NCBI GenBank assembly: GCA_910579155.1
Contig: CAJTTS010000001.1
Span: 154,469 to 218,468, forward strand
DNA from: an uncultured Oscillospiraceae bacterium
GTDB lineage: Bacteria; Bacillota_A; Clostridia; Oscillospirales; Oscillospiraceae
Direction: 5' to 3'
DNA length: 64,000 nt
Position 1 is the stretch's first letter, and the number at the start of each line of letters is the position of its first letter. Shown here in pieces: positions 1-64,000 of the stretch. A program made the position numbers and the translations under genes. The notes under the pieces are model-generated. The model was not told the origin of the DNA. It did no database searches and saw nothing but the letters and a program-made list of their open reading frames with translations.

Positions 1-743
1 TCCGACTTTTTTGCCACCTTCACGATGGCGAAGATGAGCACCATCCAGGGCAAAACGTCCAGCCCGGAGGGCACTGTGGACACCACCGAGAACAGCATTT
101 TGAAGCAAACCAGATTGGTGACCATCAGCAGGCACATGGAGCCGAACATCCGGCACCAGCCGGTGAAAATGGACGCGGTATTTTTGCTGCCGCCCATGGC
201 AAAGGCCAGGGGCGCGGTGAGGGTAAGCATGGCCAGGATCACATACCGCTCGGCGATCTCAATGAGCAGCCCCAGCACCTTGAACATGACGATGACACTG
301 CAAATGATGGCCATGAGCCAGGAGGCGGTGAGCGTCCCAAAGACGCTTTCATCCACCAGGGACACGTTGGTGGCGTCCGGGATGCTCAGCAGATCCATGA
401 TGCTGGAGGTGAGATCCAACCCAATACGGCAGATCTGGGGGCTGGCCAGCAGCAGGAAGGCAAACACAAAGGTGCGGGCAAACAGCAGCTTGGGGTCTTC
501 CCCCTCAAAGCCCAGGCCCGCCGCCATGCTTTTCAGCGCCTGGAACACCAGATTGCCCAGCAGCAGCGCCCAGCCCGCCGCCATCAGCACCCGGGCCATG
601 TCGTCCATGATGGGGATGTGGGACTGGATGTAGGCAAAATCCAGCCCCATGATGTCCAGCAGCCCTCCGGCGATGAATCCCCAGATGTCTACGATCAGGC
701 TGTAGATCCACTCGAAGAAGCCGCGAAATAAAAGCTCCAGCAT
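1..743 (-). CDS. VirB6/TrbL-like conjugal transfer membrane protein (partial)
   Basis: Polytopic inner-membrane component of an ICE type IV secretion system. The frame is open from an ATG at 743 to the window edge, so the C-terminus is missing. About 247 residues are visible. They contain several long hydrophobic segments separated by short polar loops (for example LMAAGWALLLGNLVFQAL and FVFAFLLLASPQIC), the usual profile of the TrbL/VirB6 proteins of Tn1549-like elements. It starts 4 bases after the stop of the VirB2-like gene on the same strand, which supports a transfer operon. Membership of the VirB6/TrbL group rests on topology and neighbourhood rather than on a diagnostic motif. Confidence 0.75.
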   Translation of the reverse strand, partial: MLELLFRGFFEWIYSLIVDIWGFIAGGLLDIMGLDFAYIQSHIPIMDDMARVLMAAGWALLLGNLVFQALKSMAAGLGFEGEDPKLLFARTFVFAFLLLASPQICRIGLDLTSSIMDLLSIPDATNVSLVDESVFGTLTASWLMAIICSVIVMFKVLGLLIEIAERYVILAMLTLTAPLAFAMGGSKNTASIFTGWCRMFGSMCLLMVTNLVCFKMLFSVVSTVPSGLDVLPWMVLIFAIVKVAKKS

Positions 744-747
744 GGCG

Positions 748-1134
748 TCACGGCGTCAGGGTGTTGAAGCCGGAGAACTGCGGGGTGATGTAGGCGATGA
801 AGGCCCCGATGCCGTTGATGATGGCCCAGGCCACCCAAATGCGCTTGAGCCAGTCCCACGCCTGATCCGCCTTGTGCTGGTTGCCGGTGAGCTTTACGCC
901 GATGACCGCCACGGTGGACATGAGACCCGCCAGCACGGTGCTGATTCCGGCGATGTGGTTGTATACGTCCACAATGATATTCTGGGCCACCGTCCACATA
1001 TCGTTGCCGCCGGTGTTGGTGGCGGCCATGGCGGGCATGGCAAGGGCGGCGCACAGCAGCACCGCCGCCATAGTGTGGATGTAAACGCGAGGGAGCTTGG
1101 GGCACAAACGGCCCCAGAAGTTTTTCGTTTTCAT
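748..1134 (-). CDS. VirB2/TrbC-like pilin of an ICE transfer system
   Basis: 128 residues. A basic N-terminus is followed by a signal peptide ending near AMPAMAA, then two hydrophobic helices (about residues 50-80 and 95-120). This matches the VirB2/TrbC major pilin and the related small membrane proteins of Tn1549-like ICEs. The start ATG has an AAGGAGG box 4 bases upstream. The gene directly precedes the VirB6-like gene with a 4-base gap, so the two are probably co-transcribed. Pilin assignment is inferred from size, the signal peptide and gene order. Confidence 0.7.
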   Translation of the reverse strand: MKTKNFWGRLCPKLPRVYIHTMAAVLLCAALAMPAMAATNTGGNDMWTVAQNIIVDVYNHIAGISTVLAGLMSTVAVIGVKLTGNQHKADQAWDWLKRIWVAWAIINGIGAFIAYITPQFSGFNTLTP

Positions 1135-1211
1135 TTGTCCTCCTTGGTGCGCCGCTTGATGGCAGGCGGCGGATTTGCTATAATGGCGAAAATGATTTTG
1201 AGGTGATTTGC

Positions 1212-1742
1212 GTGGTGCAGTACAGAACCCTCCGCCCGGACGAGCTGTGCCGGGAGCTCTTTCGCGGTTTCATCCGGCGTCAGGTCGTGACTAAGTGCTG
1301 GCGGCGGGAAGATGGCAAATGGGTCATCCGGGACGACCCGTTCATTGATGACTGGTCCGAAGCGGACTATCGGACGCTGGTTTCCTGCCTGCAAAATACA
1401 CTGGCCACAGGGGGCGTGGTGTACGGCGCTTTTGTGGATGGCACGCTGAAGGGCTTCGCCTCCGTGGAGCCTGACTTTTTGGGCAGCGGCGGCCAATATC
1501 TCGACTTGTCCAGCATCCATGTGTCCGAGGATGCCAGAGGTTCGGGAATCGGGAAAGCCCTGTTTTTCATGGCAAAGGAATGGGCCAGGGAAAAAGGGGC
1601 GAAAAAGCTGTATATCTCCGCCCATTCTGCTGTGGAAAGCCAGGCGTTTTATCAGAGAATGGGGTGCGTTGAGGCGTTGGAGTATAACCAGCGCCACGTT
1701 GATGCGGAGCCCTTTGACTGCCAGCTGGAGTGCGTGCTATAG
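1212..1742 (+). CDS. GNAT-family N-acetyltransferase
   Basis: A single GNAT domain of about 176 residues. The acetyl-CoA pyrophosphate-binding loop is clear near the middle (SEDARGSGIGKAL), followed by an amphipathic helix and the C-terminal strand region AFYQRMGC typical of the fold. The substrate cannot be told from sequence. An earlier in-frame GTG at 1203 exists, but GAGGTG at 1200-1205 is a good ribosome binding site for the GTG at 1212, so that start was chosen. It is transcribed divergently from the transfer genes and begins a small cargo segment within the ICE. Confidence 0.8.
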   Translation: MVQYRTLRPDELCRELFRGFIRRQVVTKCWRREDGKWVIRDDPFIDDWSEADYRTLVSCLQNTLATGGVVYGAFVDGTLKGFASVEPDFLGSGGQYLDLSSIHVSEDARGSGIGKALFFMAKEWAREKGAKKLYISAHSAVESQAFYQRMGCVEALEYNQRHVDAEPFDCQLECVL

Positions 1743-1946
1743 GGTGCGCTGCATCGAGTGCGGCCTGTTTTCCTGCGGGTTCCTCCTCTGCTGGGCCGCC
1801 TCCAGCATGGCCAGCAGCTGGGCGGCCTCGGCGCAGTAGCGTGGGGGATAATACCTGGGCACGCAAGTGCGTTCAATCAGGAACGCGGCACGATCCAGGG
1901 CGGGGTAGGTAGGGTCTATGGAAATCACGTCCTTGTCAAAGCGCAC
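1737..1946 (-). CDS. Small hypothetical protein
   Basis: 69 residues from a GTG start with an AGGGGC-like box upstream. It overlaps the 3' end of the GNAT gene by 6 bases in the convergent direction. The composition is balanced with no membrane segment, and the second half is Ala/Gln rich and probably helical (AEAAQLLAMLEAAQQ). No family was recognised. It fills a stretch with no other gene and has plausible codon use, but a chance ORF is possible. Confidence 0.4.
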   Translation of the reverse strand: MRFDKDVISIDPTYPALDRAAFLIERTCVPRYYPPRYCAEAAQLLAMLEAAQQRRNPQENRPHSMQRTL

Positions 1947-1978
1947 CGCCCCTGCTATAATGATGAGCGGTGATTGAA

Positions 1979-2479
1979 ATGATATTTACCTGTGACAACT
2001 GCGGCTTTATTTTCAGTCGCAGTGAGGAAACGGAGCAGTGCCCGGACTGCGGAAAATACGAAGTCCGCCCTGCCAGCGAAGAAGAACAGCAAGAATTTGC
2101 CCAGCGTATGGCGGAGTTGAGCCGGAGCGAGCATTCAGAGCAGCCCCGTATCCCCGACATGGAGGACACCGAGCTCTCCATGTTCAGCTCCTTTTCCTTC
2201 CGCCTTCCCGCCACAGCCCTGCAAATCGACAGCGGCATGATCGTAGACATCGCAGTGGAATACGGCGAAAATCCTGCGAACCGCAGCGAGTTGGTCGGGA
2301 ATGCGTGGGTGCGGCAGGAGGGCGGGCGTTCCGCCGCCTTCCTCATGTCCGTCCATCTGCCCGTGAAACCGGACGAAGCACCGAAGGAACAGGTGAACCG
2401 CATATTTGCCTCGTTGAACGGGGACGATGCCTTCAGGACAAAGCTGTTTGATTTCATCGTCCAACAGCCGAAGATGTAA
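1979..2479 (+). CDS. Zinc-ribbon protein of unknown function
   Basis: About 166 residues. The N-terminus carries a rubredoxin-like zinc ribbon with two CxxC pairs (CDNCG at residues 4-8 and CPDCGKYEVRPASEEE about 15 residues later), common in small regulatory or phage/ICE proteins. The rest is an uncharacterised mixed alpha/beta region. A GTG at 1970 is in frame, but the GCGGTGA sequence there fits better as the ribosome binding site for the ATG at 1979. It precedes the GIY-YIG gene by 13 bases, so the two are likely co-expressed. Confidence 0.6.
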   Translation: MIFTCDNCGFIFSRSEETEQCPDCGKYEVRPASEEEQQEFAQRMAELSRSEHSEQPRIPDMEDTELSMFSSFSFRLPATALQIDSGMIVDIAVEYGENPANRSELVGNAWVRQEGGRSAAFLMSVHLPVKPDEAPKEQVNRIFASLNGDDAFRTKLFDFIVQQPKM

Positions 2480-2492
2480 GGAGGCGCAGAAG

Positions 2493-2837
2493 ATGGACAA
2501 AGCGCAGAGAAAAGCGATGGTTGAGCAATGGAAGCTCCGCCGCCCGGAGATGGGGGTCATCTCAATCCGGTGCAAGGCCACCGGCGAAGCGTTTTTAGGG
2601 GCGTCAAAGGATACCAAAGCCGACTTCAACAGCAACCGGGCCAAGCTCTCCATGGGCAGCCATCCCAACAAGCGTCTGGCAGCCCTGTGGGAGCAGTACG
2701 GCGAGGAAGGCTTTGAATGGTCGGTACTCAAGATCCTGGACTATGAAAATCCCGAGGACGATCACACCGCCGAGCTGGAGAAGCTGCGGGAGCAATGTCT
2801 GGCCGAGGACGAGAAGGCGGTCAAGATCTGGAAGTAA
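2493..2837 (+). CDS. GIY-YIG nuclease family protein
   Basis: 114 residues, starting at an ATG 8 bases after AAGGAGG. It resembles a small cytoplasmic protein widespread in Clostridia that is annotated as GIY-YIG nuclease family. It has the characteristic beginning with KAMVEQWK, the motif RCKATGEAFLG, the N-containing segment ADFNSNR, and an HPNKRLAALW helix followed by YGEEGFEWSVLK. The canonical GIY...YIG pair is degenerate, so nuclease activity is uncertain. The C-terminal helix is charged (LEKLREQCLAEDEKA). Confidence 0.75.
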   Translation: MDKAQRKAMVEQWKLRRPEMGVISIRCKATGEAFLGASKDTKADFNSNRAKLSMGSHPNKRLAALWEQYGEEGFEWSVLKILDYENPEDDHTAELEKLREQCLAEDEKAVKIWK

Positions 2838-2934
2838 TGGCAGACATGAGACATTCCCTTTGAACCCCCGCATGGATCGCGAGTAGCCGCACAGCGTCCC
2901 CGCCGCAACGGAGAGGAAATGGAGGAGTGCCCGT

Positions 2935-3267
2935 ATGAGCATTGTGGTGAACCTGTATTACACGGGAACAGATGGGAGCGCCCGCAGATTTGCGGAGGAA
3001 ATGGAAGCCAGCGGGACGGCTGATTTGATCCGCAAGGAGAACGGGAATGAGCAGTACCGTTATTTCTTCCCCATGGACGATCCCGAAACGGTTTTGCTGA
3101 TCGACGCCTGGAGAGACCAGGCAGCCATTGATGCGCACCATGCGTCCCCGATGATGGCGATGATCGCCCAGCTCCGGGAAAAATATGATCTGCATATGCG
3201 GGTGGAGCGGTATGTTACGGATGAAGATGGCATCCCTTCCGCAGATACACAATTTATCAGGCATTAG
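2935..3267 (+). CDS. ABM-type (putative quinol) monooxygenase
   Basis: 110 residues forming one antibiotic-biosynthesis-monooxygenase (ABM) domain, a ferredoxin-like dimeric barrel. The features seen are the opening strand IVVNLYYTGTDG, the FAEEMEASG helix, the strand YRYFFPMDDPETVLLIDAW and the AIDAHHASP element, where ABM proteins carry a conserved H-x-x-S/T. Members act on quinols or polyketides or are stress proteins of unknown substrate. A GGAGGAG box lies 7 bases before the ATG. It is the last gene of the cargo group and is followed by a terminator shared with the convergent adhesin gene. Confidence 0.75.
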   Translation: MSIVVNLYYTGTDGSARRFAEEMEASGTADLIRKENGNEQYRYFFPMDDPETVLLIDAWRDQAAIDAHHASPMMAMIAQLREKYDLHMRVERYVTDEDGIPSADTQFIRH

Positions 3268-3271
3268 ACAG

Positions 3272-3303
3272 GCGGGACGGCCCTCAAAAAAGAGCCGTCC
3301 CGC
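3272..3303. terminator. Bidirectional terminator hairpin
   Basis: A perfect 10-bp stem, GCGGGACGGC at 3272-3281 paired with GCCGTCCCGC at 3294-3303, with an A-rich loop. It lies between the convergent ends of the ABM gene and the adhesin gene. The T-rich tail on the plus strand is short. Confidence 0.7.
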
Positions 3304-3311
3304 TGTTGGTT

Positions 3312-6300
3312 TTAGTACCCCGTCTGGGGCAGGGTGGGCACAGGCCCCAGCCTGCGCACGATGGTGAGCCAGGTGGCCTGGGCGGTCTGCCAGGTGCCCT
3401 GGTACTTGCCGCCCACGTCGGCCCGATTGATGATCTGATAGTCGTTGGCCACCGTGCCCAGCACCTGCACCGTCAGGGTGGGGCTGGTGGTGGACTGGAA
3501 GCCCACGGGCACCTTGCCGAAGTCGAAGTAGACATCGGTGACATACTCCCCCGCCTGCATGGGGATGGCGTTCAGGCTGAAGGAGTAGTTGCTGCTGGTC
3601 ACCAGATTGGACGCCAGCACCTGATAGCCGGTGCGGTAGTTGGTCTTATACAGCACCCGGTAGTTAAGCCGTGCGCTGTAGGTGCCGGTGGTCAGCACCG
3701 TGGCCCGGGTGGCGTCGGTGGGAATGCGGTCATGCCAGTAGAACTCAGAGAGTGGCACGTTGGAGGTGTTGGCCACCGTGATGTCGTACCGCATCTGGCT
3801 GCCCGCCAGCACCTGGGCATTGCCCCGCTTGGTGATGGTGACCCCCAGATTGGAGGGCTTGTCATAGTCGGACAGCTTGATGATCTGGCCCGAATACTCC
3901 AAGGTTTCGTCAAAGGTGATGCCGCTGAGCTGCCAGTACGCCGGGGCAGTCACCTCTTTGATGAGGTAGCGGCCCAAAGGCAGGGGCTTGGACGCCGCCA
4001 CGCCCCGGGCGTCGGTGGTGATGTAGTCCACCACTTTGCCGCTGCGGGCCTCACTGATCTCGTAGACCGCACCCTTCAGGGGAGCGCCCGCCGGGGTGCC
4101 GGTGACCTCGTTGTACTCGGCGGCGTACTTGCGGATCTGGAACTGGCCGGTGATGGGGGTGTTTTCCCACTCCACCTCAATGGTCTTGCCCGGCTGGACA
4201 TAGACGGTCTTGTATTCCTTGTCCAACTCGTATCCAGGGGCGGCCTCCAGTTCGCGGATATACAGCCGGCCCTTGCCCTGCACGGTGAGGTCGTCGATGT
4301 AAATGTAGCCGTTGTCGTCGGTGGTGTACTCACCGATGGGATTCTTGTTCTGATCGTAGACCAGGAACTTCACCCCATAAATCCCCTCTTTGGTGACGGA
4401 ATTGATCTTATGGAGGATGACGCCGGAGAACGCCTCATTGGTGATGGTCACGCTGGCAGTCTTGCCGTCCACCACAGTGAAATAATGAGGCGTGGGATCC
4501 AGTTTATAACCCGACTTTGCCTCGGTCTCCAGGGCGTAGTAGTCCCCGGCGTCCAGCTTGATGTGCACCCGGCCATCGCTGCCGGTGGTCACGGTCTGCA
4601 CCAGCCCGCCGTCCATTTTCCTGATTTCAAAGGTGACGCCGCCCAGCCGTTTCGTCTTGTCCGCCGCGTCCACCTTGATAATCTCGGCGCCGCCGATGGG
4701 CGTGTTATAAACCGTGATATACTGGGTGTCGGATGCGTTCACCTGCACCGTCTGATTTTGCGTGGCCGGATCGACCACATAGCCATCCAGGGGCTTGGTT
4801 TCGGAAATGATGATGGTGCCCACGATCCCGGTCAGGCGGATCTCGCCGTTGGCGTCAGTGGTGTAGAGACCCTTGCTGGACAGATGGCCGTTGTCTGCGT
4901 CCACGTAGGAGCCGTCGGCGTAGGTCAACTGGAACTGCACCCCGCTGAGGGGCTTTTTCGTGATCGAATCCAGCTTTTTGATCACGAGCCCGCCCTGCCG
5001 CTGGTTGTAGAAACGGAGCGTCTGCACCTCGCCGGCCTGGATCTTGATGGATTTAGGCGTGGTGTCCAAAACGAACCCTTCCACCGTCTTGATCTCCTTC
5101 GCGGTGACGGTAGCGCCGGGCTCCAGGCCCTCCAGAACGATGCGGCCATTTTCATCGGTGATGAACTCGCCGTTGGAATTGCCGATGACCGCCCCGCTGG
5201 AATCGGTGACCAGGAAGGTCACGCCCTTGATGGGGGTGGTGGTGCCCTCGATGTACTTCTCGATCACGAGGGTCGTCGAGGGCGTGTTGTAAAACCGCAG
5301 GGTTTGGGTGTCGTTGGGGTTTACCACCACCGTCTGGGTCTTGGTGTTGGGGTCGATGGAATAGCCGGGGATGCTGCGGGTTTCGGTCACAACAAGCGTG
5401 CCCACCACCCCGTTGATGGTGATTTTGCCGTCCTTGTCCGTGTAATAGAGACCGTTGGAGCTGATCTGGCCATTGGCATCGGGGACGAACTCGCCCGTCG
5501 AGGTGGTGACCTTAAATTCCACGCCCTCCAGCGGTTTCCCATCCAGGGAGCTCTGTTTCAGGATGACCAACGAACCGGCCTTGGAGTTTTTGATGACCAC
5601 AGTCTGGGTGTCGCCGCCCTGGCCGATGACCACGTTGGTGCTGGGCGTGTCGATGACGTACCCGCCGTCCGGCGCTTTGATCTCGGTCAGTACATACGCG
5701 CCCGGCGCCAAGTTGGTGATCCTGATTTCGCCCTGGGAATCGGTCACAAAGATGCCGTTTTGGGTGAGCGTGGATGTGCCGATCACGCCGTCCAGACCCA
5801 CCTCACAGCCAGCGACGGTGGTGATCCTGAACTCGGCCCCGCTCAAAGGCTTATTGGTGGCAGAATCCCTTTTCTGAATAATCAGTTTACCTTTCGGCTG
5901 GTTTTTGAAGGTGAGGGTGACAGTTTTCCCCGCCTTGATTTGAATACTTTGGCTCTGCGTGTCCTTGATGAATCCCGGCGGGGCGGTGACCTCGGTGACG
6001 ATCACAGTCTTGTCGGGCTTGAGGCCGGAAATGCGCACCTCGCCGTTCTCATCGCTGCGGAAAATGCCGTTGGAATCGCCGATGAGGGTGCCGTCGGAGT
6101 AGGTCACCTTGAACTCGGCGTTTTGCAGGGTGATGCTGGGGTTGGTGGCGCATACCTTGCGGATCAGGAGGGAACCGTCCGGCGCGTTTTCAAAGCGCAC
6201 CGTGACCACGGACTGTTCGCCGCTGTCCGCCAGGAACACCGTTTCAGAGGACTGGAGGATGGTATAGCCGTCCCCCGGGTCTACCTCCTCCACGATGTAG

Positions 6301-9050
6301 GAGCCCGGGTTGAGCCCCGTCCACATACACATCCCGTTGGGGCCGGTTTTCTTCTGCCCGATGACGGTGCCGCCGGTGCCCGACGCGCCGCCCAGCCACC
6401 GCAGCTGGAAGGTGACCCCGCTCAGCGCCTCGTGGCTGACAGAATCGTACTTCTCGACCACGATGGCGTTTTTAGGCACATTTTCAAACTGAACCTCATG
6501 GGTTTCGCCCGCCTTCAGATAAATATCCTGGGTGTCGGGCGCTTTGATGGTGAAGCCGGGGGCGCTCTCCAGCTCTTTGATGCGGTACCAGCCGGTGTCG
6601 ATGTGCTCCAGGACGATCTCACCGGCCTCGTTGGTGTAGAACACACCCAGGTCGTTGAGCTCGCCGGTGATGGTGTCGTCAGACCCGCGCCAGATCTGGA
6701 ATTTGACGTTGGCGATGGGGCTCTTGGTGATGCTGTCCACCTTCAGCACCTTGAGGGTGGGCTTGATGATGTTGGTGACCTCCAGGGTAGTGGTGCGGTC
6801 AGGCTCCAGCTGGACGATGTGAACCGTGTCATCATGGACATAGTTGGGGGCCGGTTCCACCTCGAAAACCTTGTAGGCCCCGGGCCGGAGGTTCTCCCAG
6901 AAGATGACCCCATCCGGGCCGGTCTGGCGCTGGTCGGTGAAACCGCCGTCCACTTCCTCAATTTTAAAGGTGGCGCCCTTGACGAACTCGCCCGTCTGGG
7001 CATCCCGTTTCACCAGGCGCATTCCCGGCAGGGTGGAGTTGACGAAGTCCACCACGATGTCCTTGTCCTTCTCGCTGTCGATCCACACCGTTTTGCGGTT
7101 GTTGGTGTCCAGCAGGTAGGGCTTCGGAACGTCCAGTTCCTCGATCTCATAGCACCCGCTGGGCAGGGCCTCCAGCACGGCCTTGCCGTCGGCCCCGGTG
7201 ACCACATCGTTTTCATAGCCCAGATTCACGCCCCGGATGTGGAAGGAGGTGTTGGGGATGGGATCGCCGCTCTCTGCATCCCGCTTCGTGATGGTGAGGG
7301 ATCGCTTGTGATGATTCATTTTAGTCACCACAATGGTCTGCTCGCCCTGCAAATCCTCGGCGTTCACATGGACACCCACCGGCGTTTTGTCGCAGTCCAT
7401 GCCCTCCGGGGCGGCCACCTCAACAAATTCATAGTGGCCCTCGGTGACGTTGGACACCGTGATGGTGCCGTCCGCCGTAGTCTCCTCGGTGCCGATGATC
7501 TGCCCGTCCCGGAGGATCAAAAAAACAGCTCCCGGGAGGGGGCTGCTGCTCTCATCCACCTTCTTGAGCTGGATTTTTACCTTGGAACTGTTTTCAAAAA
7601 TGAGGCTGATGTCATGCTCGCCGTCCCAGACAAAGGGCTGCTTCACCTTGCTCACATCGGAGCTGAGAATATAGCCCTCCGGCGGGGTGATCTCCTCCGC
7701 GATATACGACCCGGTGGGCAGCTTGGAGAAGTCCAGATCCTCTTTGAGAATATAACCGCCGTCCTTGGTGACGAATTCGCCAAAGTAGCTGCCGCCGTCA
7801 TCCAGCTTGACCGAGGTAATGCGGATGACCGCACCGGGAATACCCACCGTGGGGTTATCTGCATCTATTTTGCGGATGGAGCCGTCGCCCTCCTTTTTGT
7901 TGGGCTGGTTGTAGAACACGAACGTGTTGGAGATGGAGTCATTGGGCATGACCGTCACGGTTTGGGATGCGGTCTGGGCCACGTAGCCCTCCGGCACGGC
8001 CTCCTCCGTGATGGTGTACTGGCCTGGGGCAAGGCCATCTGCTGTCTGCGTTAACGTGATAGTGCCATCCGGGCCAGTATCCCGGGTTACGGAAAAATCG
8101 CCCGACCCATCTGCACTCTCAACTTTGAAAGTCACTCCAGATAACGGCTTATTTGTGCCCGCCTCCAATTTTTTAACCGTAAGGCTGACGGGCTCAGACA
8201 CATCATTGGGAGTCGGCACAGCGATCAAAAGCCGTTGCATGGGCACCCCGGACTGACCGGGCAGCTTCCACGGTTGGGAACTATCCCACTCGTAGATCCA
8301 TAGATGATACTTGTGGTAATACTCAGGATGATCCAGCACCAGGTCAACGCCGGTTTTGATGTAGTCATAGGCAGAGTTGCCAGTCTTACCGCCATCGGAA
8401 CTGTCGATAATACTGTGGGTGTCGATGGCGTCCCAGTCTTTGATCCAAGAGGACTGACCGTAGGTGCGGTGGTACAGCTTCATGGCCGCGACAAACTCCT
8501 CGGCGGCCTGCTCAATAAAGCCCTCCCGGTTGGAGGTTACGTCGATGATGATGCCGTACTCATAGTACCAGGACATAGCTTGGGCCACCATGAACCAGAT
8601 GTCGGACCAGTAACTGCCCCATGTCTCCAACCCGCGGGCATTGCCGGCATCCGTAAAGTTGCCGTAGGTGTGGGCGTACACATAAGTGAGCAGGGTCTTC
8701 AGCGAGGAATCTGTCACCTCGGTTTTGAAGTTCCACTTCTGGCCATTCGCCCCGTTACCCAAGGTTCCTTTGTGGTAGGCACACAGGGCACGGGTGGGGG
8801 CGTCCAGACCGGGGACAGTCACCTGCTCATCAAAGACATAAGGTAGGCCCTTGCTGTTGATGGTTTCGCTGGCGGCCCGATAGCGCACAGGGCGTCCACC
8901 GATGTACATATAGTCTGAGGACTTCTGAGTGATGCTGTCCGGGGCACTGGACAACCCTGTGGCCGCAAAGGCAGACAGGGGTAGGATGCCCAGGATACAT
9001 ACCAGCGCCAGCAGCATGGACATTGTGCGTTTGATAATCGTGTTTTTCAA
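3312..9050 (-). CDS. Giant SpaA/CnaB-repeat thioester adhesin with C-terminal LPQTG
   Basis: 1912 residues, secreted surface protein. It starts at a TTG preceded by AGGAGG and has a signal peptide ending near LPLSAFA. Residues about 45-260 resemble a Gram-positive thioester domain, with a candidate cysteine in RALCAYHKG and the glutamine motif AQAMSW, the pair that forms an internal Cys-Gln thioester for covalent host binding in that family. Next come about 15 prealbumin-like SpaA/CnaB repeats of about 85-95 residues, each opening with a KxD/K-like strand and closing in F-x-N-x-P-like boundaries. They probably carry Lys-Asn isopeptide bonds. A different C-terminal domain (about residue 1750 on) ends in PTLPQTGY. 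The sortase motif is at the very C-terminus with no membrane span or basic tail. A sortase gene lies 1.4 kb upstream in the same operon direction. Confidence 0.9.
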   Translation of the reverse strand: MKNTIIKRTMSMLLALVCILGILPLSAFAATGLSSAPDSITQKSSDYMYIGGRPVRYRAASETINSKGLPYVFDEQVTVPGLDAPTRALCAYHKGTLGNGANGQKWNFKTEVTDSSLKTLLTYVYAHTYGNFTDAGNARGLETWGSYWSDIWFMVAQAMSWYYEYGIIIDVTSNREGFIEQAAEEFVAAMKLYHRTYGQSSWIKDWDAIDTHSIIDSSDGGKTGNSAYDYIKTGVDLVLDHPEYYHKYHLWIYEWDSSQPWKLPGQSGVPMQRLLIAVPTPNDVSEPVSLTVKKLEAGTNKPLSGVTFKVESADGSGDFSVTRDTGPDGTITLTQTADGLAPGQYTITEEAVPEGYVAQTASQTVTVMPNDSISNTFVFYNQPNKKEGDGSIRKIDADNPTVGIPGAVIRITSVKLDDGGSYFGEFVTKDGGYILKEDLDFSKLPTGSYIAEEITPPEGYILSSDVSKVKQPFVWDGEHDISLIFENSSKVKIQLKKVDESSSPLPGAVFLILRDGQIIGTEETTADGTITVSNVTEGHYEFVEVAAPEGMDCDKTPVGVHVNAEDLQGEQTIVVTKMNHHKRSLTITKRDAESGDPIPNTSFHIRGVNLGYENDVVTGADGKAVLEALPSGCYEIEELDVPKPYLLDTNNRKTVWIDSEKDKDIVVDFVNSTLPGMRLVKRDAQTGEFVKGATFKIEEVDGGFTDQRQTGPDGVIFWENLRPGAYKVFEVEPAPNYVHDDTVHIVQLEPDRTTTLEVTNIIKPTLKVLKVDSITKSPIANVKFQIWRGSDDTITGELNDLGVFYTNEAGEIVLEHIDTGWYRIKELESAPGFTIKAPDTQDIYLKAGETHEVQFENVPKNAIVVEKYDSVSHEALSGVTFQLRWLGGASGTGGTVIGQKKTGPNGMCMWTGLNPGSYIVEEVDPGDGYTILQSSETVFLADSGEQSVVTVRFENAPDGSLLIRKVCATNPSITLQNAEFKVTYSDGTLIGDSNGIFRSDENGEVRISGLKPDKTVIVTEVTAPPGFIKDTQSQSIQIKAGKTVTLTFKNQPKGKLIIQKRDSATNKPLSGAEFRITTVAGCEVGLDGVIGTSTLTQNGIFVTDSQGEIRITNLAPGAYVLTEIKAPDGGYVIDTPSTNVVIGQGGDTQTVVIKNSKAGSLVILKQSSLDGKPLEGVEFKVTTSTGEFVPDANGQISSNGLYYTDKDGKITINGVVGTLVVTETRSIPGYSIDPNTKTQTVVVNPNDTQTLRFYNTPSTTLVIEKYIEGTTTPIKGVTFLVTDSSGAVIGNSNGEFITDENGRIVLEGLEPGATVTAKEIKTVEGFVLDTTPKSIKIQAGEVQTLRFYNQRQGGLVIKKLDSITKKPLSGVQFQLTYADGSYVDADNGHLSSKGLYTTDANGEIRLTGIVGTIIISETKPLDGYVVDPATQNQTVQVNASDTQYITVYNTPIGGAEIIKVDAADKTKRLGGVTFEIRKMDGGLVQTVTTGSDGRVHIKLDAGDYYALETEAKSGYKLDPTPHYFTVVDGKTASVTITNEAFSGVILHKINSVTKEGIYGVKFLVYDQNKNPIGEYTTDDNGYIYIDDLTVQGKGRLYIRELEAAPGYELDKEYKTVYVQPGKTIEVEWENTPITGQFQIRKYAAEYNEVTGTPAGAPLKGAVYEISEARSGKVVDYITTDARGVAASKPLPLGRYLIKEVTAPAYWQLSGITFDETLEYSGQIIKLSDYDKPSNLGVTITKRGNAQVLAGSQMRYDITVANTSNVPLSEFYWHDRIPTDATRATVLTTGTYSARLNYRVLYKTNYRTGYQVLASNLVTSSNYSFSLNAIPMQAGEYVTDVYFDFGKVPVGFQSTTSPTLTVQVLGTVANDYQIINRADVGGKYQGTWQTAQATWLTIVRRLGPVPTLPQTGY

Positions 9051-9072
9051 TGCATTTCCTCCTCATATGACG

Positions 9073-9102
9073 AAGGCCAGGCTGCTTTCGCAGCCCGGCC
9101 TT
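9073..9102. terminator. Intercistronic hairpin between SLH gene and adhesin
   Basis: AAGGCC-A-GGCTGC at 9073-9085 pairs with GCAGCC-C-GGCCTT with a TTTC loop and one mismatch. It is followed by a T-run on the plus strand only. For the minus-strand genes it lies in a 72-base gap inside the apparent operon and may be an attenuator or mRNA-stabilising stem. Confidence 0.5.
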
Positions 9103-9122
9103 TTTTGTGTCGGTTATATTGT

Positions 9123-10283
9123 TTATTCGGGATAACGCGTTCGTAGGGCGTAGCCAGGTTGTACTTCCAGCCACCAGCGAAAGTATTGCCCTCCCCAAAT
9201 AGCCTTATTGTGGCTACCACTCTCTGTGACTTTGATAGAGTCATCAGTCTTATCTATCACGACTACTACATGACCACCGCTATCGTTGTCATACCGAATT
9301 AAATCACCAACTCGAATTTGAGTCCAATCAGGTTTGACAATATGCTTCCAAGGCAGGTTGCCAAAAATCGTGTCAGAACAGAGTGTTGCCCACCCAGCGC
9401 AATAAGTGCTACTAACACCATATGGCCCACCACTATTGGATATGAAAGGTGCCGGGTATGGCGTATTAGTGGGATAAGTCTCCTTTAATGCCACAATAGC
9501 AGCCCGCACATTTTCCTCCGTCAGCGGCTTCCCATCGGCGGTAGTATAGCCGTTGTCAGTGGGATAAGGGCTCGGATCGGGCGTCGGGGAGGGCGTGGGC
9601 TGCACCGTGGGTTCCGTCCCGTCCAGCACGTTGCGGTCAAAGCGGGCCAGCATGGCCGCCACCTCCGCCCGGGTGATGGTGCCCAGCGGATTGATCGTGG
9701 TTGCCGACGTGCCCTCCATGATCCCCATGGGCCAGGCCCAGCCCAGCATGGCCTCCTCGGCCTCATGGTAGATGGGGCCGAAGCCTGCCGTGGAGTAGCG
9801 GCCCCAGTCCATATCGGTGAAGGGGGATCGTTCCACGGCGGCAGGGTCAGCAGTAGCCTTGCCCAGCGATTGGGCAAAGCGGTACAGCATGACGCAGAAC
9901 TCCGCCCGCCGGACATTTTCGTTGGGGTACAGCAGCCCCCGCTCCAGGTTGACGCTGGGGAAAATCTTGTTCTGATAGGCCCAGACCACGCCGGGTTCGT
10001 ACCAGCTCCCGGCGACAGCATCGGCATAGGGGGCGGCTCCCGCCACGGGCGGGCTTCCCGCATAGCGGTACAGCACCGTGGCCAGCATGGCCCGGCTCAT
10101 CTCGGTAGATGGCCCAAAGGTGTCGCTGCCGGTGCCATTGAACAGCCCCCGCTCAGTGACATACTGGATATCGTCTGCCGCCCAGTAGCCGGCAGGCACA
10201 TCCCGGTAGGCCGCAAATGCCGGAATGGCTAAAGACACAGCCGCCACAGCGCACAGCAGCACGCTTATCATCCTTTTCCTCAT
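9123..10283 (-). CDS. SLH-domain surface protein with C-terminal CHAP/amidase-like domain
   Basis: 386 residues. A signal peptide (MRKRMISVLLCAVAAVSLA... AFA) is followed by three S-layer homology repeats (about residues 25-220, for example FGPSTEMSRAMLATVLYRYAG and ITRAEVAAMLARF), which bind secondary cell-wall polymer. A Pro/Thr linker (PTPSPTPDPSPYPT) leads to a C-terminal domain. There YCAGWA, GDLIRYDNDSGGHVVVVI and ESGSHN resemble the Cys and His of CHAP/NlpC-type cysteine peptidases, so a peptidoglycan or peptide hydrolase role is likely but unproven. An ATG at 10304 is in frame, but AAAGGAG just after it serves the ATG at 10283. A strong promoter lies upstream. Confidence 0.8.
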   Translation of the reverse strand: MRKRMISVLLCAVAAVSLAIPAFAAYRDVPAGYWAADDIQYVTERGLFNGTGSDTFGPSTEMSRAMLATVLYRYAGSPPVAGAAPYADAVAGSWYEPGVVWAYQNKIFPSVNLERGLLYPNENVRRAEFCVMLYRFAQSLGKATADPAAVERSPFTDMDWGRYSTAGFGPIYHEAEEAMLGWAWPMGIMEGTSATTINPLGTITRAEVAAMLARFDRNVLDGTEPTVQPTPSPTPDPSPYPTDNGYTTADGKPLTEENVRAAIVALKETYPTNTPYPAPFISNSGGPYGVSSTYCAGWATLCSDTIFGNLPWKHIVKPDWTQIRVGDLIRYDNDSGGHVVVVIDKTDDSIKVTESGSHNKAIWGGQYFRWWLEVQPGYALRTRYPE

Positions 10284-10319
10284 GGTCTCACGCTCCTTTG
10301 CCATTTCTTTTCTGATTCG

Positions 10320-10348
10320 AGCATAATCCCACGCGGTGAAATTGTCAA
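10320..10348 (-). promoter_or_regulatory. Sigma-A promoter for the SLH gene
   Basis: On the minus strand there is a consensus -35 TTGACA (10343-10348), a 17-base spacer and -10 TATGCT (10320-10325). The -10 lies about 36 bases upstream of the SLH start codon. No other gene lies between. Confidence 0.75.
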
Positions 10349-10425
10349 AGGATTATTTTATTTCCCTGCGCCGATAAATTGATTTGGCGTTCTCACCTTC
10401 TCCATTTTTGCAGATTCAGAGTTTT

Positions 10426-11241
10426 TCAGGCACTTTTCTCCACGGCTTGCACGCAAATTCTTTTTGCGGGCTGGTTGGCCAGACAGGTGGTAAGGGTGAT
10501 GCGGTTGTCCACCGTCCCCTGGAGATAACTCCAGTCGTTGTTGGCGATGGTCTTCACCATAGTCACTTGATAGGTGCGGGTGCCGTAGATGGTGGTGTAG
10601 GTAATGATATCGCCAGGCTTGAGATCCTTGATGGCGCCGATGTTATACCGGGCCCCCCGGTTGTGGCCGCACACCCCGACGTTCCCCAGCCAGCCGGAGG
10701 TGGAACTATAGTGGCCCAGGCCCTTGGCCATGCTGTCAGTAGTCTCGCCCTCCCATACCTTCACGCTGATACCCAGCTTGGGGATCTTCACCGTGCCGAT
10801 GCTGCCGTCTTTGTAGGCCATACCGGACACGCTGGTGTAACCGGGCTGCTGAATGGGAGGCGTGGTGGTGACCGGCCCGGAGCCGTCGGAGCCGTCGATG
10901 ACCAGCTCGGTAAGGGGGCCGCCGCCCCCGCCGCCGATCCCGTAGCTGCCGGAGTCGCCCACCACAGCCCCCTGGAGCCCGGGCAGGATGGTACGTTCCA
11001 TAATACCCGTCTGAGTGGTGCTGAACCGGCCGTACTCCAGCTCGGGCACCTCGTAGTCCACGGCATTCCTGCCGCCGTAGTTGTACTGGGAGCCGTACAC
11101 GTCCTCATAGCTGGTGCTGCCGTAGTAGTCCTGGGGTGCGGTGGTGGCAAAGCTGTAGTCCGAAGCAAAGGCCGGTGCCGTCAGGGACAGCGCCGCACCT
11201 ACCGCCAGGGCCAGCCCCAGCAGGTTTCTCATCTTTTTCAT
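10426..11241 (-). CDS. Sortase
   Basis: 271 residues: signal peptide, a low-complexity Tyr/Gly-rich linker (about residues 30-150), then a sortase beta-barrel. The catalytic His is in GVCGHNRG, the Cys in ITLTTCLANQ and the Arg in AKRICVQ, so the active site looks intact. It attaches LPxTG-type proteins to the cell wall or joins pilins. The likely substrate is the downstream SpaA-repeat protein ending in LPQTGY. Its ATG overlaps the stop of the upstream surface-protein gene by 4 bases (ATGA), so the two are translationally coupled. The class is uncertain; the short barrel resembles class D/E more than class B. Confidence 0.85.
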   Translation of the reverse strand: MKKMRNLLGLALAVGAALSLTAPAFASDYSFATTAPQDYYGSTSYEDVYGSQYNYGGRNAVDYEVPELEYGRFSTTQTGIMERTILPGLQGAVVGDSGSYGIGGGGGGPLTELVIDGSDGSGPVTTTPPIQQPGYTSVSGMAYKDGSIGTVKIPKLGISVKVWEGETTDSMAKGLGHYSSTSGWLGNVGVCGHNRGARYNIGAIKDLKPGDIITYTTIYGTRTYQVTMVKTIANNDWSYLQGTVDNRITLTTCLANQPAKRICVQAVEKSA

Positions 11242-12167
11242 GTTCCGTTCTCCTCCTGTTCGTCGTCAGTTTCCCCGTCCTCGGAGCGCAGCGACTTGAC
11301 CTCCCGGCGGGACAGGATCAGCAGCACCGTCAGCACCACCGCCGTGATGACGCCCGCTCCGCCCAGCACATTGCGCAGGAAATTGGGGGAGAACACCACC
11401 CGCTGGAGCAGGTTAGGCTGTTCCGACCCGGGATCGGGGCTGGGTTCCGGCTCGTACTCCTTGCCCAGGTAGGTCACCTGGTAGGTAACGCTCTCCACCC
11501 CCTCGTGGGTGACCTCACCCACATAGTTGGCGGTGGTGACATACCCGGTGGCGGCTTTGTAGTAGCTCTTGCCGCTGTAGGTGGCCACCGCCTGGTAGGA
11601 GCAGGGGGCCATCACATCCCCCACCACATCGGCGCCGATGACCTGCCACTCCACGTTGGACAGGTTCAGCGTCACCCCGTTCTTTGTCGTGGTGGCCGGC
11701 ACGTAGGACATATCGTTGCGGTCCAGCGGGCCGATGGTCTTGGTGGCGGTCACCGTACTGCTGCCGGTGGTATAACCCGCCGCCTGGGTGTTGATGCTGG
11801 TGTGATCCAGGGCCAGGGTGCCCGCCCAGGTGCCGTCGTCATACTCCATGGTGGGGGCCAGCTGCTCCAGGATCACATCCAAGTTTTTCTTGGCTGTCTC
11901 CACCGTCACCGTCTCGGTGTGGAACTGCCGCTCGGCCACCTGATTTTCCTGCTTCACGATGTCCGCATAGGTATAGAGAAAGCCCTCCAGCTGGAAGGGC
12001 TCCTCGATCAGCGTCTGGGCGTCCACCTCGGGGGAAACGGTATAGGTCTTAACCACCTGCTGGCTACCGTTGAGGTTCTGCACCACTGTGCTGGTGGGCA
12101 CCTCCAGGGCGTTGGCACTCATGGTCAGCGCCGCCGTCAGCAACAGGCAAAGGCAAATCTTTTTCAT
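11238..12167 (-). CDS. Membrane-anchored surface protein of unknown function
   Basis: 309 residues. A signal peptide (MKKICLCLLLTAALTMSANA) is followed by a beta-rich extracytoplasmic region (about residues 25-255) with a YxGKxYY / YLGKEYEPEPSPDPG element. A single transmembrane helix (about 270-292) and a short acidic cytoplasmic tail end the protein. A TTG at 12176 is in frame, but AAAGGAG at 12180-12186 is spaced for the ATG at 12167. It overlaps the sortase gene by 4 bases and is probably expressed with it. Function unknown; a partner or scaffold for the sortase/adhesin system is a contextual guess. Confidence 0.7.
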   Translation of the reverse strand: MKKICLCLLLTAALTMSANALEVPTSTVVQNLNGSQQVVKTYTVSPEVDAQTLIEEPFQLEGFLYTYADIVKQENQVAERQFHTETVTVETAKKNLDVILEQLAPTMEYDDGTWAGTLALDHTSINTQAAGYTTGSSTVTATKTIGPLDRNDMSYVPATTTKNGVTLNLSNVEWQVIGADVVGDVMAPCSYQAVATYSGKSYYKAATGYVTTANYVGEVTHEGVESVTYQVTYLGKEYEPEPSPDPGSEQPNLLQRVVFSPNFLRNVLGGAGVITAVVLTVLLILSRREVKSLRSEDGETDDEQEENGT

Positions 12168-12253
12168 TGGGTTCAAATGCTCCTTTCATCAAATTGGGCG
12201 CTGGGATATCCGGGCACACCCCACGGGGGGGCCGCGAATGGGCGTATGTCGGT

Positions 12254-12646
12254 TCACGGCTTTTCCTCCTTCACGATGTACTCCATTGCCAGCTCCGGCT
12301 GCTCCCGCAACCGGGCCAGGATGTTGAGGGACTGTTCCAGGGCCTGCATGGTGTCCCGGCTCTGCCGCTTGATAAAGCCATGGAGCAGGATGACCTCCCC
12401 ATTGGGCCGGATGGTAAAGATGACCCGCACCAGCACGCGGCCCCGCTCGCGCAGCTCGTAGAGCTCCCGGTACCGCTCCAAGGTGAAGTGCTTGTAGTGG
12501 GGCTCCCGGAGGTTGGCCCGCGGTGTGGTGGGCAGGACGATGAGCTGACGGATCAGCTTGTCCCGCAGCCGGGGCTCCAGGCCGTCGATGAACTGGGCCA
12601 CGGGCGCGGCCCGCTCCGGGGGTGTGTAGACTTTGATACCCTTCAT
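12254..12646 (-). CDS. RelE/HigB-like (Gp49-type) toxin-family protein
   Basis: 130 residues with the Gp49/HigB-like signature: YRELYELRERGRVLVRVIFT followed by the strand and turn VILLHGFIKRQSRDT. Family members are ribosome-associated mRNA interferases and are usually followed by an HTH antitoxin. No HTH gene is visible downstream, since the next 80 bases are non-coding, or immediately upstream. It is therefore an orphan copy, either a domesticated ICE gene or one with a distant antitoxin. Confidence 0.7.
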   Translation of the reverse strand: MKGIKVYTPPERAAPVAQFIDGLEPRLRDKLIRQLIVLPTTPRANLREPHYKHFTLERYRELYELRERGRVLVRVIFTIRPNGEVILLHGFIKRQSRDTMQALEQSLNILARLREQPELAMEYIVKEEKP

Positions 12647-12650
12647 GATC

Positions 12651-13085
12651 TCACCTCCTCCACCGGCGGCGCGTCATCAGCAGCCGCTCATAGCGCAGGG
12701 TTTTCGATGCCCGCTTCCTACCGGTATCCACAGGGTCGGCACGGGCCCATCCCGCCGCACGCAGGGCGGAATCCGGCCTGTCCGCCGGTAGGAAGGCGAT
12801 GATCCGCCAGTAGCCCAGGGCCTGGGCCGCCCGGGCCGCCGCGCCGTAGAGCATCCCATAGGCGGTTCGGCCCCCGGTGGTGTAAATGCGGTCAATTTGC
12901 AGGGTTTGGCTGTCGTCCCGGCAGCGCCCCACGATGGCCGCGCCCACCAGTTCCCCATCCAGGGCACATCCCACGGAGAATTTGCAGCCCCGCATGGGCC
13001 GGTACTGACGGATGCGCCCCGCCAAATAGTCGTTGGCCTCTTGCAGCGAGGCCGGGACAATATAAATCGTGTTGTCCTGTGCCAT
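12651..13085 (-). CDS. XF1762-like / GNAT-fold ICE protein
   Basis: 144 residues similar to the XF1762 family of small GNAT-fold proteins carried on ICEs and phages. Recognised elements are DRIYTTGGRTAYGMLYGAA, ARAAQALGYWRIIAFLPA and SALRAAGW. The acetyl-CoA loop is not canonical, so activity is uncertain. An upstream TTG at 13094 is in frame, but AGGAGG at 13095-13100 fits the ATG at 13085. It ends 4 bases before the HigB-like start, in a compact minus-strand run. Confidence 0.65.
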   Translation of the reverse strand: MAQDNTIYIVPASLQEANDYLAGRIRQYRPMRGCKFSVGCALDGELVGAAIVGRCRDDSQTLQIDRIYTTGGRTAYGMLYGAAARAAQALGYWRIIAFLPADRPDSALRAAGWARADPVDTGRKRASKTLRYERLLMTRRRWRR

Positions 13086-13090
13086 CGGGT

Positions 13091-13480
13091 TCAACCTCCT
13101 ATCTCATTCAGGCGTTTCAAGTGGGCCAGAAAGCCGTCCGCGAACGCCTCGGCAAAGGCCGGACTGCCGCTGAGCCACCAAACCGGGTCGGGCAGGGTGC
13201 GGTAGATGCTGTCGTATTGCAGACAGATCATCAGAAACTTCCCATGGGGATCGCCGGTGTCCGCGCCATCCACCAGGGGTGTGATAGCGGCCTTGACCGC
13301 CTGGGCATCGTCCTGGTGGTAGTCGCACAGGTCGTCATAGAACTGTCCGGCGAAGATGCAGCAGAACACCGCCATGGCGTCCCGCTCCACCGAGCCGTCC
13401 GCCGTGGCCAGCCCCATCCGCCGCAGGCGATCCAGCGCCGAGCTATCAAAGGGGCTGCGGGTGGGTCGATTGTTTCTCAT
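13091..13480 (-). CDS. Hypothetical ICE protein
   Basis: 129 residues, soluble, mostly helical. It has an acidic centre (FAGQFYDDLCDYHQDDAQAV) and a C-terminal helix FAEAFADGFLAHLKRLNEIGG. No family was recognised. It sits between the par genes and the XF1762-like gene on the same strand; its last codons supply the ribosome binding region of the next gene. The operon position suggests a maintenance or accessory role. Confidence 0.65.
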   Translation of the reverse strand: MRNNRPTRSPFDSSALDRLRRMGLATADGSVERDAMAVFCCIFAGQFYDDLCDYHQDDAQAVKAAITPLVDGADTGDPHGKFLMICLQYDSIYRTLPDPVWWLSGSPAFAEAFADGFLAHLKRLNEIGG

Positions 13481-13506
13481 ATTGTGTGTTTCCTCCTTTT
13501 GGGCGT

Positions 13507-13544
13507 AAGAAAAGCCTGACGCTTTGCAGCGCCAAGCTTTTCTT
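13507..13544 (-). terminator. Terminator after parB
   Basis: An imperfect inverted repeat, AAAAGC-TG-CGCT against AGCG-CA-GCTTTT with a TTGC loop, followed on the minus strand by TTTTCTT. It lies 15 bases beyond the parB stop. Confidence 0.6.
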
Positions 13545-13558
13545 TAAATTTATTCCAT

Positions 13559-14530
13559 TTAGCTGACCCGTTCCCGTAAGAACTCCAGAAATAGGGCCTC
13601 GATCTCCTTGTCGCTGCGCCCGTCCAGATAGGGGGCAAACTGCTTGCGGTCAAAGGTTATTTTCTTGGGCAGGGATGCACGATGCTTTTCAGCCCGGTTT
13701 CGGGCCTCCCGCCATGCCTCGTACATATCCTGACACTTGGCGGAAGGGGGCGGGCACTTGGAAGCGATATACTTCATGGTGGCCTTGTTGAGCGGATAAC
13801 TCTCATTGCGGCACATCTCAATGAACGCCTGCTGGGATTCCGGGTCATAGTCCGCCATCATATCGGCGCAGGCCAGGTTCAGCTGCTTCGGGGCTGTCTC
13901 CAGGATGCTGGCCAGCTCCGGGATGAGATAGGTAAGTTTGACCGCCTTACGAATTTCGTACTCGGTGACACCGAAGAACTCTGCCACCAGTGCGCGGGCA
14001 TTGTACCTTTGGCGAGAATCGCCAAAGGTCTCTCCAGCGGCGTTTCTCTGACCATTCCTGTTCTTGGCATCTAACAATGCTTTATATGCCTTACCCCGTA
14101 CAATGATAGACAGATCCTGACGGTGGATCAGATTAGTAGATGTGGCGATGACGACTGCCCGGGCATCGTCCGCCTCCACAACCTCGGCGGGGATCTCTGA
14201 CCATCCGGCCAGCCGGGCAGCGGTGGTACGGTTATGCCCCGCCAAAATCTCATAGCGATCTTCCCCAGGGATGGGCCGCACGATAATGCGAACCATCAGC
14301 CCATCCTCGGCAAGCTGCCCCGCAAGGGCTTGGAGCTGCGACGGGGTATAGGGACGAAAGCCAATGTCTGCGGTGAAGAATGGTGTGAGCTTGTCCAGCG
14401 GTAAATTACAAATTTGGGCGTTCACCGCAGGCGGCGCCTCCTGGAACAACTTTGCGTAGGCTTCGTCCGAGGCCTGAAGCTCGGATGCCTGCTGCGTGGC
14501 GGACATCCGACGTTTCAGCAGGTCGTCCAT
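13559..14530 (-). CDS. ParB/Spo0J-family partition protein
   Basis: 323 residues. The N-terminal nuclease-like ParB domain (about residues 45-150) contains RPYTPSQLQALAGQLAEDGL, the phosphate-binding LAGHNRTTAARLAGW motif (G-x-N-R) and TNLIHRQDLS. A KorB/ParB-type HTH follows (about 170-230), then a basic C-terminus. It binds centromere-like sites and works with ParA to segregate or maintain the excised ICE. The start ATG was chosen for its AAAAAGG box overlapping the parA stop; longer in-frame readings run through the parA gene out of frame and are not real. It begins 7 bases after parA ends, so parA-parB form an operon. Confidence 0.85.
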   Translation of the reverse strand: MDDLLKRRMSATQQASELQASDEAYAKLFQEAPPAVNAQICNLPLDKLTPFFTADIGFRPYTPSQLQALAGQLAEDGLMVRIIVRPIPGEDRYEILAGHNRTTAARLAGWSEIPAEVVEADDARAVVIATSTNLIHRQDLSIIVRGKAYKALLDAKNRNGQRNAAGETFGDSRQRYNARALVAEFFGVTEYEIRKAVKLTYLIPELASILETAPKQLNLACADMMADYDPESQQAFIEMCRNESYPLNKATMKYIASKCPPPSAKCQDMYEAWREARNRAEKHRASLPKKITFDRKQFAPYLDGRSDKEIEALFLEFLRERVS

Positions 14531-14537
14531 TGCCTTT

Positions 14538-15362
14538 TTAGCCAAGGGCCAGCACCTCCTCCGCCAGACTGCGGTAAGATTCGGCGGCGGCGTTTTTGGG
14601 GGCGTACTCGAAAATGCTCTGCCCCGCCGCTGGGCACTCCGCCACTTTGATGGAATACTCGATGGGCCGCTGGAACACGTGGAACGCCTCACCATAGACT
14701 TCGCCCACGCTGGCCTTGACACTCTGGCACAGCTGGGGACGGGATTGGTACATAGTCAACAGGATTCCCGCAATCTTGAGGTTGGGATTGAATTTGGTCT
14801 GCACCGATTTGACCAGCTCCAGCACATCGGGGATTCCCTCGCTGGCCAGAAAGTGAGCCTGTACCGGGATAATGCAGTAGTCCGAGGCCGCCAGGGCGTT
14901 GACGGTCAAAAGTTCGTGTTTCAATCCGCAGTCAATTATGATATAATCATATTGGTCTTGCAGTTGCTCCAGCAACACAGACATGACCTTCTCGCAGGCC
15001 CGGTTTACCTCGCCCACGGCATTGTATTGAGATAGCTGCATCACTTGAAGCCGTGCGGCGGCGTCAGCCAGCCGGCGGTTAGCCGGAAGCAGGTCGAGGC
15101 CGCTGTCCGTATGTATGATGGTTCGGCCAAGGTGCAGTTCCAGATCCTCCGGATAGTCGATGGCAGCCAGCAGAAGATTCGCCAAGGTGCGGGATTGCTC
15201 TACCGGGATATAGCCCAATGAAGCTGTGAGATTGCCCTGGGGATCATTATCGCACAATAGCACTCGCTTTTTCTCAGAAACAAGCGCCATTCCTAAGTTA
15301 AGGGCAGTTGTGGTTTTACCTACACCACCCTTGGAGTTTGTAATCGAAATAATTGAAGTCAT
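14538..15362 (-). CDS. ParA/Soj-family partition ATPase
   Basis: 274 residues. It has the deviant Walker A SKGGVGKTTTALNLG at residues 9-23, the A' motif LLCDNDPQGN, and the Walker B-like DYIIIDCG. This is a typical ParA of ICEs and low-copy plasmids, driving ATP-dependent segregation with ParB. Reading starts at the ATG with AGGAGGTTAGT just upstream; the longer upstream extension lacks a ribosome binding site. First gene of the minus-strand par operon, whose promoter must lie in 15363-15550. Confidence 0.9.
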   Translation of the reverse strand: MTSIISITNSKGGVGKTTTALNLGMALVSEKKRVLLCDNDPQGNLTASLGYIPVEQSRTLANLLLAAIDYPEDLELHLGRTIIHTDSGLDLLPANRRLADAAARLQVMQLSQYNAVGEVNRACEKVMSVLLEQLQDQYDYIIIDCGLKHELLTVNALAASDYCIIPVQAHFLASEGIPDVLELVKSVQTKFNPNLKIAGILLTMYQSRPQLCQSVKASVGEVYGEAFHVFQRPIEYSIKVAECPAAGQSIFEYAPKNAAAESYRSLAEEVLALG

Positions 15363-15553
15363 ACTAACCTCCTTGTCCGTATATGGGTATAAAACCAGGT
15401 GCCTTGGGCCTGTATCGCAAGGCATTCATATACGGGAAAACAAGGAATTCGCAATAGCCCTTTGATCTGTTGCGAAATATGTTGCAAAACCAAATAATTC
15501 GAAATCAGGAATTGGTTGTGGCGCAACTGGTTGGAGACATTTGTGACTAAATC
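15363..15553. promoter_or_regulatory. Non-coding region upstream of parA
   Basis: No gene seen. AT-rich compared with its surroundings, with short inverted repeats (TTCGCAA near 15450 and TTGCGAA near 15472, and further ATTCGAAAT/GGAATT motifs). It must hold the parA promoter and could hold a parS-like centromere or integrase arm sites, since it lies between parA and the att site. Confidence 0.35.
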
Positions 15554-15599
15554 CTTCACACGCAAGAGGTCACAGATTCGAGTTCTGTAGTCTCCACCA
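15554..15599 (+). repeat. tRNA-Val(CAC) 3'-end copy, probable ICE attachment site
   Basis: The 46 bases read as the 3' part of a tRNA: anticodon loop TTCACAC with anticodon CAC, right anticodon stem GCAAG, variable loop AGGTC, T-stem ACAGA/TCTGT around TTCGAGT, acceptor strand AGTCTCC, A73 and CCA. The 5' half of the tRNA is absent: upstream bases do not pair with GCAAG and there is no D-arm. Such a half-tRNA is what is left at the far att site after an element integrates into a tRNA 3' end. The ICE would lie to the left; the integrase stump to the right may belong to a tandem element. Confidence 0.75.
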
Positions 15600-15603
15600 T
15601 AGA

Positions 15604-15640
15604 AGCTCCCAAAATCGCAAGGTTTTGGGAGCTTTTCTTT
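15604..15640 (+). terminator. Rho-independent terminator downstream of the tRNA-like sequence
   Basis: AGCTCCCAAAA (15604-15614) pairs with TTTTGGGAGCT (15623-15633), followed by TTTCTTT. It lies 4 bases after the CCA, as expected for the terminator of the original tRNA gene. Confidence 0.75.
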
Positions 15641-15719
15641 CGTTTTCTCGTCTAAAAGTTCAGGCTATAGGGTGTGTCCCGCAGATGTCCCGCAGGAGGC
15701 CCCCGTATTCCTTGGGCCG

Positions 15720-16469
15720 TCAGCCAGCCTTGGGAGCCTGGAAAATCGCCGTGTCCACCACGTCCCCCAGCCGCGCCATATCGCCTTGGAGGATATGGCC
15801 GTACACGTTGAGCGTGGTAGAAACATCGCTGTGCCCCAGCCATGCCTGGATATCCTTCGCGTCACAACCGCCCTTGCGGAGCGTGTTCACCGCGCTGTGC
15901 CGCAGGTCGTGGAAGCGGATAATGGGCACATCGTTTGCCACCAGCACCCGCCGGAAGTGGTGGGTCACAAAATCCGGGTCAATGGGGGTGCCGTCCGGCT
16001 TCACGCAGATATACCCGCTGTCGGTGTAGTCCCGGCCAAACAGCCTCTTGTTTTCCTCCTGGCGTTCCCTGACGCTTCCCAGGTACTCCCGCATGGAGGC
16101 CGTCAGGGGCAGTACCCGGTTGCTGGTGGCCGTCTTGGTGCTGTCCGAGTATAACACCCTGCCATTGGCTTTCACCGCCGTGTGGCAGATGTGGAGCGTC
16201 CCCGCTTCCATATCCACCGCGTCCCAGCGGAGGCCGCACACTTCCGAGCGGCGCAGACCGTAGGCGATACCCAGCATCAGCACCGTTTCCAGGGGGTCGC
16301 CCCGGAACAACTGCAAAAGGCCCTGCAACTGTCCCGGGGTGCAAGCCGTGGCCCCGGTGTACTTCTGCTTGGCGGGCAGCTCGACTTGCGCGGAGGGGTT
16401 AAAAGCAATCAGCCCCAGGCGAACCGCGTAATCCAGGCACTTGTGGATATTAGCGTGGTGCTTGCGCAC
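15720..16469 (-). pseudogene. Tyrosine recombinase/integrase, N-terminally truncated
   Basis: 249 residues. The C-terminal catalytic domain is complete: Arg in YGLRRSEVCGLRW, His-x-x-Arg in FHDLRHSAVNTL, the LGHSDVSTTLNVYGH box with His and the nucleophile Tyr. The N-terminal arm-binding domain and the start of the core-binding domain are missing. The frame opens into unrelated sequence around 16500-16540 with only a GTG at 16469 available. Full-length relatives are near 380 residues. The 3' end lies 120 bases from the tRNA 3'-end att site, the usual int-att arrangement. Probably inactive by truncation; an internal-start product is possible. Confidence 0.75.
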
Positions 16470-16499
16470 CGTGTTCGGGGAGTATCCTGCTGTAAAATC

Positions 16500-16800
16500 G
16501 AACCTCTGCCCTGCCCTAAAAATTGGGTAAAAAAGTGATGAGCGGGCAGTTCAAATCTCGCTTGGAATGGGACAAAAATCCATTCCGCGAACACGGGGCC
16601 ACACGGCCTCAACGCCGCGTTTCGGGTTGCGGGAGGTAGTACATCTGCCACCCAGCCCGCAGGGTGGGCACAAACGGCCTTACAACGCGAAACACGGGTC
16701 GACCGGGTTTGAGCTGCTCTGGAGAGAGAACTTTGCCCCGATGACGGTGGACTTCTGGCCCTAAATAACCACTGGATTCTCCTTGTTTTGCTCAACTGAT
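16500..16800. other. Non-coding junction segment
   Basis: No supportable gene. The only plus-strand ORF here (16567-16764) has no family features, no clear ribosome binding site and atypical composition. The segment marks the point where the integrase reading frame is lost and is probably a deletion junction. Confidence 0.4.
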
Positions 16801-16807
16801 TCGCACC

Positions 16808-17212
16808 TCACGCTGGCATCTGCTCCGCGGCGGAGGGTTTTACTTGTTCCCCTTCGTCTTGTTCATAGATTACCCCGCCGCCTCGCGAAGGGGTGCGCCC
16901 CCAGGAGACGGGGAGCGGTGGCTGCTCCAGGATGAAGTAGGCGTTGCTGGTCTGCCGGACGCTGCCGTTGGGACGATACTGGTATCGCTTCACCCGCCGG
17001 ATGAACCCTTTCTGCTCCAACGCGGCGGTGGCCTCCCGCGCCGCAGTCTCGGAGCAGTGACAGTTCGCCGCGATGGTTTTCATAGATGGCCAGCACTTTC
17101 CCTTCTGCCCTGCGCTGCTCACCAGGAAGCTATATACTGTGAACTGGATGGGCGTCAGGTGGTAACTGAATAGCGCGTTGCTGAGTTTGAAAAAGCGTTC
17201 TCCTAAAATCAT
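16808..17212 (-). CDS. Helix-turn-helix protein of a mobile element
   Basis: 134 residues. The N-terminus ERFFKLSNALFSYHLTPIQFTVYSFL and the winged-helix segment CWPSMKTIAANCHCSETAAREATAALEQKGFIRRV match the HTH proteins encoded near the integrase and replication region of Clostridial ICEs. The tail is Pro/Gly rich. It is probably a DNA-binding regulator or replication accessory. It lies upstream of the truncated integrase on the same strand and belongs to that element stump. Confidence 0.75.
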   Translation of the reverse strand: MILGERFFKLSNALFSYHLTPIQFTVYSFLVSSAGQKGKCWPSMKTIAANCHCSETAAREATAALEQKGFIRRVKRYQYRPNGSVRQTSNAYFILEQPPLPVSWGRTPSRGGGVIYEQDEGEQVKPSAAEQMPA

Positions 17213-17376
17213 CGTACCTCCTAATTCTTGAAATTCGCTGGTGACTTTTTCTTACCTGCGCTATAGACTTATCCTACCATCCTTTCTCATTTGTCGCCGC
17301 TACAAGTGCAACAGATTCTGGAAGCATCGTCAAGTCACATTATAAATATTTTATCATCATGTCTATTGGAGGATCC

Positions 17377-18333
17377 ATGATACACTACGAGTTTAAGACC
17401 TGCATTTCAGAAGGTATGGAGCTGTACGGGTTTGTGCAGGAGGAACCGAATGGACAGCGCGTTATGTCCACAAGGAACGCCAGATTTCCCGAGAGCCTGT
17501 TGTCCTTCTTGGACTTCGACATGGAGCAGATACGTTTTGCATTTCAGAAATTAGCAGGTGGCGTACGCAGGGTCATTGCGGAAAAGAGTCGGGAGGAATC
17601 CGACCGTGTCTGCGAGATGTTTGCAAATTTGACAAATCACCACCCTTATTTTGTGCTGCTCTTTCTGGACTGGAGGTACCGTCTGGACAGGGCGTGGTAT
17701 CTCGGCTACGAGTTCCCGCAGAATTATTTGCAGGTGGAGTATTTGGACGAGATGCCGGACAACCTCGAGCGGCTCCAGCGGCAGGCGCTGGACCTGCTCA
17801 CCCACATCTGGGTGGAGGACATCAGTGACAAATCCGTGGCCGAAAAAATGACCGTCTACTACCTTGAAGCGGAGCAGGCGGGGAAGGACGTATTTCGTTT
17901 TCGTCCACAGAAGATGAGCTATGAGCTGATGTACCGCCAGACCTTCGCGGAGTTCCTGTGCCCGGACACGGTGTACGACCTCATCGACTACCACCTGCGG
18001 GAGTGCCTGAAGCGGGAAATCAAAATGCGCCCATGTAAAAACTGCGGACGGCTGTTTGCGGTGACAGGCCATGGTGGAACGGAGTACTGTGACCGTCCCG
18101 CCGATGACAAGGGCCGCTCCTGCAAAGAGATCGGCGCGTTCCGGGTGTGGGAGAAAAGCAAAAGCACCGATGAGCCATTCAAGGTATTTCGGAGGGAGTA
18201 CAAGAAGCGTTTCGCCTGGATTAAGGCTGGGCGCATCACCAAGGACGAGTTTTACGATTGGAGCGAGAGGGCAAGGGAGAAACGGGGTGAGTGCGACGTA
18301 GGAAAGCTCACGTTAGAGGAGTTTGATGCGTAG
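17377..18333 (+). CDS. DUF6076 domain protein
   Basis: 318 residues. The N-terminal two thirds are helical with no recognised enzyme motif. The C-terminal part holds the DUF6076 zinc-binding pattern: CKNCGRLF, then TEYCDRP, then GRSCKEIGA. It is followed by a basic helix pair (FRREYKKRFAWIKAGRIT and SERAREKRGEC). It resembles proteins common as single genes next to ICEs in Clostridia; function unknown, nucleic-acid binding is plausible. An ATG at 17359 is in frame, but GGAGG at 17368-17372 favours the ATG at 17377. Divergent from the HTH gene. Confidence 0.75.
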   Translation: MIHYEFKTCISEGMELYGFVQEEPNGQRVMSTRNARFPESLLSFLDFDMEQIRFAFQKLAGGVRRVIAEKSREESDRVCEMFANLTNHHPYFVLLFLDWRYRLDRAWYLGYEFPQNYLQVEYLDEMPDNLERLQRQALDLLTHIWVEDISDKSVAEKMTVYYLEAEQAGKDVFRFRPQKMSYELMYRQTFAEFLCPDTVYDLIDYHLRECLKREIKMRPCKNCGRLFAVTGHGGTEYCDRPADDKGRSCKEIGAFRVWEKSKSTDEPFKVFRREYKKRFAWIKAGRITKDEFYDWSERAREKRGECDVGKLTLEEFDA

Positions 18334-18412
18334 TTGAAGCAGTCTTAAGGATCAAGACCATCCAAACTTATGTAGACCTCCATAATAAGAAGCTGCTGTA
18401 TATGTACGATAT

Positions 18413-19069
18413 TCATATGTGGATACCGTACGGCGCACGCCAACTGTATGGCGTAGAGAAAAATTTCAGCAGTTCATTTTCAAAGAAATTATTCAACTCA
18501 TGCCCATGCTTGGGGTAGACCAGGTGGCGCTTGGGGGCGTCCAGGGAGTTGAATATCGCAAACTGTGCCGATGGCGGGGACACGCAGTCCTGCAATCCGG
18601 TACTCATCAGCACCTCTGCCCGAAGCAAAGGGGCAAAATTTTTCGCGTCTACATAGGACAGCTTACGAAAAACCTCAACTTCACGGCGATGCAGCGGATC
18701 ATGCCATCGGAAAAAGAAGCGCAGGCCCTCGCACACACCCGCATCAAAATCCACTTCTCAAATACGCCTGTAATCACAAAGCATGGGGTAGTGGGCAGCA
18801 CATTTCCTGAAAGCTGGCTCCAAGGCCGCACAAGCCAAGGCCAGCGCGCCTCCCTGGCCTTCTCCGCAGACGAGCAGGTTTGTGGTGTCCGTCCCCGGCA
18901 GCCGCCCCAGAGTCTTGGTCCAGAGCAGGGCATTCTCATAAAGATGATACAGATCCTTGACGCCGCCTTCCAGGCCGTTGAAAAGGGGACCATAGGCCCT
19001 GCCGTTGCAGCGCCGTTTCCGCTCACGCCGCCCTGACCCCCGGCAGTCCGGCGCGAGGACGGCGTATGC
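18413..19069 (-). pseudogene. Acetylxylan esterase (CE7) pseudogene
   Basis: Minus-strand reading gives the C-terminal part of a CE7 acetylxylan esterase/cephalosporin-C deacetylase: AYAVLAPDCRG, then LLVCGEGQGGALALACAAL, then KNFAPLLRAEVLMSTGLQD and HLVYPKHGHE. One in-frame TGA (about 18761) interrupts CDYRRI*EVDFDA where the family has Trp. The nucleophile motif reads GEGQGG instead of G-x-S-Q-G-G, so the catalytic Ser is lost. The 5' third is absent, replaced by sequence with stops upstream of 19069. It is dead. It suggests an ancestral xylan/arabinoxylan locus next to the arabinose genes. Confidence 0.85.
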
Positions 19070-19359
19070 TCAAGAAAAATGAGCCGTACAACCCTGACCT
19101 CTACCGCAACGCCGACCATCCTCCTACACACCGTGAGGTTTCTATAATGAGAAGCGGTCTACATTTTGCAACGCCAAGGCTATTTAGTAGCTGCGCCGCC
19201 GACCTCTTAAACTTTGAATATAACTTCGTTTCAGCCCGCTTTTTAGGGGGCTTGGTTTTGTGTACCTTTTTTCGGATTGGTGTTCTGATTACGATGTTTC
19301 AACCTTACCCCTCCATTTGGTGGGGAGTGGTGCCTCCACCAAGTGGTGGGTGGATACGT
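19070..19359. other. Non-coding stretch between pseudogene and IS remnant
   Basis: No gene can be supported. Short ORFs on both strands lack family features. It contains T-rich tracts and inverted segments (CACCAAGTGGTGGGTGG) and is probably degenerate sequence left by IS activity. Confidence 0.35.
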
Positions 19360-19990
19360 GAACTGCCCCAAAATTAGTGAACAGTACTAAAGGGTCAAGA
19401 AAAGGTCAGAAAGCAGCAAGGGTCCGCTTTTCTAAGGGCGGCATACCAGTGGCAGTTTGAATCCAGACGTGGTTATTAAACCAGATGAGCTCATCGAGCA
19501 TCTTTTTGGCCTGTGCTCTGGTTTGCGGTTTTCTCCAAAAGACACACTCGCATTTTAGAATGGAGTAGAAATTCTCTGCCATAGCATTATCATAGGGGTT
19601 TCCCCATCTTGACATGGACGGTAAAATGCCGTATGCTTGAGTCAATCCCAATATGTTGAGGACGTATATTGGAAGCCCTGGTCACTGTGGAGCTGCAACT
19701 CCGCAGCGACCTTCTCTTTTTGCTTTGCCATGCGGATAGTATCGGTAACCAGCATCCTGTCTGCCGTGTACCTGCTTTATATGCCACGATGCTGTCATCG
19801 TAGAGACCACGGATCATGGACAGATATAGTGCACCCTCGCCGGTCTGGATGTCAGAAATGTCCGTTATCCGCTTCTGGTTGGAGCGCTGTGCATGGAAGT
19901 CCCGGTTCAGCGGATTCGTGTATTGATCTCCCAGCGCTGCTCTCAGCGAGCTGCGATAGAATCCTCCGCCAGCAGCATGGCGGAGTGAGG
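19360..19990 (-). mobile_element. IS3-family (IS150-like) transposase remnant
   Basis: The integrase-core half of an IS3-family OrfB on the minus strand in at least three frames: LNRDFHAQRSNQKRITDIS, then LYLSMIRGLYDDSIVAYKAGT, a frameshifted middle (QLHSDQGFQY-like), then ILPSMSRWGNPYDNAMAENF with the catalytic Asp/Glu region, ending at GMPPLEKRTLAAF. The 5' end is cut at about 19990 just before the AraC gene, and OrfA is absent. One IS end may lie near 19361 (TGAACTGCCCC). Non-functional. Confidence 0.8.
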
Positions 19991-20863
19991 TTACTTTTTC
20001 GGATGGGTCAGCAATATGGAACTGTCCATAGTTGGGTCAAATGTATCTTCATAGGTGGAAAGGGATCGATAGTCCAGCGAATATTCGCGGGGAAGGGTAC
20101 TGGGAGAGTATCCGGTGACGTTTTTAAACACCCGGTTGAAATTGCGCAGGGTATTGAAGCCGCATTCTGTCATCAGCGAGGCCATCGTAATATCCGGCGA
20201 GGTAGCAAGGATGTCGATTGCTCTTCCAACACGTACGATATTTAGATATTGGGAAAAGGTCATGCCGGATTCTTTTTTAAAAAATCGCGAAAAGTATGCC
20301 TCCGACATGTTCATAAATTCTGCGGCATCGCGGAAGGACAGGTGGTCAAAGGACTGGTCGATAGCGGCCAGCAGATCCCTGTAGCGGGCGATTGTCTTGG
20401 AGTTTTGAGCGACCCGCTGGACGAGCGGCTCGTTCCGAAGAATCTCAATGAGGAGTAGGGACATAGAGGCGTTAATTTTTTCACTGTAAAATGCCATCTG
20501 TGTCTCCTGTTCCCGATACATGCTGTCCATGCAGGCGTATGAATTATAGTGATCCTCAAACAAAGGAGATTCAAGCCAATATGGGGCGGCGCCAGTACAG
20601 AGGGACTGGTCAAATTGGGCAACAACCACACAGCTGTCAAAGCTGCCGACAATGGAGTGGGGGCTCTCCGCGAAACAGAGGATGCACGTACCGGCTTCCA
20701 TATGGTACTGCCGGCCATCCAGCAGGACGGTAGCGGAGCCTTCGAAGCAGGAAATCAGCTCGTGCTCGTAATGCCAGTGGGGGATATTGCGCAGACTACG
20801 GTATTTACCCAGCCAGACCTTGCAACCTTCCGTGAACGCCCGGCGCTCAAATTTTGCCAGCAT
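19991..20863 (-). CDS. AraC-family transcriptional regulator
   Basis: 291 residues. The N-terminal cupin-like sensor domain (about 1-150; HWHYEHELISCFEGSATVLLDG) is followed by a C-terminal double HTH of AraC type (about 180-280; FRDAAEFMNMSEAYFSRFFKK and IDILATSPDITMASLMTECGF with GFNTLRNFNRVFK). The ATG at 20863 has AAGGAGG 7 bases upstream; a longer frame from 20932 lacks one. Divergent from the alpha/beta hydrolase and L-arabinose genes, so it probably senses a pentose or pentoside and controls that cluster. The C-terminus runs to the edge of an IS3 remnant. Confidence 0.85.
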   Translation of the reverse strand: MLAKFERRAFTEGCKVWLGKYRSLRNIPHWHYEHELISCFEGSATVLLDGRQYHMEAGTCILCFAESPHSIVGSFDSCVVVAQFDQSLCTGAAPYWLESPLFEDHYNSYACMDSMYREQETQMAFYSEKINASMSLLLIEILRNEPLVQRVAQNSKTIARYRDLLAAIDQSFDHLSFRDAAEFMNMSEAYFSRFFKKESGMTFSQYLNIVRVGRAIDILATSPDITMASLMTECGFNTLRNFNRVFKNVTGYSPSTLPREYSLDYRSLSTYEDTFDPTMDSSILLTHPKK

Positions 20864-20881
20864 AGGGCCACCTCCTTGTAA

Positions 20882-20911
20882 AATATATGGACAGCATACT
20901 GCAAATATCAA
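20882..20911 (-). promoter_or_regulatory. Candidate promoter of the AraC-family gene
   Basis: On the minus strand -35 TTGATA (20906-20911) and -10 TATATT (20882-20887) are separated by 18 bases, just upstream of the AAGGAGG box. It lies in a 208-base divergent intergenic region that should also hold the hydrolase promoter and AraC operators. Confidence 0.5.
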
Positions 20912-21071
20912 TAAATGTCCATATCGAAACATGACAATTCTTTACTAACTGGGTAAAATGTGATAAAAAATGATTAGAAGGGCCGGCTATATTGTGCACA
21001 ACAGACAATGGAAACTGGCCTGCGCGTGCGCGAGTATACAAACAAATGCTTTGAAAGAGAGGGAAAATTCG

Positions 21072-22937
21072 ATGAAACGGAAAAATCGGCTTTTGCTTTG
21101 GGTCGCAATCCTGTGTATGCTGGTAAGTATTTTAGGCTCTTATTTCACGCAGACGGCTGGGGGTTCGGTGGAGATTCGGAAGCTCAACCTGGTTGTCAGC
21201 GACAACGATGTCCTCTACGCGCAGATGTATATCCCCAAGGACGCTACTGCGGATCATAAGCTCCCCCTGGTGGTGCTCCAGCACGGCAGCCAGCACAACC
21301 TGCAAATGCAGGATATGAACATGGTAGAGCTGGCCCGCCGGGGCTTCATCGTCATCTCGGGCGATGCGTTCGGACACGGCTCCTCCACCCCCCGGGGAAT
21401 GGTGGATGATCCTGGCTTGAATTTTGGAAATGTGCGGATCATAATCGACTATGTGTGCGAAAACATGACTAATATCGACACCAGCAAGATTGGCATCTGC
21501 GGCCATTCTATGGGCGCGTCCATCATTTTGACCACGCTGCAGCACTATGTGGAGCAGGGCTATACAGGCGGCGTGAACCGTATTGCCGCCGCGCTGGAGA
21601 TCGGCTACGACCCCGCTTACACGCCCTGGGAGTTTGAGGGGGTAGACGGCCCTGTCTTTGCGGACAGCCATTGGGGCGTCATTGCCGGCAAGTATGACGA
21701 GTACTTCTTCCGCCAGCCCGACACCAACATGGATCCGGCTTACATTCTGGAAAGCCAGGCTGCCCTGGACTTCGTCCGCCAGGTGGATCCCAGCGCCACG
21801 GGCCCTGTGGAGGAGGGCAAGTACTACACCGGGGAAATCAACGGCAAAAATGTCTCCCGGGTCTACTACCAGAATCCTGAAATCCACCCCCAGAACGTAT
21901 TTTCCAGCAATACCGCCGCTGATGTGATCGAATTTTTCTACAACACCTTGGGTACGCCTGACGGCCACAGCTATATGGCCCCTTCCAACCAGGTATGGCT
22001 GATTAAGCAGCTATTTAACCTGCTGGGCCTGGTCGGGATGCTCCTGTTCCTGTTCCCCTTCGCCTCCTGGATTATGGACACGGTGCCCTTCTTCTCCAGC
22101 CTGCGCAGCGACAGGGAGCTGCCCCCCGCCCCCGCCCTGACCACCGGTAAGAGCAAGGTCATTTTCTGGATCGGATTCGCCATTAACGCGTTGCTGCCGG
22201 CGGCTCTGGCTATGCCGGTAATGCACAACCTGATTGGCAAGGAATCCTTCGCGCCTATGACTGTCACGACATGGTTTGGCGAGGGTTCCACCAACGAGAT
22301 TGCGGGCTGGGCCCTGATTTCGTCGGCCTTTATCCTGGGTGTGTTCCTGCTTAACTATTTCCTCTTTGGAAAAAAGGAGGGGGCCACCCCCGACAGCTGG
22401 GGTGTCCGAATCTCGGTTTCCAATCTGCTCAAGAGCCTGTTGCTGGCCTTCATCACCTTCCTGGTGGTTTACGGCATCGTATTTGTGGCGGACTTCTTCT
22501 TCGTCACCGACTTCCGCTTCTGGCTCATCGCCATGCGCACCTTCAACGCCAACAAGGTGCCCTACTGGATCGCTTACGCGCCGGCCTTTATTATCTTCTA
22601 CCTGGTGAACAACATCATGGTCAACGGCGGGAACCGGGTAGAGGGCAGACCCGAGTGGGTGGTCACCCTAATCAGCTGCCTGGCCAATACGGTCGGTATC
22701 GTGCTGTTGCTGGTCATCCAGTATGTGGTTTACATTAGAACTGGTACCTTTACCTTCAACGCCATGCGAACCCACAACCTGTTCCCGTTTATTGTCCTGG
22801 TCCCCGCCGCCACCATCATCACCCGGCGGTATTTCAAGGAAAACGGCAACATCTACCTGGGCGCGTTTACCATCGGAATGATCTACACCATGATGCAGGT
22901 CACGCAAGTGTCGATGAACCTCGGGTTGATTAGCTGA
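21072..22937 (+). CDS. Membrane-embedded alpha/beta hydrolase
   Basis: 621 residues. An N-terminal signal-anchor (residues 8-27) is followed by an extracytoplasmic alpha/beta-hydrolase domain (about 35-330) with LPLVVLQHGSQHN (oxyanion region) and the nucleophile elbow ICGHSMGAS. The C-terminal half (about 335-620) has roughly seven transmembrane helices. The catalytic module resembles dienelactone-hydrolase/esterase types; the fusion to a multi-pass domain suggests a cell-surface esterase. The substrate is unknown; with araABD downstream and a dead CE7 esterase nearby, an acyl-decorated pentoside is a guess. The start ATG at 21072 has GAGAGGG upstream; an upstream extension from 20970 has no support. 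Confidence 0.75.
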   Translation: MKRKNRLLLWVAILCMLVSILGSYFTQTAGGSVEIRKLNLVVSDNDVLYAQMYIPKDATADHKLPLVVLQHGSQHNLQMQDMNMVELARRGFIVISGDAFGHGSSTPRGMVDDPGLNFGNVRIIIDYVCENMTNIDTSKIGICGHSMGASIILTTLQHYVEQGYTGGVNRIAAALEIGYDPAYTPWEFEGVDGPVFADSHWGVIAGKYDEYFFRQPDTNMDPAYILESQAALDFVRQVDPSATGPVEEGKYYTGEINGKNVSRVYYQNPEIHPQNVFSSNTAADVIEFFYNTLGTPDGHSYMAPSNQVWLIKQLFNLLGLVGMLLFLFPFASWIMDTVPFFSSLRSDRELPPAPALTTGKSKVIFWIGFAINALLPAALAMPVMHNLIGKESFAPMTVTTWFGEGSTNEIAGWALISSAFILGVFLLNYFLFGKKEGATPDSWGVRISVSNLLKSLLLAFITFLVVYGIVFVADFFFVTDFRFWLIAMRTFNANKVPYWIAYAPAFIIFYLVNNIMVNGGNRVEGRPEWVVTLISCLANTVGIVLLLVIQYVVYIRTGTFTFNAMRTHNLFPFIVLVPAATIITRRYFKENGNIYLGAFTIGMIYTMMQVTQVSMNLGLIS

Positions 22938-23007
22938 TGTCAATATCAGTCCATTCATGAGAAAGGCGATATGACAGGCAAGTGTCTCTATTAAAATGTG
23001 TATGTCA

Positions 23008-23045
23008 AACTCCGGGGGGAGCGTGTCGGTGCTCCCCCCGGAGTT
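23008..23045. other. Perfect 15-bp intercistronic hairpin
   Basis: AACTCCGGGGGGAGC (23008-23022) pairs exactly with GCTCCCCCCGGAGTT (23031-23045) across an 8-base loop. No T-run follows on the plus strand. It lies between the hydrolase and araA and could be an attenuator, RNA-processing or stabilising element. Confidence 0.6.
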
Positions 23046-23146
23046 GTGGAAAATTTGGTTGAACCGCCGAAGCCATATTGAACCGGTACTTCCTGACATA
23101 AAAACCTGAATATAGAAGTAAAACAATTTAAACAGAGGTGGTAACC

Positions 23147-24613
23147 ATGTGCAATTATGAATTTTGGTTTGTGGTAGGCAGTCAGTTCCTGTATGGCCCC
23201 GAGGTACTGGAGACGGTGGAGGCTCGGGTCAGGGAAATGGCGGCGGAGCTGTCCAAAACGCTGCCCTTCCCCCTGATCTACAAGGTCACCGCCAAGACTA
23301 ACAAGGAGATCGCCGACGTGGTCAAGGAGGCCAACTACAACGATGCCTGTGCAGGTATCATCACCTGGTGCCACACCTTCTCCCCCAGCAAGATGTGGAT
23401 CAATGGTCTGGACGCTCTGCAAAAGCCCTGGTGCCATTTCGTCACCCAGTATAACCGGGAGATCCCCAACGAGGAGATTGACATGGACTTCATGAATCTG
23501 AACCAGGCCGCCCACGGCGACCGGGAGCATGGATTCATTGGGGCCCGCCTGCGCAAGCCCCGGAAGATCATTGCAGGATACTGGCAGGACGAAAACGTAC
23601 ATAAGCGGCTGGGAGATTGGATGCGCGCTGCCATTGGTGCGGCTGTTTCCAAGTCCATGAAGGTTATGCGTTTCGGCGACAATATGCGGGAGGTGGCCGT
23701 TACCGAGGGCGACAAGGTGGAAGTCCAGGCCAAGCTGGGCTGGCAGGTGAACACCTGGGCCGTAGGCGATCTGGTGAAGGAGATGAACGAGGTCACTGAG
23801 GCGGAAATTGACTTGCTCATGGGTCAGTACCAGGCCAGCTACGACATCGCCACTGACAACATCGGCGCTGTTCGCTATCAGGCCCGAGAAGAGATCGCCA
23901 TAAAGAAAATGATGGACGTGGAAGGCTGCCGCGCCTTCTCCAACACCTTCCAGGATCTGTACGGCATGGAGCAGCTTCCCGGGCTGGCCAGCCAGCACCT
24001 GATGGCCCAGGGCTATGGCTACGGTGGCGAGGGGGACTGGAAGGTTTCCGCCATGACCGCCATTATGAAGGCTATGGGCGAGGGCGGCAACGGCTGCTCC
24101 CTGTTCATGGAGGACTATACCTACAACTTGGTTCCCGGCGCGGAATACTCCCTGGGCGCCCATATGCTGGAGGTGTGCCCCTGCTGCGCGACAGAAAAGC
24201 CCCGCATTGAGACCCACCACCTGGGCATCGGCATGAACGAAAAGGATCCCGCCCGGCTGGTGTTCGAGGGCAAGGAGGGGGACGCCATTGTAGTGAGCCT
24301 CATCGATATGGGCGGGCGCCTGCGGCTGATTTGCCAGGACATCCACTGCGTCAAGCCCATCCTGCCCATGCCCAATCTGCCCGTGGCTCGGGTGATGTGG
24401 CGGGCGGAGCCCTCCCTCACCACCGGGGTTGAGTGCTGGATCACGGCGGGCGGCGCCCACCACACGGTGCTGTCCTACGATGTGACGGCGGAGATGATGC
24501 GGGATTGGGCGCGGATGATGGACATCGAGTTCGTCCACATCAACAAGGACACCACGGTGGAGGTTCTGGAGCAGGAGCTGTTCCTGGCTGATCTGGCGTG
24601 GAAGCTGAAATGA
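23147..24613 (+). CDS. araA: L-arabinose isomerase
   Basis: 488 residues, the full length of the family (about 470-500). Converts L-arabinose to L-ribulose. Family landmarks seen are EFWFVVGSQFLYG at the N-terminus, IITWCHTFSPSKMWI, GFIGARLRKPRK, the metal/active-site region GGEGDWKVSAMTAIMK, SLFMEDYTYNL, and the C-terminal THHLGIG and ITAGGAHHTVLS. The start ATG was chosen for the AGAGGTGG box 5 bases upstream (a GTG at 23138 is in frame). First gene of araA-araB-araD-tkt, with 9 bases to araB. Confidence 0.95.
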   Translation: MCNYEFWFVVGSQFLYGPEVLETVEARVREMAAELSKTLPFPLIYKVTAKTNKEIADVVKEANYNDACAGIITWCHTFSPSKMWINGLDALQKPWCHFVTQYNREIPNEEIDMDFMNLNQAAHGDREHGFIGARLRKPRKIIAGYWQDENVHKRLGDWMRAAIGAAVSKSMKVMRFGDNMREVAVTEGDKVEVQAKLGWQVNTWAVGDLVKEMNEVTEAEIDLLMGQYQASYDIATDNIGAVRYQAREEIAIKKMMDVEGCRAFSNTFQDLYGMEQLPGLASQHLMAQGYGYGGEGDWKVSAMTAIMKAMGEGGNGCSLFMEDYTYNLVPGAEYSLGAHMLEVCPCCATEKPRIETHHLGIGMNEKDPARLVFEGKEGDAIVVSLIDMGGRLRLICQDIHCVKPILPMPNLPVARVMWRAEPSLTTGVECWITAGGAHHTVLSYDVTAEMMRDWARMMDIEFVHINKDTTVEVLEQELFLADLAWKLK

Positions 24614-24622
24614 GGGGCGTGT

Positions 24623-26158
24623 ATGAGTGAAAAAAAGACCTGTCTTGGCATTGAATTAGGTTCTACCCGGATCAAGGCAGTGGCCATCAACGAGCGTCAC
24701 GCGCCTGTATACTCCGGGGACTACATCTGGGCCAGCAGCTATGAGAATGGTGTGTGGACCTACTCCCTGGACGAGGTGTGGACGGGGCTGAAAGGGGCGC
24801 TGTCCGGGGTGGAACACCGGGAAAACGTGTGCGCCATGGGGGTGTCCGCCATGATGCACGGCTACCTGGCCTTTGATAAGGACTGGAAGCTGCTCACCCC
24901 CTTCCGCACCTGGCAGAACACCATCACCGGCCCTGCCGCGGCGGAGCTGACGGCCCTGTTCGGCTTCAACATCCCCCAGCGGTGGAGCGTCGCGCACTTG
25001 TATCAGGCGGTGCTGAACGAGGAGGAACACGTCCCCCGGATCGCTCACATCACCACCCTGGCGGGGTATGTCCACTATATGCTCACCGGGGTGAACGCCA
25101 TCGGCGTGGGCGAAGCCTCCGGGATGTTCCCCATCGACAGCCAGACGCTGGACTATGACGGGGAAATGATGCGGAAATTCAACGAGCTGGTGAAATCCCG
25201 TGATCTGCCCTGGAAGCTGGCGGACATTCTGCCCAGGGTGCTCCCGGCGGGCGCGGAGGCGGGCTGTCTCACCGGGCAGGGCGCGGCCCTGCTGGACGAT
25301 CTGCTGGCCCCCGGCATCCCCTTCGCCCCCGCGGAGGGGGACGCGGGCACCGGCATGACCGCCACCAACGCCGTGGCCCCCCGCACCGGCAACGTGTCAG
25401 CGGGCACCTCCATCTTCTCCATGGTGGTGCTGGAAAAGCCGCTGGGCCGGGTCTATGAGGAGATCGACCTGGTGACCACCCCCACGGGCGCGCCTGTGGC
25501 CATGGTACACTGCAACAACTGCACCAACGACACCAATGCCTGGGCTAGGGTGTTGCGGGAGACGGCAGAGCTGTTCGGGGCCGAACCCAGCACAAGTGAG
25601 CTGTTCACCCGTCTCTACCAAAAGAGCCTGGACGGCGACCCGGACTGTGGTGGCATCACCGTCTGCAACTACCTGGCGGGTGAGGGTGTTACCCACATGG
25701 ATGCAGGTAGGCCGCTGGTGGTGCGGATGCCTGACAGTAGGTTTACGCTGGCAAACTTTTTCCGTGCCCAGCTCTACTCCACTATGGCCACGCTGAAAAT
25801 CGGTATGGAAATTTTGGCATCAGAAGGTGTGGCCATCGACTCGCTGACCGGCCACGGCGGGCTGTTCAAGACGCCGGGGGTGGGGCAGAAGTACCTGGCC
25901 GCCGCCTGTAACGCCCCAGTGGCTTGTATGGACACCGCCGGGGAGGGTGGATCCTACGGCATGGCCCTTTTGGCGGCTTACCGGGTGTGGAAATCCGACA
26001 ATGAAACGCTGGAAGCCTACCTGAACAACCGCGTGTTCGCGGGCGCATCCAACGCCACCGTCCAGCCAGATGCAGAAACAGTGGCAGGTTTCAACACCTA
26101 TATGGAGCAGTATAAGGCCCTGTTGGATATAGAGCAAACCGCTGTGGAGGTGCTGTGA
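24623..26158 (+). CDS. araB: FGGY-family kinase, L-ribulokinase role
   Basis: 511 residues. FGGY fold: N-terminal phosphate loop [31 protein letters not shown] in the central region, [21 protein letters not shown] and the C-terminal [14 protein letters not shown]. By sequence it looks closer to xylulokinase-type FGGY enzymes than to classical E. coli AraB. The position between araA and araD makes phosphorylation of L-ribulose the likely role. Its TGA overlaps the araD ATG (TGATG), implying translational coupling. Confidence 0.85.
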
Positions 26159-26856
26159 TGCTGGAAGAACTGAAACAACAGGTTTTAGGAGCCAATCTGC
26201 TGCTACCGAAATACAACCTCGTCACCTTCACCTGGGGCAACGTGTCGGGAATAGAGCGGGAAAAGGGCCTGATGGTCATCAAGCCCTCCGGTGTGGAATA
26301 TGACGGCATGACCGCCGAGGATATGGTGGTGGTCAGCCTAGACACCGGGGAGCAGGTGGAAGGTAAATGGAAACCCTCCAGCGACACCAAGACCCACCTG
26401 GAGCTGTACCGGGCGTTTCCCGGTGTAGGCGGCATCGTGCACACCCACAGCCCCCACGCCGTGGCCTGGGCCCAGGCCGGGGAGGACATTCCCTGCTTCG
26501 GCACCACCCACGCCGACTACTTCTACGGTTCCATTCCCTGTACCCGGCACTTAAGTCAGGCGGAGCTGGAGGAGGACTACGAGAAAAATACCGGCACGAT
26601 CATCATAGAGACCTTCCGGGAACGGTGCCTGGAGCCCGCTGCTATCCCCGGCGTGATCTGCGCCAGCCACGGCCCCTTCACCTGGGGCAGGAACGCCGCC
26701 CAGGCGGTATATCACGCGGTGGTGCTGGAGGAGGTAGCCAAGATGGCCATCCTCACCCGGCAGGTACGGCCCTCAGCCGTCCCTGCCCCCCAGCGCATCC
26801 AGGATAAGCACTATTTCCGCAAGCATGGACCGGAGGCCTATTACGGACAAAACTAA
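26158..26856 (+). CDS. araD: L-ribulose-5-phosphate 4-epimerase
   Basis: 232 residues, a class II aldolase/epimerase. FTWGNVSG near residue 25, [10 protein letters not shown], the metal-site [30 protein letters not shown] and [13 protein letters not shown] are all present, giving the Zn-binding histidines and the phosphate-binding Ser. Converts L-ribulose-5-P to D-xylulose-5-P. The ATG overlaps the araB stop; GGAGG lies 7 bases before. Followed after 12 bases by the transketolase pair that consumes its product. Confidence 0.95.
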
Positions 26857-26868
26857 AAGGAGGGCCAT

Positions 26869-27717
26869 ATGATACGAGCTGAAGAAAAGCGGCTCCAAAT
26901 GATCGCTTGTAAGGTTCGTATGGGCGTGCTCACCGCCACCCATGGGGCCGGGGCGGGCCACCCCGGCGGCAGCCTGTCCGCGGCTGACGTATTTACCTAC
27001 CTGTACTTTAAAGAGCTGAGTGTTGATCCGAAGTGGCCGAAGATGGAGAACCGGGATCGTTTTGTGCTCAGTAAAGGCCATACCGCGCCGGGACTGTACT
27101 CGGTGCTGGCCCACCGGGGATTCTTTCCGGTGGACGACCTGCCCACCCTCCGCCACATCGACAGCTATCTCCAGGGCCACCCCAACATGAATACAGTACC
27201 CGGCGTGGATATGTCCACCGGGTCGCTGGGCCAGGGCATTTCCTGCGCGGCGGGCATGGCCCTAGGGCTGAAGCATCAAAACAGCCCTGCCCGGGTATAC
27301 ACGCTGCTGGGCGACGGCGAGATGCAGGAGGGGCAGGTGTGGGAAGCACTGATGTTCGCCGCCCACTATAAACTGGACAACCTGTGCGTCATCGTGGATC
27401 ATAATGGCTTGCAGATCGACGGCCCCAACGAAAAGGTGATGGGGCTGGGGTCTATTCCGGATAAGCTGCGGGCCTTTGGGCTTGATGTGTTCCAGATCGA
27501 CGGCCATGACTTTCGGGCCATGGAGGGGGCGTTTGAGATCGCCCGGCAGACAAAGGGAAAGCCCTGCGCCATTGTGATGGAGACCACCAAGGGCAAGGGC
27601 GTGAGTTATATGGAAAACCAGGTGGGCTGGCACGGCAAGGCCCCGAACGACGAGGAATATGCCAGGGGCATGGCGGAGCTGAGCTCCCGGCTGGCGGAAT
27701 TGGAGGCAACCGTATGA
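26869..27717 (+). CDS. Transketolase N-terminal subunit
   Basis: 282 residues, the ThDP-binding half of a split transketolase. Key segments are HGAGAGHPGGSLSAADVFTYL, SKGHTAPGLYSVLA, STGSLGQGISCAAGMALG and the ThDP/Mg motif GDGEMQEGQVWEAL (GDG...N-type with HNGLQIDG). Works with the next gene as a heterodimer to shuttle two-carbon units from xylulose-5-P. Ends in an ATGA overlap with the C-terminal subunit. Confidence 0.92.
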   Translation: MIRAEEKRLQMIACKVRMGVLTATHGAGAGHPGGSLSAADVFTYLYFKELSVDPKWPKMENRDRFVLSKGHTAPGLYSVLAHRGFFPVDDLPTLRHIDSYLQGHPNMNTVPGVDMSTGSLGQGISCAAGMALGLKHQNSPARVYTLLGDGEMQEGQVWEALMFAAHYKLDNLCVIVDHNGLQIDGPNEKVMGLGSIPDKLRAFGLDVFQIDGHDFRAMEGAFEIARQTKGKPCAIVMETTKGKGVSYMENQVGWHGKAPNDEEYARGMAELSSRLAELEATV

Positions 27718-28670
27718 CAGGAGCCCAGAGAATTGCCACCCGCCAGAGCTACGGCGAGGCGCTGAAAGAGCTGGGAGCGCTCCACGATGACGTGGTGGTG
27801 CTGGACGCGGATCTGGCCAACGCCACCAAGACAGATATTTTCAAAAAAGTATTCCCTGACCGCCACTTCGACTGCGGCATCGCCGAGAGTGACATGATGT
27901 GCGTGGCGGCGGGGCTGTCCACCGTAGGATTTGCGCCCTTTGCCTCCAGCTTTGCCATGTTCGCGGCGGGCCGGGCCTTCGAGCAGGTACGCAACTCCAT
28001 CGGATACCCGCACCTCAATGTGAAAATCGGGGCCACCCACAGCGGCATTTCCGTGGGCGAGGACGGCGCTTCCCACCAGTGCTGCGAGGACTTCGCGCTG
28101 ATGCGCTCCATCCCCGGCATGGTGGTGATGTCCCCAGCGGATGACGTGGAGGCCAAGGCCATGGTAAAGGCTGCCTATGAGCACAAAGGGCCCGTGTATA
28201 TGCGCTTCAGCCGCTACGGCGCCCCGGTGATCCACGACCTGGACAGCTTCACCTTCGAAATCGGAAAAGGCGAGGTGCTGCGGGAAGGTACGGATGTGGC
28301 CATCATTGCCAACGGTCTGCTGGTGGCGGAGGCGATGGGAGCCTCCGATCTGCTGGCGGGACAGGGTGTGAGCGCGCGGGTCATCAATATGGCCACAGTC
28401 AAGCCATTGGATGAAGATCTGGTGCTGAAAGCAGCCCGAGAGTGCGGCAGGATCGTTACCTGCGAGGAGCACTCCGTCATCGGCGGCCTGGGCGAGGCGG
28501 TGTGCGCGGTAGTCGCTAAGCACGGCCTGCCCTGCCCCGTGGAGCGGGTGGGGGTCAACGACGAGTTCGGCCACTCAGGTTCCGCCGGAGCGTTACTGGA
28601 GCAGTTTGGGTTGTGTGCCGACCATATTGCAGAAACGGCCCAGAAGATGTGCTGTACCATACAGGAGTAA
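27714..28670 (+). CDS. Transketolase C-terminal subunit
   Basis: 318 residues, the pyrimidine-binding and C-terminal halves of transketolase. Seen are VVLDADLANATKT, FPDRHFDCGIAESDMM (catalytic Glu), AAGLSTVGFAPFASSFAMF, and the C-terminal domain from about residue 195 (LREGTDVAIIANG, TCEEHSVIGGLGEAV). Its ATG overlaps the upstream subunit's stop by 4 bases. Last gene of the arabinose operon; links arabinose use directly to the pentose phosphate pathway. Confidence 0.92.
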   Translation: MTGAQRIATRQSYGEALKELGALHDDVVVLDADLANATKTDIFKKVFPDRHFDCGIAESDMMCVAAGLSTVGFAPFASSFAMFAAGRAFEQVRNSIGYPHLNVKIGATHSGISVGEDGASHQCCEDFALMRSIPGMVVMSPADDVEAKAMVKAAYEHKGPVYMRFSRYGAPVIHDLDSFTFEIGKGEVLREGTDVAIIANGLLVAEAMGASDLLAGQGVSARVINMATVKPLDEDLVLKAARECGRIVTCEEHSVIGGLGEAVCAVVAKHGLPCPVERVGVNDEFGHSGSAGALLEQFGLCADHIAETAQKMCCTIQE

Positions 28671-28712
28671 ATGCACTAATGAAAAAACCTATCAGGGCTG
28701 ATGTCTATGCAG

Positions 28713-28926
28713 CTTAGAGCCTGTTTAAAATCTTTTGACAAAAATGGCGGAGTGGGAGATAATAGGAAAAAACAAGCGGGAGCTGGGGAAAATGCATCAA
28801 TACCCAAGTGATATCAGCCGGGAAGAATATAAGCTGATCCGGGAGGATTTGGAAGGGGCAAAGAAAACAACCCGGCCCCGAAAATATGATTTGTATGATG
28901 TGTTTTGTGCAGTGCTGTACGTATAG
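28713..28926 (+). mobile_element. IS5-family element 5' fragment
   Basis: Begins with GAGCCTGTTTAAAATCTTTTG, an end typical of some IS5-family elements. It continues into the transposase N-terminus (YPSDISREEYKLIREDLEGA, then KTTRPRKYDLYDVFCAVLYV) and stops abruptly at 28926, where Clostridial mobile-element sequence begins. The catalytic domain is absent, so the element is dead. Confidence 0.75.
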
Positions 28927-28982
28927 CTTGACTTTCAGCCGGATTTACTTCATCTGAACCTAACATCCTGCTTGATGCCGGC

Positions 28983-29285
28983 TCATGTCCCGGCCTTAGC
29001 CCGGCTCTGCCGGAGGGCCTGCATGGTAAGGCTGAGGCTCTGGGCGGAAACATCGCGGATGCCGTAGAGCATGGCAGCGGCGCTACAGGCGTCACAGACA
29101 TGGCAGACGGCTTCCCACAATTGATCCATCATCTCTTCGGGATTATCCGCAGCCAGCTTGCCAATCATGGCCCGGAGGCTGTCGTTGGCCTCTCTGATGC
29201 CCTCATCGCTGTCACAGAGGCGGAACCACTCATCGCTCTGGGTGAGGGTCAGCAGCATCGCCGCCGTGTTTTCGGTTTTGTTCAT
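28983..29285 (-). CDS. Hypothetical mobile-element protein
   Basis: 100 residues, helical and acidic, with MNKTENTAAMLLTLTQSDEW at the start and LWEAVCHVCDACSAAAMLYG in the middle. It resembles small uncharacterised proteins found at this position in Clostridial ICEs (possibly DUF6809-like, low certainty). The start ATG at 29285 is preceded by GGAGGAAAA; the longer upstream frame overlaps another gene and was rejected. Begins the decayed element that runs to about 35 kb. Confidence 0.5.
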   Translation of the reverse strand: MNKTENTAAMLLTLTQSDEWFRLCDSDEGIREANDSLRAMIGKLAADNPEEMMDQLWEAVCHVCDACSAAAMLYGIRDVSAQSLSLTMQALRQSRAKAGT

Positions 29286-29289
29286 GAAA

Positions 29290-29529
29290 TCATTTTCCTC
29301 CTTGCTTTTCGAGCGGGAGGCTGATACAATGGGCGTACCAGCCCCCTTGTGGTGGTTGGTGGGGGCTTCCTGCATCCAGCTTTGTCGGGCGGTGATGCAA
29401 GGGGCCTTTCTCATCCAGATCGGCCTTGAGTTCGGCCCGGATGGCCCCGGCTTGGGCTTCAAGTTCTTTCTGCTGGGCCTCCAGCTCCCGCAGCTTGTTC
29501 ACGCGGTTCTCAATCATTCTTTCGGTCAT
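29290..29529 (-). pseudogene. Coiled-coil mobile-element protein, frame lost
   Basis: The first 40 residues (MTERMIENRVNKLRELEAQQ and the following charged helix up to LKADLDEKG) match a small coiled-coil protein usually ending in a beta-strand region in related elements. After DEKG the frame reads PLHHRPTKLDAGSPHQPPQG, unlike any folded continuation, so a frameshift or deletion is likely. AAAGGAG precedes the ATG. It sits 4 bases upstream of the preceding hypothetical gene in the same operon direction. Confidence 0.5.
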
Positions 29530-29740
29530 GGAGGTATCTCCTTTTCGTTTTTGATGTGGGCCGGGGGCGTGAGTCCGTTTCGCGTCCTGCCTACTCGGGG
29601 AACGCGTTTCCCCAGCCCCGTTGTAGGAATTCCGGCGGCGGGGGCTACTGTCACTTTTCGTGTGCCTCACAGGGCCGACTCACCGAATTCTTTTCCGTTC
29701 TTATGTGGTGTTCTTGCCTCCTGACATTAACCATTATTGC

Positions 29741-29821
29741 CTATTTGGTGACTTTTGTCTGCTGGCGTAACAGCCAATATATAGTCTATTATTTTGTGCA
29801 AATTTAGTCTATACGGTGACT
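29741..29821. promoter_or_regulatory. Direct repeats upstream of the XRE-Fic operon
   Basis: CTATTTGGTGACT (29741-29753) and CTATACGGTGACT (29809-29821) are repeated at a 68-base spacing, and an AGTCTAT motif occurs twice in between. A TATAAT -10 lies at 29833-29838. A plausible operator array for the XRE protein encoded just downstream. Confidence 0.45.
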
Positions 29822-29905
29822 ATGAAACGGTGTATAATACATCCATACTGGGAGGATGGTCTGGCAAGGCCGAGGCTCCCAGCGGCAGTCGAAAGGAGGG
29901 GTGGT

Positions 29906-30130
29906 ATGCCCATTGATTACAGTCGGTTGCAGGATGTTCTAAAGGCCAATGGAACCACGCTATACAAGCTGAGCGCAGAAAAGGTTATTGGCGGGAAAAC
30001 GAGGGAAGTTCTATTTGGCAGATGCGATGGGAACATCTCGTCTAAAACAGTGGAGGCCCTATGCAAGCGGCTGAATTGCCAGCCGGGGGACTTCATGACC
30101 TATGTGCCGGAGGGAGGTGCTGAGGAATGA
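29906..30130 (+). CDS. XRE/Cro-type HTH regulator
   Basis: 74 residues, one HTH of the Cro/C1 type found in Clostridial elements: DYSRLQDVLKANGTTLYKLS followed by the recognition helix region and ALCKRLNCQPGDFMTYVPE. The ATG at 29906 follows GAAAGGAGGGG; an in-frame reading from 29816 has no such site. The gene overlaps the fic gene by 4 bases (ATGA), so both are made from one mRNA. Likely autorepressor of the pair. Confidence 0.8.
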   Translation: MPIDYSRLQDVLKANGTTLYKLSAEKVIGGKTREVLFGRCDGNISSKTVEALCKRLNCQPGDFMTYVPEGGAEE

Positions 30131-30870
30131 ACTTTGACATGCTGGATGAACTGGCTGCCCAGCTCCGGGCGATGCGGCCCCTCAACGAAACGGAGCTGAA
30201 GCGGCTACGGGATGAATTTGTCATTGAACACACCTACGATTCCAACGCCATCGAGGGCAATACCCTGACCCTGCGGGAGACCGCCCTCATTCTCCAGGAT
30301 GGGCTTACCATTGCGGAAAAGCCCATCAAAGACCACCTGGAGGCCATCGGATACCGGGACGCCTTTGAGTATATCGTTACTCTGGCCGATGCCGGCACGC
30401 CCCTCTCTGAGCGGGTCATCAAGGAGATCCACAGCCTTGTGCTGATGAACGACCGGCAGAACCGGGGCGTGTACCGCAGTGTGCCGGTCACCATCCTGGG
30501 GGCGCTCCACACCCCGCCCCAGCCCTACCTTGTGCCAGTGCAGATGGAGAAGCTGCTGGCCGACTATGAGGGCATGAAAGACCGGCGCCACATCGTGGAG
30601 GCTGTGGCGGAGTTTCATCTACGGTTTGAGGGAGTCCATCCCTTTATCGATGGGAACGGGCGTACCGGCCGGCTGATTCTCAACCTGGAGCTTATCAAGG
30701 CCGGACTGCTGCCGGTGAACATCAAGTTTGCGGACCGGCGCAGATACTATGATGCCTTTGATGCCTACCACGGCGAGGAACACTCCGCTGGCGCACTGGC
30801 GGATCTGGTTGCCGGGTATGAGGTCGCGGAGCTGGAGAAACGGATCAGCATCCTGCGGGGCGGCGAGTAA
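30127..30870 (+). CDS. Fic-family protein (AMP transferase type, self-inhibited class)
   Basis: 247 residues. The Fic motif is complete at about residues 174-182 (HPFIDGNGRTGR), including catalytic His and the NGR Mg/phosphate residues, so the enzyme should be competent. An inhibitory-helix motif S-x-x-x-E-G occurs near residue 39 (YDSNAIEGNT), upstream of the Fic core. This is the class II arrangement, in which the Glu blocks productive ATP binding. Fic proteins AMPylate host or own proteins; the target here is unknown. Co-transcribed with the HTH gene. Confidence 0.9.
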   Translation: MNFDMLDELAAQLRAMRPLNETELKRLRDEFVIEHTYDSNAIEGNTLTLRETALILQDGLTIAEKPIKDHLEAIGYRDAFEYIVTLADAGTPLSERVIKEIHSLVLMNDRQNRGVYRSVPVTILGALHTPPQPYLVPVQMEKLLADYEGMKDRRHIVEAVAEFHLRFEGVHPFIDGNGRTGRLILNLELIKAGLLPVNIKFADRRRYYDAFDAYHGEEHSAGALADLVAGYEVAELEKRISILRGGE

Positions 30871-30924
30871 CCGGCGACAGGCTGGGGGTGATGGTCTGTC
30901 CCAAGTGTTTCCCGAATAAGCGGC

Positions 30925-30957
30925 AGAGAGGCCGGGGGCGTATGCCCTGGCCTCTCT
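30925..30957 (+). terminator. Terminator of the XRE-Fic operon
   Basis: AGAGAGGCC pairs with GGCCTCTCT around a GC-rich loop, followed by TTTG. It is 55 bases after the fic stop. Confidence 0.6.
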
Positions 30958-30959
30958 TT

Positions 30960-31372
30960 GCGTCCTAGCTCCATGTGCCCGGGGGAAAGGCACTGTGAAA
31001 CTCACCCCCCAATGATGCGGGTTCTCCGACCCCGAGGCGGACGCAGTTCTACGGGGAAAAACAAGACGTTTCCGTTCCGCCTGGCAGGGCCACAGGGCGG
31101 TATCTGGCACGTCCCCGGGTGTTTACCTACCCCAGACGGCAACAGGCGGTTATAACCGCCGCTGGGGGGCTGGCAGGGGGTATATTTCTGGTATGCTCCG
31201 GGGACATGCGGCCTGTTTTGGAAATCAACTCAAATGACCATGGGCGGGAGGGGGATGCCGGGGACGTGGAACGCCGGCCACGGCGGAGACGTTACCAAAC
31301 CGGGAAAGGTCACACGAACAAAAGAAAACTGCCCCGCTTCATCATGGAGAGGCCGCAGCATGGCGATGTAGG
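30960..31372. other. Non-coding stretch of the decayed element
   Basis: No gene seen. Fragments in several frames lack family signatures. It separates the Fic operon terminator from the second tRNA 3'-end-like site. Confidence 0.35.
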
Positions 31373-31375
31373 GAT

Positions 31376-31409
31376 GAGGTCTCCAGTTCAAATCTGGATA
31401 GCAGCTCCA
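31376..31409 (+). repeat. tRNA 3'-end-like sequence, probable second attachment site
   Basis: Reads as the 3' end of a tRNA: AGGTC variable loop, T-stem TCCAG/CTGGA around TTCAAAT, acceptor strand TAGCAGC, U73 and CCA. No matching 5' acceptor (GCTGCTA), D-arm or anticodon arm lies upstream. U73 fits Thr, Gly or Cys; identity not certain. An integrase gene points at it from 54 bases away, the same layout as at 15554-15720. Confidence 0.65.
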
Positions 31410-31412
31410 GCG

Positions 31413-31447
31413 AAACCCGTTGTCCCGCAAGGGATAGTGGGTTTTTT
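31413..31447 (+). terminator. Terminator after the tRNA-like end
   Basis: AAACCC..TCCC/GGGA..GGGTTT stem followed by TTTT, directly downstream of the CCA, as for a tRNA gene terminator. Confidence 0.65.
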
Positions 31448-31462
31448 CTATGGTTTTTTCCC

Positions 31463-31952
31463 TTATGTTTTCTCTTCTTGGCCCAAAGCGTCCTTGATGT
31501 AGCTCTCCATGCGGCGGGCGCTCTCTTGTTTCATTTGGTCGGTGGCGTGCCCGTATACGTCCAGGGTAAAGGCGGCGGTGGCGTGGCCGAGATTGCCTTG
31601 CACCGTCTTGATATCGTCCCCGGAACGGATGGAGGCCACGGCGTAGGAGTGCCTCAGGTCGTGGAACCGGGCCTCTGGACAGCCGATAGAGGCCACAATG
31701 GGCTTGTATGCCCGCTGGATGGTGTGCAGGTCCAGGTGCCGCCCCGTTTCGGTGGTGAACACAAGCCCGCTGTCCTCCCACTTGTGTCTTGCCCGTGATG
31801 GAGCGTTGAATCTGCTTCCCGGTGCCGGGATCAAAGCCCACGGTATAGCGGGCCTCCCAGTAGGGGTATTCCTTCCCGTTGCGGGTGACGGTCTTTTTAC
31901 GAAGGGTGCCTGTGCCACTGGCGGCTCGGGCGCTTTCCTTTTTGCGCGGCAT
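31463..31952 (-). pseudogene. Tyrosine integrase with large internal deletion
   Basis: Two pieces of one integrase in different frames. The N-terminal arm-binding domain starts MPRKKESARAASGTGTLRKK and includes YWEARYTVGFDPGTGKQIQR. Near 31790 the sequence jumps into the last catalytic portion: LVFTTETGRHLD, FHDLRHSYAVASI with Arg, LGHATAAFTLDVYGH with His and nucleophile Tyr. The core-binding domain and the first catalytic Arg are missing (about 200 residues). Inactive. Followed upstream by the Xis-like gene, as in the intact modules. Confidence 0.85.
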
Positions 31953-32043
31953 TGTGATAAATCCTCCTTCCAATAAATGCCGCGTCCGATACACTAAGAC
32001 CATAGTATACCGGGCGCGGCGGTTCGTCAATTGATTTCTGCAG

Positions 32044-32235
32044 TTATGCGGCGGAAACGCCCAGGAACTTCAAAACGGCCTCCTTGGACACCCGGTACTG
32101 GTGGCCTACCTCTACCGCCTCAATGCGGTTGCTGTGTATCAGGCTGTAGGCGGTGTTTTTGCTGATGTCCAGCACCTTTGCCAGTTGGGTGACGTTCATG
32201 ATAATAGGGACCTGGCTGAAATCGGTGTAATTCAT
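32044..32235 (-). CDS. Excisionase-family (MerR-like HTH) DNA-binding protein
   Basis: 63 residues with the excisionase/MerR-like HTH: MNVTQLAKVLDISKNTAYSL and NRIEAVEVGHQYRVSKEAVLKFL. The ATG at 32235 follows AGGAGGACC. It would direct excision together with the neighbouring integrase, which is now deleted internally, so it is probably an orphan. Confidence 0.8.
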   Translation of the reverse strand: MNYTDFSQVPIIMNVTQLAKVLDISKNTAYSLIHSNRIEAVEVGHQYRVSKEAVLKFLGVSAA

Positions 32236-32314
32236 CAATGGTCCTCCTCTTCCAGCATGTAGTCGGGCAGATAGTAGGACTGGAACACCGTCGCGCTGTT
32301 GCCACAGCCATCGT

Positions 32315-32858
32315 TCATGACAAAGCGGCCTCGTCAGTGGCGAACACCATGCGGAGCAGGAGCTGGGCGGGCTGGGCCCTCTCAATCTTGACGTTGTGGT
32401 TATTGGGGTCCCTCTCGGTGGAAATCAGCGTGGGAGCCTCGCCAGCGGAGTTGACCAGGCCAGCCCGGAGGGGGTACGCAGGTGGAAAAGCCCCATTTCC
32501 AGTCCAGCACATTGTAAACGGGCCGGCCCTCATCGTCGGTGAGGCCACGGCCGTTTTCTGAAAGTGCGCGTTCAATTTGAACGGCACCGAGATTGCAAAT
32601 ATGGAGGGCGGGCTTGTCCTCCCCTTTTTTGCGCTTGTGGTATTCGGGGATAAGGACGTATTGAAAACCCTTACGCTGGGTGGCGTTGCTGAGGAAGGTC
32701 TGGAGCTTTCTTGACACGGTTTCCGCGTCGTAGCGGTCTATCAGTTTGCCGTTCAGCGTCCAGGTGAAGAAATGGGTAAAGTCGTTGAGCAGGGCTATAT
32801 CGGTAACGCTGGACCGGGCCCGCCGCTTGCTCTCCGCCTTGGCCCGTGCGGGGTCCTT
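32315..32858 (-). pseudogene. Replication initiator (rolling-circle Rep-like) fragment
   Basis: Minus-strand pieces in two frames resembling the Rep proteins of small Clostridial ICEs/IMEs: VTDIALLNDFTHFFTWTLNG, then GKLIDRYDAETV, then FLSNATQRKGFQYVLIPEYH, then VLDWKWGFST. The frame then shifts near 32480 and ends in QLLLRMVFATDEAALS. The catalytic Tyr region and the C-terminus are absent, and the 5' end is cut where the ligA fragment begins. Non-functional. Confidence 0.7.
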
Positions 32859-32867
32859 GGCGGGGAC

Positions 32868-34152
32868 TGGGCTTCCATCCCTGCTACTACCTGCTTTCCA
32901 AGCACAGCCCCACCCCCCAGGGGATGGAGCGCGGCATCCAGAAGCTCCGGGATCATGCCCGGGAGAATGACATCCCCATCGACGGCATCGTGGCCACCTA
33001 TAACGATGTCGCCTACGCCAAAGCCTGCGGACGCACCGGGCGCCATTATAAGGATGGCCTGGCGTTCAAATTTGAGGATGAACAGTTTGAAACCAAGCTG
33101 ACCGGCATTGAGTGGAACCCCACCCGCACCGGGGTGATCGCCCCAGTGGCCATCCTGCGGCCTGTGCAGATCGACGGCCCACTGTGTCCCGGGCCAGCTT
33201 ACATAATTTGTCCTTCATTGAGGGGCTGGAGCTGATGCCGGGCAGCCGGGTGCTGGTGTCCAAGCGGAACATGATCATCCCCCATGTGGAGGAAAACCTG
33301 GACCGGGGTGGCTTTGATATGGAGCGTGCCACCATTCGCTGCTGTCCGTGCTGCGGCAGCCCCACTCATATCCGTGAGGAAAACGGCGTGAAAAGGCTGT
33401 TCTGCGACAACCCGGACTGCGCCACCCGCCGCCTGCGGCAGTTCGTCCACTTTGTGGGCAAGAAGGCCATGAACGTTGAAGGGCTGTCTGCGGCCACGCT
33501 GGAAAAGCTCATTGGCTGGGGTCTGCTCCACGACTATTGGGATATCTATGAGCTGGACGAGCATAAGGTCGAGGTGATGGACATCGACGGCTTCGGGGAG
33601 AAGTCCTGGGAAAACCTCTGGGACGCCATCCAGCGCAGCCGGGACACCATCTTTGAGCGGTATCTCATCGCCATGGACATTCCCCTGATCGGCCGCACCG
33701 CCAGCCGGACACTGGCAAAGCAATTCCACAGCAGTTTGGAGGAGCTTGAGAGCGCGGTGATCCATGATTTTGACTTTACCCAGCTCCCCGATTTCGGAAA
33801 GACGCTGCATCAGAACATCTACCAGTGGTTCCAAAATGAGGAGAACTGGTATTTCTGGAGTGAGCTGCGCAACCATGTGACCATCGCGGCCCCTGCTCCG
33901 CAGGAGACGGTGACGGCCGACAGTCCCTTTGTAGGCAAGAATATCGTGGTGACGGGCAAGGTGGAGCCGTACACCAGGGATGGCATCAACGCCAAAATCG
34001 AATCGCTGGGCGCTCATGCTGGCAGCTCGGTGAGCAGGAAAACGGACTACTTGGTCTGCGACGAGAACGCCGGGAGCAAATTGGAAAAGGCCAGGAGCCT
34101 GGGCGTAACGGTGCTGACACCGGCCCAGTTCTTCCAGATGGCCGGGGAATGA
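32868..34152 (+). pseudogene. ligA: NAD-dependent DNA ligase fragment, frameshifted
   Basis: LigA lacking its N-terminal Ia domain and the catalytic Lys motif. It starts inside the adenylation domain (DIPIDGIVATYND, GRTGRHYKDGLAFKF), shifts frame by a one-base deletion in the GGCCCAC run near 33180 (PVQIDG to TVSRASLHNLSFIEG), and then carries an OB-fold, a four-Cys zinc finger (CCPCCGSP...CDNPDC), HhH repeats (DIDGFGEKSWENLWDAI) and a C-terminal BRCT domain (GKNIVVTGKVEPYTRDGI). A mobile-element cargo copy, not the housekeeping gene. Dead by truncation and frameshift. Confidence 0.85.
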
Positions 34153-34216
34153 AACAAAGGGGGAGGGCCACAATGGCTCTCCCCCGCACAATATTGATAG
34201 AAGGAGCATAACAACA

Positions 34217-34824
34217 ATGAGGAAAAGTAATCGGACAATGGTGAAAGCCTATGCCTTGGAGCATGGTATCAACTTCCGAACCGTCAGCCGGGCCCAAAAA
34301 TCGCCCCGGCGGTTTTACATCCTGCGCACGGTTCTGGAGGAGCTTCGCGCCGACGAGACGGTTATCGTCTCCGATATCCACTGCTTTGCGGAACTCCGTC
34401 TGTGCAGCTCGGATGGAACGCTGCGGATCGACTTCACCTGGCTTCAGGGTGGATATGACGGGCTGACAGGCTGGGAGGAATCTGTAACGCTGCCTTATGA
34501 AGCGTTGGTTGATTTTATGCGTGAAAGCTGCCAAAAGGGCGGCCCGGAGCAGTGGAAGCATCTTTCCTTACAATCGTGTTTTATGACCATGAAGGGCTAC
34601 GGAAGTGCCTGGAGAACAAGACAGTCCGGGGGAAACTGGCCCGTGCGCTGCGGGACAATTTCCGCTGTTACCGCGCAGAGCAGATCAGCTTTTACCACGA
34701 TTTTGTGCCATACTCTTTCTTGTTCCAGGAAACGCGGAACGGCCGCGTAGGTATTGTAGGCGGTTTGATCCTCCACAATGGGGAGGATGATTTGAAAAAA
34801 GCGTACTACTCGATTCATACGTGA
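34217..34824 (+). pseudogene. LPD28-like mobile-element protein, frameshifted
   Basis: One protein in two frames. The first part (residues 1-115) includes FAELRLCSSDGTLRIDFTWL and VTLPYEALVDFMRES. Near 34555-34575 the reading moves to the second frame with TIVFYDHEGLRKCLENKTV, then HDFVPYSFLFQETRNGRVGI, then GGLILHNGEDDLKKAYYSIH. It resembles the LPD28-type domains of ICE-encoded proteins (family name from memory). A single-base change would restore the frame. The ATG follows AGAAGGAG. Confidence 0.6.
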
Positions 34825-34841
34825 TACTGGGAGGTGGGCAA

Positions 34842-35018
34842 ATGATCAACACACAGCCAACCGTTTGCAACCTGTGCGGCGGCGAAGTCATCCTGTGCAG
34901 CAACGCACGGGTGTATCATGGCCGGGAGTACGGGAGCGGCCTATGCTGCTACTGCCTCGGCTGCGGGGCCTATGTGGGGACGCACAAGCCAAGACCCCAG
35001 GAAGCCATGGGCCTGTTA
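34842..35018 (+). pseudogene. DUF3268-like zinc-finger protein, cut by IS5 insertion
   Basis: The first 59 residues carry two metal-binding pairs (CNLCGGEV and CYCLGCGAYVGTHKPRP) typical of the zinc-finger DUF3268 family. The gene is interrupted at the TA target of the IS element at 35019. The sequence past the IS does not continue the protein convincingly, so the 3' part is lost. GGGAGG precedes the ATG. Confidence 0.7.
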
Positions 35019-35823
35019 GGCAGTGTTCACATAAGGGCATCCACAATAAGAGCAAAATGGACAAAGGCTAAAAAAATGACATCAAGCTTATCATAGCGTG
35101 TGAAAATGCGGCGAAACCGTTTGATACGGCGGAACAGCCTCTCAACCTGATTGCGCTGTTTGTACAACTCTTTATCGTAGTTCCAAGGGTTTTTACGATT
35201 GCTTTTTGGTGGAACAACAGGAATATAACCAAGCTCCACTGCCAAAGCTCTCGTCTCATGCCCCTCATAAGCCCGGTCCATCAAAAGGTAAACCGGATGG
35301 TCTGCCGGGCCGAGCTGCCGCAAAAGAGTACGGCCTTCAGGACCATCACCGCAGTTTCCGCCAGACAACGACAAAATCATCCCATCTCGATCAGATGCGG
35401 CGACCATATGAAATTTGGTGTTCCACCCGCCCCGTGTCCTTCCGACGGATTGAGCGCCGTTTTTTCAAGGCTCCCATTCCATCCGGGTGAACCTTAATGC
35501 AGGTGGAATCCAAACTGATTACATTGACTTGGATCTGAATGATCCCCAGTTGCTGCAAACGCAGAAATGCCTTTTCCAAAACGCCCTTTTTCGCCCAGCG
35601 GTTTATCCGGACATAGATCACGTGCCAATCTCCATATTCTTTGGGCAGGCTCCTCCATTTGCACCCATTTTCCACTACGTACAGCACCGCGTTCAATACG
35701 TCCAGATTGCTGATTTTGGCCGGCTTCCGCTGCTTGGGAAAGCATTCTTTGATTTGCTCATATTGCTCTTTTCTCAATTTTATTCTTTTATTGTATCACA
35801 ATGTTGCTTATGTGAACACTACC
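35019..35823 (-). mobile_element. Intact IS5-family (IS427-like) insertion sequence, 805 bp
   Basis: Bounded by 17-bp terminal inverted repeats GGCAGTGTTCACATAAG (35019-35035) and its mate ending at 35823, with one mismatch. A TA dinucleotide flanks both sides (35017-35018 and 35824-35825), consistent with the short target duplication of this group. It holds one two-frame transposase. It is the only complete IS in the window and disrupts a zinc-finger gene. Confidence 0.9.
35027..35777 (-). CDS. IS5-family transposase, two frames joined by -1 frameshifting
   Basis: OrfA (35777 down to 35391; ISNLDVLNAVLYVVENGCKW, with the first catalytic Asp in ISLDSTCIKVHPDG) and OrfB (35407 down to 35027; VYLLMDRAYEGHETRAL with the second Asp, RNQVERLFRRIKRFRRI with the Glu). 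The join is at a run of six A followed by C near 35450, where slipping back one base gives KKTALNPSEG-type reading, the classic IS427-group programmed frameshift. The DDE triad is complete, so the element may be active. Confidence 0.85.
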
Positions 35824-36001
35824 TAATACAGGGGGCGTTTCCATGACCACATAGAAATAGCTTATCCAGCAATGATCCTTGGGTCATTTTGATTTGCCCA
35901 ATGCTCGCAAGTCATTCCCCCATATCTGCGCAACGCTGCAGAGCTATCAAATTGATCACTGCTTTGCTGGCTGGCATCCATTTCAGAGGTTGGTTCTTGT
36001 G

Positions 36002-36388
36002 CTACAAATTGGAAAGAACGTTGAATATCCCAAATGCGAGGAGCTGCCCATCATCGCCGTATACTTTTACATCAACTGCTACAGCCTTCCTTTTCCGACA
36101 CAGCACACTTCCAACCGCCCATGCCGTTCCGTTTGAAATATTATTTACAAAGCTGAAGCTGCTATTTTGTGTAGCATAAATCCGTCCGTCCAATGCAGCT
36201 GTCATTCCGGCGGTGACATCCGCCAGTCCATACATGGAACCTCCAAACATTTTTCCATCGTGATTTACCATATGTTCCGCTAATGGCATCTTCAGGCATA
36301 CAGTTTCTTTTTTTATATAGGCCAACTGAATCCCGTTTGATTTCAGGCATAAGACGTTTTCCAGTAGACCGCATATTTTTTGTTCCAC
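36002..36388 (-). CDS. PaaI-type hot-dog thioesterase
   Basis: 128 residues. A single hot-dog fold: HMVNHDGKMFGGSMYGLADV, with the N-H-x-G-x-x-x-G-G core of PaaI thioesterases, and the strand ATQNSSFSFVNNI. Hydrolyses acyl- or aryl-CoA thioesters in the cytoplasm. GTG start with AAGGAAA upstream. It lies at the outer end of the CoA cluster, downstream of the amidohydrolase, and probably recycles CoA from stalled intermediates. Confidence 0.8.
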   Translation of the reverse strand: MEQKICGLLENVLCLKSNGIQLAYIKKETVCLKMPLAEHMVNHDGKMFGGSMYGLADVTAGMTAALDGRIYATQNSSFSFVNNISNGTAWAVGSVLCRKRKAVAVDVKVYGDDGQLLAFGIFNVLSNL

Positions 36389-36404
36389 AATATTTTTCCT
36401 TTCC

Positions 36405-36522
36405 TCATTGCTGATTTTTCGGGTTCAGCAGCTTGAGGCTCTCATTCTTGGCAGTACCGTCCTCGTTGGGCTTAACAAATACCCACAGATTTCTTGTAAT
36501 GTCAAATTGAAGGTCAACCCTC
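36405..36522 (-). CDS. Very small ORF overlapping the amidohydrolase end
   Basis: 38 residues (MRVDLQFDITRNLWVFVKPN onward), with its ATG overlapping the amidohydrolase stop in a different frame. No family recognised; it fills the 110-base gap before the thioesterase gene. It could be a translated leader-like ORF or the remnant of a longer gene. Confidence 0.25.
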
Positions 36523-38172
36523 ATACACGATTTTTCCGTCAAAAATCGTGCATATATTCCGTGCCTGCTTGATTTGCTCGGGATCAAGCTCAAACAGGTT
36601 TCGACTGATCACTGCGACGTCGGCAAGCTTGCCTGCTTCCAGGGTGCCTGCCCTGTCCTCAAAACCGCTGGCAAAGGCCGCACCGATGGTGTAACCCTTC
36701 AGTACCTCTGCCAGGGTCATGGCCTGATCGGGATTGCTGCATTTCAGCTCTCCGTCCTCAAAACCCCGACGGGTAACAGCGGCATATATGGTCCGAATGG
36801 GATCAATGCGGACAACAGGGGTATCTGTTCCCACAGAAATTTTCACGCCCGCGTTAATCAAATCACGGTAGCGGGATTCCTTTCGATTCCGCTCAGGTCC
36901 GTAGAGAACCTCCCCACAGCCATTGAGCCAATCGGTAAGATGGGCGGGCTGAACGGAAGCAATGACGCCGTATTTTGCCATGCGCTGGACATCTTCATCT
37001 GTGATAATGTTCATGTGCTCTACCGCGTTGCGCATGGCGCCGTTCTTTTTCCAGGATCGCTCAAAGGCATCAATGGCCACCTTGGTCGAACGGTCACCCA
37101 GGCAATGGACCTTGACTGATAAGCCCATATTGTTGGCGCACTCTACGGCCTCACAGAACGCCTCAGGATCGGAAAGCAGGTCTCCGCTGGCAGCAGGGCG
37201 GTTGGCATAGGGCTGAAGCATCGCGCCGGTGCAGGTATCCGGCACACCGTCAAGCATAAACTTTGCACCAGCGACCCGGATCTTGTCGGTGCTGAAATAG
37301 GTTCCCAGATATTTCAGATCCACCAGCCCGGACTGGGCGGCGTGATCCTCGTTTTTGCCCAGTACGTTCGTCCCGCACCACTGATGGTAGCGGATGGTGA
37401 GCGCTCCTTGATTTTCAAGACGTTTTAGCGGCTCGATCGTATCAATCTGCACACGGGCCGGGAGAGCATTACACTCGGTAAAGCTGGTAATACCGTGCTT
37501 GTTGAGCAGGTGCATGAACTGTTCGTCCCACTGCGCTATGTCCTCGTGGTCATAAACTTCCACTATATAACGCACGGTATAGGAAAGGTTTTCGCACAGG
37601 AACCCGGTGAGCTCGCCATTCTCGTCACGGCGGGCATATTCGTCCGGCCATTCGGGATGCTGGTGGATGATGGAATCCAGATGGCACTCGTTGATGGCGG
37701 CGCTGTTCAGCCAGGCAGAGTGGCCACTGCTGCTGAGCAGATACACAGGAATGTCGGGGACTGCCGCATCCAGAGAGGCCCTTGTGGGCTCAGGCGCTCC
37801 CCGTCCCCAAGAGGTGAGGAAAAAGCATCGGCCATGAACTCGCTGGCAGTTCGGATTCTCCTCCAGGTAACGCACGACGCCGTCCACCACTTCCTGCTCG
37901 GAGCGGCAGCCCTCCAAATGTTTAATGCAGTCGCCAAACTCGCGCACCGCAGCCGTTTGATAGTGGCCATGCCCGTCAAAAAAGCCGGGCATGATAAGCT
38001 GGTTGCCGAAGTCCTTGCGCGTGGTATCCGGGCTGGCATAGGTTTCGGCTGTCTGCCGGTCTCCCACGAATATGATCCGATTACCGCGAATGACAACCGC
38101 TCCCGGGAAGGGGCGGTCCTGTACAGAATCAAAGATCGCTGTGCTGTACAAAATGAGATCCGCTTTTTCCAT
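36514..38172 (-). CDS. YtcJ-like metal-dependent amidohydrolase
   Basis: 552 residues. Metallo-dependent hydrolase with a composite beta-sandwich at the termini. Metal motif FFDGHGHYQ (H-x-H) near residue 67, VKVHCLGDRSTKVAIDAF with a metal His, AVEHMNIITDEDV, SVQPAHLTDWLN, and the C-terminal SVGTDTPVVRIDP containing the metal Asp. It hydrolyses amide or related C-N bonds; the natural substrate of this subgroup is unknown. The ATG at 38172 follows GGGAGG at a 7-base spacing. Same strand as the thioesterase and LysR genes; may release the acid that the divergent CoA genes process. Confidence 0.85.
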   Translation of the reverse strand: MEKADLILYSTAIFDSVQDRPFPGAVVIRGNRIIFVGDRQTAETYASPDTTRKDFGNQLIMPGFFDGHGHYQTAAVREFGDCIKHLEGCRSEQEVVDGVVRYLEENPNCQRVHGRCFFLTSWGRGAPEPTRASLDAAVPDIPVYLLSSSGHSAWLNSAAINECHLDSIIHQHPEWPDEYARRDENGELTGFLCENLSYTVRYIVEVYDHEDIAQWDEQFMHLLNKHGITSFTECNALPARVQIDTIEPLKRLENQGALTIRYHQWCGTNVLGKNEDHAAQSGLVDLKYLGTYFSTDKIRVAGAKFMLDGVPDTCTGAMLQPYANRPAASGDLLSDPEAFCEAVECANNMGLSVKVHCLGDRSTKVAIDAFERSWKKNGAMRNAVEHMNIITDEDVQRMAKYGVIASVQPAHLTDWLNGCGEVLYGPERNRKESRYRDLINAGVKISVGTDTPVVRIDPIRTIYAAVTRRGFEDGELKCSNPDQAMTLAEVLKGYTIGAAFASGFEDRAGTLEAGKLADVAVISRNLFELDPEQIKQARNICTIFDGKIVYEG

Positions 38173-38392
38173 GAATAAACCTCCCACTATTTTTGATGTG
38201 CTGAGAGCTTCATTGGACCCGGCCGAGTTCAATTTGTGCTGATCTGCTGCTTTTTAACGGTCAGACTGTCTGCTCTGTCGTATCGTCATTATAGTTTTAT
38301 TCTGAAACAAAGTAAAATTGTAAATTCGACTCTTAGTTATAAAGAATCTTTGTATTTTTCCGGAGAGCCTTGGTCCGGAATTTTCCATCAAA

Positions 38393-38428
38393 AAAGCGGC
38401 GGACTGCCTGTGGGCAGTCCGCCGCTTT
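38393..38428 (-). terminator. Strong terminator of the LysR gene
   Basis: Perfect 16-bp inverted repeat AAAGCGGCGGACTGCC/GGCAGTCCGCCGCTTT with a TGTG loop, followed on the minus strand by TTTTTT. It lies 17 bases after the lysR stop and separates it from the amidohydrolase operon. Confidence 0.9.
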
Positions 38429-38444
38429 CATTGCTCACCAGCTC

Positions 38445-39329
38445 TTAAGCCAAGATATTGATGCCTTCGATTTTGCAAAGATTGTCGATCAAGGTTTGGC
38501 GGATGATCTCAAAATAGTCCATCCGCACAGGCATTTGACTGATTAGTACAAGCCGCCTGGGGGGTGGTTCACTGTCAACCGGGCAAACCATAAAGCCGTC
38601 AGGAAACTTGTCCAAATACGAAACGGGGATCAGCGCCCACGCATCCTGATCAATAAACAGCATGACCGGGTCTTCTATTCCCGTGGCGGAGACCAGTGGT
38701 TTCCCTTTACCGCCAAAGTAATGCTTTTGCCAGGTACGGCCCTCGTTGCTGAATACGATGAAAACCTGCTTTTCCACATTTAAGCTGCCGATTCGCTGTG
38801 TGCCATGATATTTGGAATCTTTACGGCAAACAAAAACCATTTTTTCGTCTGCAAGCGGTAAAATCTGCACTTTGTCAAAGGTAAGCAGCTCACACACAAG
38901 GGCGCAGTCAATCCGGCCGTGCTCCACCTCATTGTACGCATCCAGTGTGTTCTTTCCGGCCAGCAGGATCTCACACTCCGGCTTTACCTGCCGCAATTTC
39001 CGAAAAATCTGGGGCAGCAATCTGCGGCACATACTGGGTGCACAGGAAAAATGATACTGCTCCGCGCCGCCCAACTCCATCAGATCCTCGGTTTCCTGCC
39101 AGATGCGCAGCCATTTTTCGGCCTGCGGCAGAAAAACCCTTCCCTCCGGCGTCAAGGTCAGGTAATGGATTCCCTTCCCCCGGATGATTAGCTGCTTGCC
39201 CAGCTCTTTCTCCAGAGAGGTGATTTGCCAGCTGATTGTGGGCTGCGTGGTAAAGGTTCGCTCCGCCGCCTGCGTGAAGGTGCCATATTTGCAGACTGCG
39301 AGGAACGCCTCGATTTGCTGAATTTTCAT
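38445..39329 (-). CDS. LysR-type transcriptional regulator
   Basis: 294 residues. The N-terminal winged HTH (IEAFLAVCKYGTFTQAAERT followed by TQPTISWQITSLEKELGKQL) is followed by a LysR substrate-binding domain (about 90-290; LLPQIFRKLRQVKPECEILL, IDCALVCELL). Divergent from the CoA-transferase operon with overlapping promoters in between, so it is the obvious regulator of that pathway, responding to a pathway metabolite. Confidence 0.9.
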   Translation of the reverse strand: MKIQQIEAFLAVCKYGTFTQAAERTFTTQPTISWQITSLEKELGKQLIIRGKGIHYLTLTPEGRVFLPQAEKWLRIWQETEDLMELGGAEQYHFSCAPSMCRRLLPQIFRKLRQVKPECEILLAGKNTLDAYNEVEHGRIDCALVCELLTFDKVQILPLADEKMVFVCRKDSKYHGTQRIGSLNVEKQVFIVFSNEGRTWQKHYFGGKGKPLVSATGIEDPVMLFIDQDAWALIPVSYLDKFPDGFMVCPVDSEPPPRRLVLISQMPVRMDYFEIIRQTLIDNLCKIEGINILA

Positions 39330-39479
39330 TGCTCACCGTCCCATTTCTGCATCGGATGGTCAAAGCAGGCTTTCCCCCAAATGACTGAATCATGCAAAAA
39401 AATTGATTTTTGTTAATATCTGTAAGGTGAATGTTGAAAAGCATAAGCTTTCCTCAAAATGAAATACAAGATTTCTTTT

Positions 39480-39530
39480 ATTATAGCACCAAATTTTCAA
39501 TTTTACAATAGCCATCAGTAGAAATATACT
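39480..39530. promoter_or_regulatory. Overlapping divergent promoters of lysR and the CoA operon
   Basis: Minus strand: -35 TTGTAA (39503-39508), 17-base spacer, -10 TATAAT (39480-39485), reading toward lysR. Plus strand: -35 TTTACA (39502-39507), 17-base spacer, -10 TATACT (39525-39530), reading toward the CoA-transferase. The two -35 boxes share almost the same bases, so one bound LysR dimer could control both. Confidence 0.8.
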
Positions 39531-39606
39531 AAGCATCAAGCAGAGAAGTAGATGAAATTGGTGAAAATCCAAAACCCCATCCAATCTAGTTGAGGAGGAC
39601 ATATTC

Positions 39607-40782
39607 ATGAAGAAATTCCTGCAAGGCATCAAGGTCATTGGCTTTGAGACAGCTGGCGCTGGCCCTACCACATCAAAGCTGCTGGCTGAGTACGGCGCGG
39701 ATGTGATCATGATCGAGCCTATTAACGGCGTGAACACCCGCGGTCAGATCAATTTCGACTTTTACTTCCTGCACAAAAAGAGCATCGCCGTAAACATGAA
39801 GACCCCGGAAGGGCTGGAGATCGTGGATAAGCTCCTGTCCACGGCGGACGTGTTCGTCAGCAACTACCGTAAACGGGCCATCGACAAGTTCGGACTGGAC
39901 TATGAGACGCTCCACGCCAAATACCCCCGCCTGATCCACGCAACGCTGACCGGCTACGGTGAGAACGGCCCCATGAAAGATGCGCCTGGGTTCGACACCA
40001 CCGCCTATTGGGGCCGGGGCGGCCTGGCCAAGTCCGTCCGGGAGAGGGACGGCTCCCCTATCGTCACCCCCAGCGCCATCGGTGACATTGGCAGCGGAAC
40101 CATGCTGTGTGGCGGCGTGCTGGGCGCACTGTTCCACCGTGAGCGCACCGGCGAGGCCATGAAGGTCTATATCTCTCTGTACAGCGCCGCCATTTTCCAG
40201 AACAATGAGCAGATGTTTCAGGCTCAATACGGGTTAAACTACCCCCTTTCCCGCCTGACGCCCCGCCGGGCCTATGCCAACACCTATCTGCTGAAGGACG
40301 GCTACTTCCATTTCCACACCCTGGACCCTGACCGGGATATGCCCAAGATCATGCACATCATCGGACGGGATGAGCTGATAGACGATCCCAGCTTCAAGGG
40401 CCACTGGAAGGATTCTGGGGACAAGGCGCTGGAAATCCGGGAAATCATGGACGCGGGTTTCACCCGGCTGACGGTTGCCGAGGCCAAAGCTGCTTTCAAG
40501 GAACAGGATATCGCGTTTGGCGAGATCTGCGGTCCTGATGACGTGCTCAAGGACCCCCAGGCAGAGACCAATCAGCTGCTCTCTCACCACAAGCTGCTCA
40601 ACGGCACCGAGGCGGTCTATGCAAACTCTCCTATCAAGTACATGGACGATGCCCCCTGCGAGGACGGCCCCGCCCCCCGGCTGGGCGAGCATACGGTGGA
40701 GCTGCTCAGGGAATGCGGCTACAGTGACGAGCAGATCGCCGCGTTCTGTACAAATAATGTGGTCTACGCGGAGAACATGTGA
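39607..40782 (+). CDS. Class III CoA-transferase (CaiB/BaiF family), first copy
   Basis: 391 residues, full length. Class III landmarks: IGFETAGAGPTTSKLLAEYG at the start, KKSIAVNMKTPEGLEIVDKL, DVFVSNYRKRAIDKFGLDY, YGENGPMKDAPGFD, and SAIGDIGSGTMLCGGVLGAL with the catalytic Asp. Transfers CoA between carboxylic acids without ATP. GAGGAGGAC precedes the ATG. First gene of the plus-strand operon, followed after 3 bases by the aldo/keto reductase. The acid substrate is unknown. Confidence 0.9.
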   Translation: MKKFLQGIKVIGFETAGAGPTTSKLLAEYGADVIMIEPINGVNTRGQINFDFYFLHKKSIAVNMKTPEGLEIVDKLLSTADVFVSNYRKRAIDKFGLDYETLHAKYPRLIHATLTGYGENGPMKDAPGFDTTAYWGRGGLAKSVRERDGSPIVTPSAIGDIGSGTMLCGGVLGALFHRERTGEAMKVYISLYSAAIFQNNEQMFQAQYGLNYPLSRLTPRRAYANTYLLKDGYFHFHTLDPDRDMPKIMHIIGRDELIDDPSFKGHWKDSGDKALEIREIMDAGFTRLTVAEAKAAFKEQDIAFGEICGPDDVLKDPQAETNQLLSHHKLLNGTEAVYANSPIKYMDDAPCEDGPAPRLGEHTVELLRECGYSDEQIAAFCTNNVVYAENM

Positions 40783-40785
40783 GCC

Positions 40786-41634
40786 ATGGAAACTGTAATG
40801 CTAAACAATGGCGTACAGATGCCGGTGATTGGCTTCGGAACGTTTCAAATCCCGGATTTGGTTCAGTGTGAGCAATGTGTGCTGGACGCCGTTGAGATTG
40901 GCTACCGCTCGATAGACACCGCCGCCCATTATCACAACGAGGAGGCGGTGGGTAGGGCGGTCAAGAAGTGCGGCCTTCCCCGTGAAGAACTGTTCATTAC
41001 CAGCAAACTGATGGTGTGCGATGCCGGTTATGACCGCACCATGAAGGCGTTTGCGCGCACCATGAAAAAGCTGGGACTTGATTATCTCGACCTATATTTG
41101 ATCCACCACGCCTACGGAGACTGCTACGGCTCCTGGCGGGCCATGGAGGAACTTTATCGGAACGGGGATATCCGGGCCATCGGCGTATCCAACTTTGAAC
41201 CCTATCGTTTTGTAGATCTGGCCCTCAACAATGACATCATCCCTATGGTGGATCAGACGGAAACCCACCCCTTCTTCCACCAGAACGCGCTGAAAAAAAC
41301 GCTGGCGGAGTACAATGTTCCGCTGATTGCTTCCGAACCCATGGCGCAGGGCAAAAATGGCTTGTTTACGCACCCGGAGCTGGAAAGAATCGGAGAGAAA
41401 TACGGAAAGTCCGTGGCCCAGGTCATTCTGCGCTGGCATTATCAGCGGGGAGATATCATCATTCCGAAGTCGGTGCATAAAAGCCGTATGCTGGAGAATT
41501 TCTCCATCTTTGACTTTTCGCTTGATGAGGGGGATTTGGCTGTCTTTGACCGAATGGACCAAAACCACGGCCTGTTCGGCGACCGGCGCGACCCAGAACG
41601 GGTGAAGCTGTTTTGCAGCATGAAATCAGAATAA
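40786..41634 (+). CDS. Aldo/keto reductase
   Basis: 282 residues. The AKR tetrad is intact: Asp in YRSIDTAAHYHNE, Tyr in the same segment (AHYHNE), Lys in LFITSKLMV and His in LYLIHHAYG. The NADP(H)-binding C-terminal IIIPKSVHKSRMLENF is present. Reduces a ketone or aldehyde with NAD(P)H, or the reverse. It sits 3 bases after the CoA-transferase, which is unusual company for an AKR and suggests a keto or hydroxy group on the pathway's substrate. Confidence 0.9.
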   Translation: METVMLNNGVQMPVIGFGTFQIPDLVQCEQCVLDAVEIGYRSIDTAAHYHNEEAVGRAVKKCGLPREELFITSKLMVCDAGYDRTMKAFARTMKKLGLDYLDLYLIHHAYGDCYGSWRAMEELYRNGDIRAIGVSNFEPYRFVDLALNNDIIPMVDQTETHPFFHQNALKKTLAEYNVPLIASEPMAQGKNGLFTHPELERIGEKYGKSVAQVILRWHYQRGDIIIPKSVHKSRMLENFSIFDFSLDEGDLAVFDRMDQNHGLFGDRRDPERVKLFCSMKSE

Positions 41635-41651
41635 CACAGGGGGCATACGGA

Positions 41652-42542
41652 ATGTTTGAAAACCTGATTGGAACAGGGCTGGGCTGGCAGCGGCTGGAGT
41701 ACAACTGGAGAGACAGCGCACTGTACGCTTTGGCGGTGGGTGCGGATGAGACCGATTTGCTATACACCTATGAGCGGGATATGAAAGCTATCCCTTCCTT
41801 TGTGGCGACTCCCTATTACAATGCCGTCAACATAGAGCCTAAGCAGCCCCGTCCCTATCCCGTCAACTACCTTATTGCCGATGAACTGTCCAAGCGGCTT
41901 GGGCGCCCCATCAATATGGGCTTCCATATGGGGTTTCAAATCGAAATGAGGCGTCCTGTGGATCCGATCAAGGGCACTCTGCTCAGCAAAAGCTGGCTGG
42001 ATAAGTTCTATGACCGCGGGGCCGGGAAAGGGCTGGACCTGGAGGTCAAAAACGAAATATACGATGAAGCTGGCAGGCTGCTGGCCGTCAATACCTCCTA
42101 TCATCGGATGAAGGGGGAGGGTGTGGACGGATTCGGCGGAGAACCGCCGGTAAAAAAGGTGGTGGAGTTCCCGGACCGTTCCCCGGACCAGGTGGTGAAC
42201 TCTTACATCAGCAAAACGCAGAATGTTTTGTACCGCCTCACCGGTGACACCAATCTGACGCACATTGACCCTGAGCAGGCAATGAAAGCCACCGGGCACG
42301 GTGTGTTTATGCAGGGCCTGTCTTCGCTGGGATTTGCCACCCGCATGATGATCAAGGCCATGATTCCCGGAGAGCCGGAGCGGATGAAGCGCATCTATGT
42401 CCAGATGAGGAGCATGGCCTTTCCTGATACCCCCGTTCAGATTCAAGCCTGGAAAATTGGCGATGGACAAGCCGTCTTCCGCTACCTCGATCAAAACACA
42501 GGAAAGGCCATTTTAGACAACTGCGAGTTTGAATGGGAATAA
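41652..42542 (+). CDS. MaoC-family (hydratase-2 type) enoyl-CoA hydratase, first copy
   Basis: 296 residues, a double hot-dog protein. The N-terminal half (YNWRDSALYALAVGA) and C-terminal half with the hydratase-2 motif GDTNLTHIDPEQA, holding the catalytic Asp and His, resemble peroxisomal hydratase 2. Adds or removes water across a 2-enoyl-CoA (R-specific). The start at 41652 follows AGGGGG; an in-frame ATG at 41613 lies inside the AKR gene. Paired with a related hydratase two genes downstream. Confidence 0.9.
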   Translation: MFENLIGTGLGWQRLEYNWRDSALYALAVGADETDLLYTYERDMKAIPSFVATPYYNAVNIEPKQPRPYPVNYLIADELSKRLGRPINMGFHMGFQIEMRRPVDPIKGTLLSKSWLDKFYDRGAGKGLDLEVKNEIYDEAGRLLAVNTSYHRMKGEGVDGFGGEPPVKKVVEFPDRSPDQVVNSYISKTQNVLYRLTGDTNLTHIDPEQAMKATGHGVFMQGLSSLGFATRMMIKAMIPGEPERMKRIYVQMRSMAFPDTPVQIQAWKIGDGQAVFRYLDQNTGKAILDNCEFEWE

Positions 42543-42673
42543 GCCGTCTAAAAAAGCTCTGCCGGGGATAAGGAAGGGGATTCTCAGCCTTTGTGAAGGG
42601 AAGTGATAGCAGCCACAGTTCAGCCGTCTGCAAGTCTATCAATCACAAACGAAAAAGATAGGAGATATGCCTT

Positions 42674-43898
42674 ATGAAACCGCTGCAGGGGATCCGCGTG
42701 CTTGATTTCACCCAGTTTATGGCCGGGCCTATGGCTACCATGCTGCTGAGCGACTTGGGCGCCGAGGTGATCAAGTTTGAAAACGCTTCCACCGGCGGGG
42801 ACAGCACCCGATACGGCAAGTACATCAAGGACGGCGCGTCCAGCCATTATGCCACCCGCAACCGCGGCAAAAAGAGTGTCGCCATCAATATGAAAGACCC
42901 CGCCCAGCGGGACCTATTCCTAAAACTGGTCAAAACCGCCGATGTGGTCATTGAGAATTACAAACCCGGCACCATGGAGAAATTTGGCGTTACCTATAAG
43001 GTCATGGAGGAAATCAATCCCAGGATTACCTATGTCCGTATCTCCGGTTATGGGCAGGAAGGGGCCCTACGCCGATCACGCCGCCTTTGACGCCACAATC
43101 CAGGCGGAAGCGGGCGTCATGAGCATCACCGGCCCGGAGGGCAGCAGCGGCTATAAATGCGGCGCCTCTATCGGCGATTACTCCGGCGCTCTCATGGGCT
43201 GCATTTCCGCCCTCACCGGCGTGTTGGACGCCCAGCGCACCGGCCATGGCCGCTGCATCGACGTAAGCATGATGGACGCGCTGATTTTCCTCCAGGAAAA
43301 CCAGCTCAGCGTCTATAAGGTTACTGGAAAAATGCCTCAGCCTGCGGGCAACCGCTATCCGGCCTCCAGCCCCATCGGGGATTTCATGTGTAAGGATGGA
43401 ATTCCCATTATGCTGAACATCTCCACAGACAAACAGTGGGCGGATTTTGCCAAGGTACTGGGACAGCCCCAATGGCTGGAGAATCCCTTGTTCGAGTCTA
43501 TGAGCAAGCGGGCGGAGAACTTCCGCGCGGTGGAGGCTGAGGTCAACCGGGTATTCGCGGAAATGACCAGTGATGAGGTGGCAGAAAAGCTCCAGAGCGT
43601 CCAATCTGTATATGGACGCATCAATAACTACGAGACCTTGGTTAACCACCCTCAGGTGGCCTTTCGCAAAACCTTCGTCAATGCCAACTACGCAAACGGC
43701 ATCCATTACAGCGTCCCGGGCAATCCCCTGCTGGTGAGCGGCATGGAGCGGGAGATGGAGTATCCCACCGCCAAGCTGGGGGAACATACTTTTGAAATCC
43801 TGGGCGAGGTGTGCGACGCAAAGACCCTCCACGAGATTATGGACCCCGTTCAGAAGAAGGCGGAAGACAAGGCCGCCGAGCTGTATGCCAAAAGCTGA
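42674..43898 (+). pseudogene. Class III CoA-transferase, second copy, one-base frameshift
   Basis: Full-length CaiB/BaiF protein in two frames. The first frame runs GIRVLDFTQFMAGPMATMLL to VRISGYGQEG. An extra G in the GGGG run at about 43060 shifts reading. The second frame resumes exactly in register of the family with PYADHAAFDATIQAEAGVMS, CGASIGDYSGALMG (catalytic Asp) and on to the C-terminus. Everything else is intact, so this is either a very recent mutation or an assembly error in a homopolymer. AGGAG lies 9 bases before the ATG. Confidence 0.85.
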
Positions 43899-43931
43899 AC
43901 CAAAACACAATACAGAAAAGGAGCGATAGAG

Positions 43932-44858
43932 ATGGCTGATTTTCAAGGCGTTAAAATGTCTCCTGATATGTTTGAGCATCTGATCGGCGCTTCTACCGGC
44001 ATCCGCAACATGGATTACACCTGGCGCGACATTGCGTTGTATAATCTGAGCATCGGCTGCAAACGGGAAGACTCCCCCTACTTTTTCGAGCGGGATGTCC
44101 GAGGGCTGAAAGCGTTTCCCAGCTTTGCGGTGATTCCGTACCTCAACAATGTGACCATGCGCATCATCACCCCGGAGCCGGACGGGACCAATGAGATCTA
44201 CCGTGACCACCTAAAAAGTCTCCTGGGGACCATGCCAAACGGTCTGCATATGGCCATGGAGATGCATTTCGACGTCCCCCTGGACCCCTATGGCGGCACC
44301 TTTGTGGTAAAGGACCACCTGAACAACATCCTGGATCGGGGCGAGGGCAAGGGCACGGTAGCCGACTGCGGCATGGACGTGTGGGACCAGGCGGGGCGGC
44401 ACATTGCGGAGCTGCACAGTTATCACCTGAGCAAGGCTTTCGGCGGTTTTGGCGGTCCGGAGTTCAAGGCTCCCAAGGTAGTCTATCCCGACCGGCCACC
44501 CGATGTGGAAAAGACAGAATACATGATTCCCGAGATTGCCGCGTTCTATCGCCTGGTCGGCGATACCTACCGGGTCCATGTGGATTTTGAGTACGCCAAA
44601 AGCTGCGGCTACCCTGCCCCCTTCAATATGGGTATGTGTACCTATGGGTACGGAGTGCGAATGATTGCCCATGAACTGATCCCCTATGAACCGGAACGCA
44701 TCACCTACCTGTATGCACAGGTACGCAGCCTGTGCTTCCCCGGGCAGAACGTCACTGCCCAGGCGTGGCAGGCAGAGCCTGGCGTTATGTACTGGAAGCT
44801 GCTGAACCAGGAGGGCAACGTGCTGATTGGCAACGGCATTATGAAATATAAAATCTGA
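43932..44858 (+). CDS. MaoC-family hydratase, second copy, altered active-site motif
   Basis: 308 residues, a double hot-dog protein related to the hydratase at 41652 (both have a YxWRDxALYxLxxG opening). The C-terminal motif reads GDTYRVHVDFEYAKSCG: the catalytic Asp and His are kept, but the Asn between them is Tyr, so substrate geometry or activity may differ. AAAGGAG precedes the ATG. Two unequal MaoC proteins in one operon could form a heteromer, as known for some steroid side-chain hydratases, or act on successive intermediates. Confidence 0.85.
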   Translation: MADFQGVKMSPDMFEHLIGASTGIRNMDYTWRDIALYNLSIGCKREDSPYFFERDVRGLKAFPSFAVIPYLNNVTMRIITPEPDGTNEIYRDHLKSLLGTMPNGLHMAMEMHFDVPLDPYGGTFVVKDHLNNILDRGEGKGTVADCGMDVWDQAGRHIAELHSYHLSKAFGGFGGPEFKAPKVVYPDRPPDVEKTEYMIPEIAAFYRLVGDTYRVHVDFEYAKSCGYPAPFNMGMCTYGYGVRMIAHELIPYEPERITYLYAQVRSLCFPGQNVTAQAWQAEPGVMYWKLLNQEGNVLIGNGIMKYKI

Positions 44859-44885
44859 CACAGATGAGAAAAGGAGGAATCCGGC

Positions 44886-45854
44886 ATGGCATTCCCAAAT
44901 CTATCCGGCTATTTCGTCATCCGGTGCGGCTCCCGGCTCGCTCCAGACGCCCGCGAGTTTTTGGTGCCCACCGGTCCCCGCACCAAGGAATACCTTGCGC
45001 AATACAACCGGGAGTGCGAGGAGTGGATTGAAAAGCTGACCCAGGATGACCCGCACCCCGATGTCAAGCGCTTCACCATGGAGTACAAAAATGGAGATTA
45101 CATTGGCCGCGCTTTGGTCTACCGTCCCAATACGGACGAGAAGGACCTCCCCATGGTGATGTACACCCATGGTGGATCCTTTGCCTTCTGGACGCCCGAG
45201 TACAAGGACGTGTTTTGCTCCAACATTGCCCACCAGGGTAACTGCGTAGTGGTAAACCTTGACTTCCGCCAGAACCTGGACGGCGTGCTCATCCCCGATA
45301 TGTTCGAGGACGCCTATGAGGGAATGCTCGAGGCCGCACGGCAGGCGGAGCGTTTCGGCGCCGACCCCACACGGGTGGCGACCATGGGCGACTCCGCAGG
45401 CGGTCAGATGGCGCTGGGTATTCCACTGATGTTCCGGGACCGCGGCACCTTGAAAATCTCTCACCGCGTCATTTTTGCCGGCGGCATCGGGTTTGACCCC
45501 AACGACCCCAGCAACGGCAACGTGAACGCCTCGAAAACCGACCTGATGGGGGCCCAGAATGTAATGAAGCGGGGCTTTGAGAAAATGGAGGACTGCACCA
45601 ATATCTACTGGTCCCCCATCTACGATTCTCAGATGGAGAACTCTCCGTCCACCACGTTTATTGTAGGCACCGCTGACTATATGTGGCGTGAGCAGTCCAT
45701 TTACGCCCGGAAACTCATTGAGGCCGGGGTAGAGGCGGAGGTTTGCCTGTACCCTGATATGCCCCACGACTTTTACGGAGGCGGCAGTGAGGCGGCCCGG
45801 GATGCCTGGGTCTACGCAGGCGAGCGCATCCGCAAATATTTGGGAAAGAGATAG
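44886..45854 (+). CDS. HSL-family alpha/beta hydrolase (esterase)
   Basis: 322 residues. The oxyanion motif is YTHGGSFAFWTPE (HGG), the nucleophile is in TMGDSAGGQMALG (GDSAGG), the acid is in FIVGTADYMW and the His in MPHDFYGG, so the triad is complete. Hormone-sensitive-lipase family enzymes cleave short or bulky esters. AGGAGG lies upstream. In this operon it may release the acid from an ester before CoA transfer, or cleave a thioester or lactone. Confidence 0.88.
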   Translation: MAFPNLSGYFVIRCGSRLAPDAREFLVPTGPRTKEYLAQYNRECEEWIEKLTQDDPHPDVKRFTMEYKNGDYIGRALVYRPNTDEKDLPMVMYTHGGSFAFWTPEYKDVFCSNIAHQGNCVVVNLDFRQNLDGVLIPDMFEDAYEGMLEAARQAERFGADPTRVATMGDSAGGQMALGIPLMFRDRGTLKISHRVIFAGGIGFDPNDPSNGNVNASKTDLMGAQNVMKRGFEKMEDCTNIYWSPIYDSQMENSPSTTFIVGTADYMWREQSIYARKLIEAGVEAEVCLYPDMPHDFYGGGSEAARDAWVYAGERIRKYLGKR

Positions 45855-45920
45855 TGCCCCGCCTAAAATCAACATTTTGATTCGCGCCAGACAAAAAAGA
45901 AAAGGGAAAGGAGCCTATTT

Positions 45921-47131
45921 ATGAATCAAAAAGAGGTTTCCAAGGGAAAATTAATCAGCGTCGTCATCGGCTGCTTCATGCTGATGGTGAGTTCCTCCGT
46001 GGTGTCCAACTCTCAGGGCTATTTTCTGACTCCTGTGCGTGAGTTTCTAGGCTGTACTGCCGCCCAGTTCTCACTGTACTACAGCTTTGTCCAAATCTGT
46101 ACCGTCATCACCTCTCTGTGCATTGGCATCATCATGGCCAAGGTGCCCCGCCGGATTATGCTGGGCGTGGGCGCCATCGGAACGGCGCCGGCTTTGTCAT
46201 CCTGTCGCAGACCCAGGCGCTGTGGATGGTATATGCAGGCGCCATCTGTGTTGGTTTCTTCCAAGCTTTGATCGTGGTCCCTGTGGTCCAGATTTTGAAC
46301 TCCTGGATGCCCGGCGGAAGCGGTGTGGCCATGGGCTTTGTGATGTCCGCCACCGGCTTTGGCGGTATCATCATGGCTCAGGTCATGCCCCGGCTGGTCG
46401 AGCACATCGATTGGCGCACCGGTTATCTGTTCTGTGCAGTCATGTTTATTGTATGCACCGCCATTGGTATCATCCTGGCCGGAGAGAAATCTCCCTATGA
46501 GCTGGCCCAGGCGGCGAAGCCCAAAAAGAAGGGCGGCTTTGCTTTGGTGGCAAAGGACCCCATGTTCTGGGTTTTTATCATCTGCTGCTTTGTTGGCAAC
46601 GGCGCTTCCAATATCGACCAGCATCTGACTCCCATCATGCAGACTATCAGCTTTGACACAGCGATGGTAGCGAATGCCATGACTCTGTTTAATATCAGCC
46701 TGCTGATTTTCAAGATTTCCGAGGGCTGGATGTATCAGAAGGCCTCTGGCAAGCGTTTTGTGCTGATTTATTCCGTCGTGAGCATTTTCGGCTACCTAGC
46801 CCTTCAGCTTGCCGGCCCCGCGTTCTACTTCAGCATCATCATGAAAGCATTTGCCAGTGCCGGTATTACTGTTGTGTTTTCTCTGGTGTGCAACGAGTAT
46901 TTTGGGACCGAGTTCGGCGGCGCGGTCTGGGGCTTTTCCTGGGCCTCCTTCCAGTTCGGTGCGACCGTATTCTCCCCGATTTACGGCGCCTGCCTTGACC
47001 GATTCGGCAACTACAATTACGCAACCTATATCGGCGCCGTATCCATTCTCGTGATTGGCGGGCTGTTCTACTATATGCTTTCCCACAAGCGCCAGGTGGA
47101 GCAGATTGAACAGGCGGAGACACAGGAATAA
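45921..47131 (+). pseudogene. MFS transporter (OFA/BaiG-like), one-base frameshift
   Basis: Twelve-helix MFS carrier of about 403 residues in two frames. Frame one covers the first three helices (ISVVIGCFMLMVSSSVVSNS, IIMAKVPRRIMLGVGAIG). A missing base near 46184 moves reading to the second frame (GAGFVILSQTQALWMVYAG, WMPGGSGVAMGFVMSATGFG, then to the C-terminus). No other damage is seen. It resembles oxalate/formate-antiporter-like carriers used for carboxylate uptake in bile-acid and similar operons; the substrate is inferred only from context. AAAGGAG precedes the ATG. Confidence 0.8.
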
Positions 47132-47180
47132 ACGACTATATTTTCAACTGTCCTGCGACAGCGGAAATCAGGAGGTTCTT

Positions 47181-48368
47181 ATGGTACATTATGTATTAGC
47201 GACTGAGGAGCAAAAGGAATTTGGCAAAGGAGCCCGCCAAATCGTCGATAAAATGCTGAAACCCCGCATTGAGGAGTACGAAACTGCGGACGGCGGCCTT
47301 GGCATTTATCCGCGGGAAGTACATGATCAACTGGCGGCGGCAGGCTACTACGCCGTCACCGTCCCGGAGGAGTACGGCGGACTGGGCATGGATTCCGTGG
47401 CCGAAGCCATCATCCTGGAGCAGCTCGGCGAGGTGGACGGCGGCTTTGCGTTTGCCTTTGCCTCAGCCTATGCCCAGTGGCCGAATATCCTTAAAACCCA
47501 TATGACAGATGAGGAAAAACAGGCATGGATCGACAAGGTGCTGGCAGGCTCCATCGGCTGCTTTGGGCTGACGGAGGCAAACGCGGGTTCCGACCCGGCG
47601 GCCATGCGCACCACCGCCGTCTATGACGAGGCTGCGGATGAGTGGGTCATCAACGGTTCTAAATGCTTTTGCTCCGGCGGCCCCAATGCGGACTATTTCG
47701 TTGTAATGGCGTGGACTGACAAGACTCAGCGCCCCAGCAGAGGCATCACCGCGTTTTTTATTGAGAAGGAGCGGGGTGTGCAGATCAGCAAAAAGGAAAA
47801 CAAAATGGGTCTCCACTTGTCTGAGACCGCTGAGATCATCCTGGAGGATCTGCGTGTCCCGGCCAGCCATGTGATTGGCGAAGTTAACCAGGGCTTCGGC
47901 GCGGCACTGACCACCCTGAAGGCCACTTCCGCCATCTGTAACTGCTGCCCGGTGTTGGGCACGGCCCAGGCCGCATTGGATGAGGCGATTGAGTACGCCA
48001 AGACCCGCCGCCAGTTCGGAAAGCGTATTATCGACCACCAGGGCGTGGGCTTCATGCTGGCGGATATGAGCATGAAGGTGGCCGCCTCCCGGGCCGTGCT
48101 GTACCAGTTCCTTCAGGCGGTGGACCAGAACGCAGACGACCAGAACCTGGCCCTGATGATTAAATGCTATGTCACTGACCGGTGCTTTGAGGTTTGTAAC
48201 GATGCGATTCAGGTTCTGGGCGGCTATGGTTATATGCACGACTATCCGGTGGAACGCTATATGCGCAATGCCCGTATTTTCCAGATTTTTGGCGGCACCA
48301 ACCAAATCAAGCGCAAGAATCTGGCAAAGGCAATTGCGGGCCGCGATCCCCAAGCGATAAAGAAGTAA
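47181..48368 (+). CDS. Acyl-CoA dehydrogenase
   Basis: 395 residues, the usual length. FAD contacts CFGLTEANAGSDPAAM and WVINGSKCFCSGG, substrate region GLHLSETAEIILEDLRVP, YAKTRRQFGKRI, and C-terminal QVLGGYGYMHDYPVERYMRN then IFQIFGGTNQIKR. The C-terminal IYEGT glutamate of MCAD-type enzymes is Gly here (IFGGT), so the catalytic Glu, if any, must come from another helix as in isovaleryl- or long-chain enzymes. Acts on the acyl chain as dehydrogenase or, in anaerobes, as enoyl-CoA reductase. No etfAB genes nearby. AGGAGG 6 bases before the ATG. Confidence 0.9.
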   Translation: MVHYVLATEEQKEFGKGARQIVDKMLKPRIEEYETADGGLGIYPREVHDQLAAAGYYAVTVPEEYGGLGMDSVAEAIILEQLGEVDGGFAFAFASAYAQWPNILKTHMTDEEKQAWIDKVLAGSIGCFGLTEANAGSDPAAMRTTAVYDEAADEWVINGSKCFCSGGPNADYFVVMAWTDKTQRPSRGITAFFIEKERGVQISKKENKMGLHLSETAEIILEDLRVPASHVIGEVNQGFGAALTTLKATSAICNCCPVLGTAQAALDEAIEYAKTRRQFGKRIIDHQGVGFMLADMSMKVAASRAVLYQFLQAVDQNADDQNLALMIKCYVTDRCFEVCNDAIQVLGGYGYMHDYPVERYMRNARIFQIFGGTNQIKRKNLAKAIAGRDPQAIKK

Positions 48369-48462
48369 CGGAACAGTTATACATGGCGGGGAAGGTCATT
48401 TAGCACACGGCTTGGCCGGCCCCGCCACGGTGTATATAACAGCGGGAAAGGAGGGCTGCCTG

Positions 48463-49731
48463 ATGCCCGCATCCAGCACGATTGCGCTTATCATCATGGT
48501 CATCACCATTGTCCTATACGCGACGGAAAAAATCCCGCTGGCAGTCACAGCGCTCCTGTCCATGCTGGCCATGGCATATACCGGATGTATCTCGTATTCT
48601 GAAGCGTTCTCGGGCTTCTCCAATACAGCGACGCTGATGATTGTCGGCGCTGGAATCATCAGCGAGGCGGTATTCACTACTGGACTGGCAGATCGGATTG
48701 GACAGTTCATCATGAGCATGGACCGACTGACGGAAAAGCGATTTGTTCTGGCCGCAGTCGTTATCAGCGCTCTGTTGTCCGCCGTAATCAACGCAATGAT
48801 CGTGATGGCGCTTTTTATGCCGATCATCAGCGCAACTTCTGATAAAACGGAAGGCCGTATTACGCGCAAGAACACTTATTTGCCAATCGCGATTGCGGCC
48901 GTGTTCGGCGGAAATCTTGCCGTGATTGGCTCATCCTCTATGCTGAACGCCTCCGCAATGCTGGGCCAGAGCTATTATGGACGGCCCCTTGATTTTTTCC
49001 AGCCTCTGCCCTTAGCGCTCCCCGGCGTGGCCGTGTGCTTTATTATGTTCGGCTTGACCGGCTGCCGCTTGCAGGAAAAAATCTTTGATTTTCCTGTAAC
49101 AAGGGAAGCTGTTTTGCCAGAAAATAAAAAACCGGAGGAGAGCCCGGTTTGGAAGCAGGTGTTTGTCGTTGTAGATCTGGCGGTATGCATCATCGCCTTT
49201 ATCATGGGTGGGAATTTCGGAGCTGTTGCCCTGACCGGCGGATGCCTGGCCATTGTGAGCGGCTGTATCAAAATGGACGAGGCAATCCGAGGTGTCAACT
49301 GGAATACTGTGCTTATTCTTGTGGGCACCTTGGGTTTTGCCAAAGGTGTGGAATCCAGTGGAGCTGGTCAAGTAATTGCGGATGTCATGTTGGATGTTTG
49401 TGGACCGCTAGGCCGCTCACCTTACGCAATGTGCGTGGTAATGCTGGTCCTGGGCACGGTCATCTCCAATTTTATGTCCAACAACGCAACCGTTGGCATT
49501 CTGGTTCCGGTAGCCCTGTCCCTATGCACCGTTATGGAGATTGATCCGGCAAACTATGTGCTGGCTTGCGCCATTGGTGCCAATCTTTCTGTTATGACGC
49601 CTATCTGCACGGCAACCATCACCATGACGGCAGCTGCAGGCTATCGGTTCAAAGATTATGTCCGATTTGGCGGACTATTCAATGTACTCGCTCTCATTGC
49701 CACAGCTCTGGTGATGCGGCTTTGCTTTTAA
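48463..49731 (+). CDS. SLC13/DASS-type carboxylate permease
   Basis: 422 residues with about 11-12 hydrophobic helices and the repeated SNN-type motifs of the ion-transporter fold: LPIAIAAVFGGNLAVIGSSS in the first half, and VISNFMSNNATVGILVPVAL with GANLSVMTPICTATITM in the second. SLC13-like permeases import di- and tricarboxylates with Na+ or H+. The ATG at 48463 follows AAAGGAGG. Last gene of the CoA operon, likely a second uptake or exchange route for the substrate or product. Confidence 0.85.
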   Translation: MPASSTIALIIMVITIVLYATEKIPLAVTALLSMLAMAYTGCISYSEAFSGFSNTATLMIVGAGIISEAVFTTGLADRIGQFIMSMDRLTEKRFVLAAVVISALLSAVINAMIVMALFMPIISATSDKTEGRITRKNTYLPIAIAAVFGGNLAVIGSSSMLNASAMLGQSYYGRPLDFFQPLPLALPGVAVCFIMFGLTGCRLQEKIFDFPVTREAVLPENKKPEESPVWKQVFVVVDLAVCIIAFIMGGNFGAVALTGGCLAIVSGCIKMDEAIRGVNWNTVLILVGTLGFAKGVESSGAGQVIADVMLDVCGPLGRSPYAMCVVMLVLGTVISNFMSNNATVGILVPVALSLCTVMEIDPANYVLACAIGANLSVMTPICTATITMTAAAGYRFKDYVRFGGLFNVLALIATALVMRLCF

Positions 49732-49734
49732 TTA

Positions 49735-50515
49735 GAAACGGTTATCATTCCAGATTTTGTTTTTGTGGTGCCATGCGCTGTATTGGTCTCAGCTGAATGC
49801 TCAAACAAATAATCTTGGCAAATCTTGATCTGCGTGAAATTAGTCGCGTGCCATGGGCTTTTGAGCGGCAATGGCAATGGGCGGTTGGGAAACCGGCCGC
49901 ACGATCAATGCCTAGAAGTTGCGTCGCTGGCACGGGAGATTTACAACCTGCACTTCTCCCACGTTGAGCATAACGCGGAAAAAAGCGGCTCACCCTCGGC
50001 AGCGTCCTGGCGCTGATCCTTTGGTTTTTCTTTCCCTGATGAGCAGGTCGCGCCGGAGGAGCTCCTTCGGCGCGGCAAGGTGGGGCAAATCCTTTTACAG
50101 ATACGCATTGATGTTGCCGGCCAACTCGGGCACATTACACCTCTTGATAACGCTGCAAAATATTGATAAACGCCTATATCTGCTATCCACCCAGACTAAA
50201 CGGGCCGAATAGACCATTCCTTTTCAAAGTGCATTCAGACAGAGCGTCTATATTGAATTCTTGCAAAGAGCCTTTAATGGACTGAGGTGGAGACGGTGGC
50301 TTCAATCGTTGTCACCGCTCTCGTTTATAACAACCTGTTACTTATTCTGAAAAATGTCATAATAATCGTTTTCAAAATGAGCGTTTCAATCTCTTTTATC
50401 ACTCTAAGCAGCCTAGGCATCAACGTAGCTCTCTACCGGCTCGAAGTACTCAGAGTGCATCAATAAAACTCAAGTATAGAATATTTTTATCGAAAACTTT
50501 CTGCCATATAGTCGG
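49735..50515. other. Region without a recognisable gene
   Basis: Short ORFs only. One plus-strand frame around 49900-50170 (LAREIYNLHFSHVEHNAEKS, a TGA, then QVAPEELLRRGKVGQILLQI) looks like a decayed coding sequence, but no family was recognised. From 50220 to 50510 the sequence is AT-rich and non-coding. Confidence 0.4.
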
Positions 50516-50517
50516 CA

Positions 50518-50553
50518 TGGGCTTGGATAAACAGTTGTCTAAGCCCACTTTTT
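50518..50553 (+). terminator. Terminator-like hairpin
   Basis: GGGCTT and AAGCCC flank an AT-rich loop and are followed by ACTTTTTT. No active gene ends here; it may be the end of the decayed sequence or an IS-associated stem. Confidence 0.45.
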
Positions 50554-50859
50554 TATCAGAAATTATTTCGAGCTTTTCCTTGGGTTTTCAATGCTTTCCT
50601 AATCCTATTTCTGATAAAAATAAATTTTTAATTACACGCGCTCCCATTGTTCTTTTGTCAATTCATACCGTTTCATGTCCTTATTTTTGCACATCTGACT
50701 TCTTTGTGCAATATTTAATTTTCAAACATCAGTTCAACAATCAAGAAAAAATATGGTCTGAGCCCGGTCAAACGGGGTTCATTTTAACCGGGCATACCTA
50801 CCCGAGTTCTGGGATGGCGGTATGCGCGCAGCGTGAATGCCATCTCTCGTCCTGGAAAC

Positions 50860-51660
50860 GCTAAGGTGAAGCCGGGTTCAGGCGGTTTGGCGGTTCTGGA
50901 ACATAAGCTGGAGTTGAGCCAGAACCATGTCCCAATTTCGACGGCGGGCAGTCCGGTGTTCGACAATTTTCTGCTGGCCAGGTAAAGCATCTTGCGCAGG
51001 GAATCATCGTTGGTGAAACAGCTTGTTCCTGGTGATCTGGCGGAACTGGCGGTTCAGGCCCTCAATGATATTGGTGGTGTATATGATTTTCCGGATTTCG
51101 GTGGGATATGAGAAAAAGGTGCTCAAAATGTCCCAATTGTCCTGCCAGCTTTTGACGCAGGAGGGATACTGCTTCCCCCAATTTCCTTTGAATGCCATGA
51201 GATGCTCCAAGGCTTCATCTTCGGTGACGGCGGTGCCCTTCTTTCAAGCAGCTTGATGTCCTTATAGCTCACAAAGCGGTAGAGGAACGGATCTGATGGA
51301 CAAAGCACCGCTGTACCTGACTGTGGGGGTAGACTGCGGCAATGGACTGCCTCCGCCAGTTCTGCCACGCTGTAACTTCTGGCATGATCTTCTCACCGAT
51401 CTTGCTCACCAGTTCCGGCGAGATATCCACATCGTACAGGCTCTTGATCTGCTCCGAGATGTCCCGCTGGCTCATCCCGCAGGCGTACAGCCCCAGAATT
51501 TTCTCCTCCATTCCGTCCGCATTCCGGCTGTACTTACCGATGATCCGCGGCTCGTATTCTCCGTTTCGATCCCGAGGAACCTTCACATCTACTGCTCCAA
51601 GCTGGGTCTTTACCCTTTTTTTCGAGTACCTATTGCGGTAATTCCGGGGCTCTCGTTGAG
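50860..51660 (-). mobile_element. IS256-family transposase remnant
   Basis: Minus-strand pieces in at least three frames of one IS256 mutator-type transposase: YGEYEPRI-type region (QLGAVDVKVPRDRNGEYEPR), LGLYACGMSQRDISEQIKSL, VQRCFVHQIRSS, WDILSTFFSYPTEIRKIIYT, IIEGLNRQFRQITR and DDSLRKMLYLASRK. The N-terminal part is missing at the junction with an IS5-like element at about 51660. Dead. Confidence 0.85.
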
Positions 51661-52372
51661 CCAAGAGAAGGTGCGTTCAACGACCCAACGCCAAGGGAGT
51701 ATTTCCCATTGATGGGGCTTGATTTTCTCTGAAATATCAGCATCCAGGTCAAGCTGCTCTTTCAAATCAGAAACGAATGTGCCCCGGTATCCAGCATCCG
51801 CACAGAACTTTTGGATAGACGGATACCGCTCATACGCTCGTTTAGCGGTAGATATTCCACTTTTTGTGTCATGAACATTGGCAGCATGTACCACAACAGA
51901 CAGCAAACAGCCCAGCACATCCACTACGACGTGCCGCTTTCTGCCTTTCGTTTTTTTCCTCCGTCAATTCCGCGTTCTCCGCTGGCTGCTGCCGTTTTCA
52001 CACTCTGGGAATCAATGATCGCGTAGCTTGGACTCTCCTTGCGTCCGGCATTTGTTCGTGTCTTTTTTACAAGATGCTCCAGTATCTTATCCCACAGTCC
52101 ACTGATCCGGGCGCGGCGATAAAAGCTGTGTACTGTTGAATACGGCGGAAAATCATGGGGCAACTGCCTCCATTTACACCCTGAATCCACCAAATACAGT
52201 ACAGCATCTGTCAATTCCCGTTTGCTCCACGTGCAGTTGCGCATCCCCGTATACAATGGTGCGATTTCTTCCCACTGCTCATCGGTCAAGTCGCTGGGGT
52301 ACGACTCTCTTTCCTTTTCTTCCATGTCTCTATTCTATCACGGACCTATCCTCTTGTGAATACAGATTCTTA
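51656..52372 (-). mobile_element. IS5-family element, 3'-truncated
   Basis: OrfA (52325 down to 51924; YPSDLTDEQWEEIAPLY, VDSGCKWRQLPHDFPPYSTV, SYAIIDSQSVKTAAASGERG with the first Asp) and OrfB in the -1 frame after a run of seven A (VVVDVLGCLLSVVVHAANVH, KFCADAGYRGTF with the second Asp, and WRWVVERTFSWLN with the Glu). The C-terminal 40 residues and the inner IS end are missing where the IS256 remnant begins at about 51656. The outer end near 52372 contains CTTGTGAATACAGA. Different subgroup from the intact IS at 35 kb. Confidence 0.8.
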
Positions 52373-52400
52373 AACGCCTGCCGCTTCAATGGTGTTCCCC

Positions 52401-54818
52401 TCATTTGACCGCCGCTGCGGCTTTGCACTTTTTGCCGGAGCGGAAAAACCCGCCGATCACCGCGCCTATGCCCTTAAAGAAGTGGCCGTTGCAGATGGTG
52501 AGGATGCCCTCCGCCATCTCCATGGTACACATACCGCCCGCCATCTTGGCAATGCCCCGGAACGGCATATTGTAGATGAAGGTGATATTCAGATCCGGCT
52601 TACCCTTTTCGATGCTCTTGTTGAGCATATTGGTCATGCGCCGGTACACGAACCGGGCCAGGCCGCTCTTGGCGCAGTAGAGCTGACAGATGGCGTCGTT
52701 CATACCCAGCGTGCCGCTCCAGTGGCCGTCGGGGATGGGACGGCCCAGCAGGGTCTCGAATTCGGCATCGGAGATAGCTTTGATGTCGCCGGAGAAATAC
52801 TTGGCCAGCTTCTGCTTGTCGTAGGGAGACTTGGCCCCGGTGCCCGTAACGGAAACAGTGCCAGACAGCTTGATATCCGCGCAGGACGCGCCGATCATGA
52901 CGGCCCAATCGCCGGCCTCCACCTCGAACTTGTTGGTGTCCACGTTGAAGTACCGGAACGCCTTGTCATCCAGCTTGATGGTGACTTTTTTGCTTTCCCC
53001 GGCTTTCAGGAACACCTTGGCGAAACCCTTGAGTTCCTTGGCAGGACGGAATACGTCGCCGTCCGGCTTGGAGACATAGAGCTGGGCCACTTCCGCGCCG
53101 TCCATATTGCCGGCGTTCTTGAGGGTGAACGTTGCTTCCATCTCGCTAACTGTCAGGTCGGAATATTCAAAGGTGGTGTAGCTCAGGCCGAAGCCGAAGG
53201 GGAACAAAACGGGAACATTTGCTGTCTCAAAGTATCGATACCCAACGTACAGGCCCTCCCGGTACTCGGCAGTGCGCTCCTTGGCGGGGAAGTAGGGGGC
53301 AGAGGACACGTCCTCGTATTTCACAGGATAGGTCTCCGCCAGCTTGCCGGAGGGGTTCACCTGGCCCATGATAGCCTTCAGGACGGAGGAGGCCCCAGCC
53401 TGACCGCACAGGTAGCCGTGAACTAAGGCTTTGCACTTGTCCAACCAAGGCATTTCTACCGCCGAACCTGCGGACATGACCGCCACCACGTTGGGGTTCT
53501 CGGCGGCAACGGCCTCGATCAAGTCCACCTGGCTCTGGGGCAGGCGCATATGGGCGCGGTCCAGCCCCTCGCTCTCGCTGATTTCGTCCAGCCCGATGTA
53601 CAGCAGGATGATATCAGCCGTTTTCGCCAGCTCCACCGCCTTAGCCTGCATGGCGGGGTCTCCCTTGCCGGATCGGGGATAGCCCGCCTCAAAGCCCACC
53701 ACATCCAGGTCAAAGTTGCCGATCACGCCCATGGTGTGGTCCAGCTTGGTTGGGTTCACCACGGAAGAACCCGCGCCCTGATACCGGGCCTTTTGGGCGA
53801 ACTCGCCGATGACGGCTACCTTCGTGCCCTTTTTCAACGGCAGGATATTGTTTTCGTTCTTCAGTAGCACGATAGACTGCTCGGACGCCTTCGCCGCCAT
53901 GGCGTGGTGCTTTTCCACATCAAAGGGCTTGCCTTTCAGGGGTGCCACTGCCTTGGTGGCGGACAGGATCACGTCCAGCAGCTCGTCTACCCGCTGATCC
54001 AGCAGTTTTTCGTCCAGCCTGCCGGACTTCACTGCCTCCACCAGCTCCAGATCGGAATCGCCGCCGGTGGTGGGCATTTCCAAATGGGAGCCCGCCCGGA
54101 CGCCCTCAGTGTGGTCGTTGGACGCGCCCCAATCGGACACCACAAAGCCGTCAAAGCCCCACTCGTCCCGCAGAATCTCCTGCAAAAGATGGGGATTCTC
54201 GTTGGCATACACCCCGTTCACACGGTTGTAGGAGGACATAATGGACTTGGCATGGCCCTCCTTCACGGCGATCTCAAAGCCGGTGAGGTATATTTCTCGT
54301 AGGGTGCGCTCGTCCATGACGGAATCGGAGGCCATACGCCGCAGCTCTTGGGAGTTGGCGGCGAAGTGCTTGGGGCAGGCCGACACGCCGTTCTTCTGGA
54401 TACCCCGGATGTAGCTGGCCGCCATTTTGCCCGCCAGATAAGGGTCCTCGGAGAAATACTCAAAATTCCGTCCGCAGAAGGGGGAACGCTTGATGTTAAG
54501 CCCAGGCCCCAGCAGGACATGAACGCCCTGGCTGGCAGCTTCCGCACCCAGGTGTTCGCCGATTTCCTCGCCCAGGGCCGGATCCCAGGAATTGGCTATG
54601 GTGGCGGCAGTGGGGTAGCAGGTGGCGGGCACCGAGCCGTTTAGGCCCAGATGGTCCCCCGCCCCCTTCTGCTTGCGGATGCCGTGGGGGCCGTCGGAGA
54701 GGATCATGTTAGGCACGCCCAGCCGTTCCACGCTCCGGCTCCGCCAGAAGTCCTTACCTGATAGGAGATAACATTTTTCTTCCAGTATCATCTTGGAAAT
54801 CAAATCTTGATGTTTCAC
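52401..54818 (-). CDS. Glycoside hydrolase family 3 (beta-glucosidase/xylosidase-like)
   Basis: 805 residues, canonical GH3 order. TIM-barrel domain (about 1-300) with MILSDGPHGIRKQ, GPGLNIKRSPFCGRNFEYFS, ACPKHFAANSQE and the nucleophile Asp in GFVVSDWGASND; alpha/beta sandwich (about 310-540); Fn3-like domain (about 560-650); then a C-terminal extension (about 690-805) with an MNDAICQLY opening. No signal peptide, so it acts in the cytoplasm on imported glycosides. GTG at 54818 chosen because AAAGGAGG sits 8 bases upstream. Last gene of the GH2-GPH-GH3 operon. Confidence 0.92.
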   Translation of the reverse strand: MKHQDLISKMILEEKCYLLSGKDFWRSRSVERLGVPNMILSDGPHGIRKQKGAGDHLGLNGSVPATCYPTAATIANSWDPALGEEIGEHLGAEAASQGVHVLLGPGLNIKRSPFCGRNFEYFSEDPYLAGKMAASYIRGIQKNGVSACPKHFAANSQELRRMASDSVMDERTLREIYLTGFEIAVKEGHAKSIMSSYNRVNGVYANENPHLLQEILRDEWGFDGFVVSDWGASNDHTEGVRAGSHLEMPTTGGDSDLELVEAVKSGRLDEKLLDQRVDELLDVILSATKAVAPLKGKPFDVEKHHAMAAKASEQSIVLLKNENNILPLKKGTKVAVIGEFAQKARYQGAGSSVVNPTKLDHTMGVIGNFDLDVVGFEAGYPRSGKGDPAMQAKAVELAKTADIILLYIGLDEISESEGLDRAHMRLPQSQVDLIEAVAAENPNVVAVMSAGSAVEMPWLDKCKALVHGYLCGQAGASSVLKAIMGQVNPSGKLAETYPVKYEDVSSAPYFPAKERTAEYREGLYVGYRYFETANVPVLFPFGFGLSYTTFEYSDLTVSEMEATFTLKNAGNMDGAEVAQLYVSKPDGDVFRPAKELKGFAKVFLKAGESKKVTIKLDDKAFRYFNVDTNKFEVEAGDWAVMIGASCADIKLSGTVSVTGTGAKSPYDKQKLAKYFSGDIKAISDAEFETLLGRPIPDGHWSGTLGMNDAICQLYCAKSGLARFVYRRMTNMLNKSIEKGKPDLNITFIYNMPFRGIAKMAGGMCTMEMAEGILTICNGHFFKGIGAVIGGFFRSGKKCKAAAAVK

Positions 54819-54846
54819 ACTCACATCCTCCTTTTAAACCAGGAAC

Positions 54847-54868
54847 GGCCCGCCCGAACGGGCGGGCC
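54847..54868. other. Intercistronic GC hairpin
   Basis: GGCCCGCCC (54847-54855) and GGGCGGGCC (54860-54868) with a GAAC loop, in the gap between the GPH carrier and GH3 genes. No T-run on the minus strand, so it is not a classic terminator. Confidence 0.55.
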
Positions 54869-54879
54869 CATAAGCCTTA

Positions 54880-56364
54880 TTAGGGGAACGCGTCTTCCCG
54901 TTTCCTCTGGGCAATCGTCTCCTGCTCGGCAGGCAGATCCCTTTCCACGGTCCACAGGAAAATGAGCAACGCGCAGATGGCATAACACACAGTTTCTACC
55001 CAGATATAGCTGATGGAGATAGCTGCCTGGGCACTGGCCGCTTGGACCACACCCTCCGCCGCTGCATTCTGGTTGTAGCCGCTGGCGCTGAGGATACCGC
55101 TGAAAACAGCATTGCAAATGGGTGTTCCCGCCACCATCAGGGCGCTGTAGATAGACATGGTGAGGCCGTCGGTGCGGATATTCGTCTTAAACTCAATATG
55201 GTCAATGACATCGGCCAGCATGGCCAGGATCAGATAGCATGCCGGGGCGGAACCCAGGCACTTCAGTGCCACGCCGATGGCTACGGGGACGATATTTCCG
55301 CCGCCCAGGCCTGCTATTACGCCGCCGCCCACCCCCAAGACCATGCCGATGAGCGCCACTATCCGTTTGCCGAACTTATTGGCCAGGGGTACGACAAAGG
55401 CGGCAGCGATTGCCATGGGAATGGCGCCCAGGATTCCCAGCAGGGACTGGGACATCCCCCAAGCGTCCGCGATGTTCTCCACCATGCCGCTGAAAATGGA
55501 ATTGTCCAGCACTCACTGGCAAAAGAATGCCATGGAACCGTTTTTCAGCGCGCCGCTCCACTGGAATCCGATATAGAACAGGATCACCAGCCACCACATC
55601 TTCTCTTCTGTCACCGCCTTAAGCTGCCGCCCGATGGACACCGCAGGGACGGGTGCGTCCGCGGCCCCGCCCTCCTCGGTAACCCGTTCCCGGGTGAACT
55701 GAAACTGGAACAGAATGGTCAGCGCCGTGAACACGGCTACGGCCAGCATCGCCGCAAACCATAGTCCCTGCTTCTCACCCAGCACCATGGAGGCCAGAAC
55801 GGGAAACGCCATGGAGCCCACGCCCATGACGCCCAAGCCCGCAACGTTGGCAAAGGAGGCCAGAGCGGAGCGCTGCTGGCTGTTCCGGGTGGATACTGGG
55901 ATGAGAGTGGCGTTGGCTGTATTATAGATGGGGAAGGCCACGGCGTAATAGAGGTTGTAGGCAATGGCGATCCACACCATCTTCGCCACAGGATTTTCAA
56001 AGGGCACCACGAACATGAGCACGCAGGCCACAGAGAGCGTCAGCGCCGACAGCAGAATCCAGGGTCGGGCCTTGCCTGCCAGGGTGTGGGTACACTCGAT
56101 GAGCTGGCCCACCACCAGGTTGGCGATGACAATCAAAATGGTGGACAGCAACTGGAGGGCGGTGAGGAAGTTCAAATCCAGCTTCAGCACATCGGTGAGG
56201 TATTTTTGCAGCATCCCAGTGAAAATGCCGGAGGACAGCAGCGCCCCAAAGGGGCCGATGAGGTAGCCGATCAGCATCTCCGGCATCTTCACATCATCAG
56301 ATTTGATGCGGGAGCGGGCAATAGGGGAGCTCCATATGCCTTGCTTTTTACGGTTCACGGTCAT
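54880..56364 (-). pseudogene. GPH-family glycoside:cation symporter with one in-frame TGA
   Basis: One continuous frame of 495 codons with a single TGA at 55513-55515 (AFFCQ*VLDNSIFSG). The parts before and after match a GPH/MelB-type symporter: MPEMLIGYLIGPFGALLSSG, YNLYYAVAFPIYNTANATLI, then ADVIDHIEFKTNIRTDGLTM, with about 12 helices and full family length. Relatives have an aromatic residue at the stop, so TGG or TAC to TGA is likely. Start overlaps the GH2 3' end by 17 bases. Dead, recoded, or a sequencing error; a GTG directly after the stop could restart translation. Confidence 0.85.
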
Positions 56365-58720
56365 CCCCCTCTCGGACCCGCACGGGAACAGTGATTTTGC
56401 CGCTGTACTCCCCGTCAGTGACGGTGAGGGTCAGCGCATCCCCTTCGACCGCCTGTACCACCGCCAGGGCCTCACCGAAGTAGGTATCCGTACGGTTTGT
56501 CACGTAACCAATCTCGTTGAACGGGCAGGCGCTGCCCAGGCCCAGCAGTTTCCCACCGGACACCTCCACAGTCAAAATGCCCCGCTCCAGCGGCTTCAGC
56601 TCTCCGTTTTCATCGGTATATTGCAGCCGGATGTGGCACAGGCGGCCCGGGGCCACGGCGCTTTCCTCGGGCACGGCCCGCAGATGGGTCTCCGGCCCGG
56701 CGGTGCGCAGGGCGCGGCGGCCGATCTCCTCCCCATGCCGGTCATAGCTCACCGCCTCCACCGTGCCGTCCTGGTATGTGCAGCGGAATTTGGCGATGCA
56801 GTCCTTTTTCAGTTCCTTTTTGCCCACGCTTTTGCCGTTGACCAGCAGCTCCACGCTGTGGGCCCGGGCATAGACCTCCACGCTGGCGGGCTTCCCCGCG
56901 CAGCCCGCCCAGCTCCAACTGGGCAGGGCGTTGGACATCTTCCAGGCGGAGGGAGAGTGCTTGTCGCCCGTGTGGTTCACCGGACACACCGCGATGTAGG
57001 GCCCTTGGTCCTGCTCCAGGGCCACCAGGGTATACAGCGCCTCGCCCAGGGGCCGGCCCGTCAGGTCGATGCGCCCGCTCCCGGCGGTCACCCAGCCCAG
57101 CCCGCCGTCAAAACGGGGGGCGTAGTCGGCGTACTCCCAGCTTCCCACGCCCACCTCGCCCAGGTAGTCCATGCCCGCCCAGACGAAATCGCCGATGAGC
57201 CGGGGCTCCTGCTTGGCCAGCTCCCGGAATTTGTAGGCGTCGTTGCAGAAGGTCTCGCTGCCCAGAATCAAACGATCCGGGTACTTTTTCAGGTCGTGCC
57301 TGTAGCGATAGACGCCGTAGTTGTAGCCCGTGATGTCCATGCTGGCAAAGGCGTCCCGGGTACGCCAGTCGCATGGAGGGATGGTGGCCCCCCGCTTCAT
57401 GAACTCGTCCCCCAGAAGGCCCGCCATGTCGTTGAAAAACTTACTGCCCACCGCCTTCTCTTTGGCCTTTTTCCCCGCGGCTTTGGCCTTCTCCGCCTGT
57501 TCGGCCTCCTTTTTGGCCTTCTCGTCGCTGTATTGGCCGAAGCCGATGGAACTGAGGAAGTTGAAGAAGATGTTCACCCCGCAGGTGACGGGCCGGGTGG
57601 CGTCCAGCCCGTGGAGATACTCGGTCATCTCCTTCGTCAGGGCGATGCCTTTTTCCTCCGCCGTCTCGCTCACCTCGTTCCCGGTGGAGTAGAGGATTAC
57701 GGAGGGGTGGTTATAGTCCTTGTCCACCATGTCCTTCATATCCTGCTTCCACCACTGGGGGAAGTACTCTACCACCAGCACGCCCAAATGGTCGCAGGCG
57801 TCCAGCAGAAACTTGGAGCAGGGGTTGTGGGCGGAGCGGACGGCGTTATAGCCGTTTTCCTTCAAAATACGGATTTTCCGCCACTCCGAATCCTCGTAGC
57901 AACAGGCCCCCAGCACCCCGTTGTCGTGGTGGATGCAGGCCCCCTGGACAATGACCCTCTCCCCGTTGAGCAGCAGGCCCCGGCGGCCCCACTCCAGGGT
58001 GCGCAGGCCGAAGGTCTCCGTCACCTCGTCCGTGCCAAAGGCCACCTGGCAGGCATAGAGCCGGGGGGCATCCAGGCTCCAGGGCCTGCCCCCTTCCAGG
58101 GTGAGGGTAAAGGTAATCTGCCCCCGGGTCTCCTGCCGGGTGGAGGCCAGCTCCCGCCCGCCGTCCAGCACGGATACGGACACCGGGCCCGCGCCCGCCG
58201 TCTCCACCCGCACCTCGATCTGCGCCGGGTCCAGGGAAAGCGTCCTGATTTTCACCCCGTTGAGCTTGATGTGCTCCCGGTCCGCCGTCCAGAGCGTCAC
58301 CGGCCGGTAGATGCCCGCCCCGGAGTACCACCGGGAGTTGGGCTGGTCGGCGTTGCGGGCCACCACCTCCAGGGTGTTCTCCTCATCGGCCCGCAGCTTC
58401 CCCGTCAGGTCCACATAGAAATTGGTGTAGCCGTAGGGCCGGAAGGCCAGCTTTTCCCCGTTGAGCCACACCTCGGCGTTGTGGTACACCCCCTCGAACT
58501 CCAAAACGGCGTTTTTCCCCGCCAGCGCCCCGTCCGGGGTAAAGCGCTTGGTGTACAAGTAATCATGCCCCTCGTACCAGCCGGTGTTAACCCCTCCGGC
58601 GGACAGCTCGCTGCGGGGTTCGTACAGCATAGCGTCGTGGGGGAGGGTGACGGGCGCGCCGTGACCCTCCTCCTCCAGCCGCTTCCAGCGCCAGCCGTCG
58701 TTGAATCGTGCGGGTTTCAT
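56348..58720 (-). CDS. Glycoside hydrolase family 2 (beta-galactosidase-like)
   Basis: 790 residues. Sugar-binding jelly-roll (about 1-165; TLPHDAMLYEPR, YWxGAGIYRPV-type element WYSGAGIYRPVTLWT), immunoglobulin-like domain (about 170-260), TIM barrel (about 265-560) with the acid/base in LYSTGNEVSET and the nucleophile in LILGSETFCND, and C-terminal beta domains. No signal peptide. Substrate may be a beta-galactoside, mannoside or related glycoside. ATG at 58720 has AGGAGG upstream; a TTG at 58744 is in frame. Heads an operon with the GPH symporter and GH3. Confidence 0.92.
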   Translation of the reverse strand: MKPARFNDGWRWKRLEEEGHGAPVTLPHDAMLYEPRSELSAGGVNTGWYEGHDYLYTKRFTPDGALAGKNAVLEFEGVYHNAEVWLNGEKLAFRPYGYTNFYVDLTGKLRADEENTLEVVARNADQPNSRWYSGAGIYRPVTLWTADREHIKLNGVKIRTLSLDPAQIEVRVETAGAGPVSVSVLDGGRELASTRQETRGQITFTLTLEGGRPWSLDAPRLYACQVAFGTDEVTETFGLRTLEWGRRGLLLNGERVIVQGACIHHDNGVLGACCYEDSEWRKIRILKENGYNAVRSAHNPCSKFLLDACDHLGVLVVEYFPQWWKQDMKDMVDKDYNHPSVILYSTGNEVSETAEEKGIALTKEMTEYLHGLDATRPVTCGVNIFFNFLSSIGFGQYSDEKAKKEAEQAEKAKAAGKKAKEKAVGSKFFNDMAGLLGDEFMKRGATIPPCDWRTRDAFASMDITGYNYGVYRYRHDLKKYPDRLILGSETFCNDAYKFRELAKQEPRLIGDFVWAGMDYLGEVGVGSWEYADYAPRFDGGLGWVTAGSGRIDLTGRPLGEALYTLVALEQDQGPYIAVCPVNHTGDKHSPSAWKMSNALPSWSWAGCAGKPASVEVYARAHSVELLVNGKSVGKKELKKDCIAKFRCTYQDGTVEAVSYDRHGEEIGRRALRTAGPETHLRAVPEESAVAPGRLCHIRLQYTDENGELKPLERGILTVEVSGGKLLGLGSACPFNEIGYVTNRTDTYFGEALAVVQAVEGDALTLTVTDGEYSGKITVPVRVREGDDREP

Positions 58721-58762
58721 CCTGCCGCTGCGCCTCCTTTTCAATCCATTTGAATTTACTAC

Positions 58763-58795
58763 GGCCCTCCGGCCCTGTCAAGGAGCCGGAGGGCC
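58763..58795. other. Intercistronic hairpin upstream of GH2
   Basis: GGCCCTCCGGC (58763-58773) pairs with GCCGGAGGGCC (58785-58795). It lies between the small membrane protein stop and the GH2 start on the minus strand with no T-run. Confidence 0.55.
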
Positions 58796-58802
58796 ATTGG
58801 TG

Positions 58803-59231
58803 TTATTCTTTTGCAGACAGGGCTTCCACAATCATCGTGATGATGGAGACCAGATAAAGCGCGATGCCCACCAGGGACAGGTACAAAGCCGTTTCCTCCG
58901 CCTTGGGGTAGTTCACCGGGATGAAATACACATCCGCGGCCAGGGACACCCGGCTCAGGGCAAAGAATGCAAAGCTGACGATGAGCAGCACCCCCGCCGC
59001 CACCGTGAGCAGATCCCGGAGCAGGGGGCTGAGGGACTTCCCGGCAAACCAGCAGGCGCACAGCAGGACCAACGCCGCCACGGAGCAGATGACGGGAATG
59101 GGGTTGACCGTGCTCTGGGCCAAATAGCCGGTAAAGGAGGTAACGAGATAAAACACGAAGCCCGCCAGCGCGGCGGCGGCCGCCGCCAGAATGTGGGGCC
59201 TGCGGCCCGCGTGATCCAGATTGTTCGCCAT
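58803..59231 (-). CDS. Small four-helix membrane protein
   Basis: 142 residues with about four transmembrane helices (near 14-33, 47-64, 74-92 and 116-136) and short loops. No family recognised. It starts 1 base after the stop of the large membrane GH3 gene, so it is translationally coupled and may assist its membrane placement. Confidence 0.7.
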   Translation of the reverse strand: MANNLDHAGRRPHILAAAAAALAGFVFYLVTSFTGYLAQSTVNPIPVICSVAALVLLCACWFAGKSLSPLLRDLLTVAAGVLLIVSFAFFALSRVSLAADVYFIPVNYPKAEETALYLSLVGIALYLVSIITMIVEALSAKE

Positions 59232-59232
59232 A

Positions 59233-62200
59233 TCAGTGCCCTCTTTTCTTCTTGATTTGGGTGACCGCGTAGCCGCCCACGCAGACTGCGGTGCAAACGC
59301 CGGTGACGGCGATCAGCGCGATGTACATGCCGCGCCACCAGGTCATCACATTCTCAGTGTGGGTGGTGGCGTTCACGCCGTTCATGGCGGCGCTGTTGGC
59401 CAGGGCATAGAGCAGGTAGTGGATGTTTTCCTTGACGGCCTCCAGCATCTCCCGGTCGCCGCTGAGGCTGGCCCCATCCCAATAGGTGATGTTCTCCGCC
59501 ACGCCGAAGCCGCAAAAGGCGGTGGTGCCGGCCAGAATGGACTCCTTGGGGGCGGCTTTCAGCGCCACGCCGGTGAAGTCAGTGACGTTGTAGCCATGGA
59601 AGCCCCACTCGTCGCGCATGATCTGGACCATGACGCCCCGGTTGGCGCTGGAGGCCACCGCGCCGATGCGGTTGTAGGAGGTCATAACACCCAGCGCGCC
59701 GGTGGTATAGGTATCCGCGCGGCTCTCGTCCGCCTCGAAGGAGGCGGGCTTGCCGTTGGCCTCAAAGGCCTGCTGGAGGTTGCGCAGCTCCAGCTCCCGG
59801 GCCCGCTGCTCGTTCATGAACACGGCGATGCCGGAGCGGTTGATCTCCTGATCGTTGAAGGCGGCGTGCTTGATGTTCACCAGGCAGCCCTTGGACTGGG
59901 CCCCCTGAACCACCGCGCTGCCGATGTAGCCGGACAGGATCGGGTCCTCGGAATAGTACTCCACGCCGCGGCTGTTGTAGGCGTGGCGGTGCAGGTTCAT
60001 GCCGGGGCCGATCATGATGGGCAGGTTAAGCACCAGGGTGCTCTCGCCCAGAATGATCTCGCCGTTCTCATAGGCCAGCTCCTTGTTCCAGGAGTAGGCC
60101 AGATTGACGGGGGAGGGGGCCACGCGGGTGGCGTATTCATAGTCCGCCGCGTCCGCGTAGGGAACGCCCTGATACATCCCCTCGGTGAGATAGTGGGAGT
60201 CGGAGCCGCCGGGACCGTCGTCCGCCGCGTACTGGAGCAGGCCGACGGAGTCGATGTTGGCGATGTTATGGAAGGCGTTGGAGGCAAAGGCCAGGAACTC
60301 GTCCACCGTGACCTTGTTCACCAGTTCTTCCCAGCGGGGATCATCGAAGTCCGCGCCCTTCAGGTCGTTGAGGGTCAGGGCGCTGGTCGTGTCGCCGAAT
60401 ACCAGGTCGGATACGTCGTCACCGGTTTTCAGGGGAATGAGGTCGTTATTCAGCAGACGGGAGAGGGCGTCGTTGGCGGCAAGGCCGGAGTAGGTTTGGG
60501 GGAAGGTGCCGTCCCAGTCGCTGCGGCTGAGGTAGGTGACGGCGCCGGGCAGAAACGCGTTCAGGTCCATGGCGTAGTCGCCCTCGGACACCGCGTTGGT
60601 GATGGCCGTGCCCGCCTTGCTGACGGAGAAGGTATCCGCGTCCAGCTCGTCCCAAGTCCACCGGTAGGTTTTGGTGCGGTCGCCGTCGGCGGTCATGCCG
60701 TCGGCGGTGGTCCTGCCCTGGGCGGCCAGGATGTTGTTCAGCGCGTCATGGCTGTTTTCGCCGATGGCAAAGTAGTAGTCGCCGGCGTCCAGAATGAAGG
60801 TCTTGGCGCCTGTGTAGTCATAGCTGGCCAGGTTGGACAGGTCCACCTTCATGGTGATGGTCTGGCTGGCCCCGGGCTGGAGGATATCGGTCTTCTCGAA
60901 GTCCATCAGCTGGACGGCGGACTTCTCAACGCCGTACTGCTTGTCATAGTCGGTGTAGGGGGCCTGGGCGTAGAGCTGGATCACCGACTTGCCCGCCACG
61001 CTGCCGGTATTGGTCACGGTGACGGTGACGTTGGCGTACTCCTTGGAGCCCATCACCTCCACGCTGTCCAGGGTCTGGGAGAACGCGGTATAGCTCAGGC
61101 CGTAGCCGAAGGGATAGACCACCTCGTTGGCGTAGTCCCAGGTGCCGGCGGCAGCGGCCACGGTGCCGTCCGGGTTGGCGTAGGTCCCCGCAGAGGCCTG
61201 GGCCCCGCCGTTGCCCAGCACAATGTCGGCATATCGGGTCTCATAGTAGCGGTAGCCGGAGTAGATGCCCTCGGCCTGGACCAGATAGGAGTTCACACTG
61301 GCGTCGGCGGAAAAGCTGTCCGCGTTGGTCCAGGGGATGTTGCCATAGTTGCGCATGGCGGGGGCCAGGGCGCTGTTCTTGGCAAACACGTCGCCCAGAT
61401 AGGCGGAGGGGTTGGCCGCGCCGGTGAGCACGTCGGCCACTCCGTAGAAGCCGTAAGCGCCGGGATAGCCGATCCACAGGATGGCGTCGATTTCCGGATC
61501 CTCGGCCAGGTTGCCCAGCTCCATGGGATTGGTGGAGTTGACCAGCACGATGACCTTGTCGAAGTTGGCCTTGGCCTCCTCCACAATGGCCATCTCCTCG
61601 TCGCTGAGGCTGAGGATGTTGCCGGTGACAGTGTGCACGCCGTCGGCCAGGCCCTCGTTGCCGGGATAGTAGCCGTTGCCGCCCTCGCCGCCGGGACGGC
61701 CCACCACCACGATGGCGGCGTCACTGTATTCAGCATAATCCTGGTCAAAGTTGGCGTTCAGCCCACGCAGCTCGTCCAGGGTAAGCTCATGGGGATCGTT
61801 GTAGGCGGTGATCTCCGCGTACTCGGGAATGATGCCGCCGCCGAACTGAGGCGTGGTCCACTCCTTATCCGCAAAGAAGGCGCTGTATGCGGCCAGGGTG
61901 GAGGGGTTGAGCTGGAGGCCCCGCTCGGTGAAGGCGTCGGTGATCTCCACGGTGGAGTAGCCGTCGGTGATGCTGCCGCCGTTGCTGCCGTAGACGGGGG
62001 CGTAGCTGCGCACGCCCAGCAGGGTCACCTTGGCGTTGCTGGCAATGGGCAGAGCGCCGCCCTCGTTTTTCAGCAGGGCGAAGGTCTCCACGGACTCGCG
62101 GATTGCGAACTCCTGGAAGCCCTCGTAGGCCTCTTTCGCAGTGGTGAATTTGGACTGGTAAGTCCAGGCGTCCTCCTCATGTTCGGAAGGCTGCGTTACG

Positions 62201-62340
62201 GTGGTCTGGCTGCGCGTTCCAAAGAAAGCGTCCACCGACGTGCGGTACAGCTCAAAAATGGATGCGGTCATAAGGGAAATGGCAAACAACAGGGTAAACA
62301 GCAGCGTCATTCCGCGCCAAACATTGCTTCTCTTAAACAT
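59233..62340 (-). CDS. Membrane-anchored GH3 enzyme with permuted domain order
   Basis: 1035 residues. An N-terminal transmembrane helix (about 10-30) and a C-terminal one (about 1005-1027, then a basic tail) bracket an external GH3 enzyme. The domains are in reverse order. The GH3 C-terminal alpha/beta sandwich comes first (about 75-370; FALLKNEGGALPIA, YPFGYGLSYT), then an Fn3-like domain (about 425-520), then the catalytic TIM barrel (about 660-960; GPGMNLHRHAYNSRGVEYYS, IKHAAFNDQEINRSG, and the nucleophile Asp near residue 920 in GYNVTDFTG). It would cleave glycosides at the cell surface for uptake by the GPH carrier. AGGAGG precedes the ATG. Confidence 0.9.
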   Translation of the reverse strand: MFKRSNVWRGMTLLFTLLFAISLMTASIFELYRTSVDAFFGTRSQTTVTQPSEHEEDAWTYQSKFTTAKEAYEGFQEFAIRESVETFALLKNEGGALPIASNAKVTLLGVRSYAPVYGSNGGSITDGYSTVEITDAFTERGLQLNPSTLAAYSAFFADKEWTTPQFGGGIIPEYAEITAYNDPHELTLDELRGLNANFDQDYAEYSDAAIVVVGRPGGEGGNGYYPGNEGLADGVHTVTGNILSLSDEEMAIVEEAKANFDKVIVLVNSTNPMELGNLAEDPEIDAILWIGYPGAYGFYGVADVLTGAANPSAYLGDVFAKNSALAPAMRNYGNIPWTNADSFSADASVNSYLVQAEGIYSGYRYYETRYADIVLGNGGAQASAGTYANPDGTVAAAAGTWDYANEVVYPFGYGLSYTAFSQTLDSVEVMGSKEYANVTVTVTNTGSVAGKSVIQLYAQAPYTDYDKQYGVEKSAVQLMDFEKTDILQPGASQTITMKVDLSNLASYDYTGAKTFILDAGDYYFAIGENSHDALNNILAAQGRTTADGMTADGDRTKTYRWTWDELDADTFSVSKAGTAITNAVSEGDYAMDLNAFLPGAVTYLSRSDWDGTFPQTYSGLAANDALSRLLNNDLIPLKTGDDVSDLVFGDTTSALTLNDLKGADFDDPRWEELVNKVTVDEFLAFASNAFHNIANIDSVGLLQYAADDGPGGSDSHYLTEGMYQGVPYADAADYEYATRVAPSPVNLAYSWNKELAYENGEIILGESTLVLNLPIMIGPGMNLHRHAYNSRGVEYYSEDPILSGYIGSAVVQGAQSKGCLVNIKHAAFNDQEINRSGIAVFMNEQRARELELRNLQQAFEANGKPASFEADESRADTYTTGALGVMTSYNRIGAVASSANRGVMVQIMRDEWGFHGYNVTDFTGVALKAAPKESILAGTTAFCGFGVAENITYWDGASLSGDREMLEAVKENIHYLLYALANSAAMNGVNATTHTENVMTWWRGMYIALIAVTGVCTAVCVGGYAVTQIKKKRGH

Positions 62341-62372
62341 TTCGTCCTCCTTATGTACTCAGTATTACAAAA

Positions 62373-62388
62373 CGGTGGGGCCCCACCG
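62373..62388. promoter_or_regulatory. 16-bp perfect palindrome upstream of the membrane GH3 gene
   Basis: CGGTGGGGCCCCACCG, centred about 40 bases upstream of the GH3 start. No loop, so it fits an operator for a dimeric regulator better than a terminator, although TTTTGT follows it on the minus strand. Confidence 0.5.
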
Positions 62389-62515
62389 AACTGTACGAAA
62401 GGGGATGGTCATGCGCTTGTGGGGTTTGCCGAACCTTGTTGTCATCATTCTACAATTCCTGTTGGTTTTGACAATGGCTTTTTCCCAAACTGTCGTTTTG
62501 GGAGCGCCAACTGCA

Positions 62516-62559
62516 AACAATGCCCGCGTCCGCCCCCAGGAGCGGATGCGGGCATTGTT
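62516..62559 (-). terminator. Terminator at the end of the sensor kinase gene
   Basis: An 18-base inverted repeat, AACAATGCCCGC-G-TCCGC against GCGGA-T-GCGGGCATTGTT (one wobble pair), starting at the kinase stop codon. The minus-strand tail is TTGTTTG. Confidence 0.7.
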
Positions 62560-63569
62560 CACACCGGCATAGGCAGCAGAATATTCAATGTAAAGATATC
62601 CTTGGAGGTCTTTACCCGCAGGTATCCGCCATACCGCTCGGTGATGAGCCGGATGCTTTTCATCCCGAAGCCGTGGTAACGCTTATCCTGCTTGGTGGTC
62701 CGGGGAAGCTCGCCGTCAAAGTCCAGCCGGCCGCAGAACCGGTTTTCCAGATGGATCATCACCATCCCCTTTTCCACCGAAATCCGCAGCCTGATGTACC
62801 GCCGGTCCCTGTCCGGGCATTTGGCCGCGGCGTCCACCGCATTGTTCAGCGCATTGCCCAGCAGGGAGTAGACGTCCGCCGGACGCAGGAAGGAGAGACA
62901 CTCGCCGTCCGCCATGTAATCCAGCCGGATTTCTTTTTGCTGGCATTGGAGCGTTTTCTCCGCCAGCAACACATCCAGCGCCTCGCTGCCTGTGTGGGGC
63001 ACCCCGTCGTAAATGGTGAGGGTGCGGTTCAGGTCGTCGATGGTTTCGGGCAGGACCCGGTCCCCCAGCATGGCAAGCTGATTTTTCACATCGTGGCACT
63101 TGACGTTGATCAGCTCGATGGTTTCTTTGGACGCGGCCATCTGTTCCTTTTGCAGGTGGAGCATATGCCGGAGGATGGCGTTTCCCTGCTCCTCCTTGCT
63201 GCGCTCCGCGGTCTCGCACAAGAAGGCAAGGATAAACAGGCAGGTCGTCATGGCGGAGACGTTCAGCAGCGTGTTGACCTGGGAGGGCAGCGTGGGGGCA
63301 TACTCGTCGTACAGGCATTGGATCAGGTCGGTGCACAGCAGCAGCCCGGCCAGGGGAACAGTCACGTAGGTGTGCCGCAGCTCCTCGGAATCTGCCCGGA
63401 CAAGCCGCCGGGCAAACACCAGCCAGCACAGCAGAAAAATCGGAAGGCTGAACAGCGGATAGGCCATCGGTTTGATCCATAGACGGGGCCCCAGCAAGCG
63501 ATAGGTGTAATACTCGCAGGTCCGCCCCACTTTAAACGCAACGAGTTTATTGAGAAAATCGTTGTCCAT
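62559..63569 (-). CDS. AgrC-like GHKL sensor histidine kinase, 5' end probably lost
   Basis: 336 residues from the first ATG. About 3-4 transmembrane helices (residues 35-130), a helix with the phosphoacceptor region LINVKCHDVKNQLAML (H-D-x-K-N-Q of AgrC/CitA-like kinases), and a GHKL ATPase with the N-box LLGNALNNAVDAA and the G-box HGFGMKSIRLI. Relatives usually have 6-7 helices and over 420 residues. The same frame stays open and hydrophobic upstream of the ATG (RPLAALFASALALMDNDF) until about 63600, where mobile-element sequence begins, so the N-terminus was probably cut off. No response regulator is in view. Confidence 0.8.
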   Translation of the reverse strand: MDNDFLNKLVAFKVGRTCEYYTYRLLGPRLWIKPMAYPLFSLPIFLLCWLVFARRLVRADSEELRHTYVTVPLAGLLLCTDLIQCLYDEYAPTLPSQVNTLLNVSAMTTCLFILAFLCETAERSKEEQGNAILRHMLHLQKEQMAASKETIELINVKCHDVKNQLAMLGDRVLPETIDDLNRTLTIYDGVPHTGSEALDVLLAEKTLQCQQKEIRLDYMADGECLSFLRPADVYSLLGNALNNAVDAAAKCPDRDRRYIRLRISVEKGMVMIHLENRFCGRLDFDGELPRTTKQDKRYHGFGMKSIRLITERYGGYLRVKTSKDIFTLNILLPMPV

Positions 63570-63602
63570 AAGGGCGAGGGCCGAGGCAAACAGCGCCGCC
63601 AG

Positions 63603-63953
63603 CGGTCGAAGTCCCGCAAGCGGTCATTGGAGGAACTTGCCAAGCTGAACAGGGCCGGAGCCGACCTCACCCCGGAGGAAGCGGAACGGCTGGAAGCCCA
63701 CCGCAATCGGAAAAAGGCGGCCTTGCAGGATTTGAAAGCCCGCGCCGAAACCGACCCGGAAGCAGCGGCGGAGTTGGCACAGCAGAGAGCGCAGCAGTCC
63801 GAAGCGGTGAAGAAGTCCCGCCAGAAGATGTATGCGGACGCCGCCGCCGGAGATCCCGAAGCCCAGGCCCGGTATGAACGCTTCCTTGCCACAAGGCGGG
63901 AGAACTACCACAGGAAGAAACAGGCCGAGGCCGAAGCCGCCCAAGCCAGCTAA
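63603..63953 (+). pseudogene. C-terminal tail of a mobile-element protein
   Basis: About 116 codons with no start of their own: the frame is open from the junction (RSKSRKRSLEELAKLNRAGA). It is highly charged, Ala/Glu/Lys/Arg rich and probably coiled coil (AAALQDLKARAETDPEAAAE), ending QAEAEAAQAS. It resembles the tails of large relaxase- or replication-associated ICE proteins, but the family is not identified. An internal ATG at 63627 could give a 108-residue product. Followed by a terminator. Confidence 0.55.
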
Positions 63954-63963
63954 CGCAGATACA

Positions 63964-64000
63964 GAAAACGCCAGGGACACCAATCGTCCGTGGCGTTTTC
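63964..64000 (+). terminator. Terminator of the mobile-element tail gene
   Basis: GAAAACGCCA at 63964-63973 pairs with TGGCGTTTTC at 63991-64000, with inner GGAC/GTCC pairs. It ends with TTTTC at the window edge. Confidence 0.75.

What the first reader, a model, noticed from the sequence alone, without database searches (positions are those of the whole stretch)
36002..49731. Candidate undescribed CoA-thioester pathway island
A LysR-controlled divergent locus combines two class III CoA-transferases, an aldo/keto reductase, two unequal MaoC hydratases, an HSL esterase, an MFS carrier, an acyl-CoA dehydrogenase, an SLC13 permease, a YtcJ-like amidohydrolase and a PaaI thioesterase. Family knowledge: cai and bai operons and the phenyllactate (fld) route use the same logic of CoA transfer, dehydration and enoyl reduction. 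This gene set matches none of them: there is no crotonase, CoA ligase, BaiE, radical dehydratase, thiolase or etfAB. Inference: an amide- or ester-linked acid is released, the keto group reduced, CoA loaded by exchange with product, water removed by MaoC and the chain reduced by the ACAD.
Basis: partly seen in the sequence, partly recalled or inferred. Interest (0 to 1): 0.85.

Follow-up and report, generated by a model that had tools for sequence, protein, structure and literature searches.

The report
Uncharacterised gut CoA-transferase pathway operon
A bacterium related to gut and rumen microbes carries a gene cluster that probably loads an unknown acid onto coenzyme A, removes water and reduces it, much as bacteria process carnitine but with different enzymes.

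Summary
The island is real: 12 genes at 36002-49731, a LysR gene divergent from nine + strand genes. I found no described pathway with this gene set. Parts of it recur in Lachnospiraceae/Oscillospiraceae MAGs. The best relative, L055, has divergent LysR, SLC13, GntP permease, CaiB1, CaiB2, MaoC, the same ACAD type, SLC13, EtfB, EtfA and a second ACAD.

New: the ACAD lacks the canonical catalytic Glu (Gly371, FGG for YEG). Of 11 related ACADs, 7 have Gly, 2 Ser and 2 Asp there. Reduction is not excluded, since butyrobetainyl-CoA dehydrogenase is SGG (PMC8360864), but decarboxylation or elimination is possible.

Best reading: a CoA-recycling, carnitine-like or bbu-like pathway for an unknown acid. 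New variant of a known kind.

The parts
36002..36388 (-). PaaI-like hotdog thioesterase (weak family match)
   Evidence: Pfam 4HBT 21.0 bits vs 20.6; TIGR00369 35.2 vs 36.6; PaaI-like neighbour seen only in L049, 34%
36514..38175 (-). YtcJ-like amidohydrolase (Amidohydro_3)
   Evidence: Pfam 266.5 bits; no counterpart in 22 relative loci
38445..39329 (-). LysR-family regulator, divergent from the operon
   Evidence: Pfam; 44% relative between MaoC2 and MaoC1 in L001; LysR divergent from the core in L055
39502..39530 (+). candidate sigma-70-like promoter TTTACA-17-TATACT
   Evidence: consensus scan: 16 promoter-like sites in the region against 12.9 (sd 3.7) in shuffles, so only its position is suggestive
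39607..40782 (+). class III CoA-transferase CaiB1
   Evidence: Pfam 250.5 bits; D160, the likely nucleophile, invariant in the window protein and 30 relatives
40786..41634 (+). aldo/keto reductase, DkgA-like
   Evidence: Pfam 145.1 bits; best NCBIfam DkgA 230.2 vs cut-off 425; motifs holding the D/Y/K/H tetrad present (tetrad recalled)
41613..42542 (+). MaoC1, double-hotdog hydratase/dehydratase, GDTN..H motif (listed TTG start; true start may be downstream)
   Evidence: Pfam; 79% relative in L001; motif
42674..43898 (+). class III CoA-transferase CaiB2, frame broken near 43053-43064
   Evidence: ORFs 42674-43090 and 42942-43898 match successive parts of CoA_transf_3; relatives read it in one frame; likely nucleophile Asp kept
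43932..44858 (+). MaoC2, double-hotdog, variant GDTY..H motif
   Evidence: Pfam; Tyr213 in 27 of 28 closest relatives; AF2 mean pLDDT 93.1; best fold matches are hydratase-2/MaoC structures
44886..45854 (+). HSL-family esterase
   Evidence: Pfam Abhydrolase_3 124 bits; HGGS, S170, D264 and H294 invariant in 17 aligned proteins, the window's included; partial P0257 left out
45921..47131 (+). MFS carrier, frame broken within 46118-46271
   Evidence: ORFs 45921-46271 and 46118-47131 match successive parts of MFS_1; the first piece is below the cut-off (20.5 vs 33.4)
47181..48368 (+). acyl-CoA dehydrogenase without the canonical catalytic Glu (Gly371, IFGGT)
   Evidence: Pfam domains; aligned with IYEGT of 4l1f and CarC 6fah; comparison with relatives
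48412..49731 (+). SLC13/CitMHS-type permease
   Evidence: Pfam CitMHS 189 bits, Na_sulph_symp 71.4 bits; 37-41% relatives near MaoC or CaiB genes in L003, L036, L055
50518..50547 (+). candidate terminator, 13-pair stem then T run
   Evidence: consensus scan: 22 terminator-like sites against 16.8 (sd 4.8) in shuffles

Best explanation
A LysR-linked operon for CoA-dependent processing of an imported organic acid, working like anaerobic carnitine (cai) and gamma-butyrobetaine (bbu) metabolism. SLC13 and/or MFS carriers move substrate and product. The HSL esterase frees an acid and the AKR interconverts a carbonyl and a hydroxy group. CaiB1 and CaiB2, perhaps as one hetero-oligomer, exchange CoA between product acyl-CoA and fresh substrate, so no ATP is spent. 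A MaoC protein removes water from the 3-hydroxyacyl-CoA. The Glu-less ACAD, with ETF encoded elsewhere, reduces the enoyl-CoA. Shown: gene content, kept catalytic residues in CaiB, MaoC, HSL and AKR, loss of the ACAD Glu, recurrence of parts of the set, ETF genes near this ACAD type in two relatives. Inferred: co-transcription, regulation, direction and order of steps, substrate, heteromeric CaiB, and that the window's own genome encodes ETF.
For: L055 carries LysR, SLC13 41%, GntP permease, CaiB1 40%, CaiB2 59%, MaoC 42%, ACAD 57%, SLC13 34%, EtfB, EtfA and an ACAD 36%. L005 has CaiB2 74% then MaoC2 75% in the window's order; L001 has MaoC2 83%, LysR 44% and MaoC1 79%. L037 has ACAD, CaiB2, CaiB1 and AKR; L050 has LysR, MaoC1, CaiB1, ACAD and AKR relatives. 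Homologues of CaiB1, MaoC2 and HSL share listed contig lengths in nine pairwise cases at seven lengths, one (15187) common to all three; 0 of 20,000 jittered sets reached nine, maximum five. The butyrobetainyl-CoA dehydrogenase branch is also Glu-less (SGG), from passages of PMC8360864. In bbu two class III CoA-transferases, 30% identical, are both needed, from passages of PMC8364193. Tight spacing and AGGAG sites.
Against: No substrate evidence. L055 has a second, Glu-bearing ACAD close to the acryloyl-CoA reductase model (540.7 vs cut-off 640) that could be the true reductase there. L049 puts MaoC1 and a Gly-type ACAD beside a thiolase; L050 has a crotonase and an AMP-ligase, which fits oxidation as well. 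Two window genes are frame-broken. AKR, HSL and MFS vary among relatives; the amidohydrolase is not shared. No relative fetched shows the whole window set in order.
Confidence: 0.45

Rival explanations
1. The Glu-less ACAD is not an ordinary dehydrogenase or reductase: it removes an alpha-carboxylate, as proposed for benzylmalonyl-CoA dehydrogenase IaaF (GGG), or a leaving group, as sulfinopropionyl-CoA desulfinase does (AGG). MaoC then hydrates the enoyl-CoA; SLC13 imports the doubly charged acid.
For: Gly371 and no acid in the aligned helix-G segment of the window protein; IaaF and desulfinase precedents in PMC8360864 passages; CitMHS-type permeases near MaoC or CaiB in L003, L036 and L055; a separate Glu-bearing ACAD with EtfBA in L055.
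Against: Butyrobetainyl-CoA (SGG) and pimeloyl-CoA (YGG) dehydrogenases are also Glu-less. The desulfinase model scores 226.2 vs cut-off 600. Relatives L029 and L050 have Asp at the site, and L048 (Ser) has two Glu in the helix-G segment, so some may keep a base. IaaF itself was not compared.
Confidence: 0.25
2. Oxidative use: CaiB activates the acid, the ACAD dehydrogenates, MaoC hydrates and the AKR oxidises; a thiolase elsewhere finishes a partial beta-oxidation.
For: L049 puts MaoC1 and a Gly-type ACAD beside a thiolase, an MmgE/PrpD protein and an acetyl-CoA hydrolase/transferase; L050 adds crotonase and AMP-ligase; L028 a crotonase.
Against: No thiolase or ligase among the island's genes; the missing Glu is the residue that abstracts the C-2 proton (PMC8360864).
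Confidence: 0.2
3. A decaying island: breaks in CaiB2 and MFS mean that the pathway no longer works in this strain.
For: Frame breaks; transposase pieces on both sides.
Against: One break per gene with open reading on both sides; a ligA-like gene and a sugar MFS gene in the same window are interrupted too, which fits assembly error; homologues 99-100% identical to CaiB1, MaoC2 and HSL exist in other assemblies.
Confidence: 0.1

Closest known systems
bbu cluster, gamma-butyrobetaine to trimethylamine (Emergencia timonensis; PMC8364193, passages seen)
   Same: Two dissimilar class III CoA-transferases, an ACAD-family flavoenzyme, a transporter and a thioesterase
   Different: bbu has a ferredoxin and a betaine/carnitine/choline transporter, and its six genes include no MaoC, AKR or HSL. 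Bbu sequences were not compared
cai operon, anaerobic carnitine reduction (gene content recalled; SGG motif of butyrobetainyl-CoA DH from PMC8360864)
   Same: CoA-transferase, hydratase/dehydratase, Glu-less ACAD, ETF partner (near it in two relatives), transporter
   Different: MaoC double-hotdog proteins instead of a crotonase; two CaiBs; no ligase; L-carnitine CoA-transferase model 101.7 vs 413 and crotonobetainyl-CoA dehydrogenase model 152.9 vs 540
iaa operon, indoleacetate degradation (IaaF, PMC8360864 passages; IaaL named in PMC11659651)
   Same: Class III CoA-transferase and a Glu-less ACAD
   Different: IaaF motif is GGG, the window's FGG; sequences not compared
Caffeate reduction (CarC) and fld phenyllactate route (pathways recalled)
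   Same: CoA exchange with product, then enoyl reduction by ACAD/ETF
   Different: CarC (6fah) keeps the Glu that the window ACAD lacks; fld uses a radical dehydratase (recalled)
Acryloyl-CoA reductase AcrC (NCBIfam NF042972)
   Same: Best-scoring curated ACAD model
   Different: 311.5 bits against a cut-off of 640

Membership tests
cai (carnitine) operon | CaiB and CaiA equivalogs | tested here: not met
   L-carnitine CoA-transferase 101.7 vs 413 (CaiB1) and 59.8 vs 413 (second piece of CaiB2); crotonobetainyl-CoA dehydrogenase 152.9 vs 540
cai (carnitine) operon | crotonase-type hydratase (recalled) | tested here: not met
   No crotonase among the island's genes; MaoC instead
cai (carnitine) operon | ACAD without the YEG glutamate | tested here: met
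   FGG at the site; butyrobetainyl-CoA DH listed as SGG in PMC8360864
bbu cluster | two class III CoA-transferases with an ACAD-family gene | tested here: met
   bbu content from PMC8364193
bbu cluster | ferredoxin gene | tested here: not met
   No CxxCxxCxxxC motif in six frames of 35800-51300
bbu cluster | betaine/carnitine/choline transporter | tested here: not met
   Carriers are MFS and CitMHS/Na_sulph_symp
bbu cluster | orthology to BbuA, BbuB, BbuC | not tested
   No Bbu sequences at hand
Class III CoA-transferases | CoA_transf_3 domain and catalytic Asp | tested here: met
   250.5 bits (CaiB1), 176.3 and 189.8 bits (CaiB2 pieces); aligned Asp in both
Hydratase-2/MaoC double-hotdog enzymes | fold and Asp/His pair | tested here: met
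   MaoC2 model matches 3kh8, 3khp, 1s9c; D211 and H216 kept in 115 of 115 relatives counted; MaoC1 motif by sequence only
Hydratase-2/MaoC double-hotdog enzymes | Asn of the GDxN..H motif (motif recalled) | tested here: inconclusive
   MaoC1 has Asn; MaoC2 has Tyr213, as do 27 of its 28 closest relatives
Canonical acyl-CoA dehydrogenases | catalytic Glu of the YEG motif | tested here: not met
   Gly371
bai, fld | BaiE; radical dehydratase (recalled) | tested here: not met
   Neither is among the Pfam assignments of the island's genes

The most novel reading that the evidence does not exclude
A branch of gut and rumen Clostridia ACADs has lost the catalytic Glu and, with a pair of class III CoA-transferases and MaoC hydratases, carries out a decarboxylating or leaving-group-eliminating reaction on a dietary or host-derived acid: a chemistry that I found assigned to no gut operon in the searches made.
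Probability: 0.25. Interest if true: 0.65.

Novelty: new variant of a known kind. Interest (0 to 1): 0.45.

Why it matters
CoA-transferase pathways in gut anaerobes decide the fate of dietary and host acids such as carnitine and gamma-butyrobetaine. This is a recurring, unassigned module with a definable core and an unusual ACAD, so a small set of enzyme assays could assign a substrate to a group of uncultured genomes.

Tried and rejected
Plasmid searches: no DNA match for the operon or for window 1-25000; CaiB1 as protein matched 1202 records, each with its best place under 60% identity.

Prevalence searches: MaoC2 at E<=1e-40 in 4 of 200 family genomes of G001 (G001 itself included); at E<=1e-60 in 1 of 391 class genomes of G004 (G004 itself). 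ACAD at E<=1e-125 in 5 of 117 relatives of G001 (G001 included); at E<=1e-120 in 3 of 397 family genomes (G001 included) and 0 of 382 class genomes of G004 (no positive rang, so uninformative). CaiB1 at E<=1e-95 in 0 of 398 phylum genomes (no positive rang, uninformative). No whole genome is held for the window and I did not identify its species.

Composite transposon: not supported; the IS-bearing flanks share no DNA similarity. A mesaconyl-CoA-type route was considered: CaiB1 scores 53.5 vs 725 and the second CaiB2 piece 28.5 vs 725 for 2-methylfumaryl-CoA isomerase, and 119.1 and 98 vs 700 for succinyl-CoA:mesaconate CoA-transferase.

Papers: CaiB, MaoC, gut bacteria, gene cluster and acyl-CoA dehydrogenase together gave 0 papers. 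Class III CoA-transferase, MaoC, gene cluster, anaerobic (three of four) gave 36, of which 15 were listed and I saw titles and abstract starts. UBA3863 gave 0. Other searches. The library holds open-licence papers only.

Limits: the contig-length test used a null of my own (lengths multiplied by 0.8-1.25), the first 70 of 120 listed rows for MaoC2 and for CaiB1 and all 17 for HSL; equal lengths suggest but do not prove one contig. The ACAD set came from loci fetched through MaoC, CaiB or the ACAD, so it is not a random sample; L055 and L056 were not in its tree. NCBIfam was run on 10 of the 14 island ORF pieces (not on the first CaiB2 piece, the two MFS pieces or SLC13). Some relatives' neighbours were named by eye from their N-termini, not by a family search (marked in the full report). 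The 22 loci include overlapping or same-contig pairs (L002/L036, L039/L051). The structure model could not be inspected residue by residue.

Full report
Observation. The island at 36002-49731 is as described. Pfam finds a weak PaaI-like hotdog protein, an Amidohydro_3 protein and a LysR regulator on the minus strand. On the plus strand come CoA_transf_3, Aldo_ket_red, MaoC, CoA_transf_3, MaoC, Abhydrolase_3, MFS, acyl-CoA dehydrogenase and CitMHS/Na_sulph_symp genes. Spacing in the plus-strand run goes from a 22-base overlap to 131 bases, with AGGAG before CaiB2, MaoC2, HSL, MFS and ACAD. A promoter-like site lies at 39502-39530 and a terminator-like stem at 50518-50547. The region has 16 promoter-like and 22 terminator-like sites against shuffled means of 12.9 (sd 3.7) and 16.8 (sd 4.8), so these are weak evidence. 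Co-transcription is inferred.

CaiB2 is split between ORFs 42674-43090 and 42942-43898; relatives cover both parts in one frame, the second from window position 43053. The MFS gene is split between 45921-46271 and 46118-47131. A ligA-like gene near 33100 also appears frame-broken and a sugar MFS gene is interrupted by an in-frame stop at 55513-55515. Assembly error is therefore likely but not shown. IS4/5-type transposase pieces lie on both sides and a Mutator-type piece on the right; the flanks share no DNA similarity.

Families and residues. No listed NCBIfam model reaches its cut-off for the ten proteins scanned (for LysR the best 25 of 47 were shown). The best ACAD model is acryloyl-CoA reductase, 311.5 against 640. 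D160 of CaiB1 is invariant in the window protein and 30 relatives, and the aligned Asp is present in CaiB2. MaoC2 keeps D211 and H216 in 115 of 115 relatives counted, but the Asn of the usual GDxN..H motif (recalled) is Tyr213 in 27 of its 28 closest relatives (the other has Phe); MaoC1 keeps Asn. The MaoC2 model (mean pLDDT 93.1) matches MaoC/hydratase-2 structures 3kh8, 3khp and 1s9c best. HGGS, S170, D264 and H294 of HSL are invariant in 17 aligned proteins. The motifs holding the AKR tetrad are present (tetrad recalled).

The ACAD. phmmer alignments put the window's IFGGT opposite IYEGT of an Acidaminococcus-type ACAD (4l1f; organism recalled) and of CarC (6fah). In 15 ACADs (the window's and 14 from fetched loci), 9 lack Glu: Gly in 6, Ser in 1, Asp in 2. 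The 6 with Glu are 33.8-47.0% identical to the window protein, the other 8 relatives 48.9-74.0%; the split between the nine and the six has support 1.000 in the FastTree tree. L055 (57%) has Ser and L056 (50%) Gly; they were not in that tree. So of 11 related ACADs 7 have Gly, 2 Ser and 2 Asp. In the aligned helix-G segment, where isovaleryl-CoA dehydrogenase has its base (place recalled), the window protein has no acid, nor do L040, L038, L051, L037 and L049, but L048 has two Glu and L029 and L050 have acids. PMC8360864 (passages) says that the Glu is missing in isovaleryl-CoA (GAG, another Glu takes over), sulfinopropionyl-CoA (AGG), butyrobetainyl-CoA (SGG), pimeloyl-CoA (YGG) and benzylmalonyl-CoA (GGG) enzymes, proposes direct decarboxylation for the last, and lists an Asp variant (GDG) for cyclohexanecarboxyl-CoA. 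PMC11659651 (one section and passages) also names enzymes with Gly or Ala there.

Relatives. MaoC2 relatives of 75-83% lie in five loci of MAGs titled Lachnospiraceae or Oscillospiraceae, one title naming roe deer rumen. L001 has MaoC2, LysR and MaoC1 together; L005 has CaiB2 then MaoC2 in the window's order. L003 has SLC13 after MaoC2; L036 has SLC13, CaiB1, an HSL-like gene (25%) and MaoC2. L037, L038, L040 and the contig of L039/L051 combine CaiB2 with a Gly-type ACAD. Their neighbours include sigma-54 regulators (L037, L038, Pfam), DUF6282 (L037, Pfam) and a HIBADH-like reductase (L037, NCBIfam); SDR, MmgE/PrpD, HIBADH and DUF6282 genes in L038-L040 and L051 were judged by eye from similar N-termini. 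L050 combines LysR, MaoC1, CaiB1, ACAD and AKR relatives with a crotonase, an AMP-ligase and alpha/beta-hydrolases; L049 puts MaoC1 and ACAD beside a thiolase, MmgE/PrpD and an acetyl-CoA hydrolase/transferase.

The best relative is L055: divergent LysR, SLC13 41%, GntP permease, CaiB1 40%, CaiB2 59%, MaoC 42%, ACAD 57%, SLC13 34%, EtfB, EtfA and a second, Glu-bearing ACAD (36%) close to acryloyl-CoA reductase (540.7 vs 640). L056 has EtfA, EtfB, LysR, MaoC1, ACAD and CaiB1. ETF-domain genes were found in 7 of 7 relative genomes searched; L055's and L056's genomes were not among these. No fetched relative shows the whole window set in order.

Counts. Of the 11 loci with a related ACAD, a CaiB gene is in the fetched neighbourhood or on the same fetched contig in 9 (not L048, L049) and a MaoC gene in 6 (window, L029, L049, L050, L055, L056). 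Several loci were fetched because of CaiB or MaoC, which inflates this. Of the five fetched only through the ACAD (L048, L049, L050, L055, L056), three have CaiB and four have CaiB or MaoC. The amidohydrolase has no counterpart in 22 loci (tblastn E<=1e-8) and none in L055 or L056; a PaaI-like gene was seen only in L049 (34%). Homologues of CaiB1, MaoC2 and HSL share listed contig lengths in nine pairwise cases at seven lengths, one (15187) common to all three; 0 of 20,000 jittered sets reached nine.

Mechanism. The core supported by L055 is LysR, SLC13, CaiB1, CaiB2, MaoC and the Glu-less ACAD, with ETF. The logic most like it is CoA exchange, dehydration and reduction as in carnitine metabolism (recalled), with a CaiB pair as in bbu, where BbuB and BbuC (30% identical) are both needed (PMC8364193, passages). 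HSL and AKR are additions that suggest an ester-bound keto or hydroxy acid. A decarboxylating or eliminating ACAD and an oxidative direction are live rivals. The substrate is unknown.

Novelty. No paper that the searches listed (most seen as titles and abstract starts) describes this gene set. I rate it a new variant of CoA-transferase-fed acid metabolism, not a new kind of system.

Noticed in passing
window 32846-34152 and 54880-56364: A ligA-like gene appears frame-broken, and a sugar MFS gene (MFS_2) is interrupted by an in-frame stop at 55513-55515; both fit assembly errors.
   Followed up: partly
window 35027-35777 and 51269-52325: IS4/5-type transposase pieces on both sides of the island and a Mutator-type piece on the right; the two sides do not resemble each other.
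   Followed up: yes
window 3312-10304: A 1912-residue protein with 15 SpaA prealbumin-fold stretches (3312-9050), next to an SLH-domain protein (9123-10304).
   Followed up: no
G001 (Lachnospiraceae MAG UBA3863): L001, L028, L029, L030, L036: This 2.4 Mb genome has seven MaoC2-like matches at E<=1e-20, several beside CaiB, SDR or permease genes: an apparent expansion of CoA-pathway islands.
   Followed up: partly
L002, L037 (Pfam); L033, L039 (by eye): DUF6282 genes of unknown function sit near CaiB2 or MaoC2 relatives, often with HIBADH-like reductases, suggesting a role in CoA-linked acid metabolism.
   Followed up: partly
L033 15892-17820: A BaiCD-like flavoenzyme gene (521.7 bits, cut-off 825) directly follows a MaoC2 relative.
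   Followed up: no
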